From positions 62,001 through 126,000 of the forward strand of contig NZ_VWSF01000009.1 of assembly GCF_008629685.1 (NCBI RefSeq): a stretch of DNA of 64,000 bases, in the 5' to 3' direction. The notes under the pieces are model-generated. The model searched no databases and was not told where the DNA came from. It was given only the letters and a program-made list of their open reading frames with translations. Below are positions 1 through 64,000 of this stretch, piece after piece. Made by a program: the position numbers and the translations under genes. The stretch is from Adhaeribacter rhizoryzae (GTDB taxonomy: Bacteria > Bacteroidota > Bacteroidia > Cytophagales > Hymenobacteraceae). Within the stretch, counting starts at the first letter, position 1, and every line of letters begins with the position of its first letter.

Positions 1-888
1 TGGTTGGGTAATAGAATTGGCTATAATATTGTGCGGAAATAATACTGCTGCCTGAGCCCGCTTTTTATTTAACTCCGCTACGGGTATTTCGAAAGGGTTC
101 TGCTTTTTCGAGCCTTGTTCCCAAACGAGCCCCGCCGGGTGACCGTAAAATTTGCCTGCTTGCACTTCGTACAACGGACTGGTTCCCACCCAGTCGCCCT
201 GGTTATCAGTAACCAATAAATTATTTTCGCCATCCAGCACCAAACCATTAGGCGAGCGAAAGCCGCTGGCATAAGGCAATAATTTACCCGTCGGCGTTAA
301 TTGCATAACCCAACCCCGGTAGGGCACCACCGAAAACATTTGCCGCCCATACTTGCCCAAGGTAGTAGAATCCAGTTTGCCCCGTACTTCGGGCCGCACG
401 CCACCATTGGGCGAACCAGTATTTAAGGCGATAAATAAATTGCCTTGTTTATCTTTTACCGGCCCGTAATTAAACTCATGAAAATTACCCGAAATGCCGA
501 AATCATCGGTTAAGGTTTCGTACAAATCGGCTTGCCCATCGCCGTCGGTGTCTTTTACCCGGGTTAGTTCCGGGCGCTGCATTACTAATATTTCCGAATT
601 GCTAACGACTAATATTCCGAGCGGGTCGTGGAGACCGTGGGCAAATACCCGCCATTGTTTCTTTTGCGGGTTATAAATCATTATTTCGCCCCGACTAAAC
701 CCAGCCACCAACTCGCCGTTGGGCAAAAATTCTATAGCCCCGGTTTCACTTACCAGGTTGTCCGGCATTGGAATCGACTCTACGCGGTAAGCTGGGGCAG
801 CATTAACGCCAGGTGTAGGTTTAACCGGGTCGGCGGCCATAAACCAGAAAGAGAAAAAGATTGATAAAAGCAACCAGGCTGATTTCAT
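1..888 (-). CDS. Sorbosone dehydrogenase-like beta-propeller protein, partial (3' end outside window)
   Basis: The frame is open from an ATG at 888 to the left edge (296 codons, no stop), so the C-terminus is missing. The product begins with a signal peptide (MKSAWLLLSIFFSFWFMAAD) and continues as a propeller-type sugar dehydrogenase/NHL-like protein: a DTDGDGQAD loop, FRSPNGLVLDGENNLLVTDNQGDW and GHPAGLVWE are typical of the glucose/sorbosone dehydrogenase superfamily, which works in the periplasm. Many relatives carry a C-terminal cytochrome c domain, which cannot be checked here. Its ATG overlaps the TGA of the upstream cupredoxin gene (ATGA, 885-888), so the two are probably translationally coupled and may form an electron-transfer pair. 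The exact sugar substrate is unknown. Confidence 0.85.
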   Translation of the reverse strand, partial: MKSAWLLLSIFFSFWFMAADPVKPTPGVNAAPAYRVESIPMPDNLVSETGAIEFLPNGELVAGFSRGEIMIYNPQKKQWRVFAHGLHDPLGILVVSNSEILVMQRPELTRVKDTDGDGQADLYETLTDDFGISGNFHEFNYGPVKDKQGNLFIALNTGSPNGGVRPEVRGKLDSTTLGKYGRQMFSVVPYRGWVMQLTPTGKLLPYASGFRSPNGLVLDGENNLLVTDNQGDWVGTSPLYEVQAGKFYGHPAGLVWEQGSKKQNPFEIPVAELNKKRAQAAVLFPHNIIANSITQP

Positions 889-2063
889 AACTTTACTCCC
901 TCCTTCCGGGTCATGGTAATGCTAAAGTGCCGGGCTTGCCGCGCTGTAAGTTTTAATTTGCCACCAATCCATTTACCGGCCGTAGCTTCGTACTGCACAC
1001 CATCTACCGAATCTGTTACAAACCAAACCTTTTGGCTATTATCAGGTATCCGGAAAGTCCGGATTAAGCCAGCCCCGTCGGCTTTGGGTTTAATCAGTTC
1101 GTATACTGTTATCCCGTTCAGGTTGTATTTAAATTCCGGGTAGCGTTCTCTCAGTTGATATCCTTTAAAAGCCACGGACGGAATATTTTCGGGTTGATTC
1201 AGCCGTAGCGGGTATGGCGTTTTATCGCGGTAAAATACCTGGCCTATAATAATGCCGTAAGAATCGCCTTTGCCTTTCCATGAATCTGAATTATCTAAAA
1301 AGCCACCTTGCCAGGCGTAACGCAACCGGCAGGTACCGGCATCCCAACAGTAAGATAGCTCCTGGGGTAAACTAACCGCAATAGCCGCCGGACTCGCATC
1401 GGGCATAAAAACCCGGTACAAAAAAGGTGCTTGCAGTTCGTACGGATGAGCCGGTTTGGCCGTAGTTGCGGGGTGAGCAGTATGCCTATTACCGTTGGCA
1501 GCACCCCTAGCAGCAATAATATTTTCGGTACGGCGAGCAGGCGGAATATTTAAATCATTTGCTAGCGGCAAAGCAACTTCGCCCACGTACATGGCGCCGT
1601 ACATAATAACTCCGTGGCCGGGATAGGTGCACACGTACGGATAAACGCCCGTAGTTTTAGGTGTAGTAAAAGTTATGGATTTTGTTTCGTCTGGCTCCAG
1701 CACGGGTATGCTCCAAAGCACTTGTGGCGAAGGGGGAATAAAATTCAGTTTCAGACCCTGCTCACCCAACTTTAAAGCCGCATTTACCACCGCATCGCGG
1801 GCTCCCGGCCGGGTAATTACCAGGTTATGGCTCATATCGTCGGTGTTCGTTAAAATTAATTTAACCCGGGCATTCGGCTTCACCTGAAAACGCACCACAT
1901 TGTACTGCAAACCGGCTATGGCTTTTATATGCACCGTCGTAACCGAATCTGCTACCGGATGGGCGTGCACCGGCAAAGCCAGCAGCAAAACCAGCCACAC
2001 GTATATCCATTGGTAATATTTAAGCACGCGGAACAGAAGCAAATTATTTTCTGGCACTTTCAA
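885..2063 (-). CDS. Plastocyanin/azurin-like copper protein with C-terminal extension
   Basis: Exported protein whose N-terminal half is a cupredoxin domain (about residues 42-165). Type-1 copper ligands are visible: H79 (DDMSHNLV), C145, H150 and M154 (CTYPGHGVIM, the azurin/auracyanin pattern C-x4-H-x3-M). The C-terminal 220 residues are not a family I recognise with certainty. The longest frame starts at a TTG directly after an in-frame TAG; a GTG at residue 13 (position 2027) would give a cleaner signal peptide ending in PVHA, so the start is uncertain. It probably shuttles electrons for the coupled sorbosone-dehydrogenase-like protein downstream; this role is inferred from the 4-base overlap and the shared block. 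Confidence 0.85.
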   Translation of the reverse strand: MKVPENNLLLFRVLKYYQWIYVWLVLLLALPVHAHPVADSVTTVHIKAIAGLQYNVVRFQVKPNARVKLILTNTDDMSHNLVITRPGARDAVVNAALKLGEQGLKLNFIPPSPQVLWSIPVLEPDETKSITFTTPKTTGVYPYVCTYPGHGVIMYGAMYVGEVALPLANDLNIPPARRTENIIAARGAANGNRHTAHPATTAKPAHPYELQAPFLYRVFMPDASPAAIAVSLPQELSYCWDAGTCRLRYAWQGGFLDNSDSWKGKGDSYGIIIGQVFYRDKTPYPLRLNQPENIPSVAFKGYQLRERYPEFKYNLNGITVYELIKPKADGAGLIRTFRIPDNSQKVWFVTDSVDGVQYEATAGKWIGGKLKLTARQARHFSITMTRKEGVKL

Positions 2064-2169
2064 CTACTTCAACAAATTCAGGGTTTTCTATTTTGTACCC
2101 GACCAAAACGGTATGTCTGCCTCCCCAGTCCGTAAGTACCCGCTGATTGGCTTCACGACATGTACCTGG

Positions 2170-3555
2170 TTAAACTGCCGGGAACATTTGCTGGTAGTGA
2201 GCCGAAGGTTCCATGATACCGGCACTGCGCTGGTAAAACTCCTTAGATAACTCAAAAACGCCGTTGCGGGCCTGCGACCACGAAGCGCCCGCCGCCGGAT
2301 TATATTTTATCATCTCGGCCCAGTTGCGGTAATTCATATCGCCGTTAGTTTCCATCAGCCCCATGCCTAAGCCCGGGAAAGGTGCAATCCGGCCGGCCAG
2401 GTTGCGGTGCCAGTCTATTAAAATGGGGTTTACCGTTAAATCGGCGCACAAGCACGGCACATTGCGGTCGGCGGCCAGTTTGGCTAATTTCATAGATAAG
2501 CTCAGGGTTTTGGCAATGCCTTTGAGTACAATAGCACCGTAGCCTTGCTGCAACCGGCGCATGGCGCCGGCTTCGTCGTGTACGCTTTCGTCGCCGGCAA
2601 CCCGGATACCCACATCGCCTACTTCTTCGTCATTTTTTTCGCTTAGGGGCTCTTCAATTAATAATATCTGCTCAAATGCACCTATTTTTTTGGCGTGGTC
2701 GAGATAACGCAAGAGGGTTTCTTTTTTCTCGTAGCGGGCATTGGCATCCAATGTATAAATCAGCTTGCCGTTCTTGGTTTGGTTTGTACGGGCATCTTTC
2801 AGGGTATTATGAATTTGGGTTAACTTATCGATGTCCTTCTGCAGCATTTCGGCCTGGGTGCCGGGGTGGCCGGTTTTGATTTTAATCACAAAATAACCTT
2901 GCTGCGCGGCTTTCTTTAAATCCTCCATCGGCATACCGTAAGGCACCTGGTACATAATGGCAATTTTATCGCTTTGGTGGGCAAGTGCTTTCCGGTAAGG
3001 GGCCGGAATCATGGCATCGAAGGTTTTAAAATTATTTTCGGCAGCGTACAACAGCCAGGCGGCGTTATCAACGCTTACCATGGCATTGTAAATAAAATTC
3101 AGGTTCAAATCCTGCTTACCCGTAATGCGCTTGCCCTGGGATATTACGGACGGCAATATTTTATCGAATAATTCTACCGGCGTGGTAAAAGGTACTTTCT
3201 TTGCCGTTTGCAGCGCCTTTTCGGTAAGAGCATACATCATGGCATTACCACCGGTTTCGGAGTGCGCGGCAAATAAATCGGCATCGCCGTACAAAACGCT
3301 TTGGGTACCCAGGCCTATGTTCCCTTTATAGTTTTCCGAATCTAACCGGGCTACGGCTTGCCATAACTCTGTTAAAAAACCACCTTTAAATCCAAACGGA
3401 CGAATTAATTTTTCGCGTTCAAAATTAGAATCGGTACGGGTAATCCGAATGGATTTTAACTGGTCTGGCATAGCTGATTTAAATATTTCGCTCGGGCTGA
3501 TATTACTCAAAGCCGCAAAAGCACCCGCATTTTTTATAAAATTTCTTCTGTTCAT
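2170..3555 (-). CDS. Exported enolase-superfamily (mandelate racemase/muconate lactonizing-like) protein
   Basis: Starts with a twin-arginine-type leader (MNRRNFIKNAGAFAALSN), which suggests export of a folded protein. The C-terminal barrel shows enolase-superfamily features: K225/K227 in VIKIKTG, metal ligands D270 (TLDAN), E301 (LIEEPL) and D322 (VAGDES), and K345 (IVLKG) on the opposite side. The family abstracts a proton alpha to a carboxylate (racemisation, dehydration, cycloisomerisation). Within this sugar block a sugar-acid dehydratase or epimerase role is plausible but not proven. The N-terminal capping region (about 35-200) is divergent. It is 106 bp upstream of the cupredoxin gene and follows a palindrome-containing 279-bp gap. 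Confidence 0.82.
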   Translation of the reverse strand: MNRRNFIKNAGAFAALSNISPSEIFKSAMPDQLKSIRITRTDSNFEREKLIRPFGFKGGFLTELWQAVARLDSENYKGNIGLGTQSVLYGDADLFAAHSETGGNAMMYALTEKALQTAKKVPFTTPVELFDKILPSVISQGKRITGKQDLNLNFIYNAMVSVDNAAWLLYAAENNFKTFDAMIPAPYRKALAHQSDKIAIMYQVPYGMPMEDLKKAAQQGYFVIKIKTGHPGTQAEMLQKDIDKLTQIHNTLKDARTNQTKNGKLIYTLDANARYEKKETLLRYLDHAKKIGAFEQILLIEEPLSEKNDEEVGDVGIRVAGDESVHDEAGAMRRLQQGYGAIVLKGIAKTLSLSMKLAKLAADRNVPCLCADLTVNPILIDWHRNLAGRIAPFPGLGMGLMETNGDMNYRNWAEMIKYNPAAGASWSQARNGVFELSKEFYQRSAGIMEPSAHYQQMFPAV

Positions 3556-3589
3556 TTTTAAAAAATCAATTGCATTTAAGCACTGAAAA

Positions 3590-3737
3590 GTCCCCCTTAG
3601 GAGAGAGTAGGGGAAGGATTAATTTGAAATAAATAAGTAGCAAAAATATTCCTGCTCATAATGCTATTCTTCTTTCTTGACAGGCAATTCTATTTGCTGC
3701 TGTACTGGTCCTCCCCCTACCCCCTCCCAAGGGGGAC
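3590..3737. repeat. GC-rich inverted repeat pair between Gfo/Idh and enolase-like genes
   Basis: The arm around 3590-3619 (CCCCCTTAGGAGAGAGTAGG followed by GGAAGG) is roughly complementary to the arm around 3710-3737 (CCTCCCCCTACCCCCTCCCA followed by AGGGGGA). Similar CCCCT/AGGGG text occurs near 47245. It looks like a dispersed intergenic palindrome that could end transcription or form a processing site; both functions are guesses. Confidence 0.4.
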
Positions 3738-3834
3738 GAAATACCTGAACAGCATAATGTGATTTATCTGAATTGCGATCGTACTTAAACTTTCCGGCTG
3801 CCTAAACTTCTTTACTTATTTTTCATACAATTCC

Positions 3835-5184
3835 TTACACCTTGGGTTCCCAACCTGGTTCGTAGGTGCGGCTCCAATATTTCATGGCTTCGCTGTCGTT
3901 TAGAATGTGGCCGTTTTCAGGGTTGATGTTTAGGGTATGGCCGGTACGCAGCGCAATATTGCCTAATTGGCAAAGCAGTGTACTTTTATGGCCACCCAAA
4001 ATATCAGCGTTTTGTTTGGCACCTTTGCGAATGCCGTCGAAGAAGTTCTGAATATGGAAAGCATCCAGTTCTTGGGCTGGGTTGGTGAGGTTGCGGGCAT
4101 CTACCAGGGTTTGGTTTTTAGCTTCTTTTACGAGTTTGTTCTTCTCGTCAAAAACCTGGTAACTATTGCCGTCAATCAGCAAAGAACCGTTTTCAGCGTA
4201 AAAAATAATGCCTGCGGTGTTGCCTTCTATTGGCCGGCCGTTGCAACTGCGGCCTTCCCATAACACGCTGGTATTATTCGGAAATTCGAGGGTGATTACC
4301 TGGGTATCGGGAGTTTGCCAGTCGTCCTGGTAACGGTAACGGCCGCCGGCCGAGGTAACACGGGTCGGGAAATCAACACCTAAGCCCCAACGAGCCAAAT
4401 CTACCATGTGGGTACCGTTGTTCAGGGCTTCGCCGGTGCCCCAGTTCCAGAACCAATGCCAGTTGTAATGTACTACGTTGTCGCGGAAGGCTTGTCGGGG
4501 AGCTGGGCCTTGCCACAATTCGTAATTCAGCCAGGCCGGTACAGCGGTTTCTTTGCCTTTACCAATAGATGCCCGGTTATTGGTATACCAGGTTTTGGCA
4601 AAATAAGGCCGACCAATAATGCCGTTTTTTAAATCCTGAATAGCCGCCATTACGTTGGGCCAGGAACGCCGCTGGTTGCCCATTTGCACCACCCGCTTGT
4701 ATTTGGCCGCAGCGGCCGTTACCAGTTCGCCTTCGTTGGGATTATGGCTGGCGGGTTTTTCGAGGTATACGTGCTTGCCGGCTTTACAAGCCAATATTGC
4801 CGCCGGAGCATGCCAGTGGTCTGGGGCGGCTACTACCAACGCATCTAAATTTTTATCTTCCAGCGCTTTCCGGAAGTCCGGCGCAGCTTTTGGTTTCTTT
4901 TTCTGAATGGACTCTACTGCTGCCATGCATTTTTCAGCCGCACGGCTATCAACATCGCTAATATATAAAACCTCGCAGTTTTGTTGGTTGGCATAATTGG
5001 CTGCCAGCGCCGATCCGCGACCGTTTACGCCCATTATGGCAACTTTTATACGGTCGTTGGCACCTAAAATATTGCCGTAGCTTTTGGGGCTAAACCCTGG
5101 CAAAATGCCGCCTACCGATACGGCTGCCACACCCGTAATAGCTTTTTTAATAAATTCCCGGCGATTATTATTTAAATCTTCCAT
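3835..5184 (-). CDS. Gfo/Idh/MocA-family oxidoreductase, Tat-exported type (copy 1)
   Basis: A twin-arginine leader (NNRREFIKKAITG) precedes a Rossmann NAD(P)-binding domain with GVNGRG at 52-57, the family signature EKPASHN at 142-148, and a C-terminal dehydrogenase domain containing NNGTHMVDLARWG, whose histidine matches the usual catalytic position. At 449 residues it has the size of the Bacteroidota/Planctomycetes exported subgroup. Members oxidise or reduce sugar hydroxyls, or hydrolyse glycosides by an oxidative cycle; which one applies here is not visible. It lies 46 bp downstream of the acyltransferase gene and is probably in the same transcript. Confidence 0.9.
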   Translation of the reverse strand: MEDLNNNRREFIKKAITGVAAVSVGGILPGFSPKSYGNILGANDRIKVAIMGVNGRGSALAANYANQQNCEVLYISDVDSRAAEKCMAAVESIQKKKPKAAPDFRKALEDKNLDALVVAAPDHWHAPAAILACKAGKHVYLEKPASHNPNEGELVTAAAAKYKRVVQMGNQRRSWPNVMAAIQDLKNGIIGRPYFAKTWYTNNRASIGKGKETAVPAWLNYELWQGPAPRQAFRDNVVHYNWHWFWNWGTGEALNNGTHMVDLARWGLGVDFPTRVTSAGGRYRYQDDWQTPDTQVITLEFPNNTSVLWEGRSCNGRPIEGNTAGIIFYAENGSLLIDGNSYQVFDEKNKLVKEAKNQTLVDARNLTNPAQELDAFHIQNFFDGIRKGAKQNADILGGHKSTLLCQLGNIALRTGHTLNINPENGHILNDSEAMKYWSRTYEPGWEPKV

Positions 5185-5230
5185 AAAATAGTTGGTTGTA
5201 ATAATTAAAAGCGGTGGTGTTTGAAAAATA

Positions 5231-6454
5231 TTAAATTTTTATGAATATTTTCTTTTTGTACATCCAGTACAAAACATAGAATTCTATTAGCAATACCAGC
5301 GTACCTTTTACCAGCGAGGCATACGGCAGGCCAAATATTTTATCAAAATCCTGGCCCAAATGAATATACAGCGAACCCGAAATAAAAGAACCCAGGCCAT
5401 CGGCAATAATGTAAGCCGCAATAGAATTCATCCCGATTACCATTAAAGGGAAAGCCCACTTCCGGTAATTGGCTACATCAATCAGGCCGTAAAAAAAGGT
5501 TAACAGCAAAAAGCACCAGCCCCCACTAAATAAAGTCCAGGCGGGCGTCCAGATGCGTTTTACAACGGGATTAACGCCGGTAAAATGCAGCAAAGCACCC
5601 AAGGCCAATAAAGCCAAACCAGTAATTAAGAAAAAGCGGATTTTCTCGCGGGCAGTGGTAGCGGCTTTTAACGCATTGCCAGCCAATAAACCCAAAATCA
5701 TGGTACCCAGCGTAGGAATAAAGCTTAAAGTAGAATAACCACCGCCGTTGTTGGTAAAGGTATTTTCGCGCGGAAAAAGATTCAGAAACCATTGGTCGAA
5801 GGCCCAGGCAAAGTTGGTATTTTTGTTCCAGTGCGCGGCAAAACCCTGTAAGTTATGTTCCCAATCGGGCGTAACACCGGCAGCGGCATAATCGAAGGCT
5901 GCACCGGGCAAAGGATATAAAGCAAAAGCCGCCCAGTACCCAATCAGCAATAATACCAGCGCACCAATTTGTACCCGCTGCGAGTAAAAACCCAATATAA
6001 ACAGGAAAACGTAGCCTAAACCAATTTGGGTTAAGGTATCCTCAAAGGTAAAATTGGTCTGCTCCGAGTGCATCGACCGCAGAAATATTCCCAGAAAGAT
6101 TAATATTAGGGCTCTTACCATGGCGTGCCGCAGCAATGCACTAAAAGTGGCACCTTTGGCTAAGCGGCTGCCAATGGAAAACGGCAAGGCCACGCCCACC
6201 AGAAAAGAAAAAGAAGGCTGAATTAAATCGTGGAGCGAGCAGCCCACCCAGGGCACGTGGCTCTGGTGAAAACTCAGAAACTGCCAGAAATCGCTATCAG
6301 GCAAGGCCCGCGCTACCCGCGACAGCGACAATACTTCGGCCATCATTAGCAACATAACGAAGCCCCGGTATACATCAACGGAGGCAATGCGGCGGGTGGC
6401 TATGGTGGGGTTTATAATGGGGGCAGAAGCAACAGGAGCAGTGGCGGTTTGCAT
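5231..6454 (-). CDS. DUF5009/HGSNAT-like membrane acyltransferase
   Basis: A multi-spanning membrane protein with the N-terminal signature [18 protein letters not shown], conserved histidines in [20 protein letters not shown], and repeated hydrophobic segments (about 10). This matches the DUF5009/DUF1624 group related to heparan-alpha-glucosaminide N-acetyltransferase, in which cytoplasmic acetyl-CoA is used to acetylate a glucosamine on the other side of the membrane; bacterial relatives are found in amino-sugar loci. No direct sign of the substrate is seen. It sits between the amidohydrolase gene (70 bp) and a Gfo/Idh/MocA gene (46 bp), consistent with one operon. Confidence 0.82.
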
Positions 6455-6524
6455 AAAGATTTAGCTTAAATATTTAATTATTAGCCAGCACCAATATTTT
6501 GGCACTAGCTAATGGCCTAATAAT

Positions 6525-7622
6525 TTAGTTATTCTGAACTAATTTCCCAACGCCGGGTAACCATTTCAGGGCATTCTGGCGGTATATTTTATCTACTACT
6601 GTGCGCGGCAATTGCATACCTTTAAAAGCGCCGGTAACTTTGGGCACCTGCATTTGCTCGTCGGTGGTAAAAAAGCGCCAGTGCCGCAGCCAAATATTAT
6701 GGGCATTTTCTTTTACTTCGGCCGGATTCTGGTTATCCTGCGCAATAAAATCGGTGGCATAAATAAGCCGATCCTGGTATTTAATAAAAAAGTCGTGTAC
6801 TTTCTGCCAATCGGTTTTGGCCTGGTGCTGCAGGTGCGAAATTCGCTCGGCCATATCCACGGCCATGTTGGGGTATTTATCCAGGCGTTTGGCCAACTCG
6901 TCTACGCTCCATTCCAGGCTACCCAAATGCGCACCCACAAACCTAAGTTTCGGGTGTTTTTCCAGCATCCGGTCGCGGGCGGCAATTTGTTCTTCGTACG
7001 ACGGATATTCAGGATGCAGGTACATGTGGTACTCGGGGTTTTGGCTGAAATAATCCCGGTCGCCTTTTACCGTCATTTGGGCTACCGGCAACCAGCAATT
7101 CTTGGGCTCGCTGAAATGCCCAATCATCGGAATATTATTTGCTTCCAGCAGGTTTATAATCGGGTCGAAACGCGGGTCATCAATCATTACAAACTTTCCG
7201 TCTTTGTCCCGCAACTCCAAGCCAATATTTTTCCAGCCTTTCACGGCAATAGCCCCTTTCGCAAAAGCATCTTTTAAATGGGCTAAGGTTTTTTCCTGCC
7301 AGTCAGGTTCGTGCCAGTTCTCTACCGAAAAACTAGCCACAAAAACTAGTCGCTCCGGATTAGCTTTTACCACCTGCTCTTCCATGGCGATAGAAGGCGA
7401 ATTAACGCTAACCGTTATTAGCTTAAAATTATCGGCGGCCGCCTGCTGCACATAAGCCGGGTTGCTTATTGTCCGGACGTGCACGTGCGCATCAATTTTT
7501 TCGACGGAAGAAAAATCTTCAACCGTATAATATTCATTATTGGTTTTTGGCGAGTTTGTGCAGGATTGCAAAAACACAGCAAAAAAGCAAAATAGCAACT
7601 TAGCGTAAACAGGCCACTTCAT
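6525..7622 (-). CDS. Amidohydrolase-family lipoprotein
   Basis: The N-terminus is a lipoprotein signal (FFAVFLQSC, Cys21 as acylation site), so the enzyme is anchored on the periplasmic side or exported to the outer membrane. The rest is a TIM-barrel metal-dependent hydrolase of the amidohydrolase_2 type: HxH in KIDAHVHV (H46, H48), later HFSEP, VGAHLGS and YATDF, which fit the usual metal and catalytic positions after the barrel strands. Members hydrolyse lactones or amides, or decarboxylate aromatic acids. In this sugar block a lactonase acting after a sugar dehydrogenase is a reasonable guess. A 243-bp gap upstream could hold its own promoter. Confidence 0.85.
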   Translation of the reverse strand: MKWPVYAKLLFCFFAVFLQSCTNSPKTNNEYYTVEDFSSVEKIDAHVHVRTISNPAYVQQAAADNFKLITVSVNSPSIAMEEQVVKANPERLVFVASFSVENWHEPDWQEKTLAHLKDAFAKGAIAVKGWKNIGLELRDKDGKFVMIDDPRFDPIINLLEANNIPMIGHFSEPKNCWLPVAQMTVKGDRDYFSQNPEYHMYLHPEYPSYEEQIAARDRMLEKHPKLRFVGAHLGSLEWSVDELAKRLDKYPNMAVDMAERISHLQHQAKTDWQKVHDFFIKYQDRLIYATDFIAQDNQNPAEVKENAHNIWLRHWRFFTTDEQMQVPKVTGAFKGMQLPRTVVDKIYRQNALKWLPGVGKLVQNN

Positions 7623-7750
7623 AGGTAAAGTATTTACTGCGCATTAAAAAGTCATTTGGTCTTAATAATCTATTCTTTCTTCCAAAAGAATATTTGGCAA
7701 GCCAAAATAGTTGAACCGCAGCCCTATTTTAAGTTGCCGCGAAATATTAG

Positions 7751-7858
7751 GTTAGGACTTTCGCAAAAAATTAAAAACCTACCGCTATAGCTGTTAATCC
7801 CAGAGAACTGGCCGGTGAAAACACACGGCCAAGGCGGCTATTGCAAAAGTTCTGTAGG
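7751..7858. repeat. Small element with inverted ends of the GGACTTTCGCAAA type
   Basis: Left end GTTAGGACTTTCGCAAAA (7751-7768) faces an imperfect inverted copy TTGCAAAAGTTCTGTAGG (7841-7858). The same left end recurs at 47211-47236 and a related pair at 27964-28042, all in spacers. No coding capacity is seen; it may be a non-autonomous (MITE-like) element or an intergenic hairpin family. Confidence 0.4.
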
Positions 7859-7865
7859 TAATATT

Positions 7866-8903
7866 TTAATTTCGGGAGGCCTGCTTCGCCTTTTGGAGCA
7901 TACTTTCCAAAGAAACCGGTACACCGCCTTGCCGCTTGCTTTCGTCGGCGGCTTCCATAAACGCAAACATTTCGGTGGTTTCTTCGGCGCTCACGGGTGG
8001 CTGCCCCGTCTGGAAGAATTTAATAATCTGGGCCAGTAAAGCGTTGTAGCCGCCGTAAGGGCCTAAAGCCAAATTACCTTTCTCGCCGTAGACCATGCCG
8101 CCGTAATCTAGTTTACCGCTGCGCAAACCCCGGAACGTGCCAATCCGGCCATCGGCCCAGGTACCTACTACTACATCGGTATCGGGCGTATGCACCCGCA
8201 CCACACTTTTGCAACCGGTACCCATTACGGTATAAAGCGTTTCTACCCCGTGAATACCGTACCAAACCAAATCCGGGTGGGTACTTTCCAGGTGCATCGG
8301 GCTGAAGGCTTCGGCGCCCAGTACTTTGCCTACTTTACCCTGCACTACTTCCTGGGCGCTGGGCATGTACCGCAACGACGACGACGAAAAAACCGGCACT
8401 TTGTATTTTTTAGCGACCTCAAATATTGCCATGGTATCGGCCAGCGAAGCCGCAATGGGTTTATCAATAAAAGTGGGCTTACCCGCTTTAAAAACCTGCA
8501 GGGCTTGTTCCAGGTGCAAACGACCGTCGTTGGTTTCCAGCAGCACCACATCTACCTCGTTCAGCAGTTTTTTAACAGAGTCTACAATTTTAACCCCATA
8601 TTTTTGTACTTCCTCGGTGTAGCCGGGTATACGCTTGGTGCTCGATTCAATGTCGTTGCTGCCTTTGGGGTAAGCCGCCACTACTTTGTAGCCGCCGTAT
8701 TCCGGAGCAGCCTGCGGGTCGTTCAGCACTTTGGTAAATGCCACACTGTGTGAGGTATCTAACCCAATAATGCCCACGCGTTTTTTTTCACGGGAAACAT
8801 TCTGGCCGTATAAAGAAAAAGCACTGCCGGTAAGGCCTAATGCCAGCCCGGTGGTGGCCATACTTTTAATAAAATTTCTTCGGGAAGAACTGGATTCCTG
8901 CAT
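7866..8903 (-). CDS. Gfo/Idh/MocA-family oxidoreductase, Tat-exported type (copy 2)
   Basis: 345 residues with a twin-arginine leader (SSRRNFIKSMATTGLALGL), a Rossmann domain starting KKRVGIIGLDTSHS, the signature FIDKPIAAS (D147-P149, the EKP variant) and a C-terminal domain with GIHGVETLY carrying the probable catalytic histidine. It is only distantly similar to the 449-residue copy in the same block, so the two probably act on different intermediates. It follows the DHDPS-like gene by 60 bp and is likely the last gene of the tightly packed segment 7866-12380. The substrate is unknown. Confidence 0.88.
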   Translation of the reverse strand: MQESSSSRRNFIKSMATTGLALGLTGSAFSLYGQNVSREKKRVGIIGLDTSHSVAFTKVLNDPQAAPEYGGYKVVAAYPKGSNDIESSTKRIPGYTEEVQKYGVKIVDSVKKLLNEVDVVLLETNDGRLHLEQALQVFKAGKPTFIDKPIAASLADTMAIFEVAKKYKVPVFSSSSLRYMPSAQEVVQGKVGKVLGAEAFSPMHLESTHPDLVWYGIHGVETLYTVMGTGCKSVVRVHTPDTDVVVGTWADGRIGTFRGLRSGKLDYGGMVYGEKGNLALGPYGGYNALLAQIIKFFQTGQPPVSAEETTEMFAFMEAADESKRQGGVPVSLESMLQKAKQASRN

Positions 8904-8963
8904 TATTTAGTGGCTTTAGAAATGGTTATTGGATTAGTAACTTCAGGTTATTTTGTTATTGGC

Positions 8964-10058
8964 TTAGACCGAAACGGTACCGGATAATTTCGTTTTCTTA
9001 TCCTGTGCCAGAAACTCTTTTACAAACTCATCGTCGTGGAGGTGCGGGTAAGCCGCGTACACCCGGTCAATTTCTTCCATTTGTCCCGCCGACAATTCTT
9101 CGTTCGGGTTTAAACACCAGCGACCTTCCAAAAGGCCTTGCCGCCGCAACACTTCGTGAATGCCCGGAATACAGCCGTGAAAATTATGGCTTGGGTCGAA
9201 GAAAGCCGCGTTGCTATCGGTAACTTCAATATTCAGGCTTAGCATCCGGTCGAAGCAGCCATTGCCGTTATTTTTAGAGGCTTTCACTTCTTCCAGCAAG
9301 GCTACGGCTTTCTTCGTCCAAACGGCCCAATGCCCGAGTAAACCGCCCACAAATTCTTTTTCAACCGGTTTTCCGTCAACCGTAAACCGATACGTGGTTA
9401 GCAAATCGGCCACAATATTATCGTCGTTGCCGGTATACAACGCAATTTCGTCGCGCCGGCTGGAGAAGCAAACAGCCCGCACCACATCCAAAGTTTGATA
9501 ACGGTTAAAAGACGCCACTTTAATCGCCTGCACATTCGGAATTTCGGCAAAGGCATGCCAGAACTCGTAACTGAATATCCGGCCACCCACCGAAGGCTGC
9601 AAGTAAAAACCAAATACCGGAATTACGTCGGCTACGGCTCTTACCCGGTCTAATATTTCTTTTTCGGTCCAGCCCTGCAAACCACCCATGCTCAGCAAAC
9701 CCAAATGATAACCGTGTTTCAGCGCTATCCGGGCTTCTTTAACAGCCTGTTCTGTAGGCCCCACTAGGCCGGCTACTTTAAGAAAAGGTCGGTTTAGGTT
9801 AGCAGCGGCTATTTCTTCAGCGGCCAGTTGCAGTACAGTCTCGTAAAGATTTACTTCCGGGTCGCGGATTTCGAACTGGGTACTGTGTACACCTACGGCT
9901 ACCCCGCCCGCACCGCTGGCTATATAATAGCGGGTCAGGCCGCGTTGCCGGGCTTCATCGAGTTTGCGGTCTTGGTTTAGGGCCAGCGGGTGCGCCGGAA
10001 TAACGGTACCCGCGTCTAAAAATGCTTTTAATTGAGGATCTAAGGTTGCTGTGCTCAT
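8964..10058 (-). CDS. Dihydrodipicolinate synthase (DapA)-family lyase/aldolase
   Basis: A 364-residue TIM-barrel protein of the N-acetylneuraminate lyase/DHDPS superfamily, longer than classical DapA (about 290). The Schiff-base lysine is probably the K in VQAIKVASFNRY and the catalytic tyrosine the Y in VFGFYLQPSVGG. The pyruvate-carboxylate GTTGE loop is replaced by SGAGGVAVGVHSTQF, so lysine biosynthesis is unlikely; such divergent members occur in sugar-catabolic clusters as aldolases or dehydratases. No signal peptide, so cytoplasmic. Its start lies 3 bp after the stop of the epimerase-like gene, indicating co-translation in one operon. Confidence 0.88.
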   Translation of the reverse strand: MSTATLDPQLKAFLDAGTVIPAHPLALNQDRKLDEARQRGLTRYYIASGAGGVAVGVHSTQFEIRDPEVNLYETVLQLAAEEIAAANLNRPFLKVAGLVGPTEQAVKEARIALKHGYHLGLLSMGGLQGWTEKEILDRVRAVADVIPVFGFYLQPSVGGRIFSYEFWHAFAEIPNVQAIKVASFNRYQTLDVVRAVCFSSRRDEIALYTGNDDNIVADLLTTYRFTVDGKPVEKEFVGGLLGHWAVWTKKAVALLEEVKASKNNGNGCFDRMLSLNIEVTDSNAAFFDPSHNFHGCIPGIHEVLRRQGLLEGRWCLNPNEELSAGQMEEIDRVYAAYPHLHDDEFVKEFLAQDKKTKLSGTVSV

Positions 10059-10061
10059 ATC

Positions 10062-11078
10062 TTAAAACTTGCCGTCTCTTTCCTGAAAATGGGTAGGTTT
10101 GTTGTGGGTTTTACCGCCGCCCTGCAGCCAGGTAACGGTTACATCTATCATTTGCCGCAAGGTTACACGGGGATAACCAAACAAGCGGTGCGCTTCGGAA
10201 GCGTTGCTGAGCAGTGCCGTAGGCTGTACTTCGTTTATAAATATGGGCTCTTTGTTCAGCAGCACACCAAACTGCTCGGCCAGCCATTTGATAGATACGG
10301 TTTCAGGGCCAGTTACATTTAATATTTTAGCGGGTACACTGGTGTGTTTCAGCGCCCGGATAGCTATTTCGTTCGCATCGCCCTGCCAGATAACATTTAC
10401 GTTGCCGGTGGTTAAATCAATGGCGCGACCTTCATTTACGGCTTTCGCTACTTCCAGTAATATACCGTACTTAAAATCGACGGCATAATTCAGGCGGTAC
10501 AACAGGGTCGGAATCTGATACTTATCAGAAAAATATTGAAATATTCGTTCACGGCCCAGGCAGGACTGCCCGTACTCGCCTACCGGACCGGTCGGATGAT
10601 CTTCGGTTAAACCGCCGGAAGTTACGGGTGCAAACGGATAAACATTACCAGTAGAAAACGCCACAATGCGCGAATTTTTATATCGCTCGGCCACCCGGCC
10701 CGGCAAGTAAGCGTTCATGGCCCAGGTAAAAGCTTCTTTACCGGTAGTTCCAAATTTATTACCCGCCAGATAAAGCACATTGGCAGCATCGGGCAAAGCC
10801 GCTAAATGATCTTCGTTTAATAAATCGGCGGCATAGGTCTCAATGCCATCGGCTTCCAGTTCGGCTTGCGTTTGCGGATCAGAGAAGCGGGAAACGCCAA
10901 TGATGCGTTTTTTTATACCGGCCTGATCTACGGCTTGTTTGGCTAAACGGGCCATGCTAGGCCCCATCTTACCGCCCACGCCTAACAAAATAATATCGCC
11001 TTCTATGTCGTACAGATCGGTAATTAAGGCATCCGAAGGCCGTAATAATTCTCTTTCTAAAGCTTCTAAATCACTCAT
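10062..11078 (-). CDS. NAD-dependent epimerase/dehydratase-family protein
   Basis: Cytoplasmic 338-residue extended short-chain dehydrogenase. The nucleotide-binding motif is DIILLGVGGKMGPSMARLA (variant GxGGxxG near residues 33-39), followed by LYLAGNKFG and a serine/threonine-rich strand FSTGNVYPF; the usual YxxxK appears only as YGQSCLGRE, so the catalytic lysine seems replaced. This may mean an altered reaction or a dehydrogenase with another catalytic arrangement. It sits 24 bp after the Nramp-like gene and 3 bp before the DHDPS-like gene. It probably converts the sugar intermediate that the neighbouring lyase cleaves; this is inference from context. Confidence 0.83.
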   Translation of the reverse strand: MSDLEALERELLRPSDALITDLYDIEGDIILLGVGGKMGPSMARLAKQAVDQAGIKKRIIGVSRFSDPQTQAELEADGIETYAADLLNEDHLAALPDAANVLYLAGNKFGTTGKEAFTWAMNAYLPGRVAERYKNSRIVAFSTGNVYPFAPVTSGGLTEDHPTGPVGEYGQSCLGRERIFQYFSDKYQIPTLLYRLNYAVDFKYGILLEVAKAVNEGRAIDLTTGNVNVIWQGDANEIAIRALKHTSVPAKILNVTGPETVSIKWLAEQFGVLLNKEPIFINEVQPTALLSNASEAHRLFGYPRVTLRQMIDVTVTWLQGGGKTHNKPTHFQERDGKF

Positions 11079-11102
11079 TTTAATATTTTAATCTGGAAAT
11101 CT

Positions 11103-12380
11103 TTATTTCAGAAACAATTCGTTTACATTACTAAAAGCCAGGCCTATTAATATTACTAAGCCTAAAGCACCGAATATTTTAACCGTTAAGGAGTTTTTCA
11201 GTGGCCCCATAATTTTACCATCGTTGGCTACCGCAAACATGGCAATACCAATAAATGGCACCAGGAAAATCGTAACACTTTGGGCAAAAACAATTAGTTC
11301 GAGGGGCAGTTTACCAAACTGAATGGCTATGACAGCGCCTACCACCATTACCAGGGCAATAAGTAACCGAACCACTTTGGAATTTAAACTGCTGCCGTAG
11401 CCCAAAGCATCGCCCAGCAACGTACCGCCTACCGAGGCATTACCTACCAGCGAAGAAAATGAAGCGCCGAACAAGCCGGTTAAAAACAAGGTAGAAGCAT
11501 AATGACCAAAAAGCGGCTCCAGCGCTTTGGCCATTTCGGAAGCGCTGCTCACTTTAATGCCCTGCGGATTTAAAACCGCCGCCGCACAGATTAGCACAAT
11601 TGCACTCATTACGCCCAAAATAATAATACCGGTAATGCTATCGCTCCGGCTACCCGCCGCTTGCGGGTTATTCTTCTTTCTTTCCTGCACCAAATAAGAT
11701 TGGTAAAAAGCACCTACAATAGAAAAACAGGAAGCCGTAAAAGCAATTACCAGCCCCAGCGAACCAGTTGGCACCGAAGGCACAAAACCGCCGGCAATAC
11801 CGGCTACATCAGGCTTGGCCAGAAACAAAGTGGTAATAAAAGCAAACAGCATCAGCCCCACCAGAAAAATCATGAGCTTTTCGAGTACTTTGTAAAAGGC
11901 CCGGAAAAACAACAAAGCAATACCCAACACATTAAATATTATTACCCAAAGTATGGGCGAAGTGCCATTGGCTTCGGCGATGGAAATACCCACTCCGATA
12001 GAATTACCCGCCTGAAAGGAAGTAGTCACAAAAAATACGCCCAGGCCAATAGCAATGGCCGCGCCTTTTCCCCATTTCTGCCGGATAGCGCTCAGCAACG
12101 ATTGATCCGTAGCTTCGCCAATGCGGGCACTCATTACGGTAAAAATGGTCATGAAAAATATGGCCACTGCCACAATCCACAACAAAGCGTAGCCGTATTC
12201 GGCGCCCAGTTTAGACGTGATGGTCATTTTGCTGGGCCCAAATACCAGTGCCGCTGTAATAATCCCCGGTCCTAAGGAGCGTAGCCACCGCATGGCCGAA
12301 GGTAAAAAGCCCTCCGCCTGGTAATCTGCCGCCGCTGCCGGTTTAACACCCGTTTGTGCCTCTTTAGTATTTGTGTTCAT
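11103..12380 (-). CDS. Nramp-related membrane transporter lacking the canonical metal site
   Basis: A 425-residue membrane protein with about 11 hydrophobic segments and the Nramp-family start LGPGIITAALVFGPSKMT. In true Mn/Fe Nramp proteins helix 1 carries DPGN; here the same place reads GPSK (residues 48-51). Helix 6, normally MPHN with the metal-binding Met, reads VGAF (222-225) before YQSYLVQE. The residues that coordinate transition metals are therefore absent, and the protein lies inside a sugar-catabolic operon between susD and an epimerase-like gene. It probably moves something other than Mn2+/Fe2+, perhaps Mg2+ (as Nramp-related magnesium transporters do) or an organic solute. The fold assignment is firm; the substrate is unknown. 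Confidence 0.87.
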   Translation of the reverse strand: MNTNTKEAQTGVKPAAAADYQAEGFLPSAMRWLRSLGPGIITAALVFGPSKMTITSKLGAEYGYALLWIVAVAIFFMTIFTVMSARIGEATDQSLLSAIRQKWGKGAAIAIGLGVFFVTTSFQAGNSIGVGISIAEANGTSPILWVIIFNVLGIALLFFRAFYKVLEKLMIFLVGLMLFAFITTLFLAKPDVAGIAGGFVPSVPTGSLGLVIAFTASCFSIVGAFYQSYLVQERKKNNPQAAGSRSDSITGIIILGVMSAIVLICAAAVLNPQGIKVSSASEMAKALEPLFGHYASTLFLTGLFGASFSSLVGNASVGGTLLGDALGYGSSLNSKVVRLLIALVMVVGAVIAIQFGKLPLELIVFAQSVTIFLVPFIGIAMFAVANDGKIMGPLKNSLTVKIFGALGLVILIGLAFSNVNELFLK

Positions 12381-12525
12381 GCTATCTTTTATGGTTTTGT
12401 TCAGCGCTTATGTGGTGGTGCTATTTGCCCCGGCAGAATATTTAATAACAACTTCAGGTTTAGGCAATCATTCCTTTACCGGAATAAAAGCCAGCTCCTG
12501 AAGCTGTTAATATACTTAAATTTTA

Positions 12526-14004
12526 TTAATACCCTTCGTTCTGTGCCAACACATTGGGTGCTGCCTGATCAATTTGGGGCAGCGGAATTGGCAAATATTT
12601 ATGGAAAGCTTTTGGTGCAAGGCTTACGACCAGCGGCGTTTTGGTGGTATTGTTGTAAATTCTTTCCTCCGCTGTCATTACGGTGGTATACCGGCTGGTA
12701 CGCATTAAATCAAACCAACGCTCATTTTCGTAAGCAAATTCTAATTGGCGCTCTAACAACAATTTATCTATAAAAGCATCCCGGTTCGGAATATCTGCTA
12801 AAGAATAATTATGAGCAGCATCGCCAAAAGCCCGCTCTCTAACTTTGTTTAATTGCGCTAAAGCCTGGTCGGGCTGGTTTAGTTCATAAAGCGTTTCGGC
12901 GTACAATAAAATCATATCGGCTAAGCGCAGTACCGGCAAATCTAAACCAGAAGCCCCGTAGGTGTGCGGCACGGCGTATTTGCTTACGAAAGGTAACCAC
13001 ACCAATGGGTCATTAGGCCGATTTGGGGCGCGCCACATTTCGGTAATAGTAGCGGCTTTGCGGGTATCGCCTTCTTCGTATTTTTTGTGCAGGCTCCAGG
13101 AAGGCAACGCTACTTCCGCACCACGGTCAACTACGCCCGGTGCCCCCGCATTCGGAATAAAATCGGTAGACAAGCCGTGCCCGTTGGTACCTTCTACGTA
13201 TTTTAAGGCAAATATTACTTCGCTGTTATCTTCGGTGGTTAACTTCCAGAGATTGGCAAAATTTGGCACCAGGCTGTAGTTAAAATCGCGGAATAATTGT
13301 TCCAGGTAGGTTTTGGCATTTGGCCAGTCTTTCCGGTAAACATAAACTTTTCCCAGTAAGGCTACCGCCGCGGCTTTAGAGGCCCGGCCCCGGGCAATGC
13401 TGGTTTGTACCGGCAGCTTGTCAATAGCATCTTTTAAGTCTTCTATAATCAGGTTATAGATTTCTTCCTCGGAGTTCCGGGGTACCTGGCGCGATTCATC
13501 AATACGCGTAAGCGGAACGGTAACTTTAGGCACCCCGCCAAATACCCGCACCAAATCAAAATAGGTCAGGGCCCGCATAAATTTAGCCTCGCCAATAAAT
13601 TGGTCTTTCTGAGCGGCTTTGTAATCGGTAGGTTTATCAATATTATTCAGCACCGAATTGGCCCGGAAAATAATATTGTAATTGCTTATCCAAAAATTAT
13701 TTAACAAGGGGTTGGCCGAAGTAGGCGCCAGTACATCCAGTTCGGGCGCACCAGCTACCGAAGTATTAGACGATAAATAAAGATTATCGGTGGGCACCTC
13801 TAGCAATAAATAATCGCCGGGTTTTCGGGCTTGCATGCGGCTGTAAACCCCCAAAACCGCTTGATCCATATCTTTGGCCGAGTTAAAGAAATTAGCCGTG
13901 GTTAATAATGATTCCGGATTTGGTTCTAATAATTCCTGGTGGCAAGCGCCCAAACCCAACGACCAGCATAACAGGCTTGTAATTAATATTTTATTCTTTT
14001 TCAT
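12526..14004 (-). CDS. susD: SusD/RagB-family nutrient-uptake outer-membrane lipoprotein
   Basis: A lipoprotein signal (LGLGAC, Cys21) followed by the SusD/RagB start ELLEPNPESLLTTANFFNSA, helical TPR-like segments (AVLGVYSRM, EAKFMRALTYFDLVRVFGG, LLGKVYVYRKDW) and the C-terminal family region (LLLERQLEFAYENERWFDLMRT). It caps the SusC channel on the cell surface and binds a glycan or other large nutrient. It begins 18 bp after the susC stop, the usual arrangement. Length 492 is normal. The ligand cannot be read from the sequence; the genes downstream suggest a sugar that is then oxidised and cleaved. Confidence 0.95.
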   Translation of the reverse strand: MKKNKILITSLLCWSLGLGACHQELLEPNPESLLTTANFFNSAKDMDQAVLGVYSRMQARKPGDYLLLEVPTDNLYLSSNTSVAGAPELDVLAPTSANPLLNNFWISNYNIIFRANSVLNNIDKPTDYKAAQKDQFIGEAKFMRALTYFDLVRVFGGVPKVTVPLTRIDESRQVPRNSEEEIYNLIIEDLKDAIDKLPVQTSIARGRASKAAAVALLGKVYVYRKDWPNAKTYLEQLFRDFNYSLVPNFANLWKLTTEDNSEVIFALKYVEGTNGHGLSTDFIPNAGAPGVVDRGAEVALPSWSLHKKYEEGDTRKAATITEMWRAPNRPNDPLVWLPFVSKYAVPHTYGASGLDLPVLRLADMILLYAETLYELNQPDQALAQLNKVRERAFGDAAHNYSLADIPNRDAFIDKLLLERQLEFAYENERWFDLMRTSRYTTVMTAEERIYNNTTKTPLVVSLAPKAFHKYLPIPLPQIDQAAPNVLAQNEGY

Positions 14005-14022
14005 TGCTGCTTAAATTAAACT

Positions 14023-17000
14023 TTAGAAACTTACATTAAGGCCCACCGTGAATACCCGGTTAATGGGCTCCGAACCATTAGCATTGTAACCCGGCATACT
14101 GTTTACCCCGCCAATTTCGCCGGCCGTATAGCCTTCCGGATTGTAGCCATGGAAATTTTTATCGGTTACCATTAGTAAGTTATTAATGGAAGTATACACC
14201 CGTAAACTGTTCATGCGGAACTTTTCGGCAATGCCAACCGGCAAGGTATAGCCCAGGTTTAAGTTCCGGACGCTCAGGAAAGAAGCATTTTCGATGTAAA
14301 TATCAGAAGCCCCCTGGAAGTTTAGCTGGCTAAGTGCGGCGGCTGGCATTTTGCCATCGCCGGGTTCTGCCGGCGACCACCACTGGGTTTCTACCAAAGA
14401 GCGGCGCATGGCACCCAGCACGTTGCCCTGGTAAGACTGGTTTTCGAAAGTGTACATTTTAGCCCCCAAAGAAGCTTGCATAGTAATATTTAAATCAAAA
14501 TTCTTCCAGGCAAAATCATTAGACATACCCAGGAATAATTTAGGCTGAAAGTTGCCCAAAATAACCCGATCTTGCGGATCAATTTTATTATCGCCGTTAA
14601 CGTCCTGGTATTTAGGGTTACCGGGTTTTGAACCAGCCAGTACCGGCGAATTCTTTACTTCTTCAGCATTTTGTAAAACACCAATGGTGCGGTAACCATA
14701 GTACGAGAACATCGGCTCCCCTACCCGCAATAACCAACTCATGCCGTAAGTATCGGTAACCGTTCTTTCCTGAAGGCCGCCCAAAGAAACTACTTCGTTG
14801 CGGTTCCGCGACACATTGAAGAAAGTCGACCATTTAAAATCGCCGGTCAGGTTTTTGGTGTTTAATTCTAATTCTACCCCTTTGTTCCGGATTTCGCCAA
14901 TATTAGAGAGCGTTCCGGTAAAGCCGGTAATAGCCGGAATGGCCACATTGTATAATTGATCGGTGGTGGTTTTATCGTAAAAATCCAGAACCATATTTAT
15001 CCGGTTCTGAAACAAGCCTAACTCAACGCCAAAATCATAGCTGTTGGTTTTTTCCCATTTGAGTTTATCGTTCCCGAACGAAGTCTGCGCCATGCCTTTC
15101 GCAAACACATTATTAGGCGAATAATTAACGCTCGTGATTCCACCTAAATAACTAAAATTACCAATGTTAAAATTACCGGTAGCACCGTAGCTTCCGCGCA
15201 GCTTCAGTTCACTAACAGCCGGAATATCTTGCATAAAACCTTCCTGCGATACGCGCCAGCCCACAGAAGCCGAAGGGAAATATCCCCATTTATTATCCGG
15301 CGCAAACCGCGAACTGCCATCGGCGCGTAAGGAACCCGACAGTAAATATTTTTCTTTAAAAGCATAATGCAGGCGGCTGAAATAAGAAACCAGACCCCAA
15401 CCTTCGCGGTAAGAAGAAGTACCAGCCGGGTTAATAATGGCATTATTTAGGGTATGAATAATATCGTTGTTAAAAGAACCAGGCACCGCGGCTAATGAGG
15501 TACTGCGGGAAGTACTTTGCTGGTAAGACGCTCCCAATAAACCACTAACCTCATGTATGTCTTTAAAAGTACGGTTATAGTTCAGGGTATTTTCGTTTAA
15601 CAGGTTGATGGTGCGGTAGTCGCTGGCCGAACCGCTGGTGGAGCCGCTGTTGGTAGCAAAACTGGCCTGGAAATAATCCGAAGAACCAGAAGAAATATTG
15701 GTACCCACCGAGGTTCTGAAGTTCAGGCCTTTTAATAGTTCAAGGCTCAGGTACGCTTCTCCTACATTATTTAAAGCGCTGGAAGTATTAAAAGTACCGT
15801 TCAGAATGCCGTTTGGGTTGGCTTGCGAGGTAACATTCTGGCCCCAGTAATCTCTGGCCTTCGGATAAGTACCATCGGGATTGCGGGGCGCTACAAACGG
15901 CGGATATTTTACCAGGCTTACCATTAAAGAACCGGCATCGCGTCGTTTGGCATACGATGGATTCAGCAAGAAACCCATGTTAATTATTTTATTGACTTTT
16001 ACATCTACGTTGGCCCGCACGCCATAAAATTTATAAGAAGCCGTTTTAACAATTCCTTCTTCGCCGTTGTGCGTGGCCGATACATAATATTTAACGGCAT
16101 CGGTACCGCCACTTACCGAAAAATTATAGCTTTGGATAGGCGCCCGCTGCAAAACTTCGTCCTGCCAAATGGTTTGGGGTTCTTCTTTAATAATGGGGTT
16201 TACCTGGTATTGCGCCGGACGACGCGGATCGCCCCAAACCGGGATAGACGGATCGCCGCCCGCCCAGGCAAATTCGCGGTTCTGATATTTTACTACGTAA
16301 TTGTAATATTCCTCTCCGGTTACCCAGTCGTCGTGCAACATGGGTTTGGAAACGCCATAGTAGGTATTAAAATTTAATTTAGGTTTACCGGTCTGGCCTT
16401 TTTTGGTGGTAACAATAATTACCCCGCCGGCCGCTCTGGAACCGTAAATAGCCGCCGAAGAAGCATCTTTTAACACCTCAATCGATTCTACATCGTTCAT
16501 GTTTATCTGCCCCAGGCTACCCCCCGGAAAACCATCAATCACCACCAGCGGATCGTTACCGGCATCAATAGAACCCGCTCCCCGAATCCGGATTAAAGGC
16601 GCTGCACCCGGTGTACTACGGGTTTGCGCAATATTAACCCCGGCCAAACGGCCTACGAGCGCTGTTTCGGGCCGGCCCGCTGGTACCTGATCCAATATTT
16701 TATTTTCAATTTTTGCAACTGCTGCGGTAACAGAACTTTTTTTCATGGTGCCATAACCCACTACCACTACTTCTTGCAGGGCTTTGGCATCATCAGACAA
16801 AGTTACATTTATCGCGCCTGCGCCGGAAAAAGAGACTTCTTTGGTAACCGAACCAATGTAAGAAAATATTAAAGTGCCGGCCGTTTCGGGTACGCGTAAA
16901 GCAAAATTGCCATTGGCATCGGTAGTGGCCCCCACCGAGCCGCCTTTTAATAACACCGTTACCCCAGGCAATGCCTCGCCCCGTTCCGATACTACCTTGC

Positions 17001-17142
17001 CCGTAATTTCCCAGTCAACTAACCTTACTGCTGCGCGGGCTGCGGCCACACTACTGCTGGTGCTGGCCGTGGCGCCCTGCCCTGGCCCGGCCAGGAGCAG
17101 CAAACAGGCCAGATAAGGCCAACCATTCGTAAATTTTTTCAT
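14023..17142 (-). CDS. susC: SusC/RagA-family TonB-dependent outer-membrane transporter
   Basis: 1039 residues. A signal peptide is followed by a carboxypeptidase-regulatory-like domain (ITGKVVSERGEALPGVTVLL, about 47-130), then the TonB plug with VVVVGYGTMKKSSVTAAV and YGSRAAGGVIIVTTKKG, then a 22-strand-type barrel ending in a terminal aromatic residue (VGLNVSF). With the SusD protein it imports an oligomeric nutrient using TonB energy. Two degenerate copies of the proposed LacI operator lie upstream (17241-17258 and 17530-17543), which would tie this pair to the hexosamine regulon to its right. The first gene of a possible 17-kb series. Confidence 0.96.
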   Translation of the reverse strand: MKKFTNGWPYLACLLLLAGPGQGATASTSSSVAAARAAVRLVDWEITGKVVSERGEALPGVTVLLKGGSVGATTDANGNFALRVPETAGTLIFSYIGSVTKEVSFSGAGAINVTLSDDAKALQEVVVVGYGTMKKSSVTAAVAKIENKILDQVPAGRPETALVGRLAGVNIAQTRSTPGAAPLIRIRGAGSIDAGNDPLVVIDGFPGGSLGQINMNDVESIEVLKDASSAAIYGSRAAGGVIIVTTKKGQTGKPKLNFNTYYGVSKPMLHDDWVTGEEYYNYVVKYQNREFAWAGGDPSIPVWGDPRRPAQYQVNPIIKEEPQTIWQDEVLQRAPIQSYNFSVSGGTDAVKYYVSATHNGEEGIVKTASYKFYGVRANVDVKVNKIINMGFLLNPSYAKRRDAGSLMVSLVKYPPFVAPRNPDGTYPKARDYWGQNVTSQANPNGILNGTFNTSSALNNVGEAYLSLELLKGLNFRTSVGTNISSGSSDYFQASFATNSGSTSGSASDYRTINLLNENTLNYNRTFKDIHEVSGLLGASYQQSTSRSTSLAAVPGSFNNDIIHTLNNAIINPAGTSSYREGWGLVSYFSRLHYAFKEKYLLSGSLRADGSSRFAPDNKWGYFPSASVGWRVSQEGFMQDIPAVSELKLRGSYGATGNFNIGNFSYLGGITSVNYSPNNVFAKGMAQTSFGNDKLKWEKTNSYDFGVELGLFQNRINMVLDFYDKTTTDQLYNVAIPAITGFTGTLSNIGEIRNKGVELELNTKNLTGDFKWSTFFNVSRNRNEVVSLGGLQERTVTDTYGMSWLLRVGEPMFSYYGYRTIGVLQNAEEVKNSPVLAGSKPGNPKYQDVNGDNKIDPQDRVILGNFQPKLFLGMSNDFAWKNFDLNITMQASLGAKMYTFENQSYQGNVLGAMRRSLVETQWWSPAEPGDGKMPAAALSQLNFQGASDIYIENASFLSVRNLNLGYTLPVGIAEKFRMNSLRVYTSINNLLMVTDKNFHGYNPEGYTAGEIGGVNSMPGYNANGSEPINRVFTVGLNVSF

Positions 17143-17240
17143 GCTACTTAATTATTAGGTTTTTGTTTGGTGTTAAAATCTATCTTATCTAAAAGGCTTC
17201 AAGCAAATAATACTTATGTAAATAGATAAATTTAAATTAA

Positions 17241-17258
17241 ATGTGTTCGTACACGCAT
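17241..17258. promoter_or_regulatory. LacI-type operator candidate (susC proximal)
   Basis: ATGTGTTCGTACACGCAT, an imperfect palindrome centred on CpG at 17248/17249, about 100 bp upstream of the susC start. It matches the copies before the GH20 and kinase operons (core GTGYTCGTACAC). Confidence 0.6.
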
Positions 17259-17315
17259 TATGTTAAATTTTCAGTTCTTAAATCTATACTTTCAAGAAAT
17301 TTTCGATTAAATTAC

Positions 17316-17461
17316 TTAAAGGGTGCAGGCGTAATTTATATAGCTGTATTTTATTGTTAATAGTAGATTTTAAGGTAGAAGCTAACTTAAAAAGAAGCGC
17401 TATTCTGCTTTATATTAATTTCAATCTACGCTGCCGTTCTCTTTTACGCGCTCCTGCACCC
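17316..17461. mobile_element. Candidate MITE-like element with 13-bp inverted ends and 9-bp flanking direct repeat
   Basis: TTAAAGGGTGCAGG (17316-17329) is inverted as CCTGCACCCTTAA (17453-17465). The outside is flanked by the direct repeat TTAAATTAC at 17307-17315 and 17462-17470, as expected for a target duplication (the last bases of the right arm overlap the duplication). About 146 bp, no coding capacity, placed between the two susC operator candidates. No related transposase is in the window. Confidence 0.45.
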
Positions 17462-17529
17462 TTAAATTACACGGAAAAAATTATAAAAAAAATACTTTAA
17501 GTAATTTTAGTAGGAGAAAATCAAAATTT

Positions 17530-17543
17530 AAGGTTCGTACACA
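17530..17543. promoter_or_regulatory. LacI-type operator candidate (susC distal, one good half)
   Basis: AAGGTTCGTACACA: the right half and central CG match the other sites exactly while the left three bases differ. Centre 288 bp from the proximal site. Weaker than the other copies. Confidence 0.4.
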
Positions 17544-17785
17544 CAAAAGAATAATTACATTGCTTTATGTTATTACCTTAAATTAATAGGAAGAGAACTT
17601 TAATTATTTAGACCAGACAAGATTGTTAGCTTAAATATTGAAGTTGCTTGTTATCCAAAGCGAACCAATCACCTATAAAGCACCAAAACTTAATCCCTTG
17701 GCTGGTTGTTTTCACTTATAATAGTTTAGCAGAAGTTTTAAGATTGACGGTAAAAACACCATAACTCGGGCTAAACGCAGCCTTG

Positions 17786-17840
17786 CATTGCCCGGGTACT
17801 TTAGCCCCGGGTTTTTAGCACCCCTGACTGAAGTCAGGGG
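17786..17840. repeat. GC-rich hairpins downstream of PQQ dehydrogenase gene
   Basis: CCCGGG is inverted across 17791-17811, followed by a near-perfect hairpin CCCCTGACTGAAGTCAGGGG (17821-17840; 9-bp arms). It resembles dispersed intergenic palindromes and may terminate the transcript ending at 18002. Confidence 0.5.
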
Positions 17841-18001
17841 CCATTCAAAGGCAGGCGATTGAAAAAGGTGTATGTAGTGTATATTTTCTCTTAGCTGACA
17901 ACTATGGCGCTGGCTTCCGCTCAAAATCAAAACACCAAACAGCTTCCATATTAGCCCACAAAATTAGTAGCGGTACCAATATTACCCCCGTCTACGCTGG
18001 T

Positions 18002-19597
18002 TTAATTCTTACCGGCTGTTCTTAAGTTCTTTACTTCCTCGGCAGCAACGGCACTGGCTTTGTTGCCAAACTGGTAGCGCACATACGTAAGCACCTCAGC
18101 AATATTTTTATCGCTTAGGAATGTAAATGCCGGCATTTGCTGGTTATATTCTACGCCTTTTACTTTTACCGGGCCCGATAAGCCGTGCAGCACAATTTTA
18201 ATTAAAGCATTTTTATCCAGTACCTGCTCCGCACCCTGCAAAGGCGGAAACGTTTCGGCTACGCCGTTACCATCTTTTTTATGACAGGAAACACAATATT
18301 GCTCGTACACAATTTTGCCGGGAGCAATTAAATCAGGTAAGGTTGACGGGGTAGCTGACGCGGTTGTTTGGGCTACAATTTGTACGGGTGCTTTGGTTAT
18401 AGGCTCTCCTTGCTTTATCCGGTAAAGCCGGATGATGCGATCGTCAGCGGGTTTAGGAAAGCCTTCGGCGGGGTTCCAGTCTTTGTTGCTTGTAGCTATA
18501 TAAATATCGCCGGCCGGCGAAACCACCACATCGCGCAAGCGGCCATAAGCTTTATCTAAATATATTTCTTCTTTTGTTATTGCTGTGCCGGCGCTGTTTA
18601 GTTTAAGCACCCGGAACGTTTGGGTTTTAAGCGTAGTGAGTAAAACCGCATTGCGCCACTCCGGTATGGCAGTGCCATTGTAAAACTCGATGCCGGCCGG
18701 CGCAATTACAGGCGTCCAGGCGATTAAAGGTTCTGTTACTTGGGTGGTGGTGCAAAAAGCTTTTTCTGCCGGCTGGTCGCAGTAGCCTTCTACCGTGGGC
18801 CAGCCGTAATTATTACTTTTCTGAATTAGGTTCAACTCGTCGTTGCTGGCATCGCCGTGCTCGGAACTGTAGAGGTTACCGTTGGGGCCCCAAACCAAAC
18901 CCTGTGCATTGCGGTGCCCCCACGACCACACCAGGCTGCCGGGTATCGGGTTATCGGCCGGCACCGAGCCATCCAGGTTCATTCTTAATATTTTGCCATT
19001 GATAGAGCTCTTATCCTGCGCGTTTTTTCCTACGTTCAGGTCGCCGGTAGTCATAATAATTTTGTTATCCGGCGAAATTACCAACCGCGATCCGTTGTGG
19101 CCGTTTGCCCCCGGAATATTATCTAGTAAAACAACCGGGCTAGTTAAGGTATCGCGCTGATAAGTATACCGCACCAACCGCGACTTCACCGCTTCGCCTT
19201 GCAGGTAAGTATAATCCAGAAACACATAAGGCGATTTTTTAAAATCGGGATGCAGCGCCATGCCCAATAAACCCATAGAGCGGCGGCGGTAAACATCCGG
19301 AATTTTCAGCATTATTTTTTTCTCGCCGGTAGCCGGGTTTAGTTTGCTCACGGCACCACCCTGCTCGGTAAACCAAATATTATTATCGGGTCCCCACACC
19401 ATTTCCCAGGGTACATCCAAACCCGATGCCACCGTACCCACCCCAATTTGGGTAGAATCCAGGGTAATTAATGTTTCTACGGGAGTGGTAAACAGTAGCG
19501 CTTTCCCTGGGCTATTACTACCCATCCCTAATTTATGCTGACAGCCCAACAGCGGCAGAAAACAAAACAGCAAAGCGCTTAAAGAAGAAATTTTCAT
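18002..19597 (-). CDS. PQQ-dependent sugar dehydrogenase with C-terminal cytochrome c domain
   Basis: The ATG at 19597 is preferred to a TTG 14 codons upstream because it gives a lipoprotein signal (MKISSLSALLFCFLPLLGC). The main part is a soluble-type glucose/sorbosone dehydrogenase propeller (GLDVPWEMVWGPDNNIWFTEQGG, GANGHNGSRLVISPDNKI, WSWGHRNAQGLVWGPNG with the catalytic-site histidine region). The last 100 residues form a cytochrome c: heme motif CVSCH, distal Met in NQQMPAF. It oxidises a sugar outside the cytoplasm and passes electrons to heme. It starts 67 bp after the GH20 stop and probably shares that operon and its operator, so a released hexosamine or sugar is the likely substrate (inference). 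Confidence 0.9.
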   Translation of the reverse strand: MKISSLSALLFCFLPLLGCQHKLGMGSNSPGKALLFTTPVETLITLDSTQIGVGTVASGLDVPWEMVWGPDNNIWFTEQGGAVSKLNPATGEKKIMLKIPDVYRRRSMGLLGMALHPDFKKSPYVFLDYTYLQGEAVKSRLVRYTYQRDTLTSPVVLLDNIPGANGHNGSRLVISPDNKIIMTTGDLNVGKNAQDKSSINGKILRMNLDGSVPADNPIPGSLVWSWGHRNAQGLVWGPNGNLYSSEHGDASNDELNLIQKSNNYGWPTVEGYCDQPAEKAFCTTTQVTEPLIAWTPVIAPAGIEFYNGTAIPEWRNAVLLTTLKTQTFRVLKLNSAGTAITKEEIYLDKAYGRLRDVVVSPAGDIYIATSNKDWNPAEGFPKPADDRIIRLYRIKQGEPITKAPVQIVAQTTASATPSTLPDLIAPGKIVYEQYCVSCHKKDGNGVAETFPPLQGAEQVLDKNALIKIVLHGLSGPVKVKGVEYNQQMPAFTFLSDKNIAEVLTYVRYQFGNKASAVAAEEVKNLRTAGKN

Positions 19598-19664
19598 GTA
19601 ATTCGTAATCAGAAAACCGGCCTCGCCTGAAGGCTGCAAGCGGCTAACGCATTAACCGCTAATA

Positions 19665-21758
19665 TTATAAGCTTACCTTTAACGGCGACCAGCTATTTAG
19701 TTTTTTGTTCATTTCCAGTTCAAAAACGTACATCCAGTCGCTGTTATTTGTGCCGTTGGCCAGGTGGTGGTGCCCGTTCTGATCGAGCTGGTATCCGGCC
19801 GGATTCTGCAGAAACCGGGTTTTCGAGAACACTTCTTCGTACTGTTTCCGGAGCACCGGAAAATTATTAACGTACTGTTGAACCTGCTGCGCAGCTTCCT
19901 TCTTTTGCCGGGCAACTTTGGTTTTGTCGTATTCGGCCAGGAGCAATAATAATTTAGCCGGATAAATCTGGAGTTCGTTCATCTGGTTAAAAAGTGCCAG
20001 GTTATAAGTATTGCGTATAGCGGCGGTTTGGGCTTTGGCAATGGTTTCCTTAATCTGGTTATAACGCTGTACCTCGGCCTGGGCTTTATTTATTTTTTCC
20101 TGGTATTGCTTACTCCAGTCACCATTTTTCCGGGCATCGGGCAACTCTATTAAATCAATATCTTGGGGGTAATTATTCCGGTAACCTTTGTCCAGGAGGG
20201 CTTTCTCCCAGAATACCAGCGCATCCTCCAAATTATTCTGAAACTCAAAGGAAGCACTGCTTAAAGCCGGACCGTAAAAACGATGGCGGTATAAGGCATT
20301 CACCGCATCGGCCGAAAGGTCTTCGTGGTTCCAGCTAAACAAAGCAAAATTGTAAAGTCCGCGCCAGACGGTTTCGTGGTGCGGCGAGCAATCGTCCCAA
20401 ACGGTGCATAAAATACCGTCCATCTTCTTTTCGGCGGCAATGCGACTAAAATCTTTTATAGATTCTAAATTCGAATTTTCGCGCGGTAACATCGGCCACA
20501 TGGTTTGGGCCGCTGTGGCCGCCATTACTTTTAAATTATTTTGTTTGTACCAGTCAATCGCCTTTTTATTGCCGTAAATATCGGGTGTTTTGTAGTTCCA
20601 GCGCATGTAAACGCATTCTTTCGGAAACAAAGGCAAATTTTGAGTTAGTTGCGATTGCTTGGCTTGCCAGATGCTATCAATCCGCTGTTTGGGCATACGT
20701 TCGTTGTGAGTAGTTTCGTAAACGCCCGATAATTTAAAAAGCATATCGTCCCAGAATATGGGAATGCGGTTGTGCTGGCGGGCATACTCGGTTACCTTGC
20801 CTAACCAGTACATTTGCAATTCCAGCGGGCTTTTGCCGGATTTTTTCGCCAGTTCCGATACGCCTAGTTTGCCTACTTCGTCGCCGCCAATGTGCAAATA
20901 TTTGCCGCTGGGGGTTGCGGCCAGCGCATCGTCGTAAAGCGAAAACTGCAACTCATAGGTTCTGGGATTGAGCGGGTCGAAAGCCCAGTCAGATTGAGCA
21001 TCGTCGCGTAAAGGCTTGTACTGGTCGTGCTTTAAAATAAAAGAAGCATGGCCTAAACCTTGTACCAAAGGGCTGATTTGGATATTTCGTTCCTGGGCGT
21101 AGCGGCTGATGGCGGCAAATTCTTCTATCGAAATAGCGTGGCTGGCCCCTACTACCGGCGCGCCCCGGTACCGCAGCTTATCTTCAAACTCTACTATAAT
21201 GGCGTTTACCTTTACCTGGGCCAGGCGGTCGATCATGTCGTAATAATAATGGCCGGCATCCAGGTGGTGTTTTAAATCCAGGTGCACCGAGCGGTAAGCC
21301 ACTTCCGGAAAATCGGTAATTTTAACGGCCGGAATAGCAATATTCTGGTCACGGGCATCTTCCAGGAGCTGGTTCAGGGTTTGGCAGCCGTAAAACAAGC
21401 CGGCCTGGTCGCGGGCCGAAATATTAATGCCGTTAGGCGTTACCTGCAACAAATAGCTTTCGGGCGCTGCGGGTACCTGGTTATCCTGGGTAATGGTTAG
21501 GGTAATTATTTCTTTGCCGGCGTTAGCGGCCAGGGGTATATTTTTGAGTAAGCCGTACAAAACCGGTTTGGTAGCCGCACCTTGCAGGTAAATACCCTTT
21601 ACGGTGGTATAAGGCAAGTTGCCTCCGGGTAGCATTTCTATCTTTTGGGGTTGCGGCAATAATTTAAACTGCGCCGGAAAATCTGCCGGCACCGGATCGG
21701 CCGCCAGGTTTTTGAATAAGACTAAAACAAGTAAGAGTTGGCCGAAGATAAATTTCAT
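19665..21758 (-). CDS. Glycoside hydrolase family 20 beta-N-acetylhexosaminidase
   Basis: 697 residues with a signal peptide, an N-terminal GH20b domain (about 30-150; FKLLPQPQKIEMLPGG) and the GH20 barrel from 155 (RSVHLDLKHHLD). The catalytic pair is D293-E294 in HIGGDEV: the Glu is the acid/base and the Asp orients the substrate acetamido group for substrate-assisted catalysis. A helical C-terminal tail follows. It removes terminal beta-GlcNAc or GalNAc from glycans in the periplasm or at the surface. The tryptophan-rich substrate pocket is not fully typical, so the exact linkage is open. It heads a two-gene operon with the PQQ dehydrogenase, behind a strong promoter and operator. Confidence 0.92.
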   Translation of the reverse strand: MKFIFGQLLLVLVLFKNLAADPVPADFPAQFKLLPQPQKIEMLPGGNLPYTTVKGIYLQGAATKPVLYGLLKNIPLAANAGKEIITLTITQDNQVPAAPESYLLQVTPNGINISARDQAGLFYGCQTLNQLLEDARDQNIAIPAVKITDFPEVAYRSVHLDLKHHLDAGHYYYDMIDRLAQVKVNAIIVEFEDKLRYRGAPVVGASHAISIEEFAAISRYAQERNIQISPLVQGLGHASFILKHDQYKPLRDDAQSDWAFDPLNPRTYELQFSLYDDALAATPSGKYLHIGGDEVGKLGVSELAKKSGKSPLELQMYWLGKVTEYARQHNRIPIFWDDMLFKLSGVYETTHNERMPKQRIDSIWQAKQSQLTQNLPLFPKECVYMRWNYKTPDIYGNKKAIDWYKQNNLKVMAATAAQTMWPMLPRENSNLESIKDFSRIAAEKKMDGILCTVWDDCSPHHETVWRGLYNFALFSWNHEDLSADAVNALYRHRFYGPALSSASFEFQNNLEDALVFWEKALLDKGYRNNYPQDIDLIELPDARKNGDWSKQYQEKINKAQAEVQRYNQIKETIAKAQTAAIRNTYNLALFNQMNELQIYPAKLLLLLAEYDKTKVARQKKEAAQQVQQYVNNFPVLRKQYEEVFSKTRFLQNPAGYQLDQNGHHHLANGTNNSDWMYVFELEMNKKLNSWSPLKVSL

Positions 21759-21881
21759 TTGTTTAAAGTTAAGCTACAGAAAAAATTATTGCTTGCGCGG
21801 AATACACTGCTTTACTAAAAATCCGGAATGCTTTACAGGTAATATTTGCCAGATTTTTACAGTTTTTATTTTTGTATTAAC

Positions 21882-21912
21882 CAAACATAAACATTTCCGA
21901 GTACAACTCAAA
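21882..21912 (-). promoter_or_regulatory. Bacteroidota-type promoter of the GH20 operon
   Basis: On the minus strand, TTTG (21912-21909) and TATGTTTG (21889-21882) match the -33 and TAnnTTTG -7 elements with a 19-bp spacer, the consensus for primary sigma factors of this phylum. Predicted start of RNA near 21878, giving a leader of about 120 nt. Confidence 0.7.
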
Positions 21913-21927
21913 CAGGTAAGCGTAAAA

Positions 21928-21945
21928 AATGTGCTCGTACACATT
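21928..21945. promoter_or_regulatory. LacI-type operator (GH20 operon / lacI-family gene)
   Basis: AATGTGCTCGTACACATT, a palindrome with central CG typical of LacI-family sites. It is centred about 58 bp upstream of the predicted GH20 start, above rather than over the -33 box, and 238 bp upstream of the regulator gene on the other strand, so one site could serve both. Confidence 0.7.
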
Positions 21946-22182
21946 AATATTTTTCGGATAGCTTTATAACTACTTTCTTTACTGTCTTAAATAATTATTT
22001 ATAGCCTGTGTAAACAGCCAATTTTTATTTTAACTGTTATAGGTGATAGAATTATTAAGCGTATGCTTAATCTTAGAGCAGACCATTGAAAAAGAAGATT
22101 AAGTAAATAAAAATTATATATTGCACTAACGGCGTATATACCGGCATAAAGCATCTATCGGAAGAGGTAAATTTAGTAAGTA

Positions 22183-23250
22183 GTGAAAAATAAGATTGTC
22201 AGAATAAAAGATATTGCCGAGAAAGCAGAAGTATCGAAGGGAACAGTAGATCGGGTTTTGCATAACCGCGGTCGGGTATCGGAAGAAGCCCGCGAAAGGG
22301 TGTTGAAAATTATTCAGGAAATGAATTACGAACCTAACCTGATTGCCCGCACCCTTAAAAGTAATAAAGTTTACCACATTGCCGCCATTATTCCAGACCC
22401 TTTAATAGACCCGTACTGGGAAGCGCCTAAATCGGGCTTAGAAAAAGCCGAGAAAGAATTGCGCCACTACGGCATTTCGGTTACACCCTTTATTTTTAAC
22501 CCATACAACGTAGATTCTTTTCTGAAAAAAGCCAAAGAAGCAACGCAATCGGAGCCAGATGGCATATTATTAGCGCCGGTTTTTTACCGCGAAGTTTTGT
22601 CTTTTTTCGACCAGTGGAATGTTAAAAGAATACCTTTCGTATTATTTAACACCCAAATTCCGGATGCCGCGCCGCTGAGTTATATTGGCCAGGACTCGTA
22701 CCAGAGTGGTTATTTGGTAGCTAAACTGCTCACCTTTGGCTTGCCCGAGCCTTGTACTTTTTTAGTGGCCCACATCAACGAAGATATTCCCAACTCGGCG
22801 CACCTGATAAAAAAAGAAGAAGGCTTCCGCAATTATTTCGTAGATAAAAAGCTGGAAGATAAATATAAGGTAGTGCGGCTGGAGTTAGGCAACCCCGATA
22901 GTGGCTTGTTTACGGAACAGCTTAATAAAGTAAGGCAACAACACCCCGACCTGAAAGCCATTTTTGTAACTAATTCTAAAGCCTACGAAATTGCTTTTTA
23001 CCTCGAAAAACACCGCATAGATAATATTAAGCTTATCGGCTACGACTTGCTGCCCAAAAACTTGTACTACCTCGAAAACAGCATTATTAATTTCCTAATC
23101 AACCAGAATCCCAAAGGCCAGGGTTACTGGGGCATTCAGCAGCTAACCGATTTCTTAGTATTCAAGAAAGAAATTCAGCCTATTAAATATTTACCCTTAG
23201 ATATTATTACCCAAGAAAACTTAAGTTATTACGTTGATAATGAAGCTTAA
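22183..23250 (+). CDS. LacI-family transcriptional regulator
   Basis: 355 residues. The N-terminal LacI helix-turn-helix is complete (residues 6-52: IKDIAEKAEVSKGTVDRVLH), followed by the hinge helix region (NLIARTLKS) and a periplasmic-binding-protein-like sensor domain. The start must be the GTG at 22183: the next in-frame ATG would remove the DNA-binding helices. It is the only regulator in the window and is divergent from the GH20 operon. The recurrent CG-centred palindrome at four promoter sites is the natural binding-site candidate. The inducer is probably a sugar, perhaps GlcNAc, GalNAc or a phosphorylated form (inference). Confidence 0.93.
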   Translation: MKNKIVRIKDIAEKAEVSKGTVDRVLHNRGRVSEEARERVLKIIQEMNYEPNLIARTLKSNKVYHIAAIIPDPLIDPYWEAPKSGLEKAEKELRHYGISVTPFIFNPYNVDSFLKKAKEATQSEPDGILLAPVFYREVLSFFDQWNVKRIPFVLFNTQIPDAAPLSYIGQDSYQSGYLVAKLLTFGLPEPCTFLVAHINEDIPNSAHLIKKEEGFRNYFVDKKLEDKYKVVRLELGNPDSGLFTEQLNKVRQQHPDLKAIFVTNSKAYEIAFYLEKHRIDNIKLIGYDLLPKNLYYLENSIINFLINQNPKGQGYWGIQQLTDFLVFKKEIQPIKYLPLDIITQENLSYYVDNEA

Positions 23251-23271
23251 TGAATGGCTGTGTGCATAAAC

Positions 23272-23300
23272 ACCGGAAGCTCTTAAAAAGAGCTTCCGGT
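23272..23300. terminator. Hairpin after the LacI-family gene
   Basis: A perfect 13-bp stem, ACCGGAAGCTCTT / AAGAGCTTCCGGT, with a 3-base loop, 21 bp after the stop. No T-run on the plus strand, so it may work with other factors or as an mRNA-stabilising end. Confidence 0.6.
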
Positions 23301-23474
23301 GAGCTTTCATAGCTTCTATGACTAAAGGCAATTGGGCATTCCAAATTCAGGAAAGCTGGTTATTCAGGATAAACGCGGTGTTTTATTGGTAGTGAATAAT
23401 ATTGCAGTTTATTAGCAGATATTAGCCTTGAAATATATAAAAGCAATGTTCTCTTCTAAATATTTAAGGCGATG

Positions 23475-23568
23475 ATCCCACCTCTGTCATTCTGGGAATA
23501 CAAGTATTCCAGGAGGAACCTATTGGGCTACCGGCTAAATAGGTTCCTCCTGAATGACAGAGATGGAT
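23475..23568. repeat. Nested palindromic repeat, copy 1
   Basis: Outer arms CTCTGTCATT / AATGACAGAG and GGAGGAACCTATT / AATAGGTTCCTCC enclose a separate inner palindrome CTGGGAATACAAGTATTCCA. A second, clearly homologous copy is at 56203-56294. Probably a small dispersed element of this genome. Confidence 0.65.
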
Positions 23569-23633
23569 TACTTAAACGCTATTTTTGTTGCACCTCAACC
23601 TTTCTATACTTTCAGGCAACAACAGTACTAATA

Positions 23634-25055
23634 CTAAATTTTAACATTGGTGGTACCACCACCGCGGAAGGTAATATCTACGGGGGTATTTTTTTGCCAG
23701 GCGCCGCCGGTAAAATCAGGTACATCAATAGAATTAGAGCGGTTGGCTACCGACCATTCGCTTAATGGCGCAATGGCACTCCAGAGCGCGGCATCATACA
23801 CATCCTGATCCAAAGGCAAGCCGTTGCGCAATAAATCAATCAGGCGCCAATCCATTAAAAAGTCCATGCCGCCGTGGCCGCCTACTTGCTTGGCCATTTC
23901 GCCTAAACGCCGGATTAATTCGGGCTGATATTTTTCTTCTACGGCTTTAAACTCGGTTTCGGATAACCATTTTTCGTGCGAGGTGGCTATTTTGGCTGGG
24001 GTAGGCCACTTACGGGCCGCGCCTTGGGTACCGGTAATGGCATGAATACGGGAATACGGCATGTTAGAAGATACATCGTGCTGCACCATAATGGTACGGC
24101 CTTTTTTGGTGCGAATGGTAGTGGTATTCATGTTGCCACGGTATTTTTTATTCGCAAACTCGTTGTAAAAACTATCCTGGCTTGCCAGTTTTTTAGCGGT
24201 TTCGCCCATGGTAAAATCATTACTCGACATAGACACCAAATAATCCATCTGGTCGCCGCGGTTAATATTCATGACCTGGCAAATAGGACCTAAACCGTGC
24301 GTAGGATATAAATTGCCGTCCCGGAAATTTTCTTTTAGCCGCCACATGCCCTGGTAGCCTTTTTTACTAAAGTTTAAATCTACCAGGTTGTGCAGGTAAG
24401 CGCCTTCGCCGTGCACAATTTCCCCGAAAAAGCCTTGGCGGGCCATGTTCAGGGTAAGCATTTCGAAAAAATCGTAGCAGCAGTTTTCCAGCATCATGCA
24501 GTGTTTGCGCGTGCGTTCCGAAGTTTCTACTAATTGCCAGCATTCTTCCAAAGTAGTGGCCGCCGGCACTTCTACAGCTACGTGCTTGCCGTGCTCCATG
24601 GCGTAAACCGCCATAGGCGTGTGTAAATGCCAGGGCGTAGCAATATAAATTAAGTCAATATCGTCCCGGTCTACCATTTCTTTCCAGGCCTCTTCTTTGC
24701 CCGAGTAAGTTGTTGGTTTATGCGTAGAGTTAGCCAATATTTTCTGCGCCGAAGCTACATTTTCGGGCCGCAGGTCGCACAAACCTTTAATATCTACGCC
24801 TTCTATCCGGTTAATGCGGTTTACGGCGCCCGGTCCCCGCTGCCCCAAACCAATAAAACCAATGCGTACGGTTTCGAGTTTAGGAGCGGCATAACCACTC
24901 ATGTTAAATACCTGGCGGTGGCTTTTAGCGGCTTGTTTGGGCACGTTGCCCGCACTGGCGCCCGCCGTAGCACAAGCGTTTAACATGCTGGTTCCGGCCA
25001 GCCCTACGCCGGCCAATCCGGCCAGCTTTAAAAATTCTCTGCGGTTATTACTCAT
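23634..25055 (-). CDS. GH109-type (NAD-dependent alpha-N-acetylgalactosaminidase-like) Gfo/Idh/MocA protein
   Basis: 473 residues. The leader has both a twin-arginine motif (NNRREFLKLAG) and a possible lipobox (MLNAC, Cys28). The Rossmann motif is GFIGLGQRGPG (66-76). The EKP signature is replaced by EVPAA (161-165), and DGNLYPTHGLGP (245-256) followed by RGDQMDYLVSMSS is the pattern I associate with GH109 enzymes, which cleave alpha-GalNAc by a NAD-assisted oxidation-elimination cycle. That fits the GH20 and NahK-type neighbours. Last gene of the kinase operon, 103 bp after the CBM9-like gene. Activity on another aminosugar is possible. Confidence 0.85.
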   Translation of the reverse strand: MSNNRREFLKLAGLAGVGLAGTSMLNACATAGASAGNVPKQAAKSHRQVFNMSGYAAPKLETVRIGFIGLGQRGPGAVNRINRIEGVDIKGLCDLRPENVASAQKILANSTHKPTTYSGKEEAWKEMVDRDDIDLIYIATPWHLHTPMAVYAMEHGKHVAVEVPAATTLEECWQLVETSERTRKHCMMLENCCYDFFEMLTLNMARQGFFGEIVHGEGAYLHNLVDLNFSKKGYQGMWRLKENFRDGNLYPTHGLGPICQVMNINRGDQMDYLVSMSSNDFTMGETAKKLASQDSFYNEFANKKYRGNMNTTTIRTKKGRTIMVQHDVSSNMPYSRIHAITGTQGAARKWPTPAKIATSHEKWLSETEFKAVEEKYQPELIRRLGEMAKQVGGHGGMDFLMDWRLIDLLRNGLPLDQDVYDAALWSAIAPLSEWSVANRSNSIDVPDFTGGAWQKNTPVDITFRGGGTTNVKI

Positions 25056-25158
25056 GATTTTAAATAGCTGTGGTTATAGTAGTCGTTTTGGTTTTCAGGC
25101 GGAATATTTCAAGCTAGATTATTTTTATTATAGTTTGCGGCAGCGCTTTGCCTTAAAT

Positions 25159-25818
25159 TTAAGCAAATTGTACTTCCCCGAAGAATTCCGGCAAATGAAA
25201 ATTTGGTTCTTCGGCCAGAATATTATTCCAGGCTAAAAAATGAGGTTGCGGCAAATCATCGCCGCATTTATAAAAATTTACTTTGCCCTGCACGCCCTGG
25301 AAAGAAGTTAAATCATGTACACAAAATACTTCCACGGGTAATACCAGGGTTAACTGCCAGTTGGTTAATAAATGGCCGCTGGCCGCTGTTTTTTGCATTA
25401 CGGCCCACCGGTTTATTTTACCAATTACATGCTCGGGCAACAACGTACGGTTTTCTTTGCCGTTGCCAAACCCACCCAAACAGGTTCCCATACAGTTAAA
25501 CTCAAAGTTATAATAGGCGTCTTCGTCGTTAAAAGCGATAAAAAACTCGACGCAGCTATCTTTAAATACCGGGTCGTTGGTTTGGCGGTACCGGGCCCGG
25601 ACGGCGTTTTCGCTGACATAAAATTTAATAAACAGGCAGTTAAGGCTATGCGCCAACGAAAATTTAACCGAAGGCACGTAATCGTATGCCGGCCAGGGCG
25701 CTTTATCGATGCTTAATTTCGCTTGTTCATCCAGCGCAGCCGAAATATCTTCGATGGGCATATCCCGGTCTAGTTGCGACAAATACGGCACATGCAGTTG
25801 TTTCAGGTTGGTTGGCAT
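25159..25818 (-). CDS. CBM9-like carbohydrate-binding protein without signal peptide
   Basis: 219 residues resembling the carbohydrate-binding family 9-like (DOMON-type beta sandwich) domain: CLFIKFYVSENAVRARY, DSCVEFFIAF, YNFEFNCMG and the C-terminal HFLAWNN...NFHLPEFFGEVQF. There is no signal peptide, so it would be cytoplasmic unless exported by another route. It lies 2 bp downstream of the kinase gene, hence translated with it. It may bind the imported sugar or sugar nucleotide, or be a remnant of an enzyme. Function unknown. Confidence 0.8.
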   Translation of the reverse strand: MPTNLKQLHVPYLSQLDRDMPIEDISAALDEQAKLSIDKAPWPAYDYVPSVKFSLAHSLNCLFIKFYVSENAVRARYRQTNDPVFKDSCVEFFIAFNDEDAYYNFEFNCMGTCLGGFGNGKENRTLLPEHVIGKINRWAVMQKTAASGHLLTNWQLTLVLPVEVFCVHDLTSFQGVQGKVNFYKCGDDLPQPHFLAWNNILAEEPNFHLPEFFGEVQFA

Positions 25819-25820
25819 AC

Positions 25821-26966
25821 TTATTCCCCCGCTACGGCCACCTGGTTTTGCACCGGCGCAACTTCCAGAATAATGGCCATCATCTCTTTAAAGTGAACTT
25901 CTAAATTTTTAACAAGTTGCAATTGGGCCCGGGCCCGCTGCAGGTTGTGTTCCGGAAAATGAATTTTATAATAATTATCGCCGTCGATGTAATCGGTTAA
26001 GAAGCGCAGGCCCATAATATAGGGCAATAACAACACGCCGTAAGCCAGCGAGGTAAGCTCGGTGCGGGAAAGGAACGTACCGGTTTCGGCTAGAAAGCCT
26101 TCGGTAAAGCCCCGGAATAACGCTAAATCAACGTTTATTTTAGTTAAATCTTTTTCGTCTTCGGCGGCGGTATTTACTGTAGTCCGGATGGCATCGCCAA
26201 AATCATAAGCTACGTAACCGGGCATTACCGTATCCAGGTCAATAACACACTGGGCTTTACCAGCAGCATCGAGCAGCACATTATTAAACTTGGTATCGTT
26301 GTGGGTAATCCGGAGCGGAATCTGGCCGCTTTCGCCCAGGTTTAGCACGGTAAGCATGATAGCAATGCGCTCTTCAATCGCCTGAATTTCCGGCTGTACT
26401 TCTTTTACCCGCCCTACCGAATCTTTCGCTAAGGCTTCCCGGAATAGCCGCAGGCGGCTTTCTATATTATGGAAATTTGGAATGGTTTCGTGTAGTTGGT
26501 TTACCGGCAAATCGGCTAATAACCTTTGAAATTTACCGAAAGCTTTACCGCCTTCGTAAGCCTGCTGCGAATTTTCTACAATATCGTAGGTGCGGGTATT
26601 ATCCAGAAAATAATACACCCGCCAGTAATTGCCGTCGGCATCGGTGTAATACCATTGGCCCGATTGGGTTGGAATTAAAGTAAGTACTTCTTTTTCCGGG
26701 TTAGCATTGGGCAAGTTGTTCAGTTTTTCCCGCAGGTGCTTTGTTACCACCTGAATATTTTCCATCAGGCCCGGCACATTCTTAAATACATGATGATTAA
26801 CGCGCTGCAACAAATAATCGGGTGCGCCGGCCTGGGCATTAGTTACCCGGAACGTATCATGAATGTGGCCCGACCCGTGCGGTTCGATGGCTGCTGCCTC
26901 GCCCTGAATATTAAACTGCGCTACAATGGCCGCTAAGTTGTAGCCGGTCTTACTGCTCTCTTTCAT
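25821..26966 (-). CDS. NahK-type N-acetylhexosamine 1-kinase / phosphotransferase-family protein
   Basis: 381 residues with the aminoglycoside-phosphotransferase kinase fold: phosphate loop region HGSGHIHDTF (30-39), catalytic loop THNDTKFNN (221-229, catalytic D224) and metal-binding IDLDT (242-246) followed by YDFGDAIR. This pattern matches NahK of the bifidobacterial lacto-N-biose pathway and its relatives, often mislabelled as mucin-desulfatase. NahK makes GlcNAc-1-P or GalNAc-1-P from ATP. The adjacent nucleotidyltransferase (1 bp apart) would make the UDP-sugar. Family firm; substrate inferred from neighbours GH20, GH109 and the permease. Confidence 0.87.
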   Translation of the reverse strand: MKESSKTGYNLAAIVAQFNIQGEAAAIEPHGSGHIHDTFRVTNAQAGAPDYLLQRVNHHVFKNVPGLMENIQVVTKHLREKLNNLPNANPEKEVLTLIPTQSGQWYYTDADGNYWRVYYFLDNTRTYDIVENSQQAYEGGKAFGKFQRLLADLPVNQLHETIPNFHNIESRLRLFREALAKDSVGRVKEVQPEIQAIEERIAIMLTVLNLGESGQIPLRITHNDTKFNNVLLDAAGKAQCVIDLDTVMPGYVAYDFGDAIRTTVNTAAEDEKDLTKINVDLALFRGFTEGFLAETGTFLSRTELTSLAYGVLLLPYIMGLRFLTDYIDGDNYYKIHFPEHNLQRARAQLQLVKNLEVHFKEMMAIILEVAPVQNQVAVAGE

Positions 26967-26967
26967 T

Positions 26968-27894
26968 TTATTTCCGCACTGCTAAAGGTTCATTCCATAA
27001 ATTTTCGGGGTAAACGTTTTGCGCTATTAACTGCCGCAAAGTTTGCTCCGCCACTGGTTTATCGGCCGGATACGTTACCCCAAACCACTTTTCGGGGGTA
27101 GGCAATATTTTTACCGAAGTAATATTCTTTTGCACCAGATTATCTACCACCACCGGCAAATAAAATTCGGCTTTGGGCTGATGCGCTTGCTTTTCTAAAA
27201 ACTCCCGGAAATATTCTTCAAAATATCGAAATATAGTAGCCGGAAAACCGGTCAGGTTCATCGATACCACTTCGTTGCCGGTAAGCTTTATTTCCTGGTT
27301 ATTGGGTGTTTTGGCAATAATGCCGCTGGGCGTTTGTTCTATATGCGTTTGTTCGGTAATACTTACCAGGTTGCCCGCCGCATCTACCTCGCAAATACCC
27401 CGCGATACCGCCCCGTGCTCCGACAAGGTATTGAGTAACTTAAAACCCACCATGGCCGGCTGACCCGTAGTATCTTCTTTTAAATAATCGGCCATTATTT
27501 TAAAAGAATAATAGCCGTAAAAATCATCGCCGTTAATAACCGCAAAAGGGCTGGTTACTTTAGCCGCCGCTACCCAAACGGCGTGCCCGGTACCCCAGGG
27601 TTTTACCCGGTTTTCGGGTACGGTAAAGCCTTCGGGTAAAATATCGAGTTCCTGCAACACATAATCTACGGCTATTTTACCGGCAAACCGGGGCAGCAGC
27701 GTTTCTTTAAAACTGGCTAACAACGACTCCCGGATTACAAACACGACCTGCCCAAAACCGGCCTTAATTGCATCGTAAATAGAATAATCTATAATGGTTT
27801 CGCCGCTGGGGCCAAATTGTTCCAGTTGTTTTAAGCTGCCGTAGCGGGTTGCCATGCCCGCTGCCATCACCACCAATGTTGGTTTTATAGCCAT
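26968..27894 (-). CDS. Sugar-1-phosphate nucleotidyltransferase-family protein
   Basis: 308 residues of the NTP-transferase (GT-A-like) fold: VVMAAGMATRYGSLKQ (8-23, nucleotide-binding G-x-G/R loop variant), VINGDDFYG (metal-binding Asp) and GTGHAVW. It is shorter than GlmU and has no left-handed helix acyltransferase domain. It probably couples a sugar 1-phosphate from the kinase gene 1 bp downstream to UTP or another NTP. First gene of a four-gene operon (27894 down to 23634) whose predicted promoter is about 520 bp upstream. Confidence 0.87.
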   Translation of the reverse strand: MAIKPTLVVMAAGMATRYGSLKQLEQFGPSGETIIDYSIYDAIKAGFGQVVFVIRESLLASFKETLLPRFAGKIAVDYVLQELDILPEGFTVPENRVKPWGTGHAVWVAAAKVTSPFAVINGDDFYGYYSFKIMADYLKEDTTGQPAMVGFKLLNTLSEHGAVSRGICEVDAAGNLVSITEQTHIEQTPSGIIAKTPNNQEIKLTGNEVVSMNLTGFPATIFRYFEEYFREFLEKQAHQPKAEFYLPVVVDNLVQKNITSVKILPTPEKWFGVTYPADKPVAEQTLRQLIAQNVYPENLWNEPLAVRK

Positions 27895-27963
27895 TTTTTA
27901 CTTTATATTTTGCGCCGCCGATAAAAAATTCTGTATCAGCTTTTATTAACTTTTTATTTATAT

Positions 27964-28042
27964 CAGGATTTTCGCAAATCTTTTTTAATCTTTAAACCTT
28001 CCCCGCTAAAGGAAAATTTTTGACTCTTTTGCGGAAGTCCTA
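27964..28042. repeat. Inverted-end element related to the one at 7751
   Basis: CAGGATTTTCGCAAA (27964-27978) faces TTTTGCGGAAGTCCTA (28027-28042); the 13-base arms differ at two positions. About 80 bp, non-coding. Confidence 0.4.
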
Positions 28043-28247
28043 TTTAAATATTATTAAAACCAGATCTTCTGGGAGCATAAAACCTCATTAGCCTAATCGC
28101 CAGAAGATTGTTTCTGTTGAAGGAATCATCTCTTGGGCCGGAAAATCTTCGGCATTTGGGATTTAATACCCATGGTTAAGCTGCGCGTAAAAACCACTTA
28201 ATTTAAAGCTTTACCTATACAGACTCATTATTTTGCTGCACCCATCT

Positions 28248-28298
28248 CATTGCAGCGGTAACTTACCGGTTTACTTAGGATAAGATACCGCTGTAATG
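28248..28298. repeat. 17-bp stem-loop in the leader
   Basis: CATTGCAGCGGTAACTT (28248-28264) pairs with AAGATACCGCTGTAATG (28282-28298) with two mismatches and a 17-base loop. Confidence 0.5.
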
Positions 28299-28421
28299 CG
28301 GCGAATACATTAAAATAATTGTGGTGGATAGATTTTACTTTTGTATGCTAAATTTTAGTTTGCATTCGCTTTTCAAACCCAATTAAACCAGACTGGTTTT
28401 TCTAATTTAACTTTTGGTTAT

Positions 28422-28452
28422 TAAACATAAGCATTAGTTTTTAAAGATCAAA
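28422..28452 (-). promoter_or_regulatory. Promoter of the nucleotidyltransferase-kinase-CBM9-GH109 operon
   Basis: Minus-strand TTTG (28452-28449), 19-bp spacer, TATGTTTA (28429-28422; one base off TAnnTTTG). Aligned to the GH20 promoter the boxes and operator fall in the same places within 1 bp, which supports both predictions. Confidence 0.6.
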
Positions 28453-28468
28453 CTAATCTTAAAAAAAA

Positions 28469-28514
28469 TGTGCTCGTACACACATGTATAATATCCTAAA
28501 TGTGCACGTACATC
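28469..28514. promoter_or_regulatory. Tandem LacI-type operators
   Basis: TGTGCTCGTACACA (28469-28482) and TGTGCACGTACATC (28501-28514). Centres are 32 bp apart, three helical turns, so two dimers would bind the same DNA face. They lie about 57 and 89 bp upstream of the predicted start. Confidence 0.68.
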
Positions 28515-28620
28515 ATAAAAACAGGTACAATAACAATTAGCGTGTTTGCATTACTGGTTGCGCCTAACGGCACTATCCGCCACAATTCTTTATGATTGTG
28601 GCTTAATAATTTTGGGGTGA

Positions 28621-29073
28621 TCTTAACAGTATTATTATTAGTTGTTTTATGCGCTTAAATTACAAGAGCCCTGCTGCGCTCGTCGAAACAACTAATATTT
28701 ACTTTATGAGGTTGTAATAGATCCTTCGACAAGCTCAGGATGACTCAGTAGTAAACATTTAAGCGCAAGTTTTATCTTAATAATGGTATTAATACTACTA
28801 TTATATAGCCCTGAATGGGCTTAATAATACAGCCCAGGGTGCAGCCCTGGGAACACGCACATACCAGTAAAAAGCCCTGAAAGGGCGAAATATTGCTTTT
28901 AGAATATTCCGCCCTTTCAGGGCTTTTGTACTGGTATGTGGCTTTTCGATGGGCGCTGCCCATCGCTAGAATATTTCGCCCCGTTGGGGCTGAACAGTTA
29001 TTGAGGAGGATTAAACACTATAATAATTACCATTAGCTAAAACTTTACAGGCCTTAAAGACCTGCGAAGTTTT
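28621..29073. repeat. Cluster of palindromic repeats
   Basis: Several nested palindromes: TGCGCTTAAAT / ATTTAAGCGCA (near 28650 and 28758), CAGCCCAGGG / CCCTGGG (28830-28850), AGCCCTGAAAGGGC and its inverted copy GCCCTTTCAGGGCT (28870-28925), GATGGGC / GCCCATC (28949-28965) and AAAACTT...AAGTTTT with CAGG / CCTG (29039-29073). The last, just beyond the permease stop on its strand, may be that gene's terminator. The rest look like stacked intergenic elements. Confidence 0.55.
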
Positions 29074-29161
29074 AACCAATGGCTGCTGGTTTAGACAATT
29101 TGGAATAAACTCTGCCCTTAAAAAGCCGGCAAACTTGCCTTAACGGAACACTTCAAGTACT

Positions 29162-30430
29162 CTACTTCTGGACTTTATAGAAAATAGCGCCGAACAGGAA
29201 AATAACTACGTAGCAAATAATTGGTAGGTAATAGGCGGCTGCTACATCTTGGTTGGCCACAATACCCATAATGGGCGGAAACACAGCCCCGCCAACTACG
29301 CCCATTACAATAAAAGACGAACCCTGCTGCGTGTGTTTACCTAAATTTTTCAGACCCAAGCTGAAAATAGTCGGGAACATGATACTGAAAAAGAAGTTGA
29401 GCAGCAGCAAGGCCACAAAAGAAACTGTACCCCAGCTTTGCGCAATAATTAGGCACATTAGAATATTAGCCAGCGCGTAAGTAGCCAGTAATTTGTTAGG
29501 AGCAATAAATTTCATCAGGAAGGTGCCCACAAAGCGGCCTACCATCATCATTACCATAAATATTAATCCAAAATAATAGGCGGCTATTTCGGGGGTAAGG
29601 CCCATTTTTTCTTCGCCGTAAAAAATAAAGAAAGCCCAGGTACCCGATTGGGCGGCCACGTTAAAGAACTGCGCAATACAAGCCCAAATAAAATGCCGGT
29701 GCTGAAATAATTTTTTGGGTGCTTTTAAAGTTGCCGGCTCCATGCCTACCTCGTAGGTATCGGTGCTAACCACGTGCGGATCGGTGAGGGTGGGTACTTT
29801 TACAAAAGCAAACGCAATGGCCAGTAAGGTAATAACCACGCCTATTATGGTGTATAATATTTTAACCGAATCGAGTTCGCCGGGGGTGCCGGTGCGCAAT
29901 AAGAAATAACCACCAATTACCGGGCCTATAACGGCACCCAACCCGTTAAACGCCTGGGCAAAATTTAAGCGCTGGTCGCTGGTACGCTGGTCGCCGAGCG
30001 AAGCAATAAACGGGTGCGCTACGGCTTCTAAGGTGGCCAGGCCGCAACCCAGAATAAATAAAGCTACCCGGAAAAACCCAAACGACTCGGAACCGGCCGC
30101 CGGCACAAATAAAAAGGCCCCTACCGCATACAAAAATAAACCCAACAAAACGCCCATTTTATACCCGAAGCGCTTCATAAACAAACCGGCCGGCACACCC
30201 ATAATAAAATAAGCACCAAACACCGAAAACTGCACCAAACCCGACTGGGTCTTAGATACATTCAATACATTCTGAAAATGTTTGTTTAGTACATCGCCCA
30301 TGGTAATGGCAATGCCCCACAGCATAAATAAGGAGGTAACAAAAACAAAGGTGGTGAAATACTTTTTTTCGGTAAAAGCGGCCGGCTGCGCAGGTACCCT
30401 GGCTTCGGACGAGGAAACGGGAGACATCAT
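29162..30430 (-). CDS. FHS-family sugar:H+ symporter (NagP/FucP-like MFS transporter)
   Basis: 422 residues, 12 hydrophobic segments, major facilitator fold of the fucose/glucose/N-acetylglucosamine permease family: FVTSLFMLWGIAITMGDVLN in helix 1, GAYFIMGVPAGLFMKRFGYK with the helix 2-3 loop motif, and AHPFIASLGD...RLNFAQAFNGLGAVIGPVIGG. It brings a monosaccharide across the inner membrane with protons. The flanking kinase operon and GH20 gene suggest N-acetylhexosamine. It is separated from the kinase operon by 1.27 kb and has no visible operator, so its control may be separate. Confidence 0.9.
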   Translation of the reverse strand: MMSPVSSSEARVPAQPAAFTEKKYFTTFVFVTSLFMLWGIAITMGDVLNKHFQNVLNVSKTQSGLVQFSVFGAYFIMGVPAGLFMKRFGYKMGVLLGLFLYAVGAFLFVPAAGSESFGFFRVALFILGCGLATLEAVAHPFIASLGDQRTSDQRLNFAQAFNGLGAVIGPVIGGYFLLRTGTPGELDSVKILYTIIGVVITLLAIAFAFVKVPTLTDPHVVSTDTYEVGMEPATLKAPKKLFQHRHFIWACIAQFFNVAAQSGTWAFFIFYGEEKMGLTPEIAAYYFGLIFMVMMMVGRFVGTFLMKFIAPNKLLATYALANILMCLIIAQSWGTVSFVALLLLNFFFSIMFPTIFSLGLKNLGKHTQQGSSFIVMGVVGGAVFPPIMGIVANQDVAAAYYLPIICYVVIFLFGAIFYKVQK

Positions 30431-30706
30431 GATTTAAATAAAATAAGCTAATTGGCGGTATAAAAAGGTAAAGAAACTAATAATTTCGTTTTAGCGGCAT
30501 ATTTTTCGGTCTGGCAGTATAAAATTATCGGTTTGTTAACGGCTACAGTTTCTGGTTAACCAGCAAATATTGCTTACCCCAGCAGCTTAAATATTGCCGG
30601 AGCAAAAGCAATATTGCGGCCAGCCAGACCTGGAATTACGGACTGATTAAACCAGTTTATCTTTTCTAAATTTTGGTTTCGCGCCGGTTCTTTCTAATTT
30701 CATCTT

Positions 30707-31522
30707 ATGATTTCGCTTAAAGTATTTACCCGCTTACTGCTTTTCTTCTTTGTTTACGGCGCTTTCAGCTCCTTTGCCCTGGCCCAGCAACCAACTTTGC
30801 CAACGGTAATCCCCTCACCCGCTGCTGATTCGCTAAAGTTAACGCCTAAGCCTTTTGTGTTGTTCGATAGCCTGAATTACCGTTTTATTGGCGATGGTAA
30901 CTTCACGCGGGGCAATATAAACCGCACACTGGCGGTTGCCCGCGCCGAAATAATTGTAAACGGACCGGTAATTTCGGTATCTACGAACCCACGGTTTGCT
31001 TACGGCAAGCAAAACCACGTACTCGCCGAGCGCGACGCATACATAGATTTATTTATTGATGTTTATAAACAGAAGCGGGTTTATGCCTTTAGTTTGGCTA
31101 CGCTGGAAAACAGTAATTTACGGGGCATTACGTTGCGGCAATTAGCCGGGGTAGGTTTGGGTTTGCGGCTGCTCCGGAAAGAACACCACACCTTATCTTT
31201 TACTAATGCGGTTATTCACGAATCTACTAATTTCCGGAGCCGCTCTACCGTAACCACCCAGCGCAATTCGGCCCGGTTAAAAGGCAGCCACACTTTTCTG
31301 GAAAATAAAATCAGGTTTAACCACATTACCTTTGTACAGCCATCTTTAGCCGATATTTCTAATTTTCGCTGGAACACGGTGGTTTCGGTGGAGCTACCCT
31401 TAACCAAATGGGTAACCCTGCGCACGGCTTTCGAAAATACCTACGAAAGCATTGTAGAGCCCAACCGCAAAAAAAACGACAGCCGCTTAACGGTGGGGAT
31501 TGCTTTTGGCAACCGGCCGTAA
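30707..31522 (+). CDS. DUF481-like outer-membrane protein
   Basis: 271 residues with a signal peptide ending ALAQ and repeated amphipathic beta strands, resembling the DUF481 family of salt-induced or uncharacterised outer-membrane barrels (DGNFTRGNINRTLAVARAEI, YAFSLATLENSNLRGITLRQLAGVGLGLRLL, VTLRTAFENTYE). No catalytic motif. It is divergent from the permease with 276 bp between and alone on the plus strand. A possible -7 element at 30666-30674 is one base too long. Role unknown. Confidence 0.78.
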   Translation: MISLKVFTRLLLFFFVYGAFSSFALAQQPTLPTVIPSPAADSLKLTPKPFVLFDSLNYRFIGDGNFTRGNINRTLAVARAEIIVNGPVISVSTNPRFAYGKQNHVLAERDAYIDLFIDVYKQKRVYAFSLATLENSNLRGITLRQLAGVGLGLRLLRKEHHTLSFTNAVIHESTNFRSRSTVTTQRNSARLKGSHTFLENKIRFNHITFVQPSLADISNFRWNTVVSVELPLTKWVTLRTAFENTYESIVEPNRKKNDSRLTVGIAFGNRP

Positions 31523-32198
31523 GCGCATAGCTTCTACTTAACTTAATTTAGGCCCCAAACGCTAAAAAAAGAAGCTGACCGGTTTAGCTGTTAATCTGGC
31601 TTCTGTCATTAGCGGCAGCTTTGTCATGCGCTTATTTAAGCCTAGATTAAGCATAGTTGTTTTAGCCTCATTGGTGCTTATGCGCAGCACATGATAAACG
31701 GTCAACTGCTTTGCCTGGTTAATTTCTAACTTAGCGACACTTATAATATTCAGACGCTTCGCGGAAAAACGTTACTGGTCTAAAATATTTTTTCAATATT
31801 TCACCATCATATTATAACCTTTTTATTTGGTTATTATAACCGCTATCCGCTTTATTAAATATATTATTTATTTAATATAACGTGTTTTAACGCCTGCTTT
31901 CCTATCAGGTGATTTACCACCAGCTATCCTGTTCTAAATAGTGCAGCTAATAATTTCAGCAGAAAATACCATCTTGTTTTTTGTACCTATACTATGCTAA
32001 TGCAGAATAGAAATTTTACAAGCATTTTCTAAAATCCGGAAAAAACCATCCCATTTCCGGATTTGCAACTACCTCTTACAATTCAAATAAATACGCTAAA
32101 AACCTAATTTGGCCTTTAAACATATATTTTATCATATATTTATATTCTGGCATATATTTAGACTTATAAAAGAGGAAATCCTAGTAAAACTAACTTAA
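31523..32198. other. 676-bp AT-rich region before the adhesin cluster
   Basis: No gene seen. Holds a perfect 11-bp inverted repeat at 32032-32064 and the first copy of the duplicated 60-bp segment (from 32145), plus many short ATAT tracts. Confidence 0.55.
32032..32064. terminator. CCGGA hairpin upstream of the first leader ORF
   Basis: AAATCCGGAAA (32032-32042) and TTTCCGGATTT (32054-32064) form an 11-bp stem with an 11-base loop. A related CCGGAAAA palindrome lies at a similar distance before the second leader ORF (37516-37534). Terminator or regulatory stem; function not settled. Confidence 0.4.
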
Positions 32199-32204
32199 AT
32201 GAAC
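32145..32204 (+). repeat. Duplicated 60-bp promoter/leader segment, copy 1
   Basis: Begins TTCTGGCATATATTTAGACT and runs into the ATGAAC of the small ORF. Same length as the copy at 37636-37695, with 52 of 60 bases identical and no gap. Confidence 0.7.
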
Positions 32205-32363
32205 ATGAACAAGCAAACTACTGGCGCAACTAACACCAAATTTGTTACCAACCCTGCTGAAAAGGTTGAATCATTTAAGGCTATAATAAAACTGTTTGTA
32301 ATCTCAATGGAACATCCAGCTTATATAAAAATACCGAGAATAATCAGAACCCCTATTAGATAA
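32199..32363 (+). CDS. Small ORF upstream of adhesin 1 (54 aa, possible peptide)
   Basis: 54 codons beginning MNMNKQTTG. Its C-terminal part KLFVISMEHPAYIKIPR aligns with RLFVLSMQLPVYINIPG of the small ORF at 37690 (10 of 17 identical), pattern LFVxSMxxPxYIxIP. Both follow the duplicated 60-bp segment and precede an adhesin gene by over 400 bp. There is no signal peptide or transmembrane helix. It could be a leader peptide, a secreted peptide precursor, or a duplicated non-coding stretch with a chance frame. I do not recognise a family. Confidence 0.45.
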   Translation: MNMNKQTTGATNTKFVTNPAEKVESFKAIIKLFVISMEHPAYIKIPRIIRTPIR

Positions 32364-32795
32364 TATTACTTGTTGTTTCAGGAAGGCCATTCCTACTGCA
32401 ATAACTAATACATATATTAATTAAAATATATTAATTTTTTATTTTAATATTTACGTTTTAAATTCGAACTATTAATTTATAATCCTAAAAATTAAATAAT
32501 AAATGCCACGGCTTACAACCTTTACCCAAACCTGTTTTAGCAGGGGCAGAAAACCTTAACAAACGCTATTAAATACCCGATAATCGCTTAAACTAATACT
32601 TTAGTTACCAAACATAAGTAACTAAAGGAAGGAAAAACTGAATAATTCAGCTATTGCTCTAAACCAAACCTACTAAGCAAGCCTCATCAGCTGCGACTAA
32701 ATAGCTTACTAAGTCCGTAGCGAGTTGTTTAATCCAAAAAAATCATAGATTACTTAAACCCTAATAAAAACGCTTAACCCTTTAACCCTAATTTT
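32364..32795. other. Leader between small ORF and adhesin 1
   Basis: 432 bp, AT-rich. Near its end ACCCTAA occurs at 32759-32765 and 32786-32791, with ACCCTTT between (32778-32783). No gene seen. Confidence 0.5.
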
Positions 32796-35700
32796 ATGCA
32801 AAAGAATTTTACCCATTTAATTACCGCTATCAGTCGGGCCCGCAACCACCGGGCTGTGATAGCAACTTTATTGTTATTTATGCTGCTGTTGCTAGCGAAG
32901 TCAGCATCGGCACAGACATTATCAATTTACAACAATGATTTTAGCAACAGTTCTAGTGTTAGCATAACAAGAACTCGTGGAGAATCAATGACAGTAACAT
33001 CTGGTCTTCTCTCAATTAAAGGTAACCAAGGTGGGACCAAAGGCTACGAGGGATACGTTGTAACCGCAAATTCAATTACTTTCTATCCAGGGATCACCTA
33101 TACAATCTCGATAAAAGCGCGAACGCCAAATTCTACGTTGGGTAAAATTGAAATTACCCGGGGAACAACACAAGCAAATGCTCGGAGTAGTTCAGGAAAT
33201 AGAATACTGTCTTCAAATACAAATAACATTACAGCTACTAACCCCAGCACTAATTTCAATGAAATTTCGACCCAATTTACAGTAACATCTACTCAAAGCT
33301 TATACATTGGGTTTTATTTAGTAAGTACTGGCAATGGCGCGGACGCGGATTTAGATGATATAATAATTACTGGTACATGTAATACCTCCCCAACAGTAAA
33401 TATCACTAACCCAGCCGCAGTTTGTACTCCTAGCACTGTGGACTTAACGGAGTCGGCCATTATAAACGGAAGTACCACGAATTTAACCTATACATATTTC
33501 ACCGACGCTGCTGCTACTACGGCACTAAATAATCCCAGTGCTGTAACGACCTCTGGCACTTACTATATCAAAGGAACCAATGCTGTTGGATGTTTTGCTA
33601 TCAAGCCAGTAGTTGTTACTATAAATACGGTACCAACTGCTCCTACTACTACTAATGCGGATCGGTGTGGTACAGGCAAAGTTACTTTAAGAGCAGTGGG
33701 TGCACCATCAGGCAGTTCCTACCGCTGGTATGATGCCTTTGGGGATATTATTTCTGGAGAAACAGGGCCTACCTATGAGCCTACTATTAGCAGCACGCAA
33801 AATTTCTACGCTACGGTGGTAAGAAATGGCTGTGAAAGCCCCAAAACCCTTGTTACAGCTACTGTAAATAGCCTTCCAGATGCACCAACTGTCTCAGGAA
33901 TTCCATTAAAAGCAGGAACAACCGAAATCACGGTTTGTACTGGTAGTACAGCAACGCTTACGGCTAACGGCGCTCCTGATGGAGGTTCTTATAAATGGTT
34001 TACAACAGAATCAGACGGAACAGCAATAAGTACGAACCTTTCTGGAACAGGTAATACTACTTACAGCCCTACTTTAATAAATAATACTACTTCTCCAATA
34101 ATAACTTCTTTCTATGTAGAAGCAATCAATCCTAGTAGCCTGGGTGGTTGTACAAGCGCTACCAGAACTAAAGTAGATATTACCGTTAACCCACTACCTA
34201 CTGTTACATTAGGCGCAATCACTCCTGTATGTGTTACTGCTACAGCCTTTGAACTTACAATTGGCTCACCTGCAGGCGGAAGCTATAGCGGCACAGGTGT
34301 AACTGCTGTTTCCAATCCGGATCAAACTACTACCTGGATGTTTGACCCAACTGTTGCTGGTGCCGGCGTACATATTATTACTTATACTTACCAAGACCCA
34401 ACTACTACTTGCTTAAACAAAGCAACAACTCCAATACAAGTTTCTCCGGTTGCCACTGCTGGCACATTTGCTCCGGTATGCTCCGGTAGCACTTTGACTT
34501 TAGGAACACCGACTGCTCCTAATTTAACTGGTATGACTTATACCTGGACAGCTACTAACCCTGCTAACCAAGGCTTATTATCAGCCAATAATGTAGCCCA
34601 GCCAATTGTTACTTTAACTAATCCAGGTACTGAACCCCTAGATTATACTTTTAATTTAGAGGTTAATTCTCCTGGTTGCGAAACTACCAGCAGTAGTGTT
34701 ACCATAACTGTTAAGCCAGCCATAACAAGTAACAATCTGACTGCTCCGGAAAAAGTTACTTTTTGTGATAGCGGTGACCCAGCAGAAATAACTGGCACAG
34801 CAGCCGCTGGTGGTAATGGAATCTTTTCTTACGTTTGGGAGAGCAGCACGATTTCAACAACGGCTGGTTTTACCCAAATAATTGGCGCTACTGAAATAAA
34901 CTATAATCCTGGTTTACTTACCAAAACCACCTACTTCCGGCGGGTAGTAACTTCCGATGGCTGCCCTAGTACCAGCAATGTTATTACAATTACCATAAAC
35001 CCTAATCCAACTGTAGCCGAAATTTTTGGCAATGGCCCTGTATGTGTTGGAAAAACTATTAACCTAACTAATAATACACCTAATGGTGTTTGGAGCAGTT
35101 CTGATGAAAATATAGCTACAGTTAGCTCTATTGGTATTGTAACAGGTATTAGAGCAGGTATTGTAACTATCAGTTATGAAGTAACTCAAAATGGCTGTTA
35201 TAACAAAGCTACAAAATCCATCACGGTTAATGCCTTACCACCAGTTTCCATATCTGGTTTGCCAACCGGGCCTATTTACTCTGGCGATAACAACATTACC
35301 CTTATTGGTTCTCCGGCAGGGGGAACCTTTAAATTAAACGGTATGAATATCGCTACTACAACTACCAATGGTGTTACTACGGCTATCTTTGTACCTTGCA
35401 ATGCAAGCACTACTAGTTCAAATACTATTACTTATGAGTACAACGGTACCTGTGCTAATACTGCAACTATCAATGTAAATGTTATTAAATCTGTTTACAG
35501 AGTAATAGTTCGTCCGGTTTCTTTCCCGGTATGCCCAAGTGTTAATACTAATTACTTTGCTACCGTAGTAAGAGACGCCGAAATTATCTACCCGTATAAA
35601 GTAAATGCTAACGGCCAGGCCATTGATGCTAATAATGTTCCCATAGTTCAGGATAATTCCTACCCTATTCCGAATCCGGATTATCCGTTTCCTACCGGCA

Positions 35701-37154
35701 CACCACAGTTCAAAAAAGACCAGGCTTACCGTTACTTCCGGCCTATAGTTGTAAGTGCTAGAGACTCTTTAGCTACAAATAAGCTTACTTACCAGTGGAC
35801 CAAAAATGACAAGGTATTTAATGGTCCTGAAGATAATGGTCCTACTGTTAAAAATTCAGGCCTTACTTCTCAAGATTTTTATGCCGCTAAAATAACCGGG
35901 TTAGTATCAGCAAGCAACCCACTTGCTTGTAACATTTCAGCTTCTTCTATCCCAATGTCTAACAGAATTTACCTGGGCATACCCAATACCTACAGTATCT
36001 CTTTAGCAGCTCAGAATACCACTTTCTGCCGTAACCAGGATGGTACTGTAAACTTCAGCACCACCTTAGGCGCTGGTTTCCCTACCGCAGATGCTACCGG
36101 ATTAACGATTAACTGGTATAAAAACAATTTGCTTATAAAAGATAGTAATGGCAACCCTGTTACTGGTACTACCTACTCTGCTCCATACAGCAGTTTTAAC
36201 AACGGCGACAAAATATCAATTGCCTTTACTTCGGCAATCAGCGGTTGTTCTATAGTGCAAACCGGTGGTGCTGATGCAGCAATTAATATTACAGTTAATC
36301 CTACAATTATTAATTCGTTCACTTTACAAGAACCAGAAGAGACGCTATACTTTAAGGAAGCAACCTACATAGCGAAGCCAACCAATACATCTATTGCCTG
36401 GCGTTATGAATGGACTATTAATTATTTACCTGGTCCGAATGAAGTACAAACAGTAACTGGGTCTACGCTGACTATACCCGCTGACAAGATGCACTTAGGA
36501 TTTCAGAGTGTAACAGTTAAACAAATAGCTCCAGATGGAATTTGTTTTAGTGAGAAAACTATTACTGCGAGTTCAAATCTTAATGTTATTCAACCAGTAG
36601 AGTTGCTCTACCTGAAAGCTACCAAACAAGCAAACGATGTAGTGGCAGTAGAATGGGCTACCGCTATGGAACAAAACAGCGAAGGTTTTGAAGTACAAGT
36701 ATCACAGGATGCTAAAAACTACCGCAGCTTGGCCTTTGTCGCTTCTAAAGCGGGCGGCAACACCAACCAAAAGCAGGTATATACTTTCCACGATAAAGAA
36801 AACGGCAAATACGGCACCCGCTATTACCGCTTAATGCAGCGCGACATAAACGGCGACTCGGAATATTTTGGCCCGAAAGCTGTAAAAATAGGCGCTGCCG
36901 TAGAAAGTTTAAGCGCTTATCCGAATCCGTTCAGCAGCGAAGTAAGCCTGGAGTTTAACGCCGAAGAAGCAGGCACCATGCAGGTACTGGTAACCGATGC
37001 CGCCGGCGCCAAAATACTGGAACGTTCGCTGCCCGCAGCTAAAGGCAACAACCGCACCCTGCTGCAGTTAAACAGCCGCTTACCACAGGGCATGTATATT
37101 ATTACTACGCGCCTGAATGGTAAAACCAACCACATTAAATTGCTTAAAAGATAG
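32796..37154 (+). CDS. T9SS-targeted multi-domain adhesin-like protein 1 (1452 aa)
   Basis: Signal peptide (LLLFMLLLLAKSASAQ) followed by a beta-sandwich module (about 41-195: FYPGITYTISIKARTP, LDDIIITGTC) resembling carbohydrate-binding domains and shared with adhesin 2. Next come repeated Ig/PKD-like modules with Cys-containing TVC/PVC starts, a Big_2-like module (VWSSSDENIATVSSIGIVTG), a linker ending in NRIYLGIP, and a QEPEETLYF module. Residues from about 1268 are the shared C-terminal unit with the type A sorting tail (YPNPFSSEVSLEF...MYIITTRLNGKTNHIKLLKR). Exported by the type IX system and probably bound to the surface for attachment or glycan contact. No catalytic domain seen. Confidence 0.9.
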   Translation: MQKNFTHLITAISRARNHRAVIATLLLFMLLLLAKSASAQTLSIYNNDFSNSSSVSITRTRGESMTVTSGLLSIKGNQGGTKGYEGYVVTANSITFYPGITYTISIKARTPNSTLGKIEITRGTTQANARSSSGNRILSSNTNNITATNPSTNFNEISTQFTVTSTQSLYIGFYLVSTGNGADADLDDIIITGTCNTSPTVNITNPAAVCTPSTVDLTESAIINGSTTNLTYTYFTDAAATTALNNPSAVTTSGTYYIKGTNAVGCFAIKPVVVTINTVPTAPTTTNADRCGTGKVTLRAVGAPSGSSYRWYDAFGDIISGETGPTYEPTISSTQNFYATVVRNGCESPKTLVTATVNSLPDAPTVSGIPLKAGTTEITVCTGSTATLTANGAPDGGSYKWFTTESDGTAISTNLSGTGNTTYSPTLINNTTSPIITSFYVEAINPSSLGGCTSATRTKVDITVNPLPTVTLGAITPVCVTATAFELTIGSPAGGSYSGTGVTAVSNPDQTTTWMFDPTVAGAGVHIITYTYQDPTTTCLNKATTPIQVSPVATAGTFAPVCSGSTLTLGTPTAPNLTGMTYTWTATNPANQGLLSANNVAQPIVTLTNPGTEPLDYTFNLEVNSPGCETTSSSVTITVKPAITSNNLTAPEKVTFCDSGDPAEITGTAAAGGNGIFSYVWESSTISTTAGFTQIIGATEINYNPGLLTKTTYFRRVVTSDGCPSTSNVITITINPNPTVAEIFGNGPVCVGKTINLTNNTPNGVWSSSDENIATVSSIGIVTGIRAGIVTISYEVTQNGCYNKATKSITVNALPPVSISGLPTGPIYSGDNNITLIGSPAGGTFKLNGMNIATTTTNGVTTAIFVPCNASTTSSNTITYEYNGTCANTATINVNVIKSVYRVIVRPVSFPVCPSVNTNYFATVVRDAEIIYPYKVNANGQAIDANNVPIVQDNSYPIPNPDYPFPTGTPQFKKDQAYRYFRPIVVSARDSLATNKLTYQWTKNDKVFNGPEDNGPTVKNSGLTSQDFYAAKITGLVSASNPLACNISASSIPMSNRIYLGIPNTYSISLAAQNTTFCRNQDGTVNFSTTLGAGFPTADATGLTINWYKNNLLIKDSNGNPVTGTTYSAPYSSFNNGDKISIAFTSAISGCSIVQTGGADAAINITVNPTIINSFTLQEPEETLYFKEATYIAKPTNTSIAWRYEWTINYLPGPNEVQTVTGSTLTIPADKMHLGFQSVTVKQIAPDGICFSEKTITASSNLNVIQPVELLYLKATKQANDVVAVEWATAMEQNSEGFEVQVSQDAKNYRSLAFVASKAGGNTNQKQVYTFHDKENGKYGTRYYRLMQRDINGDSEYFGPKAVKIGAAVESLSAYPNPFSSEVSLEFNAEEAGTMQVLVTDAAGAKILERSLPAAKGNNRTLLQLNSRLPQGMYIITTRLNGKTNHIKLLKR
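36597..37154 (+). repeat. Shared 3' module, adhesin 1
   Basis: DNA encoding PVELLYLKATKQ to the stop; nearly identical to the other four genes. Confidence 0.85.
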
Positions 37155-37689
37155 TAAGCTTTATTAGGGTTAAAGCTGAAAGGGGTGGGTATTTTACCTG
37201 CCCCTTTTTTTATTTACGGTTAGTGAAAGTCGAGCAGCGCACCCGTTTAATAAATGCATCCTGGTTAATCAGCCCAAGGCACAAACTTTTTTTGAACAAT
37301 TAGTAAACTGGTGGTATTGACGCAAAACCCATTCTGACTCCCGTATCTAATATATAAATTTTTAAATATTTTATTTATCCTTTTCAAAACGCTATTAGCC
37401 ACAACTGGTTGCTCGAAGTTTTATAAACGAGCCTGATTAAACATTATCTGTAGAGAGTACCATTAGACAAAATTATCTACGACTAAAATTATTTAGAATT
37501 GAACCGTATCAAGCTTTTTCCGGCCGCCGGAAAATCACTTCCGAAATCCGGAAAATAAGCTACGGCACACAAGCTAAAATATTAACGAAAAAACCTTATT
37601 CCGCTACAGTACATAGCTTTATAAATATATTTTCTTTCTGGCATATTATTAGACTTATAAAAGCCGGAATCCTATAAATACTAACTTAA
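37155..37689. other. 535-bp spacer after adhesin 1
   Basis: Contains the double-hairpin terminator, a CCGGAAAA palindrome at 37516-37534 and the second duplicated 60-bp segment; no gene. Confidence 0.55.
37157..37212 (+). terminator. Double-hairpin terminator of adhesin 1
   Basis: First stem AGCTTTA/TAAAGCT with loop TTAGGGT (37157-37177), then AGGGGTGGGTA / TACCTGCCCCT (37181-37205) and a T-run. Confidence 0.8.
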
Positions 37690-37695
37690 ATGAAC
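37636..37695 (+). repeat. Duplicated 60-bp promoter/leader segment, copy 2
   Basis: Starts TTCTGGCATATTATTAGACT; same length as copy 1 with 8 differences, continuing into the second small ORF. Confidence 0.7.
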
Positions 37696-37839
37696 CTTAT
37701 ACCAGAACCTACTACCCTATTAAACACCACTGCGCGCCTGGCTCCGGAACCAGCGCAAAAAACAGGCAAAGTTAAGTTAAGGTTATTTGTACTCTCTATG
37801 CAGCTCCCTGTATATATAAATATACCAGGAAATAATTAA
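37690..37839 (+). CDS. Small ORF upstream of adhesin 2 (49 aa, possible peptide)
   Basis: 49 codons beginning MNLIPEPTT, ending VYINIPGNN. Shares LFVxSMxxPxYIxIP with the 54-codon ORF at 32199 although the N-terminal halves differ. The underlying DNA has diverged more in the first part than the peptide end, which is what selection on the peptide would leave, but two sequences cannot prove it. No known family. Confidence 0.45.
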   Translation: MNLIPEPTTLLNTTARLAPEPAQKTGKVKLRLFVLSMQLPVYINIPGNN

Positions 37840-38292
37840 AGTACAATCGGAATGTATTTCAGGAGGTTTAAAGGTTGTTAAGTAACATCAATAAAATATT
37901 CTTTAAAAATTTACACAACAAAATTTTTTATTACATTATTTTAATATAAATTCGTCGCCCTTATAAAATATAGATAAATTTTTGCTAAATGTATCCTGTT
38001 TTAAGCCAAAGCCAACTCCTGCTGTTAACTTCCAAAAACTGGAATTTAATTATACCAGTCCTTTTAACAGCTCCGGACAATAATTTAGTAAAATTTAACA
38101 GGGCGCAACATAATAACCCAGAATATTTGCAAAGCTTAAACCTTAAGTTAAACTAAATATTAAATAAGGCCAAAACAATGCTGCTAAGCCATTTTATGGC
38201 CGTCGCAGTTAAACAGAAAAGTTTACACGAACCAATTAATACCTAATAAAACCAAACCCTAATAATACGCTTAACCATTTAACCCTAATTTT
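37840..38292. other. Leader between small ORF and adhesin 2
   Basis: 453 bp, AT-rich. ACCCTAA occurs twice near the end (38257-38263 and 38282-38288) as before adhesin 1. No gene seen. Confidence 0.5.
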
Positions 38293-40830
38293 ATGCAAAA
38301 GAATTTTACCCATTTTATTACGGCTGTTAACCGGAGCAAAAACCACCGGACTTTGTTAGCTGCTTTGTTATTATTTATGCTGCTGTTGCTGGCGAAGTCG
38401 GCTTCAGCGCAGACCACTAGCCTGTATACGGATGATTTTAATACAACCAAATATACAACTGCGCAGATCTTATCCACAGGAACGACAATAGGAATAGTTA
38501 ATGTTGATGGAAATAATCAATTACGTATTAGGGGAAATAATCCTAGCTCTGGTCGGGGTTATAACCTTTATATTGTAACGCAAAAAATTACTTTGCGTCC
38601 TGGTTTTACATATAAAGTTAATGTAAAGGCAAGGATTGGCTCAAATAACCCAACCGCAAACGGAAAATTAGAAATAACTAGAGGCTCTACCATTGCACAA
38701 GCAACTGCATCTGGTTCAACAAATAGAATCCTTAGTTCTCCACCGGCTCCTCCAAGTAACCCGAATGGTTATAATGTATCGAGTACTTCATTTCAAGATT
38801 TTTCTTCTAGTACTTTTCAGGGTACAGGAGATCAATATATAGGTTTTTATGTATTTAGAACGGGTACCTCAAATTTCGAAGAACTATATTTAGACGATAT
38901 TGAAATTACCGAAACTTGTAATAGTTCTCCAACATTGACTATAAATCAGCCAGCCGCCGTATGTGGTGGCACAGTAGATATAACGACAACAATAAATACT
39001 AATTCAACTACTCCGGGCCTAACTTTTAAATATTATACAGATGCCAATGCAACCAACGAAATAACTGCTGCTGCGGCGAAAATTGTCGGAACTACTGGTA
39101 CTTACTACATAAAAGGTACTTCCATTGCTGGTTGTTATGACATTAAACCGGTAACAGTTACCATAAATCAAAAGCCAGAAGTTGCTATTATTACCGGTTC
39201 TGATGATGTTTGTATAAACTCAACCATTACTCTAGCCAATGCTACTCTGGGTGGCGTTTGGAGTAGTTCTGATGAAAATATAGCTATTGTAAGTACCAAT
39301 GGCGTAGTTTTGGGTAAAGTTGCAGGAATTGTTACCATTAGTTACACTGTAACAACTCCAAATACTACCTGCTCTACTACTGCAACAAAACAGATAACTG
39401 TAAATACATTACCAATAGCACCTACTTTAGCTGCTTCAAGCACTACTTCCATTTGTAGCGGTGGTACGGCAACTTTAACTGCCGAAAATGGTCCTGCTAA
39501 TGGTTCTTACAAATGGTATTCAACTTCAACTGGCGGAAGTTCTCTATTTACTGGTCCAACTTATACTACAGATATCTTAACCAATACAAATGCAGCGGCT
39601 TCAAGTTTTGTTTACTATGTAGAGTCTGTAAATGAAGGTGGTTGCGCAAGTGAAACCAGAACACCGGTAACAGTATTTGTTTATGCATTGCCAACAGCAG
39701 GCCCTGACCAAGCTAAATGCGCGGTAGGCCCTACTAGCAAGACCACATTTACCCTTTTTGGTAGTACACCATTTGGCTCTCTTGAGTGGTCTGTGGTAAA
39801 TGGTAATGCCACCATTGATGATGATAACAAAAATAATGCTTTTCCAACTATAACCGTAACCGGCATAGGTTCTGCAATTATTCGCTTAACTTCAACCGGA
39901 GAGCCAAATAATCCATGCGGAGTTAAAACCGATGATATAGTATTAACTGTTAATCCAATCTACAACAATGCATTGGATGCTACACCGATAACTGTACCAG
40001 AAGAATTAGAGTATTTCAAACCAGCCAAGTTTGTGGCAAATCCGGCAAATAATGATTTAAACTGGACTTACAAGTGGACAGTATTTTACAAAAATGCTCC
40101 TGCTGTGACAGTTCTTACTGATAATAACAATGATGCAGAACTAAATTTAACGGCCGAAGAAATGAATATAAATTTCGATTATGTGGAGGTAATACAAGTT
40201 GCTCCAACTGGTGTACCTTGTGTAGCAATAGAATCGGCGCGTGAAAGAACTCCTATACAAACCATATTACCAGTAGAACTCATTTACCTGAAAGCCGATA
40301 AGAAAAACGATAACGTAGTGGCTTTGGAATGGGCCACGGCTATGGAAAAGAACAGCGAAGGTTTTGAAGTACAGGTATCGCAAGATGCCCAAAACTACCG
40401 CACCTTAGCTTTTGTAGCTTCTAAAGCCGGTGGCAACACCAACCAAAAGCAGGTATATACTTTCCACGACAAAGAAAACGGCAAGTACGGCGTTCGCTAC
40501 TACCGCTTAATGCAACGCGACATAAACGGCGACTCGGAATATTTCGGACCTAAAGCTGTGCAGATTGGAGAAGCTATAGCAGGTTTAAGCGCTTTCCCCA
40601 ACGCCTTTACCAGCGAAGTAAATCTGGAAGTTAACACCGAAGAAGCCGGCACCATGCACGTACTAGTAACCAATACCACCGGCGCTACTGTACTGGAGCG
40701 CACCGTAAAAGTAGCCAAAGGCAATAACCGGGAATTACTACAGTTTAACAATGGCTTGCCTAAAGGGTTATATTTTGTTACTACCCGCCTGAATGGCAAA
40801 ACCAACCATATTAAACTACTGAAAAGATAG
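38293..40830 (+). CDS. T9SS-targeted adhesin-like protein 2 (845 aa)
   Basis: Signal peptide almost identical to that of adhesin 1 (MLLLLAKSASAQ). Residues about 41-215 repeat the beta-sandwich module of adhesin 1 (LRPGFTYKVNVKARIG, LYLDDIEITETC). Then an Ig-like module, a Big_2-like module (GVWSSSDENIAIVSTNGVVLG), one CHU_C-type Ig module (YKWYSTSTGGSSLFTGPTY) and a further PKD-like unit, then the VPEELEYF module. The shared C-terminal unit begins near 659 and ends with the sorting tail (HIKLLKR). A shorter relative of adhesin 1, which it follows by 1.1 kb. Probably arose by duplication of gene and leader together. Confidence 0.9.
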   Translation: MQKNFTHFITAVNRSKNHRTLLAALLLFMLLLLAKSASAQTTSLYTDDFNTTKYTTAQILSTGTTIGIVNVDGNNQLRIRGNNPSSGRGYNLYIVTQKITLRPGFTYKVNVKARIGSNNPTANGKLEITRGSTIAQATASGSTNRILSSPPAPPSNPNGYNVSSTSFQDFSSSTFQGTGDQYIGFYVFRTGTSNFEELYLDDIEITETCNSSPTLTINQPAAVCGGTVDITTTINTNSTTPGLTFKYYTDANATNEITAAAAKIVGTTGTYYIKGTSIAGCYDIKPVTVTINQKPEVAIITGSDDVCINSTITLANATLGGVWSSSDENIAIVSTNGVVLGKVAGIVTISYTVTTPNTTCSTTATKQITVNTLPIAPTLAASSTTSICSGGTATLTAENGPANGSYKWYSTSTGGSSLFTGPTYTTDILTNTNAAASSFVYYVESVNEGGCASETRTPVTVFVYALPTAGPDQAKCAVGPTSKTTFTLFGSTPFGSLEWSVVNGNATIDDDNKNNAFPTITVTGIGSAIIRLTSTGEPNNPCGVKTDDIVLTVNPIYNNALDATPITVPEELEYFKPAKFVANPANNDLNWTYKWTVFYKNAPAVTVLTDNNNDAELNLTAEEMNINFDYVEVIQVAPTGVPCVAIESARERTPIQTILPVELIYLKADKKNDNVVALEWATAMEKNSEGFEVQVSQDAQNYRTLAFVASKAGGNTNQKQVYTFHDKENGKYGVRYYRLMQRDINGDSEYFGPKAVQIGEAIAGLSAFPNAFTSEVNLEVNTEEAGTMHVLVTNTTGATVLERTVKVAKGNNRELLQFNNGLPKGLYFVTTRLNGKTNHIKLLKR
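40270..40830 (+). repeat. Shared 3' module, adhesin 2
   Basis: Same module as at 36597; reads IYLKADKKN in place of LYLKATKQ, one of the more diverged copies. Confidence 0.85.
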
Positions 40831-41426
40831 TAAGCTTTATTAGGGTAAAGCTAAGGGGCGGGTATTTTACCTGCCCCTTTTTATTTTACCTCTACCCAAG
40901 TATAAAGCATTACCCAAGTTCCGGTAATTTTTAACGCTAAAGTTCTCCTCGCAAAATATCAATCCTCGCAAAAAGCTAAATCGAATAAAAGCCTCTAGCG
41001 GCCTTTATAGGGGTATTTAGCTATTTGTTATTATTATTTATAGTTGTAATTACAAAAATTGTAATTAAAATAATTTTTATTTTACCTTTTTTGTAATATA
41101 TTCAAAATCTAACCCCGAATAATTTTAAATTCTTACAAATGCACCGTAACACTATACCCAATATTGTTGCCAACTTATTCTCGCGGCAAGCGCAGGAAGC
41201 AAGTTTATACCTTAGCAGGAATTGCCGTTATGCTAACTTATCTGCTTCTCCGCCAGGCTAATATTGCCTCATTTATAAATGCTAAAGCGCCAGCATTTAC
41301 TTCCTAACCCACTTTTATCAGAACAACAACCGCTACCTGGCCGGTCTGCTGTTTACCACCGTCCTCCTGAACTATCTCTAAATACCAGCAAATTAGGTTT
41401 ACGCTTAACCCTATAACTATACCATT
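40831..41426. other. 596-bp spacer after adhesin 2
   Basis: Terminator at its start, then AT-rich DNA. A 40-codon ATG frame (41139-41261) is the only small ORF of note. The leader before adhesin 3 has one ACCCTAT near 41408. Confidence 0.5.
40833..40885 (+). terminator. Double-hairpin terminator of adhesin 2
   Basis: AGCTTTA/TAAAGCT with loop TTAGGG (40833-40852), followed by AGGGGCGGGTA / TACCTGCCCCT (40854-40878) and Ts. Confidence 0.8.
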
Positions 41427-44400
41427 ATGCAAAACAACTTTACTAAACTTATCGCCCCTATCCGCCAGGCTCGGAATTACCTGCTCATTGCTGCCGCCTT
41501 ATTGTTTATGTTGTTGCTACTGGCAAAGTCAGCTTCAGCGCAGACTGTTAATTCTATTGATCCAATTTGTACAAACACCAGGAGTTCACCTTTGAACCTA
41601 ACCATAAATGGAAGTGGGTTTACCACAGGTAGTTCTAATAACATAGCATTAGTTAGAATAAATGGAGACGATGTAAATCTTCTCACTCCGAATCAAAACA
41701 CAAGCACGGCAACCCAATTATTTGTATCTATACCATCAAGTTACTTTACAACTGCAAGGACTTTAACAATTCAAGCTGCAAATAGATCGGGAGGTGTGCG
41801 AAATTGGCAAACTGCCACAACTTATACTCTTACTGTACTTGCTGCACCTACCACCACGGGTGGCAGCCGTTGCGGATCTGGTACTGTACAATTATCAGCT
41901 TCCGGTGCTCCCACCGGTGCTAGTTACCGTTGGTATACAACTTCTACTGGCGGGTCTCCTGATGCAAGCCAAACTGGCGCTACTTTCACTACACCAAATA
42001 TCAGCAGCACCACTACATATTACGTTTCAATGGCTACTAGTAGTTGCGAAAGTCCCAGAACAGCAGTAACTGCTACCATAAATGAGATACCCAATGCAGT
42101 AATAGTAGGAACTACCACCATCTGTAGCGGCAGCATCGCAACACTTAATGCTAGTGGAGCACCTACCGGTGGCTCATACAGATGGTACACAACTGCTACG
42201 GGCGGAACTGCTATTTCCACAAATCTTTCCGGAACCGGAAATAGTACTTATAGCCCAACCTTAACCAATTTAACGAATACGCCTGCCATTACTTCATATT
42301 ATGTAGAAGCCATAAATCCAGGCAATTTGGGCAGCTGCGTAAGTACTACCAGAACCCGTGTAGATGTTACTGTTAATCCCCTGCCCACAGTAACTTTAAA
42401 CTATACGCCAACTTGCGAAGACGCCGAAACCACTTTAACAGTAAATGCCAGTGGCGGCACCGGCCCAGGTACCTATACTTACGAATGGATAGTACCAAAT
42501 ACCGTTACGAATCCAGGTAATGTAGCCAGTTTCAAAACAACAACGGCTGGTTACTATAGCGTAAGAGTAATTGACCAAAATAGCTGTCAAAATAGTGTAA
42601 CCGCGGAGCAACAAGTAACATTTATTCCCCGACCAACCGCTACCTTAAACTACACGCCTACCTGCGTAGGTACCGCAACTACCATCGTGGCAAACCCGAG
42701 TGGTGGCACCGGACCTTATACTTATAACTGGACCGTGTTACCAGCCGGTGTAAACAATCCGGGCAACGTAGCTTCCTTTCCTACCGAAATTCCTGGTACT
42801 TATAGTGTTGTTGTAACCGATAAAAATGGCACTGGTTGTACGAGTACAACTATATCTGCTAATGTAATATTTAACCCCTTACCTACCGTTACATTAACCA
42901 GTCCACCCGCTTGTATTGGCACCGATGCAATCGTCACAGCCAATGTAACCAACGGTACCGGTCCTTTTATTTATAACTGGGTTGTTCCAACGGGGGCAAC
43001 TGCACCCGGCAACACCATAGGTAGTTTTACCACTTCTGTACCCGGAGAATATCGCGTGTCTGTTACCGATAATAATGGTTGTACTTCTAGTGCTGTTGCT
43101 ACTATTACCATCGCCTTTAATCCGTTGCCGGCAACACCAACTATTGCAGCGGATGGTTCCACTACTTTCTGCCTGGGTGGCTCCGTAAATTTAACGGCTG
43201 ATGGTAGCCCTACAGCAACCACTTTTACCTGGTACAAGGGCAATACAGTAGTGCAAACAGGACCAAATCCTAGTTATTCAGCTAATGAAACCGGTAATTA
43301 TACTGTTATTGCTACTGATAGCAATACTTGCAGCAGCCTTGCTTCAAATATTATAGAAGTTTTTGTATTAACACCTCAAAATATTATTACCGGCGGCCCC
43401 GGTAACCAGCGTTCTTTTTGCGAAGGCAATACAGCTACCCTTACCGCTTTAACCGGGGGTACCTATACTTACCAATGGTTTTTTAGTACAGATGCCACAA
43501 TTAATAATGGTAATGAAACGCCTGCTGGCCAAACATCTAGTATAACAGTTAATACGCCTGGGTTCTATTACTTGGTTTTAACGGGTGCTAACAACTGCGA
43601 AGTAATTTCTGAAGTTATTACGTTAGAACGAACACCGGCTATAGATACCAACGAACTTGACCCTAAAACTCCTATTTGTGAGGGTACCGCTCCCGGATTA
43701 ATAACCGGAAATGTTACTGGCGGGAACGGTTCTTACGTGTATAAATGGGAGATGAGCACGACTTCTGCTACTACTGGTTTTTCCGAAATAGCTGGTGCTA
43801 TTTCTCAAACTTTAAATTACACCCAAACCCTTACCCAAACCACCTGGTTCCGCCGGACAGTTACTTCCGTTAATTGCTTTGATGTTAGTGAGGCCCTAGA
43901 AGTTACCGTAATACCGCTACCTACTGCTGCTGTTAATGCTGATGGCCCACTTAGTTTCTGCTTTGGCGGGAACGTAACTTTAACCGCTAGCGCCGGCGAC
44001 TCCTGGGCCTGGTACAAAGCAGGCAATTCGCAACCGGTAGCTACATCGCAATCTTACATTGTTGCAGAAAACGGCAACTATACCGTTGTGGTTACCACTA
44101 ATAATTGCTCCGCTACTTCTAATGCGGTTACTGTTACGGTTAATCCTTTGCCTGTAGTTTCTATTACTTCAAGTGTAGCGCCAGTTAATGGATCTATTGC
44201 TATTTGCGATGGTACAACGGTAACTTTAACTGCTAATCCTGGCCCTCCAACAGGTACCTCTTATGCCTGGAGCAACGGTGAAACAAGCCGGTCGATAACG
44301 GTAGATGCAGGCGGCAATTATACTGTAACGGTAACAAACGCCAATTCTTGCTTTGCTCCTGCCACTGCTTCGGTTACTGTAAAATCAGTACCTACTGTTT

Positions 44401-46892
44401 CTATCCAGAATTTTAGTAATCCTAACGCGATTTACACCGTTTATACTGGCGATTTAAATATCCCGCTTCAAGGGTTAGCTGACGGGCTTCCTGTAATAGG
44501 CACTTTTGCCGTAAACGGAACCCCAATTTCCGGTAATACCTTAACTACTTGCAATGGTGGCAACTTAGGTCCCGTAAATGGGATAGTTGATAATGTTACT
44601 TTTACTTATGAAATTAATGGATGTCCGGTAACTGCTACGGCTAAGTTTCTTTTAAAACAATCTACTTTCGCTGTTATTATCACTGCCAATCCTTTTCCGG
44701 TATGTTCCGGTACCAATACAACATATACCGCAACCATATACCGGGATGCAGTTGTAACTTTGCCATATTTAACAAACGCTGCAGGTGAGCCAATAAATGA
44801 TGCCGGTCAACCGGTAACAGGGCCAAACGCAGTTCCAGCAAAGAATCCCCTATATCCATTTCCACCAACAGATCCCCCATATAAATTAGCTAATTATCAG
44901 CGTTATTATAAGCCAATTGTTACCGGGGGAGCAATTGTTGATGCCAATCTGTTTGATTATCAGTGGAAGAAAAATAATGTTAATGATATTGGAAATAATA
45001 CCCCGTCTCGTAGTTTAGCCGGCTTATCATCCACAGACTATTATACGGTTGAAGCAACGCTGAAAAACAATCAAACCATTGGCTGTAATGTATCTACCTA
45101 TTCTTCCGAATCAAACCGCATATATTTAGGTACACCAGATGCATATTCAATAGATATTTCGGCTAGCCCTAACATAATTTGCAGCAACAGTACAACCCCG
45201 GTAGTATTTACCGCTCTTCCAAATCAAAACTCACCTTACGATTGGAGTACAATTGGGCTTGTTGTAAACTGGTTCCGCAACAATGAAACACAGCCGTTTA
45301 GAACAGGTTTAACATTCTCTTTATTACCTAGCGAGATAAACAACGGCGATAGATTCAGAATAGAATTTACCACTACGTTAGGCGGGTGCAAAACAGGAGC
45401 TAATAACGGTGAAATTACCATAACAGTAAACCAGCCACCCGCTATTACCGCAACCGGTCAGCCACAAGTTACTGTTGCTGCTTGCGTTGGGCAATCTGCT
45501 AATTTCTCAGTTCAGGCAACCGGCACCAACTTAGGTTTTGCCTGGTTTAAAGTAGGCGACCCAAATTCCATATCTGCCGGTACTAGCACTAACAATAATG
45601 GTGTAATTACCAATACACTTACCCTTAGCAATGTGCAGCTAGCGGATAATAACTCACAATATTATGTTATTATTTCCGGTACTTGTAGCCCCACAGTTCA
45701 ATCAAATAATGCTACCTTAACCGTAAATCCGTTGCCGGTAACACAACCTATAACCGCTCCTAATTATTGTGCTTTAACCAGTACCGGTAGTACCATAAGT
45801 TTAACCAGCACTCAGGCTGGCGTAACTTATCGCCTCAAACAAGGCAACACCGTATTGGCAACATTAACCGGGAATGGCACCGGCCCGCTTGCTTTTACCG
45901 GAACTTATGTTGCAGGCAATTATACTATTGAAGGCACCTCAGCTACCACCCCTAGCTGTACAGCCACGGTTGGCTCGGTTACGGTTATCGAAACCACGCC
46001 TATTCAGAATGTGATTGAAGAGTTAATACAAAACCCTAACCCATTGGTTTATTTTCAACCCGCAACCTTTACTGCCACGCCACAAACTACAACCAGACCT
46101 GACGGCACTTCTATTGCATGGCTATACAAATGGACCATTGATTATGGTGCAGCAGGTAAAGTTCAGAAGCCTATTAGCAATAGTAATGTTTTACAATTAA
46201 CCGGCGAAGAAATGAACATGAACTTTGTAGGCGTAATAGTAGAACAACTAATTCCTACGAATGATAATTCTACCTGCTATAATGCGGTAACTTCGGGCGA
46301 AACCCCTTCTAACAGTGGCAATGTTTTACCGGTAGAGTTGCTGTACCTGAAAGCCACCAAACAAAATAACGATGTAGTGGAAGTAGAATGGGCTACGGCT
46401 ATGGAAAAGAACAGCGAAGGTTTTGAAGTACAGGTATCACAAGATGCTAAAAACTACCGTACCCTGGCCTTTGTAGCTTCTAAAGCCGGTGGCAACACCA
46501 ACCAAAAGCAGGTATACACCTTCCACGACAAAGAAAACGGCAAGTACGGCACCCGCTACTACCGCTTAATGCAGCGCGACATGAACGGCGACTCCGAATA
46601 TTTTGGTCCTAAAGCTGTAAAAATTGGCGAAGCCGCTGAAAGCATGAGTGTTTACCCGAATCCGTTTAGCCAGGAAGTTACCTTATCTGTAAACGCCGAA
46701 GCGGGTGGTAGTATGCACGTGCTGGTAACCAATGCCATTGGCGCCAAAGTACTGGAACGCACCTTAACCATTCAGAAGGGTAGCAACAAACAAAGCTTGC
46801 AGTTTAATGGCAATCTGCCGCAGGGTATGTACCACATTACTACCCACCTTAACGGCAAAGTGCAGCACTTTAAACTCCTGAAACAACAGTAA
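41427..46892 (+). CDS. T9SS-targeted giant adhesin-like protein 3 (1821 aa)
   Basis: Signal peptide (LLFMLLLLAKSASAQ), then an IPT/TIG-like module (VNSIDPICT...INGSGFTTG, about 40-130), two CHU_C-type Ig modules (SYRWYTTSTGGS, SYRWYTTATGGT) and at least three tandem PKD-like modules starting PTVTLNYTPTC or similar (about 325-570). More Ig-like modules, the YRDAVVTLPY...NRIYLGTP linker, a two-Cys Ig module (about 1350-1430) and the pre-terminal module follow. The shared C-terminal unit starts near 1634 and ends HFKLLKQQ. The largest member of the set. Probably a stalk-like surface protein; no enzyme motif is seen. Confidence 0.9.
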   Translation: MQNNFTKLIAPIRQARNYLLIAAALLFMLLLLAKSASAQTVNSIDPICTNTRSSPLNLTINGSGFTTGSSNNIALVRINGDDVNLLTPNQNTSTATQLFVSIPSSYFTTARTLTIQAANRSGGVRNWQTATTYTLTVLAAPTTTGGSRCGSGTVQLSASGAPTGASYRWYTTSTGGSPDASQTGATFTTPNISSTTTYYVSMATSSCESPRTAVTATINEIPNAVIVGTTTICSGSIATLNASGAPTGGSYRWYTTATGGTAISTNLSGTGNSTYSPTLTNLTNTPAITSYYVEAINPGNLGSCVSTTRTRVDVTVNPLPTVTLNYTPTCEDAETTLTVNASGGTGPGTYTYEWIVPNTVTNPGNVASFKTTTAGYYSVRVIDQNSCQNSVTAEQQVTFIPRPTATLNYTPTCVGTATTIVANPSGGTGPYTYNWTVLPAGVNNPGNVASFPTEIPGTYSVVVTDKNGTGCTSTTISANVIFNPLPTVTLTSPPACIGTDAIVTANVTNGTGPFIYNWVVPTGATAPGNTIGSFTTSVPGEYRVSVTDNNGCTSSAVATITIAFNPLPATPTIAADGSTTFCLGGSVNLTADGSPTATTFTWYKGNTVVQTGPNPSYSANETGNYTVIATDSNTCSSLASNIIEVFVLTPQNIITGGPGNQRSFCEGNTATLTALTGGTYTYQWFFSTDATINNGNETPAGQTSSITVNTPGFYYLVLTGANNCEVISEVITLERTPAIDTNELDPKTPICEGTAPGLITGNVTGGNGSYVYKWEMSTTSATTGFSEIAGAISQTLNYTQTLTQTTWFRRTVTSVNCFDVSEALEVTVIPLPTAAVNADGPLSFCFGGNVTLTASAGDSWAWYKAGNSQPVATSQSYIVAENGNYTVVVTTNNCSATSNAVTVTVNPLPVVSITSSVAPVNGSIAICDGTTVTLTANPGPPTGTSYAWSNGETSRSITVDAGGNYTVTVTNANSCFAPATASVTVKSVPTVSIQNFSNPNAIYTVYTGDLNIPLQGLADGLPVIGTFAVNGTPISGNTLTTCNGGNLGPVNGIVDNVTFTYEINGCPVTATAKFLLKQSTFAVIITANPFPVCSGTNTTYTATIYRDAVVTLPYLTNAAGEPINDAGQPVTGPNAVPAKNPLYPFPPTDPPYKLANYQRYYKPIVTGGAIVDANLFDYQWKKNNVNDIGNNTPSRSLAGLSSTDYYTVEATLKNNQTIGCNVSTYSSESNRIYLGTPDAYSIDISASPNIICSNSTTPVVFTALPNQNSPYDWSTIGLVVNWFRNNETQPFRTGLTFSLLPSEINNGDRFRIEFTTTLGGCKTGANNGEITITVNQPPAITATGQPQVTVAACVGQSANFSVQATGTNLGFAWFKVGDPNSISAGTSTNNNGVITNTLTLSNVQLADNNSQYYVIISGTCSPTVQSNNATLTVNPLPVTQPITAPNYCALTSTGSTISLTSTQAGVTYRLKQGNTVLATLTGNGTGPLAFTGTYVAGNYTIEGTSATTPSCTATVGSVTVIETTPIQNVIEELIQNPNPLVYFQPATFTATPQTTTRPDGTSIAWLYKWTIDYGAAGKVQKPISNSNVLQLTGEEMNMNFVGVIVEQLIPTNDNSTCYNAVTSGETPSNSGNVLPVELLYLKATKQNNDVVEVEWATAMEKNSEGFEVQVSQDAKNYRTLAFVASKAGGNTNQKQVYTFHDKENGKYGTRYYRLMQRDMNGDSEYFGPKAVKIGEAAESMSVYPNPFSQEVTLSVNAEAGGSMHVLVTNAIGAKVLERTLTIQKGSNKQSLQFNGNLPQGMYHITTHLNGKVQHFKLLKQQ
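46330..46892 (+). repeat. Shared 3' module, adhesin 3
   Basis: Same module, ending in a slightly different tail (VQHFKLLKQQ). Confidence 0.85.
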
Positions 46893-46948
46893 GCTTTATT
46901 AGGGTTAAAGCTGAAAGGGGTGGGTATTTTACCTGCCCCTTTTTTTTG
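46892..46948 (+). terminator. Double-hairpin terminator of adhesin 3
   Basis: AGCTTTA/TAAAGCT, loop TTAGGGT (46892-46912), then AGGGGTGGGTA / TACCTGCCCCT and a run of eight Ts. Confidence 0.8.
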
Positions 46949-47529
46949 TACCTGGTCTGGGTGCCATAGCCTTCAGGTTAAGACGTCCATAATCTGTACA
47001 CCTGATTTTAATTGATAAAGATTGTACTGGATTCTATTCAAATATTTATTAAGACAGCCAAAGTAGCATTCTCCATACAAAACAGCTATAACTAAAGCAG
47101 CAGGAATGCGGGGCAAATTAATGCTAAGTAATGGCTGCTTCGGCATAAACACCTTAAAACCAGCAACAGAACTGAGGCAAGCGCGTAAATTATATGTAAA
47201 GTCTAAAAGCGTTAGGACTTTCGCAAAACTATTAAAAGTCTCTTCGGAGAGGCAGGGGGAGGATTTACAATGAAGCTGTTTCGAATTTCTATTTCAAACC
47301 GAATCTGGTGCTTTTGGTGGTGTTATTACCGCCAATTCTAAAGCTCCTGTTAAACCACTTGCTGGTGCCTCCACAGCCAAGGTAGCGGCATATACCAATT
47401 TAGTAAATGCTAAACAACTTCGATGTTTAAAAACCAATAGACGAAAACCCTGGCAGTAATATTTTATATACTCCTCTCTAATAATTTACTAAGCCGCCAA
47501 CACATGTACAGTTCTTTAGCCCTGATATT
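46893..47529. other. 637-bp spacer before adhesin 4
   Basis: Contains the terminator, the lone GTTAGGACTTTCGCAAAA end at 47211 and a GC-rich palindrome fragment near 47240. No good gene. Confidence 0.5.
47211..47236 (+). repeat. Single end of the GGACTTTCGCAAA element family
   Basis: GTTAGGACTTTCGCAAAA followed by CTATTAAAA, matching 7751-7776 at nearly all positions; no inverted partner found nearby. Confidence 0.4.
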
Positions 47530-49491
47530 ATGCAAAAAATATTTACACAGCGTTTTAGGCTACTATGGGGGTATATCCTAAAACCATATAGTTTCGGGTT
47601 AACTTTTTTACTATTTTTTATTTTAGCTAATACAGCAAATACTACTGTTGTTAAAGGCAAATCCATAATTAACAACAAAATTATTAATACAACCGCGAAG
47701 AAAACTTCCGAAACCCTCACCAGCCTCCGGCCAGCAATTACCCGTAATTCCTTCGTTGCCGATAATCCACTACCCCAATTAGATTCCTTATCAAAATATT
47801 GTATTACGCAAGGTTTTCAGGGCGATCTGCACGTTACTTTATATGGTAAGAACTTTGTGCAAGGAGCTAAAGTACGTATTTCCTATTCAGTGTTTCAAGT
47901 AAGCGACTTTACACCTACTTCTGTTAGTGCCGATGGCAAACAGATAGCGTCTGAAGTGCCAGCCAATTGGCTTTTTTTCTTCCAACTTGTGCCTGGTCCG
48001 TATAGAATACAAGTTGTTAATCCGGCACCAGCCGTTCAAGGCGGCGTATCCAAAGAAAAAATATTTACGGTTTATGCATTTGCTAATACAAGCAATATTT
48101 CGGGTAAAACCGCTGTTTGTGCCGATGAAACAGATGTAGTGTATTCGGTACCGCCAGTAGCAGGCGCTTCCTATATTTGGGGGCTGCCGCCCGGCGCAAC
48201 AATTGTTGGCAGCTCGGGTGGTAACCAGATTACCGTGAATTTTACCAATGCGGCTTCCGGTGATGTATCGGTAACGGGCATTAGTGGCTGCGGCGATGTA
48301 GGTGCTACCTCTACTTTAGCAGTAACGGTAAACAGCCCGCCTGTTATTGATAAAATTTCTAGTAGCGTACCGGTATGTTTTAACGGTGCCATTACCTTAA
48401 CGGTAAATGCATTAGGCTCTAATTTAAACTATAAATGGTATAAACGGGCGGGAAGTACCTCCAGCAATGGTTTTCCTTTAACCGATGAGGGTACCATATC
48501 GGGTTCTGGTAGCGCTACCTTAAAAATAAGTAAAGCCGCCGCTGCCGATGCCGGCTATTATTATGTAGTAGTAAGTAATACTTGTAATCCGCATGGCACT
48601 GAGTCTACTAACGTGCAAATAATAGTAAACCCTGGTTATACCAACACCATCCAGAGTGTACAAGAACCCATAGAACTTCTGGTTGATAGTTCCGCAACCT
48701 ATTCTGTAACACCGGATAATAATAGTCTTGCCTGGCGGTACACCTGGACTATTTTTTACAACACCAGCCCCGCTAGTTCAGAAACTCACTATACCCTTAC
48801 AACTCCTACCTTTACCATACCTCGTGTGCGCCCCGATATGTCAGGAATAAGAATAACGCAATCGCCACCTCCTGGTACGCTCTGTGTTGAAGCATTTAAC
48901 AATGTGGTTGATATATTAAGAGCCCCTTTACCAGTAGAGTTGCTGTACCTGAAAGCGACTAAACTAGCAAACGATGTAGTGGCAGTAGAATGGGCTACCG
49001 CGATGGAACAAAACAGCGAAGGCTTTGAAGTACAAGTATCACAGGATGCCCAAAACTACCGTACCCTGGCCTTTGTGGCTTCTAAAGCCGGTGGCAACAC
49101 CAACCAAAAGCAGGTATACACTTTCCACGACAAAGAAAACGGCAAATACGGCACCCGCTACTACCGCTTAATGCAGCGCGACATAAACGGTGATGCGGAA
49201 TATTTTGGCCCGAAAGCTGTACAGATTGGCGAAGCCACTGAAAGCTTAAGTGTTTACCCGAATCCGTTCAGCAGCGAAGTAAGTTTGGAACTGAACGCCG
49301 AAGAAGCCGGTATCATGCACGTAGTAGTAACCAACGCTATTGGGGCCAAAGTGCTGGAGCGTACCTTAACCATTCAGAAAGGCAATAACAAACAAAGCTT
49401 GCTGTTTAAGGCTGATTTACCACTGGGCATGTACCACATTACTACCCGCCTGAACGGTAAAACCAAACACATTAAACTCATGAAACAATAA
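47530..49491 (+). CDS. T9SS-targeted adhesin-like protein 4 (653 aa)
   Basis: The smallest of the set. Its N-terminal signal (FGLTFLLFFILANTANT) lacks the SASAQ end of the others, so the cleavage site is less clear. Residues about 75-190 form an IPT-like unit (ITQGFQGDLHVTLYGKNFVQGAKV), followed by a PKD-like unit (VYSVPPVAGASYIWGLPPGATI), an Ig-like module with the DAGYYYVVVSNTC signature (about 270-365) and the VQEPIELLV pre-terminal module. The shared C-terminal unit starts near 467 and closely matches adhesin 5 (both end HIKLMKQ). Likely the same surface function with fewer modules. Confidence 0.88.
   Translation: MQKIFTQRFRLLWGYILKPYSFGLTFLLFFILANTANTTVVKGKSIINNKIINTTAKKTSETLTSLRPAITRNSFVADNPLPQLDSLSKYCITQGFQGDLHVTLYGKNFVQGAKVRISYSVFQVSDFTPTSVSADGKQIASEVPANWLFFFQLVPGPYRIQVVNPAPAVQGGVSKEKIFTVYAFANTSNISGKTAVCADETDVVYSVPPVAGASYIWGLPPGATIVGSSGGNQITVNFTNAASGDVSVTGISGCGDVGATSTLAVTVNSPPVIDKISSSVPVCFNGAITLTVNALGSNLNYKWYKRAGSTSSNGFPLTDEGTISGSGSATLKISKAAAADAGYYYVVVSNTCNPHGTESTNVQIIVNPGYTNTIQSVQEPIELLVDSSATYSVTPDNNSLAWRYTWTIFYNTSPASSETHYTLTTPTFTIPRVRPDMSGIRITQSPPPGTLCVEAFNNVVDILRAPLPVELLYLKATKLANDVVAVEWATAMEQNSEGFEVQVSQDAQNYRTLAFVASKAGGNTNQKQVYTFHDKENGKYGTRYYRLMQRDINGDAEYFGPKAVQIGEATESLSVYPNPFSSEVSLELNAEEAGIMHVVVTNAIGAKVLERTLTIQKGNNKQSLLFKADLPLGMYHITTRLNGKTKHIKLMKQ
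48930..49491 (+). repeat. Shared 3' module, adhesin 4
   Basis: Almost base-identical to the adhesin 5 copy, including the first bases after the stop (AACCTTA-TTAAG). Confidence 0.85.
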
Positions 49492-50370
49492 CCTTAGTTA
49501 AGATTAAAGCGAAAAACCCACCTATGTTATTCTCTTAAACCCAACAGCACTAAATAATAATTTCCGAAATAATCAGCAAGATTTATCATACGCCGGCTCG
49601 AACAATATTCCCCGAGGTACTGGTAAATTATTATTGCTTCACATAACTAAACGAGTACCTGCGCGCTTCAGCAGAACGCCAAAACCTGTAAGCGTTCTAC
49701 TTGGTTTAGCCTCTTTCTATCGGCAAAAAAACACCTAAAAGAAAGCATAACTTAACCCGTATAATCTGCGTACAAGATGCTATTCTAATCCGGCATAATT
49801 TATTACACGTTTTATATATATAAAATTTGCATTTGTTTAATCAATGTGCAAATTTAACTATTTACCCTGTTTTAGAAATATTACTCAAAAATCCTTTTCG
49901 ATACCATTTAAACCCGATAACTAAGTAAAAATACTTATAAATATAGATTTTTACATATAAATATATTTAAATATAAAGTATTGCTTAAGTTAGTTCCAAC
50001 TAAAAATTTAAGACAAATTTTAACTTTTTAGTTTCTTTTTTTCTTTAACCAAACCTGCAAAATGTTTAATTATTTACCAGCTAGCTGCTATTTTAATTAT
50101 TGCTCAAGCACTTGAATTCCTTTACCTTAAGCAACCCAACAAATAACATAAAATATTAATAAAGTATAATTTATTAGTTTATACAGGCATTTATAGCGGT
50201 TTTTTTCAAGTAATAATACTTTAAATTAAATTTCTATTTTTACAACCTTCGTAGAACAAGTTCGTTACCCGCTAAGGCATTAATAAAATGCAGCATTAAC
50301 CCATTAACTACAATTCTCAGCAAAACCAGCAAAATATTAACCCTAATTAGTTCTGTTTAAGCTTACGTTT
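49492..50370. other. 879-bp AT-rich spacer before adhesin 5
   Basis: No gene and no clear terminator hairpin after adhesin 4, unlike its four relatives. Long runs of A/T (49900-50220); the leader contains ACCCTAATTAG near 50341. Confidence 0.5.
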
Positions 50371-53300
50371 ATGAAAAAAAACTTTACCCAACTCATTCCC
50401 GCTTCTACTTGGCTCCAACCGCAGCTCGCCGTAAAAGCAACTTTATTGTTTCTCCTAATGCTGGTATTTCATGCAGCTTCGGCTCAAGCACCAAGTATTA
50501 ACACCACCAATCCTAGCTGTGTTGCTGTACAACAAGGTTTTGAACTAACCATAAATGGTTCTGATTTTGATGACAATGGTGCTACAGTAGTAATTACCGG
50601 AAACGCCTTTTCAGGTGAGTTTGCATTTACGCCCAAATCGAGAACTAGCAGTCAACTAAAAGTTGATATTCCGGCGGGTGATACGGTTTTGGCTGCTCCC
50701 GGCGCTTTAACAATAACTGTAAGACAAAATGGTACGGATGTTTCTAATCCGGTGCAGATATCGGTAAATCCTACCACTACAACCATAACTGGCCCAGCGA
50801 GTGTTTGTGTTAGCACCACTGCTAATACTGCTAATTTCAGAGTACCAGCCTTGGCTGGTTCAACCACTTACGCCTGGCGTATAATATCTGGTCCTGCCAC
50901 CATAACATCTGGTGGTACTACTCCCGAAGCAATAGTTAGGTTTAATAATACCTCCGGTACAGTTAAAATTGGGGTTACTATTGACCCTGATTGCAATGGC
51001 ACTCCTAACATAACCTCTACCCATGATATAATTCTAAATGCTGCCCCCGACGTTACCCTGTCCACATTCGGAGATAACGGTAATATTTGTACCAATGCGG
51101 GCGTTCTTACCTTAACTGGGGGGCAACCACTTGGAGGGGAGTATACTGTTGACGGCATAGTAGCTACTACCTTCGACCCAACTAACGCATTAGGTGAACA
51201 CACAATTGTTTACTACTATACAACCCTGGAGGGTTGTCAGGGCAGCGCAACCCAAAAAATAAATGTAGTAAAACCTCCTGTAGTAAGCCTGGGACAATTT
51301 GCTGATGTATGTGTAAATGCAGCAGCTTTCCCACTCATTGGGGGAACACCTGGCAATGGCACCTATTTGGTTAATGACGAACCAGCTACCGAATTTAACC
51401 CTGCTTTAGTAGGTGTTGGCACCCATACCATTACTTATGTCGTTGTACAAGGCGGCTGCAGGAGCATTGCTACCCAATCTATTACGGTTTTAGAAGCCCC
51501 TGATGTTAGTTTGACTGAATTTGCCGATGTTTGTTCTGATGCAGGTCTGATTACCCTAACTGGTGGGTTCCCGTTAGGTGGGACTTATTCTGGCCCTGGT
51601 GTTACTAACGGACAGTTTAACCCTGCTGTTGCCGGAGTAGGCACCCACAATATTAGTTACACCTTTAAACAAGGTGACTGTATCATCATAGAGTCACAAA
51701 CTATTACGGTTCTGCAAGCGCATACCGCCAATCTGGCACCATTTACTAATGTATGTGTAAATGCAGCAGCTTTCCCACTTAGCGGGGGAACACCTGATAA
51801 TGGCATCTATTCCGGGCCTGGGGTAAGCGATGGGCAATTTAATCCGGCGGTTGCTGGGGTGGGCACTCACACCATTACTTATACTTTTGACCAGAATGGT
51901 TGTAAGAGTTCTGCGACTAGAACTATTACTGTTGTTCAGCCGGTTTCGGTTACCATAACTACTCCCATCGGCACTCAGGGCTGTCCGGAACAGGGAGGCA
52001 TTAAACCTGCTGTACCTTTAACCGTTGCTAACATAGCAGGTGCCGCCTACCAATGGCTCCTGAATGGTAATGAAATCCCGGGCGCTACAACTATTAATTT
52101 AAATGCAACCCAGTCTGGCAATTATAGTGTAAGGGTAACTAATAATGGTTGTAGTATAATATCGGCAGCCGTAGCAGTAACCATTTTAGATCCTGCTACC
52201 TTTATAAGTGAGGGGGCACTTGTTAGGAAGTGTCTTAACCAAACTATAGTTTTACACGCCATAGCCGGAAATTATACTTATCAATGGTATAAAGATGGCC
52301 AACCGCTTACTGGACAAACTACTGCCGAACTTTCAGTTAATCAACCCGGCGAATACACCGTTGTGCTAACTACACAAATTGGCAGTTGCCGGACTATAAC
52401 TTCTACTCCTACAACCGTGCTGGAAGAGCCTGCAATTACGAACAATAATATTAATGCCCCTACGGACCCTGTCTGTTCGGGTGGTACTATTACTATTGTC
52501 GGCGTTCCGGCAACTGGCGGCACAGGTGGCCCCTATATTTATCAGTGGCAGATTAGCTCTGCTATTGGAGGTCCTTATAGCAATGTTCCTGCTAATGGCA
52601 ACGGACAGAACTATCTTTATGAGCCAGGAGCCTTTTCCGGAACCCAATATTTCCGTCGGATAGTTATTTCTGGAGGTTGTAACAATATTAGTGACCCAGT
52701 GCCTGTAATCGTAGTTCCGGCAATTGCAGGTAATACCATTAATAATACCAACACCAAGAATATTTGTGAAGGTGGCTCAATAACAATTGGAGCTTCCCCA
52801 CAAACCGGACTAACCGGAGGCGGAGGCCCCAGGACTTATGCTTACCAATGGCAGGAAAGCACCGATAACGCAACCTTCACAAATATTCAGGGAGCTACTA
52901 CTCAGAATTATACTTATAATTCTGGCAGCTTTGTGGGCACTAAATATCTTCGGCGGGTAGTTTCTTCCGGCAGTTGCACCAGCACCACCGTAGCCGTAGC
53001 TGTAAACGTTAATCCGGCAATTGTTGGAAATACCATTTCACCAAATAGAAACCCTATTTGTGCAACTACTTCTGTTGTTATTACAGGGTCGTCGCCAGAA
53101 GGCGGTACCGGAAGTTATAGTTACCAGTGGCAAAGCAGTACTGATAGTGTGAACTTTTCCGATATCCCAGGTGCTACCGCTAAGAATTACAGCTTCACTT
53201 CAAACAACTTTGTTGGTACTCAATATTTCCGGCGGATAGTTACTTCTCGTCCTGTTAATACTAACTCCTGCTCCAGCACAAGTGATGCAGTATCTGTTAC

Positions 53301-55392
53301 CGTAAATCCACCAATTGCTGGCAATAACGAGATTATTACTGATAGCCGTTCACTTTGTACCGGCACCTCTCTTATAATAGAGGCCACACCGGCAACCGGT
53401 GGTGGTGGTAATATTCGTTATAAATGGCAAAGCAGCCCCGACAATATTAATTTTACTGATCTTACTCCTAATTACAGTGTAAACAACCAGAATTATCTTT
53501 ATAGCCCAGGAGATTTTGTAGGCGAAGTATATTTTCGGCGGGTAGTAAACTCTGGTGATGGTTGTATTGATATCAGCAGCGTATCGGTAAAAATAACGGT
53601 GCAAAAAACCTCTACTTATACGCTGATATTGAATGCTAATCCTTTCCCGGTATGCGGCGAAACTGTTTATACGGCTAAGGTTTACCGGGATGTTACAAGC
53701 GTAACGTACCCTACTGAACCGCAGTACGGAGAAGCCACAGTGGTTGGTGGTACTGATGTAACCGATCAGTTTACTTTTGACTGGTGGAAAAACGACACTG
53801 AGTTAGTTCCAAGTAATAATTCTAGCCAAATAACAATAATAGCTCCGCAATCGCGGGATTATTATACTGTACGGGCAAGACCTAGTACTGTAGCCCCGGT
53901 TTGTTTCTTATATAACAACCGTCCGGATCTGGTACCAAGTAATAGAGGAATCAATGAGCTATTTTCTAACCGGATTTACCGGGGCACTCCGATTGGGTAT
54001 GCCGTATCAATCGCGACTAATGTGCAGCCTTCTAATGTTGTTTGCGCGGGTGTTCCAGTTACATTCACAGCCACGCCTAGCAAAGCTAACTTTGTTAACC
54101 CAACGTATCAATGGCAGGTAAACGGTCAAAATATTCAAGGCGCAACTGGCAGTACTTTTACCAGTTCTACGCTTAACAGTGGAGATATAGTAACTGCTAC
54201 CTTTACTTCTGCCGAGAACCGTTGCGACCCAATTACCTCCAACGCTATTACCATGCTGGTAGCCTCACCACAAGTGCTTTCCGGCGGTGGCAGCTATTGT
54301 GCCACAGACCAGGTAGGCGGCGTAGCTATTCAGTTAGAAGGTTCGCAATTGGGTGTAAACTACCAGTTAATGCTGGGTACTACTAAAGTATTTTTACCGA
54401 TTCCAGGCGATGGTGGTCCAATTTCTTTTGGCTACCATAAATATGCCCCCGGCACTTACTCGGTACAGGCTATTACTGCTGCCGGCACCTGTGCTCCTTT
54501 TGGTTCAGTTACCGTATCGCACACTCCTGCACTTAACCACACGGTAACTATACAGGAGCCTGAGGAAACAATAATTGGTGAACCAGCCACATTTATAGCA
54601 ACATCTTCAATTGCTAGCGCTGGCCCTACTTATAGATGGTACGTTATCAACTACAACGATCCAAATCCAACCTTTGTGCTGCAACCAAATGCAAAAACTA
54701 ATGTGTTTACAATAAACGCAGTGCCGGAAGGAGACATAGAAGTACGGGTTGAAGTAGTAGCACCAATTGGCCTTTGTACCAATGATGCAGATGGTATAGC
54801 CTTTGCTCTTACAGGACCAATTGCCCCTTTACCAGTAGAGTTGCTGTATCTGAAAGCTACCAAACAAAACAACGATGTAGTGGCAGTAGAATGGGCTACG
54901 GCTATGGAACAAAACAGCGAAGGCTTTGAAGTACAAGTATCACAGGATGCTAAAAATTACCGTACCTTGGCCTTTGTAGCTTCTAAAGCCGGTGGCAACA
55001 CCAACCAAAAGCAGGTATACACTTTCCACGACAAAGAAAACGGTAAATACGGCATTCGCTACTACCGCTTAATGCAACGCGACATAAACGGCGATGCGGA
55101 ATATTTTGGTCCTAAAGCTGTGCAGATTGGGGAAGCCACTGAAAGCTTAAGTGTTTACCCGAATCCGTTCAGCAGCGAAGTAAGCTTAGAACTGAACGCT
55201 GAAGAAGCCGGTATCATGCACGTGCTGGTAACCAACGCTATTGGGGCCAAAGTACTGGAACGTACCTTAACCATTCAGAAAGGCAATAACAAACAAAGCT
55301 TGCAGTTTAAGGCTGATTTACCACTGGGCATGTACCACATTACTACCCGCCTGAACGGTAAAACCAGACACATTAAACTCATGAAACAATAA
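50371..55392 (+). CDS. T9SS-targeted giant adhesin-like protein 5 (1673 aa)
   Basis: Signal peptide (LLMLVFHAASAQ), then IPT-like (about 38-130) and PKD-like (130-225) units. Four tandem units of about 75 residues follow (about 227-525, pattern F-x-x-VC...GG-x-P...G-x-Y), then an Ig pair and four tandem units of about 97 residues (690-1078; YQWQ-S...Y-x-P-G-x-F-x-G-x-x-YFRRIV). The NRIYRGTP linker, an Ig unit and the QEPEETIIG module precede the shared C-terminal unit (about 1486-1673) with the sorting tail. A 30-base identical stretch (51306-51335 and 51750-51779) shows recent internal duplication. Confidence 0.9.
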   Translation: MKKNFTQLIPASTWLQPQLAVKATLLFLLMLVFHAASAQAPSINTTNPSCVAVQQGFELTINGSDFDDNGATVVITGNAFSGEFAFTPKSRTSSQLKVDIPAGDTVLAAPGALTITVRQNGTDVSNPVQISVNPTTTTITGPASVCVSTTANTANFRVPALAGSTTYAWRIISGPATITSGGTTPEAIVRFNNTSGTVKIGVTIDPDCNGTPNITSTHDIILNAAPDVTLSTFGDNGNICTNAGVLTLTGGQPLGGEYTVDGIVATTFDPTNALGEHTIVYYYTTLEGCQGSATQKINVVKPPVVSLGQFADVCVNAAAFPLIGGTPGNGTYLVNDEPATEFNPALVGVGTHTITYVVVQGGCRSIATQSITVLEAPDVSLTEFADVCSDAGLITLTGGFPLGGTYSGPGVTNGQFNPAVAGVGTHNISYTFKQGDCIIIESQTITVLQAHTANLAPFTNVCVNAAAFPLSGGTPDNGIYSGPGVSDGQFNPAVAGVGTHTITYTFDQNGCKSSATRTITVVQPVSVTITTPIGTQGCPEQGGIKPAVPLTVANIAGAAYQWLLNGNEIPGATTINLNATQSGNYSVRVTNNGCSIISAAVAVTILDPATFISEGALVRKCLNQTIVLHAIAGNYTYQWYKDGQPLTGQTTAELSVNQPGEYTVVLTTQIGSCRTITSTPTTVLEEPAITNNNINAPTDPVCSGGTITIVGVPATGGTGGPYIYQWQISSAIGGPYSNVPANGNGQNYLYEPGAFSGTQYFRRIVISGGCNNISDPVPVIVVPAIAGNTINNTNTKNICEGGSITIGASPQTGLTGGGGPRTYAYQWQESTDNATFTNIQGATTQNYTYNSGSFVGTKYLRRVVSSGSCTSTTVAVAVNVNPAIVGNTISPNRNPICATTSVVITGSSPEGGTGSYSYQWQSSTDSVNFSDIPGATAKNYSFTSNNFVGTQYFRRIVTSRPVNTNSCSSTSDAVSVTVNPPIAGNNEIITDSRSLCTGTSLIIEATPATGGGGNIRYKWQSSPDNINFTDLTPNYSVNNQNYLYSPGDFVGEVYFRRVVNSGDGCIDISSVSVKITVQKTSTYTLILNANPFPVCGETVYTAKVYRDVTSVTYPTEPQYGEATVVGGTDVTDQFTFDWWKNDTELVPSNNSSQITIIAPQSRDYYTVRARPSTVAPVCFLYNNRPDLVPSNRGINELFSNRIYRGTPIGYAVSIATNVQPSNVVCAGVPVTFTATPSKANFVNPTYQWQVNGQNIQGATGSTFTSSTLNSGDIVTATFTSAENRCDPITSNAITMLVASPQVLSGGGSYCATDQVGGVAIQLEGSQLGVNYQLMLGTTKVFLPIPGDGGPISFGYHKYAPGTYSVQAITAAGTCAPFGSVTVSHTPALNHTVTIQEPEETIIGEPATFIATSSIASAGPTYRWYVINYNDPNPTFVLQPNAKTNVFTINAVPEGDIEVRVEVVAPIGLCTNDADGIAFALTGPIAPLPVELLYLKATKQNNDVVAVEWATAMEQNSEGFEVQVSQDAKNYRTLAFVASKAGGNTNQKQVYTFHDKENGKYGIRYYRLMQRDINGDAEYFGPKAVQIGEATESLSVYPNPFSSEVSLELNAEEAGIMHVLVTNAIGAKVLERTLTIQKGNNKQSLQFKADLPLGMYHITTRLNGKTRHIKLMKQ
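51306..51779 (+). repeat. Internal tandem repeat region in adhesin 5
   Basis: A 30-base segment beginning TGTATGTGTAAATGCAGCAG is identical at 51306 and 51750, inside repeat units 2 and 4. Confidence 0.7.
54830..55392 (+). repeat. Shared 3' module, adhesin 5
   Basis: Last copy of the module; closest to adhesin 4. Confidence 0.85.
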
Positions 55393-55415
55393 CCTTAATT
55401 AAGTTTAAAACGGAA

Positions 55416-55449
55416 AAGGGCAGGTAAATTACCTGCCCTTTTTTTTTTC
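55416..55449 (+). terminator. Terminator of adhesin 5
   Basis: Perfect stem AGGGCAGGTAA / TTACCTGCCCT followed by about ten Ts; the preceding AGCTTTA stem is degenerate here. Confidence 0.85.
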
Positions 55450-55624
55450 CACTCTTAATCAGCCCATTAAGATTAAACTACCCAATATTACTAAGAGCAG
55501 TAAAAAATACTACGCCCGACTTTTCTTAAAAAGTTAAATATTCATTAAACTCCTAACTGATAAGCTAGTGAAATATTCAAGCCCAAATACTTGCAAAATT
55601 TATAGAAAAGTTTAATTTTACTAT

Positions 55625-56131
55625 ATGTTAGAACAGGCTGCACAGCGACCGGTAGATGCGTATTTTGATAAGTACGCCGAAAGCCACCAAAACCCAACGA
55701 ATAAACTTATTCACTGGATTTGTGTGCCCTTAATTGTCTTTAGTCTGCTGGGGTTGGTCTGGGCCATTCCGTTTCCACACTTGTCTTTTCTGGGTGAATA
55801 TACCCGCTACCTGAACTGGGCTACTTTTCTTATTATTTTTGCCATTATTTATTATTTCCGGCTATCGCCGCCTTTAGCTTTTGCAATGCTGTTTGTAATT
55901 GCCATTTTTGGAGCCGTAATTGTTACCCTCGAAAAAATGCACAACGAGCAAGGTTGGCCCGAAATGTGGCAGGTGTGTTTGTTTATCTTTTTTATTTCCT
56001 GGGTTGGCCAGTTTATCGGGCACAAAATAGAAGGCAAAAAACCTTCTTTCCTCGACGATTTACGGTTTCTGCTGATTGGCCCTATCTGGCTTTGGCATTT
56101 TATTTTCCGGAAACTAGGTATTCCTTATTAA
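55625..56131 (+). CDS. DUF962/Mpo1-like membrane protein
   Basis: 168 residues with four to five hydrophobic helices and the DUF962 pattern: ESHQNPTNKLIHWICVPL near the N-terminus, FISWVGQFIGHKIEGKKPS and a C-terminal LLIGPIWLWHFIFRKLG. The conserved histidines match the iron-binding residues of yeast Mpo1, a 2-hydroxy fatty acid dioxygenase, so a role in lipid oxidation is possible. Bacterial members are mostly uncharacterised. It follows the adhesin cluster after 230 bp and is convergent with the OYE gene. Confidence 0.88.
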   Translation: MLEQAAQRPVDAYFDKYAESHQNPTNKLIHWICVPLIVFSLLGLVWAIPFPHLSFLGEYTRYLNWATFLIIFAIIYYFRLSPPLAFAMLFVIAIFGAVIVTLEKMHNEQGWPEMWQVCLFIFFISWVGQFIGHKIEGKKPSFLDDLRFLLIGPIWLWHFIFRKLGIPY

Positions 56132-56202
56132 CCTCCTGCCAACAAATGCACAAGATACTTAAATGCAATATTTGCGTGGATACCGTTTACCAGACGATGG
56201 TA

Positions 56203-56294
56203 TTTACACCTGTTATTCTGGGAATACAAGTATTCTGGCCGGAACCTATTTGGTTATCTGCAAAATAGGTTCCTCCTGAATGACAGGTGTGGAT
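56203..56294. repeat. Nested palindromic repeat, copy 2
   Basis: Homologous to 23475-23568: ACACCTGTTATT / AATGACAGGTGT outer arms, inner CTGGGAATACAAGTATTCTG, and AATAGGTTCCTCCTGAATGA shared with copy 1. Located between convergent genes. Confidence 0.65.
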
Positions 56295-56397
56295 TCTAAA
56301 ACTAATATTTCGAACCTTAGCGTAACATCAGGCAACTAATCCAGGGCTTTTGTTCCTAAAATAATGCCTTTTTATACAAGTCTTTCGGGTTAGAATA

Positions 56398-57480
56398 TTA
56401 AATCCGGGGTTTGGCGCGCTCGTATTGTACCGGCCAGGTTACCTGCTGCCGCAATTCGGTAGCGGCAGTTAACCCAAAGTACGGGTCGCGTAAAAATTCG
56501 CGGGCAATAAAAACCATATCGGCTTGTCCGGTCCGAATAATATGGTCGGCTTGTTGCGCCGAACTGATCAGGCCAACGGCGGCCGTCAGCATATTGGCAC
56601 CATCGCGAATGGCTTGGGCAAAAGGCGTTTGGTAACCGGGGCCGGGCGTAATTTGCTGCACCGGAACATTACCACCAGAAGAACAATCTATTAAATCGAC
56701 GCCAAGTGCTTTTAAGTGCCGGGCCAGTTCTACGCTTTGCGGCAAGGTCCAGGCATCATCTGCATCGCTCACCCAATCGGTAGCCGAAACCCGTACCACA
56801 AAAGGTAAATTTGCGGGCCAAACTGTTTTTACGGCTTGCACTACTTCCAGTAAAAGCCTTATCCGGTTCTCGAACGAACCGCCGTAATTATCGGTGCGCT
56901 GGTTGGTAAGCGGCGATAAAAATTCGTGGAGCAGGTAACCATGAGCCGCATGAATTTCTACTACTTTAAACCCGCAAGTTAATGCCCGCTGGGCAGCTAC
57001 CTTAAAATCCGAAATAACTTTCTCGATACCGGCTAAGGTTAGTTCTACCGGCGGTGGCACATCGGTGGCTAAAGGTACAGGGCTTGGCGCGTAAACTTCT
57101 TCCCAACCCCGTTCCTCCGGACTTAAATGTTTATTACCTAACCACGGGGCACTTTTACTGGCTTTGCGGCCGGCATGGGCTAACTGAATGCCCGCTACAG
57201 CTTGTTGCTGATGAATAAAATCGACGATACGTTTCAGAAACGGTATATGCTCGTCTTTCCAGATACCCAAATCGTCGGGCGTAATCCGGCCTTCCGGCGA
57301 AACGGCTGTTGCTTCGGTAAAAACCAGCGCTGCTCCCCCAACTGCCCGGCTCCCCAAATGCACCAGGTGCCAGTCGTTGGCAAAACCATCTACGCTGGAA
57401 TATTGGCACATGGGCGAAACCGCAATACGGTTCTTTAACTCAACTGATTTTATCTTTAAAGGCGAAAACAAACCGTTCAT
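56398..57480 (-). CDS. Old Yellow Enzyme-family NADH:flavin oxidoreductase (YqjM-like)
   Basis: An FMN barrel with the YqjM-class start NGLFSPLKIKSVELKNRIAVSPMCQYS, AGIQLAHAGRK, the substrate-binding pair in EIHAAHGYLLHEFLSP and NQRTDNYGGSFENR, and a C-terminal phosphate-binding region (MVFIAREFLRDPYF). It reduces activated C=C bonds with NAD(P)H and often protects against electrophiles. The ATG at 57480 is preferred; an ATG at 57486 and a TTG at 57501 are alternatives. Monocistronic, convergent with the DUF962 gene. Confidence 0.92.
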   Translation of the reverse strand: MNGLFSPLKIKSVELKNRIAVSPMCQYSSVDGFANDWHLVHLGSRAVGGAALVFTEATAVSPEGRITPDDLGIWKDEHIPFLKRIVDFIHQQQAVAGIQLAHAGRKASKSAPWLGNKHLSPEERGWEEVYAPSPVPLATDVPPPVELTLAGIEKVISDFKVAAQRALTCGFKVVEIHAAHGYLLHEFLSPLTNQRTDNYGGSFENRIRLLLEVVQAVKTVWPANLPFVVRVSATDWVSDADDAWTLPQSVELARHLKALGVDLIDCSSGGNVPVQQITPGPGYQTPFAQAIRDGANMLTAAVGLISSAQQADHIIRTGQADMVFIAREFLRDPYFGLTAATELRQQVTWPVQYERAKPRI

Positions 57481-57959
57481 AAGCATTTTATCTTTATGCA
57501 ATATATGTTTGTTTTAGTTTCTTTTGGGGGTGAAGGTTGCAGGCAAACAAGATAAATATTCGGATTTATTATATTTCAGGCTAAACGAACCATTAACATG
57601 ATAAAATCTGGGGCCTGTAGCAATTGCGTTTGACCGTTAAAGCAACGTAGGAATTAAAAAATAAAAAGCTCCCCTGTAGAGAGCTTCTTACCAAAAAACA
57701 AAAGGTAATATTAAAAGTAATATTATAAAAATAGCTTTATTTGTTTTTACCAGCCGGACACCCACAACAGCTCGCACCACGTTGGCCGGCATCTGGCTTT
57801 TATCAACTTGTTTAAGCCATCAGCTGCCGAAATCCGTTTATTATTAAACCGTATTTCCCAAAATATATTGCCTTACTGCAGACGTAAATACAGGGTAATA
57901 ATTTAGCTAATTTGGGCGGGTTGTTTTGTTTACACTGTTTTTAAACTGCCTTTCTTTAG
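57481..57959. other. Intergenic region between divergent OYE and VOC genes
   Basis: About 460 bp with a weak hairpin near 57664-57690 (AAGCTC/GAGCTT). No gene and no consensus promoter seen. Confidence 0.5.
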
Positions 57960-58883
57960 ATGGGTAATATTTTATCTGATAAATCTATTTACATGACAGC
58001 TATTATCCTCCCCGCTAATCTTACTATCCGGCAGGTTACTTTACGTACACGCCAGTTAGCGCAGCTAAATACGTTTTACCAGCAAATGCTGGGTTTGCAG
58101 CAAATTAGCAGCACCGTACACGAAGCAAGGTTATCTGCCAGCGGACAGGAACCGGCCCAATTAATTTTATTGCAGGATGAAGCCGCCCCTTTGCATAAAC
58201 GCCGGCAGCCTGGGTTGTACCATGTAGCCTGGCTGGTTCCTAATCGTTTGGAACTAGCCCGGGCCTTAAACCATTTTATTCAGACCAAATGGCCGTTGCA
58301 AGGCTTTGGCGACCATCTGGTAAGCGAGGCTATTTATTTTGCTGACCCGGATGGTAACGGCATTGAAGTATACGCCGACCGGCCCCGCGAAACCTGGCCC
58401 ATCGTCAACGGGCAAGTACAAATGGATACCTTACCGGTAGATGTACCCGGTCTGCTCGCCCAATTACCTGGCAACTTACCGGAGTGGCAAGGCTTACACC
58501 CCGGCACTTTCATTGGCCATATTCATTTACAGGTATCGTCGTTGGCGCAGGCCCGCAGCTTTTACGCCGACACCCTTGGCTTTAACGTTATGCAGGAAAG
58601 CTACCCAGGCGCATTGTTTGTTGCAGCCGGGGGTTATCATCACCACATTGGCTTAAATACCTGGCACAGCCAAAATGCAACTCCTGGCCCCGAGAACCAA
58701 ACCGGCCTGGTTAGTTTTACGGTACACTTGCCCGATATCCAGGTTTTCGCCCAGTTAAAAAACAAACTAATGAATACCCAATATTTTGTTAAAGCAACAA
58801 ACGAAAACAGCTTGCTGGTGCAAAGCCCGGATATGCTGACTATTAAAATAGATGCCGGGGAAAATACCACGGGAAGCAACTAA
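57960..58883 (+). CDS. VOC-family (CatE/glyoxalase-like) two-domain protein
   Basis: 307 residues with two vicinal-oxygen-chelate halves (about 20-140 and 178-300). Likely metal ligands: H in GLYHVAWLV, E in GNGIEVYADRPRETW, and H in FIGHIHLQV. The DPDGNGIEVY motif and overall length match the CatE-like ring-cleavage dioxygenase group. No aromatic pathway genes are nearby, so the substrate is open. The ATG at 57993 (MTAIIL) is an alternative start closer to family length. Downstream hairpin shared with the convergent subtilase gene. Confidence 0.88.
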   Translation: MGNILSDKSIYMTAIILPANLTIRQVTLRTRQLAQLNTFYQQMLGLQQISSTVHEARLSASGQEPAQLILLQDEAAPLHKRRQPGLYHVAWLVPNRLELARALNHFIQTKWPLQGFGDHLVSEAIYFADPDGNGIEVYADRPRETWPIVNGQVQMDTLPVDVPGLLAQLPGNLPEWQGLHPGTFIGHIHLQVSSLAQARSFYADTLGFNVMQESYPGALFVAAGGYHHHIGLNTWHSQNATPGPENQTGLVSFTVHLPDIQVFAQLKNKLMNTQYFVKATNENSLLVQSPDMLTIKIDAGENTTGSN

Positions 58884-58887
58884 ACGA

Positions 58888-58917
58888 AAAACCCCGGCGC
58901 AAGAGCCAGGGTTTTAA
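58888..58917. terminator. Bidirectional terminator hairpin
   Basis: AAAACCCCGGC / GCCAGGGTTTT, one mismatch, A- and T-rich ends on both strands, between two convergent genes. Confidence 0.75.
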
Positions 58918-58937
58918 ATGATATTATTAAAGATTAA

Positions 58938-60338
58938 TTATTTAGACAAAGCCGCCTTTACATCTAAACGGCCGCCGGTTACGGTTTTACCGCTTAAAGA
59001 AGGAGTTGGTACAACACTACTTAAAATTGCATTTCTGATTTGTGCTACCGTTGCTCCCGGATGCGTAGAAGCATACAAAGCAACAGCACCGGTAACGTGC
59101 GGCGTCGCCATAGAGGTGCCATCATAAGCACTATAAGTATTATAAGCCGTTGTTGATATAATGCCTACTCCCGGAGCGCCTAAATCGACGGTTTTAGCAC
59201 CATATTGCGAGAAACTACCCAATAATCCGCTTTTATCAATTGCTGCTACGGCAATTACATTAGGCAAATCGTAGTTAGACGGATAATTAACTGTTACATC
59301 GTTATTGGTACCGTTATTGCCGGCAGCAGCAATAAACATAATACCGGCATTATTGGCCCGGCTAATGGCATCATAAAGCGCCTGCGAATAGCCGCCGCCA
59401 CCCCAGGAATTGTTAGTGGCCACAATATTTAAGCCGTGCTTCAATTTTAAATTAGTAAAGTAATCGATGGCCTTAATAGCACTGGCCGTAGTACCGCCTT
59501 TGCGGCCAATAAACTTACCCGAAATTAAGGTTACATTCCAGTTAACCCCAGCTACCCCAGTGCCATTCGCTTCGCCGCCAATGGTGCCGGCAACGTGGGT
59601 ACCATGGTCGTCTAAAGTACCTTTGGTACCGCCATCGTAAATAGAATTATCATTCCCATCAAAATCCCAGCCGCGCACATCATCTATGTAGCCGTTGCCA
59701 TCATTGTCTTTGCCGTCTACGGCATCATAAGGGTTCGTCCAGAATTGTCCGTCTAATTCAGGGTGGTTATACTGCACACCTTCATCAATAATACCAACGT
59801 AAACATTTTTAGAACCGGTTGTACCAGCAGCCCAGGCGGCTGCGGCATTACTGCCGTATTGGTTGGCCGGAGTGGTGCCGGCGCCGTACATACCCCAAAG
59901 CGAATTATTGGTAAAGTAAGTATCGGTAGCCGTGGCGGTGTGGTAATAAATATAGTTAGGCTCGGCAAATTCTATCTCAGCGCCACCTTTCATTTTATTA
60001 ATAGCTTCGAAAACAGCCAGCGGCGTACGTACTACCAAGATGCCCTCTTTGTCGCCGAGGCGCTCCATGGTTTTAGTTAATATTTTCTCTGATACTTTAC
60101 CGCCAATTTTAGCCAGCACCCGGGCTTTCGCTTCTTCCGACTGACCCGCTTTTAATTTTACCAGCAACTCGTTTGGCATGTGCTCCAGGGCTTGCGCTGC
60201 TGCATCCGCCGAAGAAGAACTGCTGCCCAGAACAGTAGGCTCCTCCAGGCTGTTGTTGCAACCTGCCATTACCATCATAGATAAGATGCCCGCCGCTATT
60301 ACCGATTTGGCTGTAAAAGGAGTAATATTTAATTTCAT
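58938..60338 (-). CDS. S8-family subtilisin-like serine protease lipoprotein
   Basis: 466 residues. Lipobox VMAGC (Cys27), an inhibitor_I9-like propeptide (about 54-130; ELLVKLKAGQ...IEFAEPNY), then the subtilase domain: catalytic D185 (GIIDEGVQYNHPEL), H245 (DDHGTHVAGT), oxyanion N341 (AAAGNNG) and S409 (DGTSMATPH). A calcium-loop-like DGKDNDGNGYIDD lies before the His motif. All catalytic residues are intact. Secreted and probably self-processed; attached to the envelope by lipid unless cleaved. Monocistronic with a long AT-rich upstream region. Confidence 0.93.
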   Translation of the reverse strand: MKLNITPFTAKSVIAAGILSMMVMAGCNNSLEEPTVLGSSSSSADAAAQALEHMPNELLVKLKAGQSEEAKARVLAKIGGKVSEKILTKTMERLGDKEGILVVRTPLAVFEAINKMKGGAEIEFAEPNYIYYHTATATDTYFTNNSLWGMYGAGTTPANQYGSNAAAAWAAGTTGSKNVYVGIIDEGVQYNHPELDGQFWTNPYDAVDGKDNDGNGYIDDVRGWDFDGNDNSIYDGGTKGTLDDHGTHVAGTIGGEANGTGVAGVNWNVTLISGKFIGRKGGTTASAIKAIDYFTNLKLKHGLNIVATNNSWGGGGYSQALYDAISRANNAGIMFIAAAGNNGTNNDVTVNYPSNYDLPNVIAVAAIDKSGLLGSFSQYGAKTVDLGAPGVGIISTTAYNTYSAYDGTSMATPHVTGAVALYASTHPGATVAQIRNAILSSVVPTPSLSGKTVTGGRLDVKAALSK

Positions 60339-61175
60339 AAAATATTATAGTTTATTTATTCGTGATTTTTTTTTGATACTGGGGAATAAAGCCGGAATGA
60401 GTTTATATTCTTAAAGCCTTCTGTTATGGGGAAGTGTTCTTTGGGGAGAGTGTTCTTTCGCCGAAAAATTAAACTGGTAGCCTATCTGTTCGCATCTTCG
60501 TTAAAAAGCAATTTCTCTTAATTTTGAGGTGCTACTAGCACAACTGTGTTTAGAACACAAAATGTTGCTATTATTTTTCTCACCATCATACCAGCCTTAC
60601 CTCCTATCATTCTGCCTTTAACCTTATTGGGTACTGCAATTTATAGACAGAATTTCGTTATCAAAAAAATTAAATTATAATCCCTACACTATTTTTTTAT
60701 GTACAATAATAATATTAAAATAATACTACAAATAGGCTACTATAAACAACAAAATATATAGCTACTTAAGCCAATATTTACTTTAATCTTGTTGCAATGC
60801 TCTAATATTTTAATTTCTTCTTAATCACTTAAATAATAATGCATCAGAACATTACGAAACAATCCAAAAAATCAGAAAAATTATTACGTTTAACCAACCT
60901 TTAAATAGGATAATTTTACACACTAATAATTAGCCTGATAGCTCATTCTCTGGCGAAGGCTAATTATAACATAAGGCAGAAATATGCTGTTTAACGGGTA
61001 AATATTAATAAGCCGCTTTTTGGTTAATAGCGCACAACTTAAAGGCTTAACTAAGGGCTTAGTTTTAATATTTTTTAAAGCTGATAAAGCAACGTGATAA
61101 ACCCAATATTTAAAATATTGAAATATAACCACAACACGCCTAAACAGACCGGTTGGTTTAACTACAAGCCGGACT
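60339..61175. other. 837-bp AT-rich non-coding region
   Basis: Between the subtilase promoter side and the phosphatase 3' end. Very AT-rich; a 69-codon frame at 60923-61132 has no recognisable features. No repeat or RNA gene noticed. Confidence 0.5.
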
Positions 61176-62192
61176 TTAAAATAAATAATATTTTGCCATA
61201 ACCCTTTGCAAAACCGGCTCTATCTGGGTTCGAAGTTTTGGGTTGGCATAAGCTACCCAATCTACTGGTGAGGTTGTATCGAGCGGCGCATTCAGGGGCT
61301 CGCCAGCAGGATTGGTAATAATTACGCCGGCTTCCTGGCCAATGAGCGTCGCGCACAAATCGTAGGGGTGGCAAACGTGGCCGGTTTTCTGACCCGCTTT
61401 TCGCATCTTCCGGAAAAGACTTTCCCGAATATCGGCCACAAAGCGGTCGTGCCCGACTAATATTTCGTACAACTGCCCGCCACTGGAAATATATTGGTCT
61501 TCGAAAACAATGGCTTTACCTTCGGGCGCATCCGGAAATAAGGTGGCCAGCATTTCGTCTTCAATAGCCGCCAACACATCGCGGCCCGGCGGGAAGAAGC
61601 GGGCTATCTGCCCAAAGCCGCCGTACCAGGTCGGCGACTGTGAAGGCCTGATGCTTCGGGTTTCGCGGGTATTATTTTCCAGGTGCCAGGTGTAGCGGTG
61701 TGCGCCCTGTTCTTTTATCGCCCACAAAGTATCACTGAGTACACTGCGAGAAGTAGGCAATTCGGTCATTACGGCTACTTCTATATCCTGCAAGCAAGTT
61801 AAATTGCCTTTATTGGGGGCGGCTCCGGCCAGAAAAAAAGCCGAGCGCTTGTCGTACATAATGCCCCGGGTACCATCAATCGGGTCCATAATAATCCGGA
61901 TGGCAGCTTGCCCGGCGGTAATATTTTCCGGCAGCACCAACCCTTCTTCCGAATCTTCGCCAATTCCTTCGGCAATCAGCACCACGCCGCCTAAAGCAGC
62001 GGCTTGGGCCCGCAGCAAAGGAACAAGAATATCTTCTACGTCTTTATCAATCTGGTAAATGGTATCATCGGCACCTTCCTGGTGCACGGCTGCCCGTTCT
62101 TCTATTGATTGTTCCCTCAACGACTGGTGTACTTTCCGGCAAACAGCCTCGCCAATCTGGCATAATACTTCCCGGATTAATTGGTGATTCAT
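61176..62192 (-). CDS. Inositol monophosphatase-family (FIG superfamily) protein
   Basis: 338 residues. Metal-binding motif MDPIDGTRG (102-110; D103, D106), E75 in IAEGIGED and a C-terminal DLCATLIGQEAG in the position of the second Asp motif. The family removes phosphate from inositol phosphates, fructose 1,6-bisphosphate or PAP using Mg2+. It is longer than SuhB/CysQ (about 265) and has an insert around 150-230, so the substrate is uncertain. Monocistronic, 200 bp downstream of the MutM-like gene. Confidence 0.87.
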   Translation of the reverse strand: MNHQLIREVLCQIGEAVCRKVHQSLREQSIEERAAVHQEGADDTIYQIDKDVEDILVPLLRAQAAALGGVVLIAEGIGEDSEEGLVLPENITAGQAAIRIIMDPIDGTRGIMYDKRSAFFLAGAAPNKGNLTCLQDIEVAVMTELPTSRSVLSDTLWAIKEQGAHRYTWHLENNTRETRSIRPSQSPTWYGGFGQIARFFPPGRDVLAAIEDEMLATLFPDAPEGKAIVFEDQYISSGGQLYEILVGHDRFVADIRESLFRKMRKAGQKTGHVCHPYDLCATLIGQEAGVIITNPAGEPLNAPLDTTSPVDWVAYANPKLRTQIEPVLQRVMAKYYLF

Positions 62193-62393
62193 AGCTTTTG
62201 CACTTAAGTTAACAAGCCTGCAATATTACCAATCCTAAACCACATAAATTTAGGCAACACAAATTTTTACCATCCCTTTACCATCAGGCTATAAGTAGCA
62301 ATATTTTAGCTTGAGGAAAAAAATATTGCTAGTTTAAACGAGTTGTTCTGTTAAAAGGCATCAATCCGAAAAAATATTAGCTTACAGGAGCAG

Positions 62394-63203
62394 CTATTGC
62401 GGCTGGCAAACCGGGCAGAAGTAAGTAGTACGGCCACCCACTTTATTTATTTCTAACGGCGATTGGTGTACGGGGCAGACTTGCCGCTCCAAGGGTTTTA
62501 AAGCACTATCGTCCCAGCCGCGAGCGTGAATTAAAAAGGATTTTGGGAAGTTGCCGTAGATGGCTTCCTGCTCAATGGCGGTTTTCAGTACATTTTGAAT
62601 AGCCGCGTGCAAGCGTGCAAATTCGTCTGGCGAAAGTTGGTTAGCCAGTTTAGCCGGGAATATGCCGGCCTGAAATAAAACTTCGTCGGCAATCCAGTTT
62701 CCGATACCCGCTAGTATTTTCTGGTCCAGCAATAAAGATTTTATGGGCGCTTTGCGTTTTTCCAGACTAGCCTGTAATTGCGATAAGGTTATATCCAGCG
62801 CATCGGGGCCTAAACTTTTCTCCTGCCGGTACGCTTCTACGCTTGCAGCCAATCCTACCCGCCCAAACTTACGCGAATCAATAAACGCCAACCGGAAGCC
62901 GTTCTGAAAATAAAATACGATGCGGGCAAAGCGAGGCGTGTCTTCGGCATCGCGGTAGTAAGCTAAATCGCCGGTCATGCCAAAGTGCAGCACCAGGGTT
63001 TTGCCAGTGTTTAGGTTTATTAAAAAGTGCTTGCCAATGCGGTGTACTTCGGTAAACTGCGCGCCTTTCAACTCGCGTTGCAGCGTATCAAAATCGGTGG
63101 TAAGTTGCCGCTGATCTTCAACTTCCAAACTGGCAACGGTTTGGCCCAGGGCAGTTTCTTCAAAATAGCGGCGGTAGGTTTCTACTTCGGGTAATTCGGG
63201 CAT
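62394..63203 (-). CDS. mutM: Formamidopyrimidine-DNA glycosylase (Fpg/MutM-type) with C-x2-H zinc finger
   Basis: 269 residues starting MPELPEVETYRR, where P2 is the Schiff-base nucleophile and E3 the catalytic acid. K58 (IGKHFLI) and the H2TH region (LLLDQKILAGIGNWIADEVLF) are present. The C-terminal zinc finger reads C243-x2-H246...C263-x2-C266, so the usual second Cys is a His; the intervening R258 (GGRTTYFC) is kept. Removes oxidised purines and cleaves the abasic site. A Nei-type specificity cannot be excluded. Confidence 0.92.
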   Translation of the reverse strand: MPELPEVETYRRYFEETALGQTVASLEVEDQRQLTTDFDTLQRELKGAQFTEVHRIGKHFLINLNTGKTLVLHFGMTGDLAYYRDAEDTPRFARIVFYFQNGFRLAFIDSRKFGRVGLAASVEAYRQEKSLGPDALDITLSQLQASLEKRKAPIKSLLLDQKILAGIGNWIADEVLFQAGIFPAKLANQLSPDEFARLHAAIQNVLKTAIEQEAIYGNFPKSFLIHARGWDDSALKPLERQVCPVHQSPLEINKVGGRTTYFCPVCQPQ

Positions 63204-63251
63204 AAAACAAAACTTAGTGCTTCTTAAACTACCAAAGCCAGAATAAGTTTA

Positions 63252-63878
63252 CTATTTACCGGCGTGCTTCTCAGATAAGAGCTCTCTGAGTTTTACGAAA
63301 GTATTGTACGGCCCGGTAGCAGCGGCCATGTTTACCAACCAGGACGGAATAGTGCCGCCCGGATTTACCCGAAAAACATAATCAATTTTAATTTTATCTT
63401 TTGCTACAGGCACTACCTCCCAGGTTGCTAACGAATAAGGTACCCGCACATAGCCTTTTTTGGACGGCACATAGCCTTCTGCACTTTTGGCCTGAATTGC
63501 TAAATTTTTGGTGCCGGGAATTTCCTGATAAGAGAATTCTACGACCAGGTCACGGTTGGTAACGGGCCAAGGCATATCGGTGGTAGTGTAATAAACAAAT
63601 GCGTATTGGTTTATTTTTTTTACCAGCGTCGCTTTTTCGGTGAGGTAAACCCAATCCGCGTGTCCGCTTACGTTTTGCAGCACACTAATTAAGCCTGCGG
63701 TAGTGCCGGGTAATTCGCAAACCACCCTAATTTCTTTTAATTTTTCGTTGGCAATGCCGCGCGTATAAACCGCAATGCCGTTCTCATTCTTTTTCAGTTC
63801 CCAATTATCCTGGGCAAAAACCTTTGCAATGCCCAGCCAGGTTACGGTCAGTAAAATCAGTAATCGAATGGTTATCAT
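63252..63878 (-). CDS. START-domain lipid-binding-like protein
   Basis: 208 residues with a signal peptide ending VFAQ and a START/SRPBCC fold (about 25-205; DNWELKKNENGIAVYTRG, MPWPVTNRDLVVEFSY, WEVVPVAKDKIKIDYVFRVNPGG). It probably binds a hydrophobic ligand outside the cytoplasm. Its ATG overlaps the upstream gene's TGA (ATGA, 63875-63878), so the two are co-translated. Ligand unknown. Confidence 0.88.
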   Translation of the reverse strand: MITIRLLILLTVTWLGIAKVFAQDNWELKKNENGIAVYTRGIANEKLKEIRVVCELPGTTAGLISVLQNVSGHADWVYLTEKATLVKKINQYAFVYYTTTDMPWPVTNRDLVVEFSYQEIPGTKNLAIQAKSAEGYVPSKKGYVRVPYSLATWEVVPVAKDKIKIDYVFRVNPGGTIPSWLVNMAAATGPYNTFVKLRELLSEKHAGK

Positions 63879-64000
63879 GAAGCTTTAACTGCAAATTTCT
63901 CGCCTATTTCCCAGGGCATTTGCGCCAGGTTATTTAAATAATAATTAAGCCCTCCTACCCCCCGCAACCAAGCGGCTATTTGGGGATAAACAGATTTAAA
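63875..64000 (-). CDS. C-terminal end of an unidentified protein (start outside window)
   Basis: Open frame of 41 codons from the right edge to a TGA at 63877-63875, ending MPWEIGEKFAVKAS. It overlaps the START-domain gene by 4 bases, the usual form of a coupled operon, which supports it being real. Too short for a family call. Confidence 0.55.
   Translation of the reverse strand, partial: FKSVYPQIAAWLRGVGGLNYYLNNLAQMPWEIGEKFAVKAS

Follow-up and report, generated by a model that had tools for sequence, protein, structure and literature searches.

Hybrid two-component systems, SusR-like proteins and ECF sigma factors are the usual explanation for the control of sugar-use genes in Bacteroidota, and most LacI-family proteins are repressors. 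Cra/FruR and GalR at gal in E. coli are LacI-family proteins with upstream sites; Cra acts positively, and GalR, which acts via polymerase contact, represses from an operator at -60.5. Both differ from the system described here in operators, ligands and promoters (sigma-70 -35/-10). A survey of LacI regulons (Ravcheev et al., 2014; PMC4052901), which also mentions Cra, describes even palindromes with a consensus central CG for 1173 of the 1303 regulators studied, intersite distances that peak at 13, 22 and 32 bp (22 and 32 being taken as cooperative binding), and positive control by PckR predicted from site position. Even CG-centred palindromes, the 32-bp distance and the position-based prediction of an activator are all shared with the present case. 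The Bacteroides regulators named in the parts of the survey available are UxaR, UxuR and KdgR, however, and neither such an N-acetylhexosamine regulon nor a fixed -33/-7 promoter distance is seen there. In gene content the PUL BT4240-50 of B. thetaiotaomicron (PMC11992087) is similar, since it combines an APH-type GalNAc 1-kinase, an MFS transporter and GH109 in a single locus; BT4240 is GalNAc-preferring, and normal growth on gastric mucin depends on the kinase. The predicted regulation of this locus is different (ECF sigma/anti-sigma), and the main text contains neither "LacI" nor "nucleotidyl". NagR of Bifidobacterium (PMC9599254) is, as described there, a single regulator over a NahK-type kinase (LnpB) and genes for the uptake and catabolism of amino sugars, but it is a ROK-family repressor with another operator and another mode. 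A search of the open-access literature found no paper on the present regulon or on a Hymenobacter LacI regulon.

In the present case, several amino-sugar loci seem to be run as one regulon by a LacI-type protein, with an operator that can be read from the sequence together with the promoter. The earlier note had placed palindromes at 17241, 21928, 28469 and 28501 of the 64-kb window (the whole stretch of DNA analysed), and these are real: the 18-mers at 17240, 21928, 28467 and 28499 score far above chance with a symmetric 18-bp matrix trained on these four sites only, that is, without 17530 (Table 1). They contain the 12-mers GTGTTCGTACAC (17243-17254), GTGCTCGTACAC (both 21931-21942 and 28470-28481) and GTGCACGTACAT (28502-28513), and the 32-bp spacing reported for the two kinase-operon palindromes is correct. 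The runner-up in the window, 13.0 at 18296, was rejected as an operator since it lies inside the PQQ-dehydrogenase gene. No score reached 16 in 20 Markov-1 windows. With matrices built from the other three sites, each site outscored every non-site of the window (17.2 against 13.9, 21.9 against 12.9, 20.2 against 13.5 and 13.6 against 12.4), the margin being small for 28499. A further site proposed as weaker, 17530, was discarded: its score of 9.2 is at chance level, 7.6 matches of at least 9 being expected per 64 kb. The operator is an even palindrome with a central CG, as is typical for the LacI/GalR family. It is not a CRP-type site (TGTGA-N6-TCACA), as TGTG and CACA are 6 bases apart and not 8.

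Table 1. Regulator, operators, promoter elements and genes in the 64-kb window.
Feature	Position	Strand	Details
SusD-like lipoprotein	12526..14004	-	PF07980, PF14322
SusC-like TonB-dependent transporter, behind the 17240 operator	14023..17142	-	TIGR04056 E 5e-265
Operator before susC	17240..17257	.	AATGTGTTCGTACACGCA, score 20.7; without promoter geometry
PQQ-type (GSDH) dehydrogenase with cytochrome c domain, behind GH20	18002..19639	-	PF07995 E 3e-84, PF00034
GH20 hexosaminidase	19665..21758	-	PF02838, PF00728
-7 element, GH20 promoter	21882..21889	-	TATGTTTG; +48..55 from operator centre
-33 element, GH20 promoter	21909..21912	-	TTTG; +25..28 from operator centre
Operator of the GH20-PQQ dehydrogenase genes	21928..21945	.	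AATGTGCTCGTACACATT, score 24.3
LacI-family regulator, 355 aa	22183..23250	+	LacI HTH PF00356 E 7e-18; Peripla_BP_4 PF13407 E 8e-39
GH109-type gene	23634..25055	-	PF21252 E 5e-39, PF01408
CBM9_2 protein, kinase operon	25159..25818	-	PF16011 E 7e-68
N-acetylhexosamine 1-kinase (NahK) homologue	25821..26966	-	PF01636; NahK 4wh1/4ocj E about 1e-86
Nucleotidyltransferase-like (sugar-phosphate) protein, first gene of kinase operon	26968..27894	-	weak PF12804/PF00483; 3pnn ("Conserved domain protein") E 3e-89
-7 element, kinase promoter	28422..28429	-	TATGTTTA; +47..54 from operator centre
-33 element, kinase promoter	28449..28452	-	TTTG; +24..27 from operator centre
Proximal operator, kinase operon	28467..28484	.	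AATGTGCTCGTACACACA, score 22.2; identical 18-mer in G001 kinase promoter
Distal operator, kinase operon	28499..28516	.	AATGTGCACGTACATCAT, score 18.7; 32 bp from proximal operator
FucP-like MFS sugar transporter, upstream of kinase operon	29162..30430	-	TIGR00885 328.8 bits, cut-off 280.4

The candidate regulator carries the N-terminal helix-turn-helix and the periplasmic-binding-protein-like sensor of LacI/GalR proteins, both over cut-off. Among solved structures the nearest is 3gbv, which matches residues 57-351 (E 5e-51) and is itself a putative LacI-family regulator. The recognition helix is VSKGTVDRVLHNRG and the hinge ARTLKSN; the hinge leucine, which intercalation calls for at the sequence level, is present in all 68 rows compared. 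The claim that this is the only such regulator holds for the window and not for the genome, which encodes seven proteins with a LacI helix-turn-helix.

A weight-matrix scan of other genomes, as the earlier note had proposed, showed that the motif accompanies relatives of the regulator across genera and families. In other genera, 31 of the 40 loci of relatives had intergenic matches of at least 14; none of 20 control stretches of the same genomes did. Altogether, these 40 loci contained 56 matches in 114,901 intergenic bp against 8 in 676,248 coding bp; the controls had one coding match. Beyond the family, sites were present at 12 of 20 loci (controls 0 of 17). In a count over 73 loci, 12 had nothing scoring at least 13. 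The operator base next to the central CpG varies with the hinge: it is A/T at 28 of the 29 scored loci with a non-Gly hinge and C/G at 24 of the 26 with a Gly hinge, and hinge class and operator base also match between paralogues within genomes G007, G166, G181 and G255. Relatedness explains much of this contrast, since on the tree it comes down to two changes and one independent pair, which puts significance out of reach. Taken together, the motif, the relatives' loci and the co-variation of hinge and base make it very likely that the LacI-family protein binds the motif. How a LacI protein selects the base next to the central CpG could be studied in these paralogues, whose shifted operators amount to a natural experiment.

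The operators keep a fixed distance to the promoter. Of 130 sites, 47 have a Bacteroidetes-type -7 box (TAnnTTTR) that starts 46 to 48 bp away from the operator centre, where 1.7 are expected; this count includes the loci that first drew attention to the +48 distance. The other 83 sites have no such box there, and for the distal member of a pair none is expected. Neighbouring sites no more than 80 bp apart are separated by 31 or 32 bp in 28 of 35 pairs, and the kinase-operon pairs of G001, G006, G007 and G137 by 31, 32, 31 and 31 bp. Relative to the predicted start of transcription, this geometry puts the operator near -59.5 and the second copy near -90.5, and the spacing to the promoter is kept across genera. 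As a set, the sites fit a class-I-type activator architecture in having an upstream site at a fixed, helically phased distance; the susC site of the window does not, as it has no TAnnTTTR at +46 to +48 and its nearest -7-like sequence, TATTATTTG, lies at +37. At the kinase operon the annotated start lies 581 bp downstream of the operator, so that the leader would be about 520 bases long. Scanning for generic sigma-70 promoters was uninformative (23 found, 22.6 expected). The 21928 operator is located in the divergent region between the GH20 gene and lacI. Its geometry points to GH20 only, no promoter geometry towards lacI being seen in the window or in sister genome G001, and the analysis lends no support to autoregulation of lacI.

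Operator combined with TAnnTTT at the fixed distance is a usable predictor: the composite matches exactly three places in the 6.52-Mb genome, before GH20, the kinase operon and a GH123 gene (contig C45), each a fitting gene. A polysaccharide-lyase gene on contig C6 has an operator pair and a weaker -7 box only, read by eye. An Infernal model of the four window sites returned six matches in the genome at E up to 10, namely these four and the C6 pair. None of the other seven genomes of the genus has a match to the lyase at E up to 1e-30. Within the family, 14 of 72 regulator-bearing genomes carry the composite against 0 of 132 others (reversed control 0 of 204). The strict form is absent from 58 of the 72 and from 62 of 69 regulator-bearing genomes in the order sample. 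A family-wide Infernal search is too weak alone, with matches at E up to 1 in 79 of 204 genomes, many without the regulator; the top matches of this search, with E up to 0.06 (a threshold chosen afterwards; 12 rows, six genomes), fall in regulator-bearing genomes only.

The proposal that one LacI protein serves three promoters in the window stands in part: several separated promoters have comparative support, there are further candidate targets outside the window, 17530 has been lost, and susC is the least certain member, since its site is without promoter geometry. It is highly probable from these patterns that the regulator binds the motif and controls the genes behind these sites together. 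Genes for a NahK-type kinase, a nucleotidyltransferase-like protein and a hexosaminidase share a common operator type, as expected of a NahK pathway, and with GH20, GH109, the NahK-type kinase, GH123 and the polysaccharide lyase as candidate targets the regulon points to the use of N-acetylhexosamines, probably GalNAc. Candidate targets in other genera include NagB/PIG-L and GH18. No site scoring at least 9 with the window matrix was found before the FucP-like transporter gene.

From what was computed, i.e., the sites, their conservation and co-variation with the regulator, the fixed geometry and the families of the target genes, we infer binding, ligand and activation. The regulator, probably as a dimer, would bind the 16-bp palindrome ATGTGYWCGWRCACAT before the GH20-PQQ dehydrogenase genes, the nucleotidyltransferase-NahK-CBM9-GH109 operon, GH123, the polysaccharide lyase and probably susCD. 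Where the promoter is readable, 46-48 bp separate the operator centre from the -7 box downstream of it and about 24 bp separate it from the -33 box, often with a second copy three helical turns further upstream. The bound protein would most likely activate by touching polymerase, and a second dimer would add cooperativity. An amino-sugar signal of the GalNAc/GlcNAc type is likely: N-acetylhexosamine (GalNAc, GlcNAc or a 1-phosphate), with the ligand-bound form expected to be the active one. We give this overall explanation, an upstream-acting LacI-family activator of a scattered N-acetylhexosamine regulon, a probability of about 0.7. Whether the whole order-level subfamily with the recognition helix GTVDRVLH consists of such class-I activators is an evenly balanced question. 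When amino sugar is present, its members would occupy a palindrome with a central CpG at -59.5 (and -90.5) and would switch on SusCD, hexosaminidase and kinase genes via a -33/-7 promoter; the hinge and the first helix residue would read the base pair next to the CpG, which would let paralogues in one genome keep separate regulons.

Activation is reasonably probable over the usual repression, as the operators stand clear of the promoter and keep a fixed phase to it, and a family of "repressors" might thus provide an on-switch in Bacteroidota. The same regulator and regulon might instead work by repression from upstream, by GalR-like holding of polymerase or displacement of an upstream activator, until sugar releases the protein. 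The habit of the family and the GalR precedent speak for this, and contact-type repression needs fixed phasing too; a simple blocking repressor, however, needs no fixed spacing, whereas here the spacing is kept across genera, and, as the geometry is defined, none of the 47 operators that show it overlaps the promoter, all being upstream. We regard such repression as unlikely, and less probable than activation.

That the palindrome belongs to another regulator, e.g., another LacI protein, and that its link to the window lacI is incidental, is quite improbable. A second LacI gene (helix STVSRAL in those read) does adjoin the kinase operon, with sites around, in the genomes of genus code g5, and two genomes of the order, G380 and G437, carry the composite without a match to the window regulator (reversed control 1 of 390). 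Within the family, in contrast, no genome has the composite without the regulator. The other six LacI genes of the own genome are on contigs without any exact operator site and encode different recognition helices, 21 loci of other LacI types gave no match, and the operator base tracks the hinge class of the window protein's own kind even between paralogues of one genome. It is hardly credible that the palindromes arose by chance or belong to a repeat element dispersed through the intergenic regions. The bare 12-mer GTGYWCGWRCAC is indeed not rare, with six exact places in the genome, one of which (contig C10) is inside a coding frame and was rejected as an operator. But three of the six are clustered in the window, the operators are intergenic and joined to promoter geometry in the composite, and the nearly empty control stretches speak against random occurrence of the motif, which the earlier note had named as grounds for refutation.

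In sister genome G001, operators are kept at the kinase operon, there about 36 kb from lacI. An operator is also found there at the same place as 21928, together with a weaker partner (14.5) 31 bp off that is absent from the window. A possible site, GGGTACGTACAC, before an Nramp gene of G001 (L042 8033) scores 15.1.

Four palindromes of the form ATGTGYWCGWRCACAT were confirmed by reading the sequence at the positions where the earlier note had claimed them. A symmetric 18-bp matrix built from these four sites gives them scores of 18.7-24.3, the next best position in the window reaching 13.0, and none of 20 Markov-1 windows held a score of 16 or above. With leave-one-out matrices every site outscored all non-sites, the distal kinase site by a narrow margin. 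The claimed fifth, "weaker" site was dropped because it scores at a level that chance supplies 7.6 times per window. The proposal of one regulator with several targets very likely holds for the regulator and for most of the targets. In the 6.52-Mb draft genome (53 contigs, the window being positions 62001-126000 of C53) the site also lies upstream of two genes outside the window, those for a polysaccharide lyase on C6 (a pair spaced 31 bp) and GH123 on C45. An Infernal model of the window sites found six matches in this genome at E up to 10, the four window sites and the C6 pair; the C45 site was not among them.

Features in the window and in related stretches
Feature	Location	Strand	Remark
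Cluster after SusCD	2170-12380		same strand: MR_MLE, Gfo/Idh, DHDPS-like, epimerase, Nramp
susC operator	17240
Dropped fifth site	17530		score 9.2
Palindrome-like ATATTGCTCGTACACAAT	18296-18313		score 13.0; within PQQ-dehydrogenase coding region
GH20/lacI operator	21928
LacI-family regulator (lacI)	22183..23250	+	hinge ARTLKSN; LacI HTH and Peripla_BP_4
Kinase operator to first start	27895-28460
Kinase operators	28467, 28499		proximal, distal
Four consecutive large proteins	32796-49491		Ig-like or PKD domains and Por_Secre_tail (type IX secretion signal)
GH123 frames on C45	L052 8308-9135, 9190-10116	-	275 and 308 aa
Two transposase-like frames, G001	L103 16559-17668		judged by eye

The sites accompany the regulator in other genomes. 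In the same-genus genome G001 (regulator orthologue 92%), a site lies between GH20 and lacI and an operator pair upstream of the kinase operon, about 36 kb away from lacI. The transposase-like frames adjoin these kinase operators and are possibly linked to this distance. The end of G001 contig C49 carries a site of the same form in sequence that aligns 90% to the region upstream of the own genome's GH123, an alignment that runs on at 95% into GH123 at the beginning of contig C3. Operator pairs are found upstream of the kinase operon and susC in G007 (76%) and upstream of the kinase operon in G006 (82%). At 21 genus loci with LacI proteins of other types, the window-trained matrix matched nothing.

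Regulator relatives at E up to 1e-60 occur in 72 of 204 family genomes. Forty of their loci, all from other genera, were scanned with the same matrix at a threshold of 14 or more. Intergenic matches turned up in 31 (56 across 114,901 intergenic bp, vs 8 across 676,248 bp of coding sequence). Controls, one stretch from each of 20 of these genomes, yielded a single coding match and nothing across their 62,915 intergenic bp. Outside the family, matches were present at 12 of 20 loci (21 intergenic, 3 coding) vs 0 of 17 controls; the farthest relatives in the sample (39-41%; L050, L191) had no sites. Judged from sequence, the operator and its regulon are real and conserved. In genomes of genus code g5 (L119, L120, L121, L123, L124, L125, L126) a second LacI of 23-27% identity stands on the far side of the kinase operon, which is thus bracketed by two LacI genes; its helix is STVSRAL in L119, L123 and L124, those read.

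The base beside the central CpG tends to go with the hinge of the regulator. This base pair was left unweighted in the scan, and 55 of 68 rows could be scored, the remainder being ties or without a site. Hinges with LK or LV go with A/T in 28 of 29 loci with a majority and LG with C/G in 24 of 26, counts that are not usable as a significance test since the hinge class changes only twice on the tree, with a single independent pair. Within single genomes, paralogues show this association too (G007, G166, G181 and G255), which makes genome composition an unlikely cause; the G193 paralogues gave a tie, and in the other two-relative genomes sampled one or both relatives had no scored site.

Downstream of the operators, for example at GH20 in the window and in G001, we first noticed a TTTG about 24 bp and a TAnnTTTG 48 bp from the operator centre. 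The pattern was then counted on all loci. Intergenic sites that scored at least 13 and did not overlap numbered 130; they came from 61 of 73 loci. TAnnTTTR starts at +46, +47 or +48 at 47 of these sites, vs 1.7 expected from positions +60..+119, and the 47 are spread over 37 of the 73 loci. A preceding tally, which allowed overlapping registers and used a lower cutoff, gave 9, 18 and 27 at these three positions (211 directions). The flavobacterial sigma-A -7 box is described as TAnnTTTG at -12 to -5 (PMC9723704), which places the operator centre near -59.5. Among the 35 pairs of neighbours no more than 80 bp apart, the spacing is 31 or 32 bp in 28 and 21 bp in four, which are whole helical turns. 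The composite TGTGYNCGNRCACA-N38..40-TANNTTT has three matches in the own genome, at the promoters of GH20, the kinase operon and GH123. Fourteen of the 204 family genomes contain it, every one of them belonging to the 72 that carry the regulator (hypergeometric 2e-7, relatedness ignored), and none contains the reversed control pattern. In an order sample overlapping the family it was found in 7 of 69 regulator-bearing vs 2 of 321 other genomes (reversed control 1 of 390). As most regulator-bearing genomes are missed, the strict pattern is specific, not sensitive.

A repressor that only blocks polymerase can do without constant, phased spacing, and its usual place is on the promoter or downstream of it; class-I activators such as CRP have a site near -60 and a second near -91 on the same helix face. 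The phased spacing and the -60/-91 placement, with the precedents of Ravcheev et al. (PMC4052901), who read intersite peaks at 22 and 32 bp in the LacI family as a sign of cooperative binding and predicted, from where the sites lie, that PckR controls its targets positively, lead us to prefer activation (probability about 0.65) to GalR-like contact repression. Activation would be of class-I type, from the predicted operator near -60 and a second near -91 on one helix face, and the ligand-bound regulator would probably be the active form. The mode of action is thus probably opposite to what the family name implies; if so, a member of a repressor-named family works here as an on-switch.

Several promoters deviate. 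The window susC operator lacks a -7 box at this spacing; the closest -7-like box, TATTATTTG, starts at +37, about one turn nearer to the operator. The C6 lyase promoter has, by eye, only a weaker TAAGTTAA where the box is expected. Towards lacI a promoter of this geometry is absent in the window and G001, so autoregulation is unsupported there. The kinase operator centre lies 581 bp from the annotated first start in the window and 332 bp in G001, implying a long leader or an insertion.

Behind the GH20 gene near lacI comes a gene for a PQQ-type dehydrogenase that carries cytochrome c; SusC/SusD and a FucP-like transporter are also near. The kinase operon consists of four consecutive genes, for a nucleotidyltransferase-like protein, a homologue of N-acetylhexosamine 1-kinase (NahK; E about 1e-86 against the solved protein), CBM9_2 and GH109. 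The targets GH20, GH109, GH123 and NahK look suited to N-acetylhexosamine release and uptake, which points to GalNAc, GlcNAc or a 1-phosphate as the probable signal, acting through the ligand-bound form. BT4240 of B. thetaiotaomicron is described as a GalNAc-preferring 1-kinase, which makes GalNAc the leading candidate; its locus has MFS and GH109 (PMC11992087). NagB/PIG-L fusions, GH18 and a ROK kinase near sites in other genera fit the same kind of target. The fusion, 637-638 aa long and joining a glucosamine-6-phosphate isomerase domain to a PIG-L deacetylase domain, adjoins operators repeatedly in these genera (L209, L137, L181, L184).

The genome is called Bacteroidetes-type on the strength of its SusC/SusD, its type IX secretion tails and the kind of promoter. 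The six remaining LacI proteins of the genome have helices different from the regulator's. The GH123 gene on C45 appears split into two frames by an assembly error or recent loss; in G001 it is a single 602-aa open frame. Homologues of the cluster after SusCD directly adjoin a 41% LacI in G503 (L191), a locus with no operator site scoring 12 or more; the cluster may have had a LacI of its own in the past.
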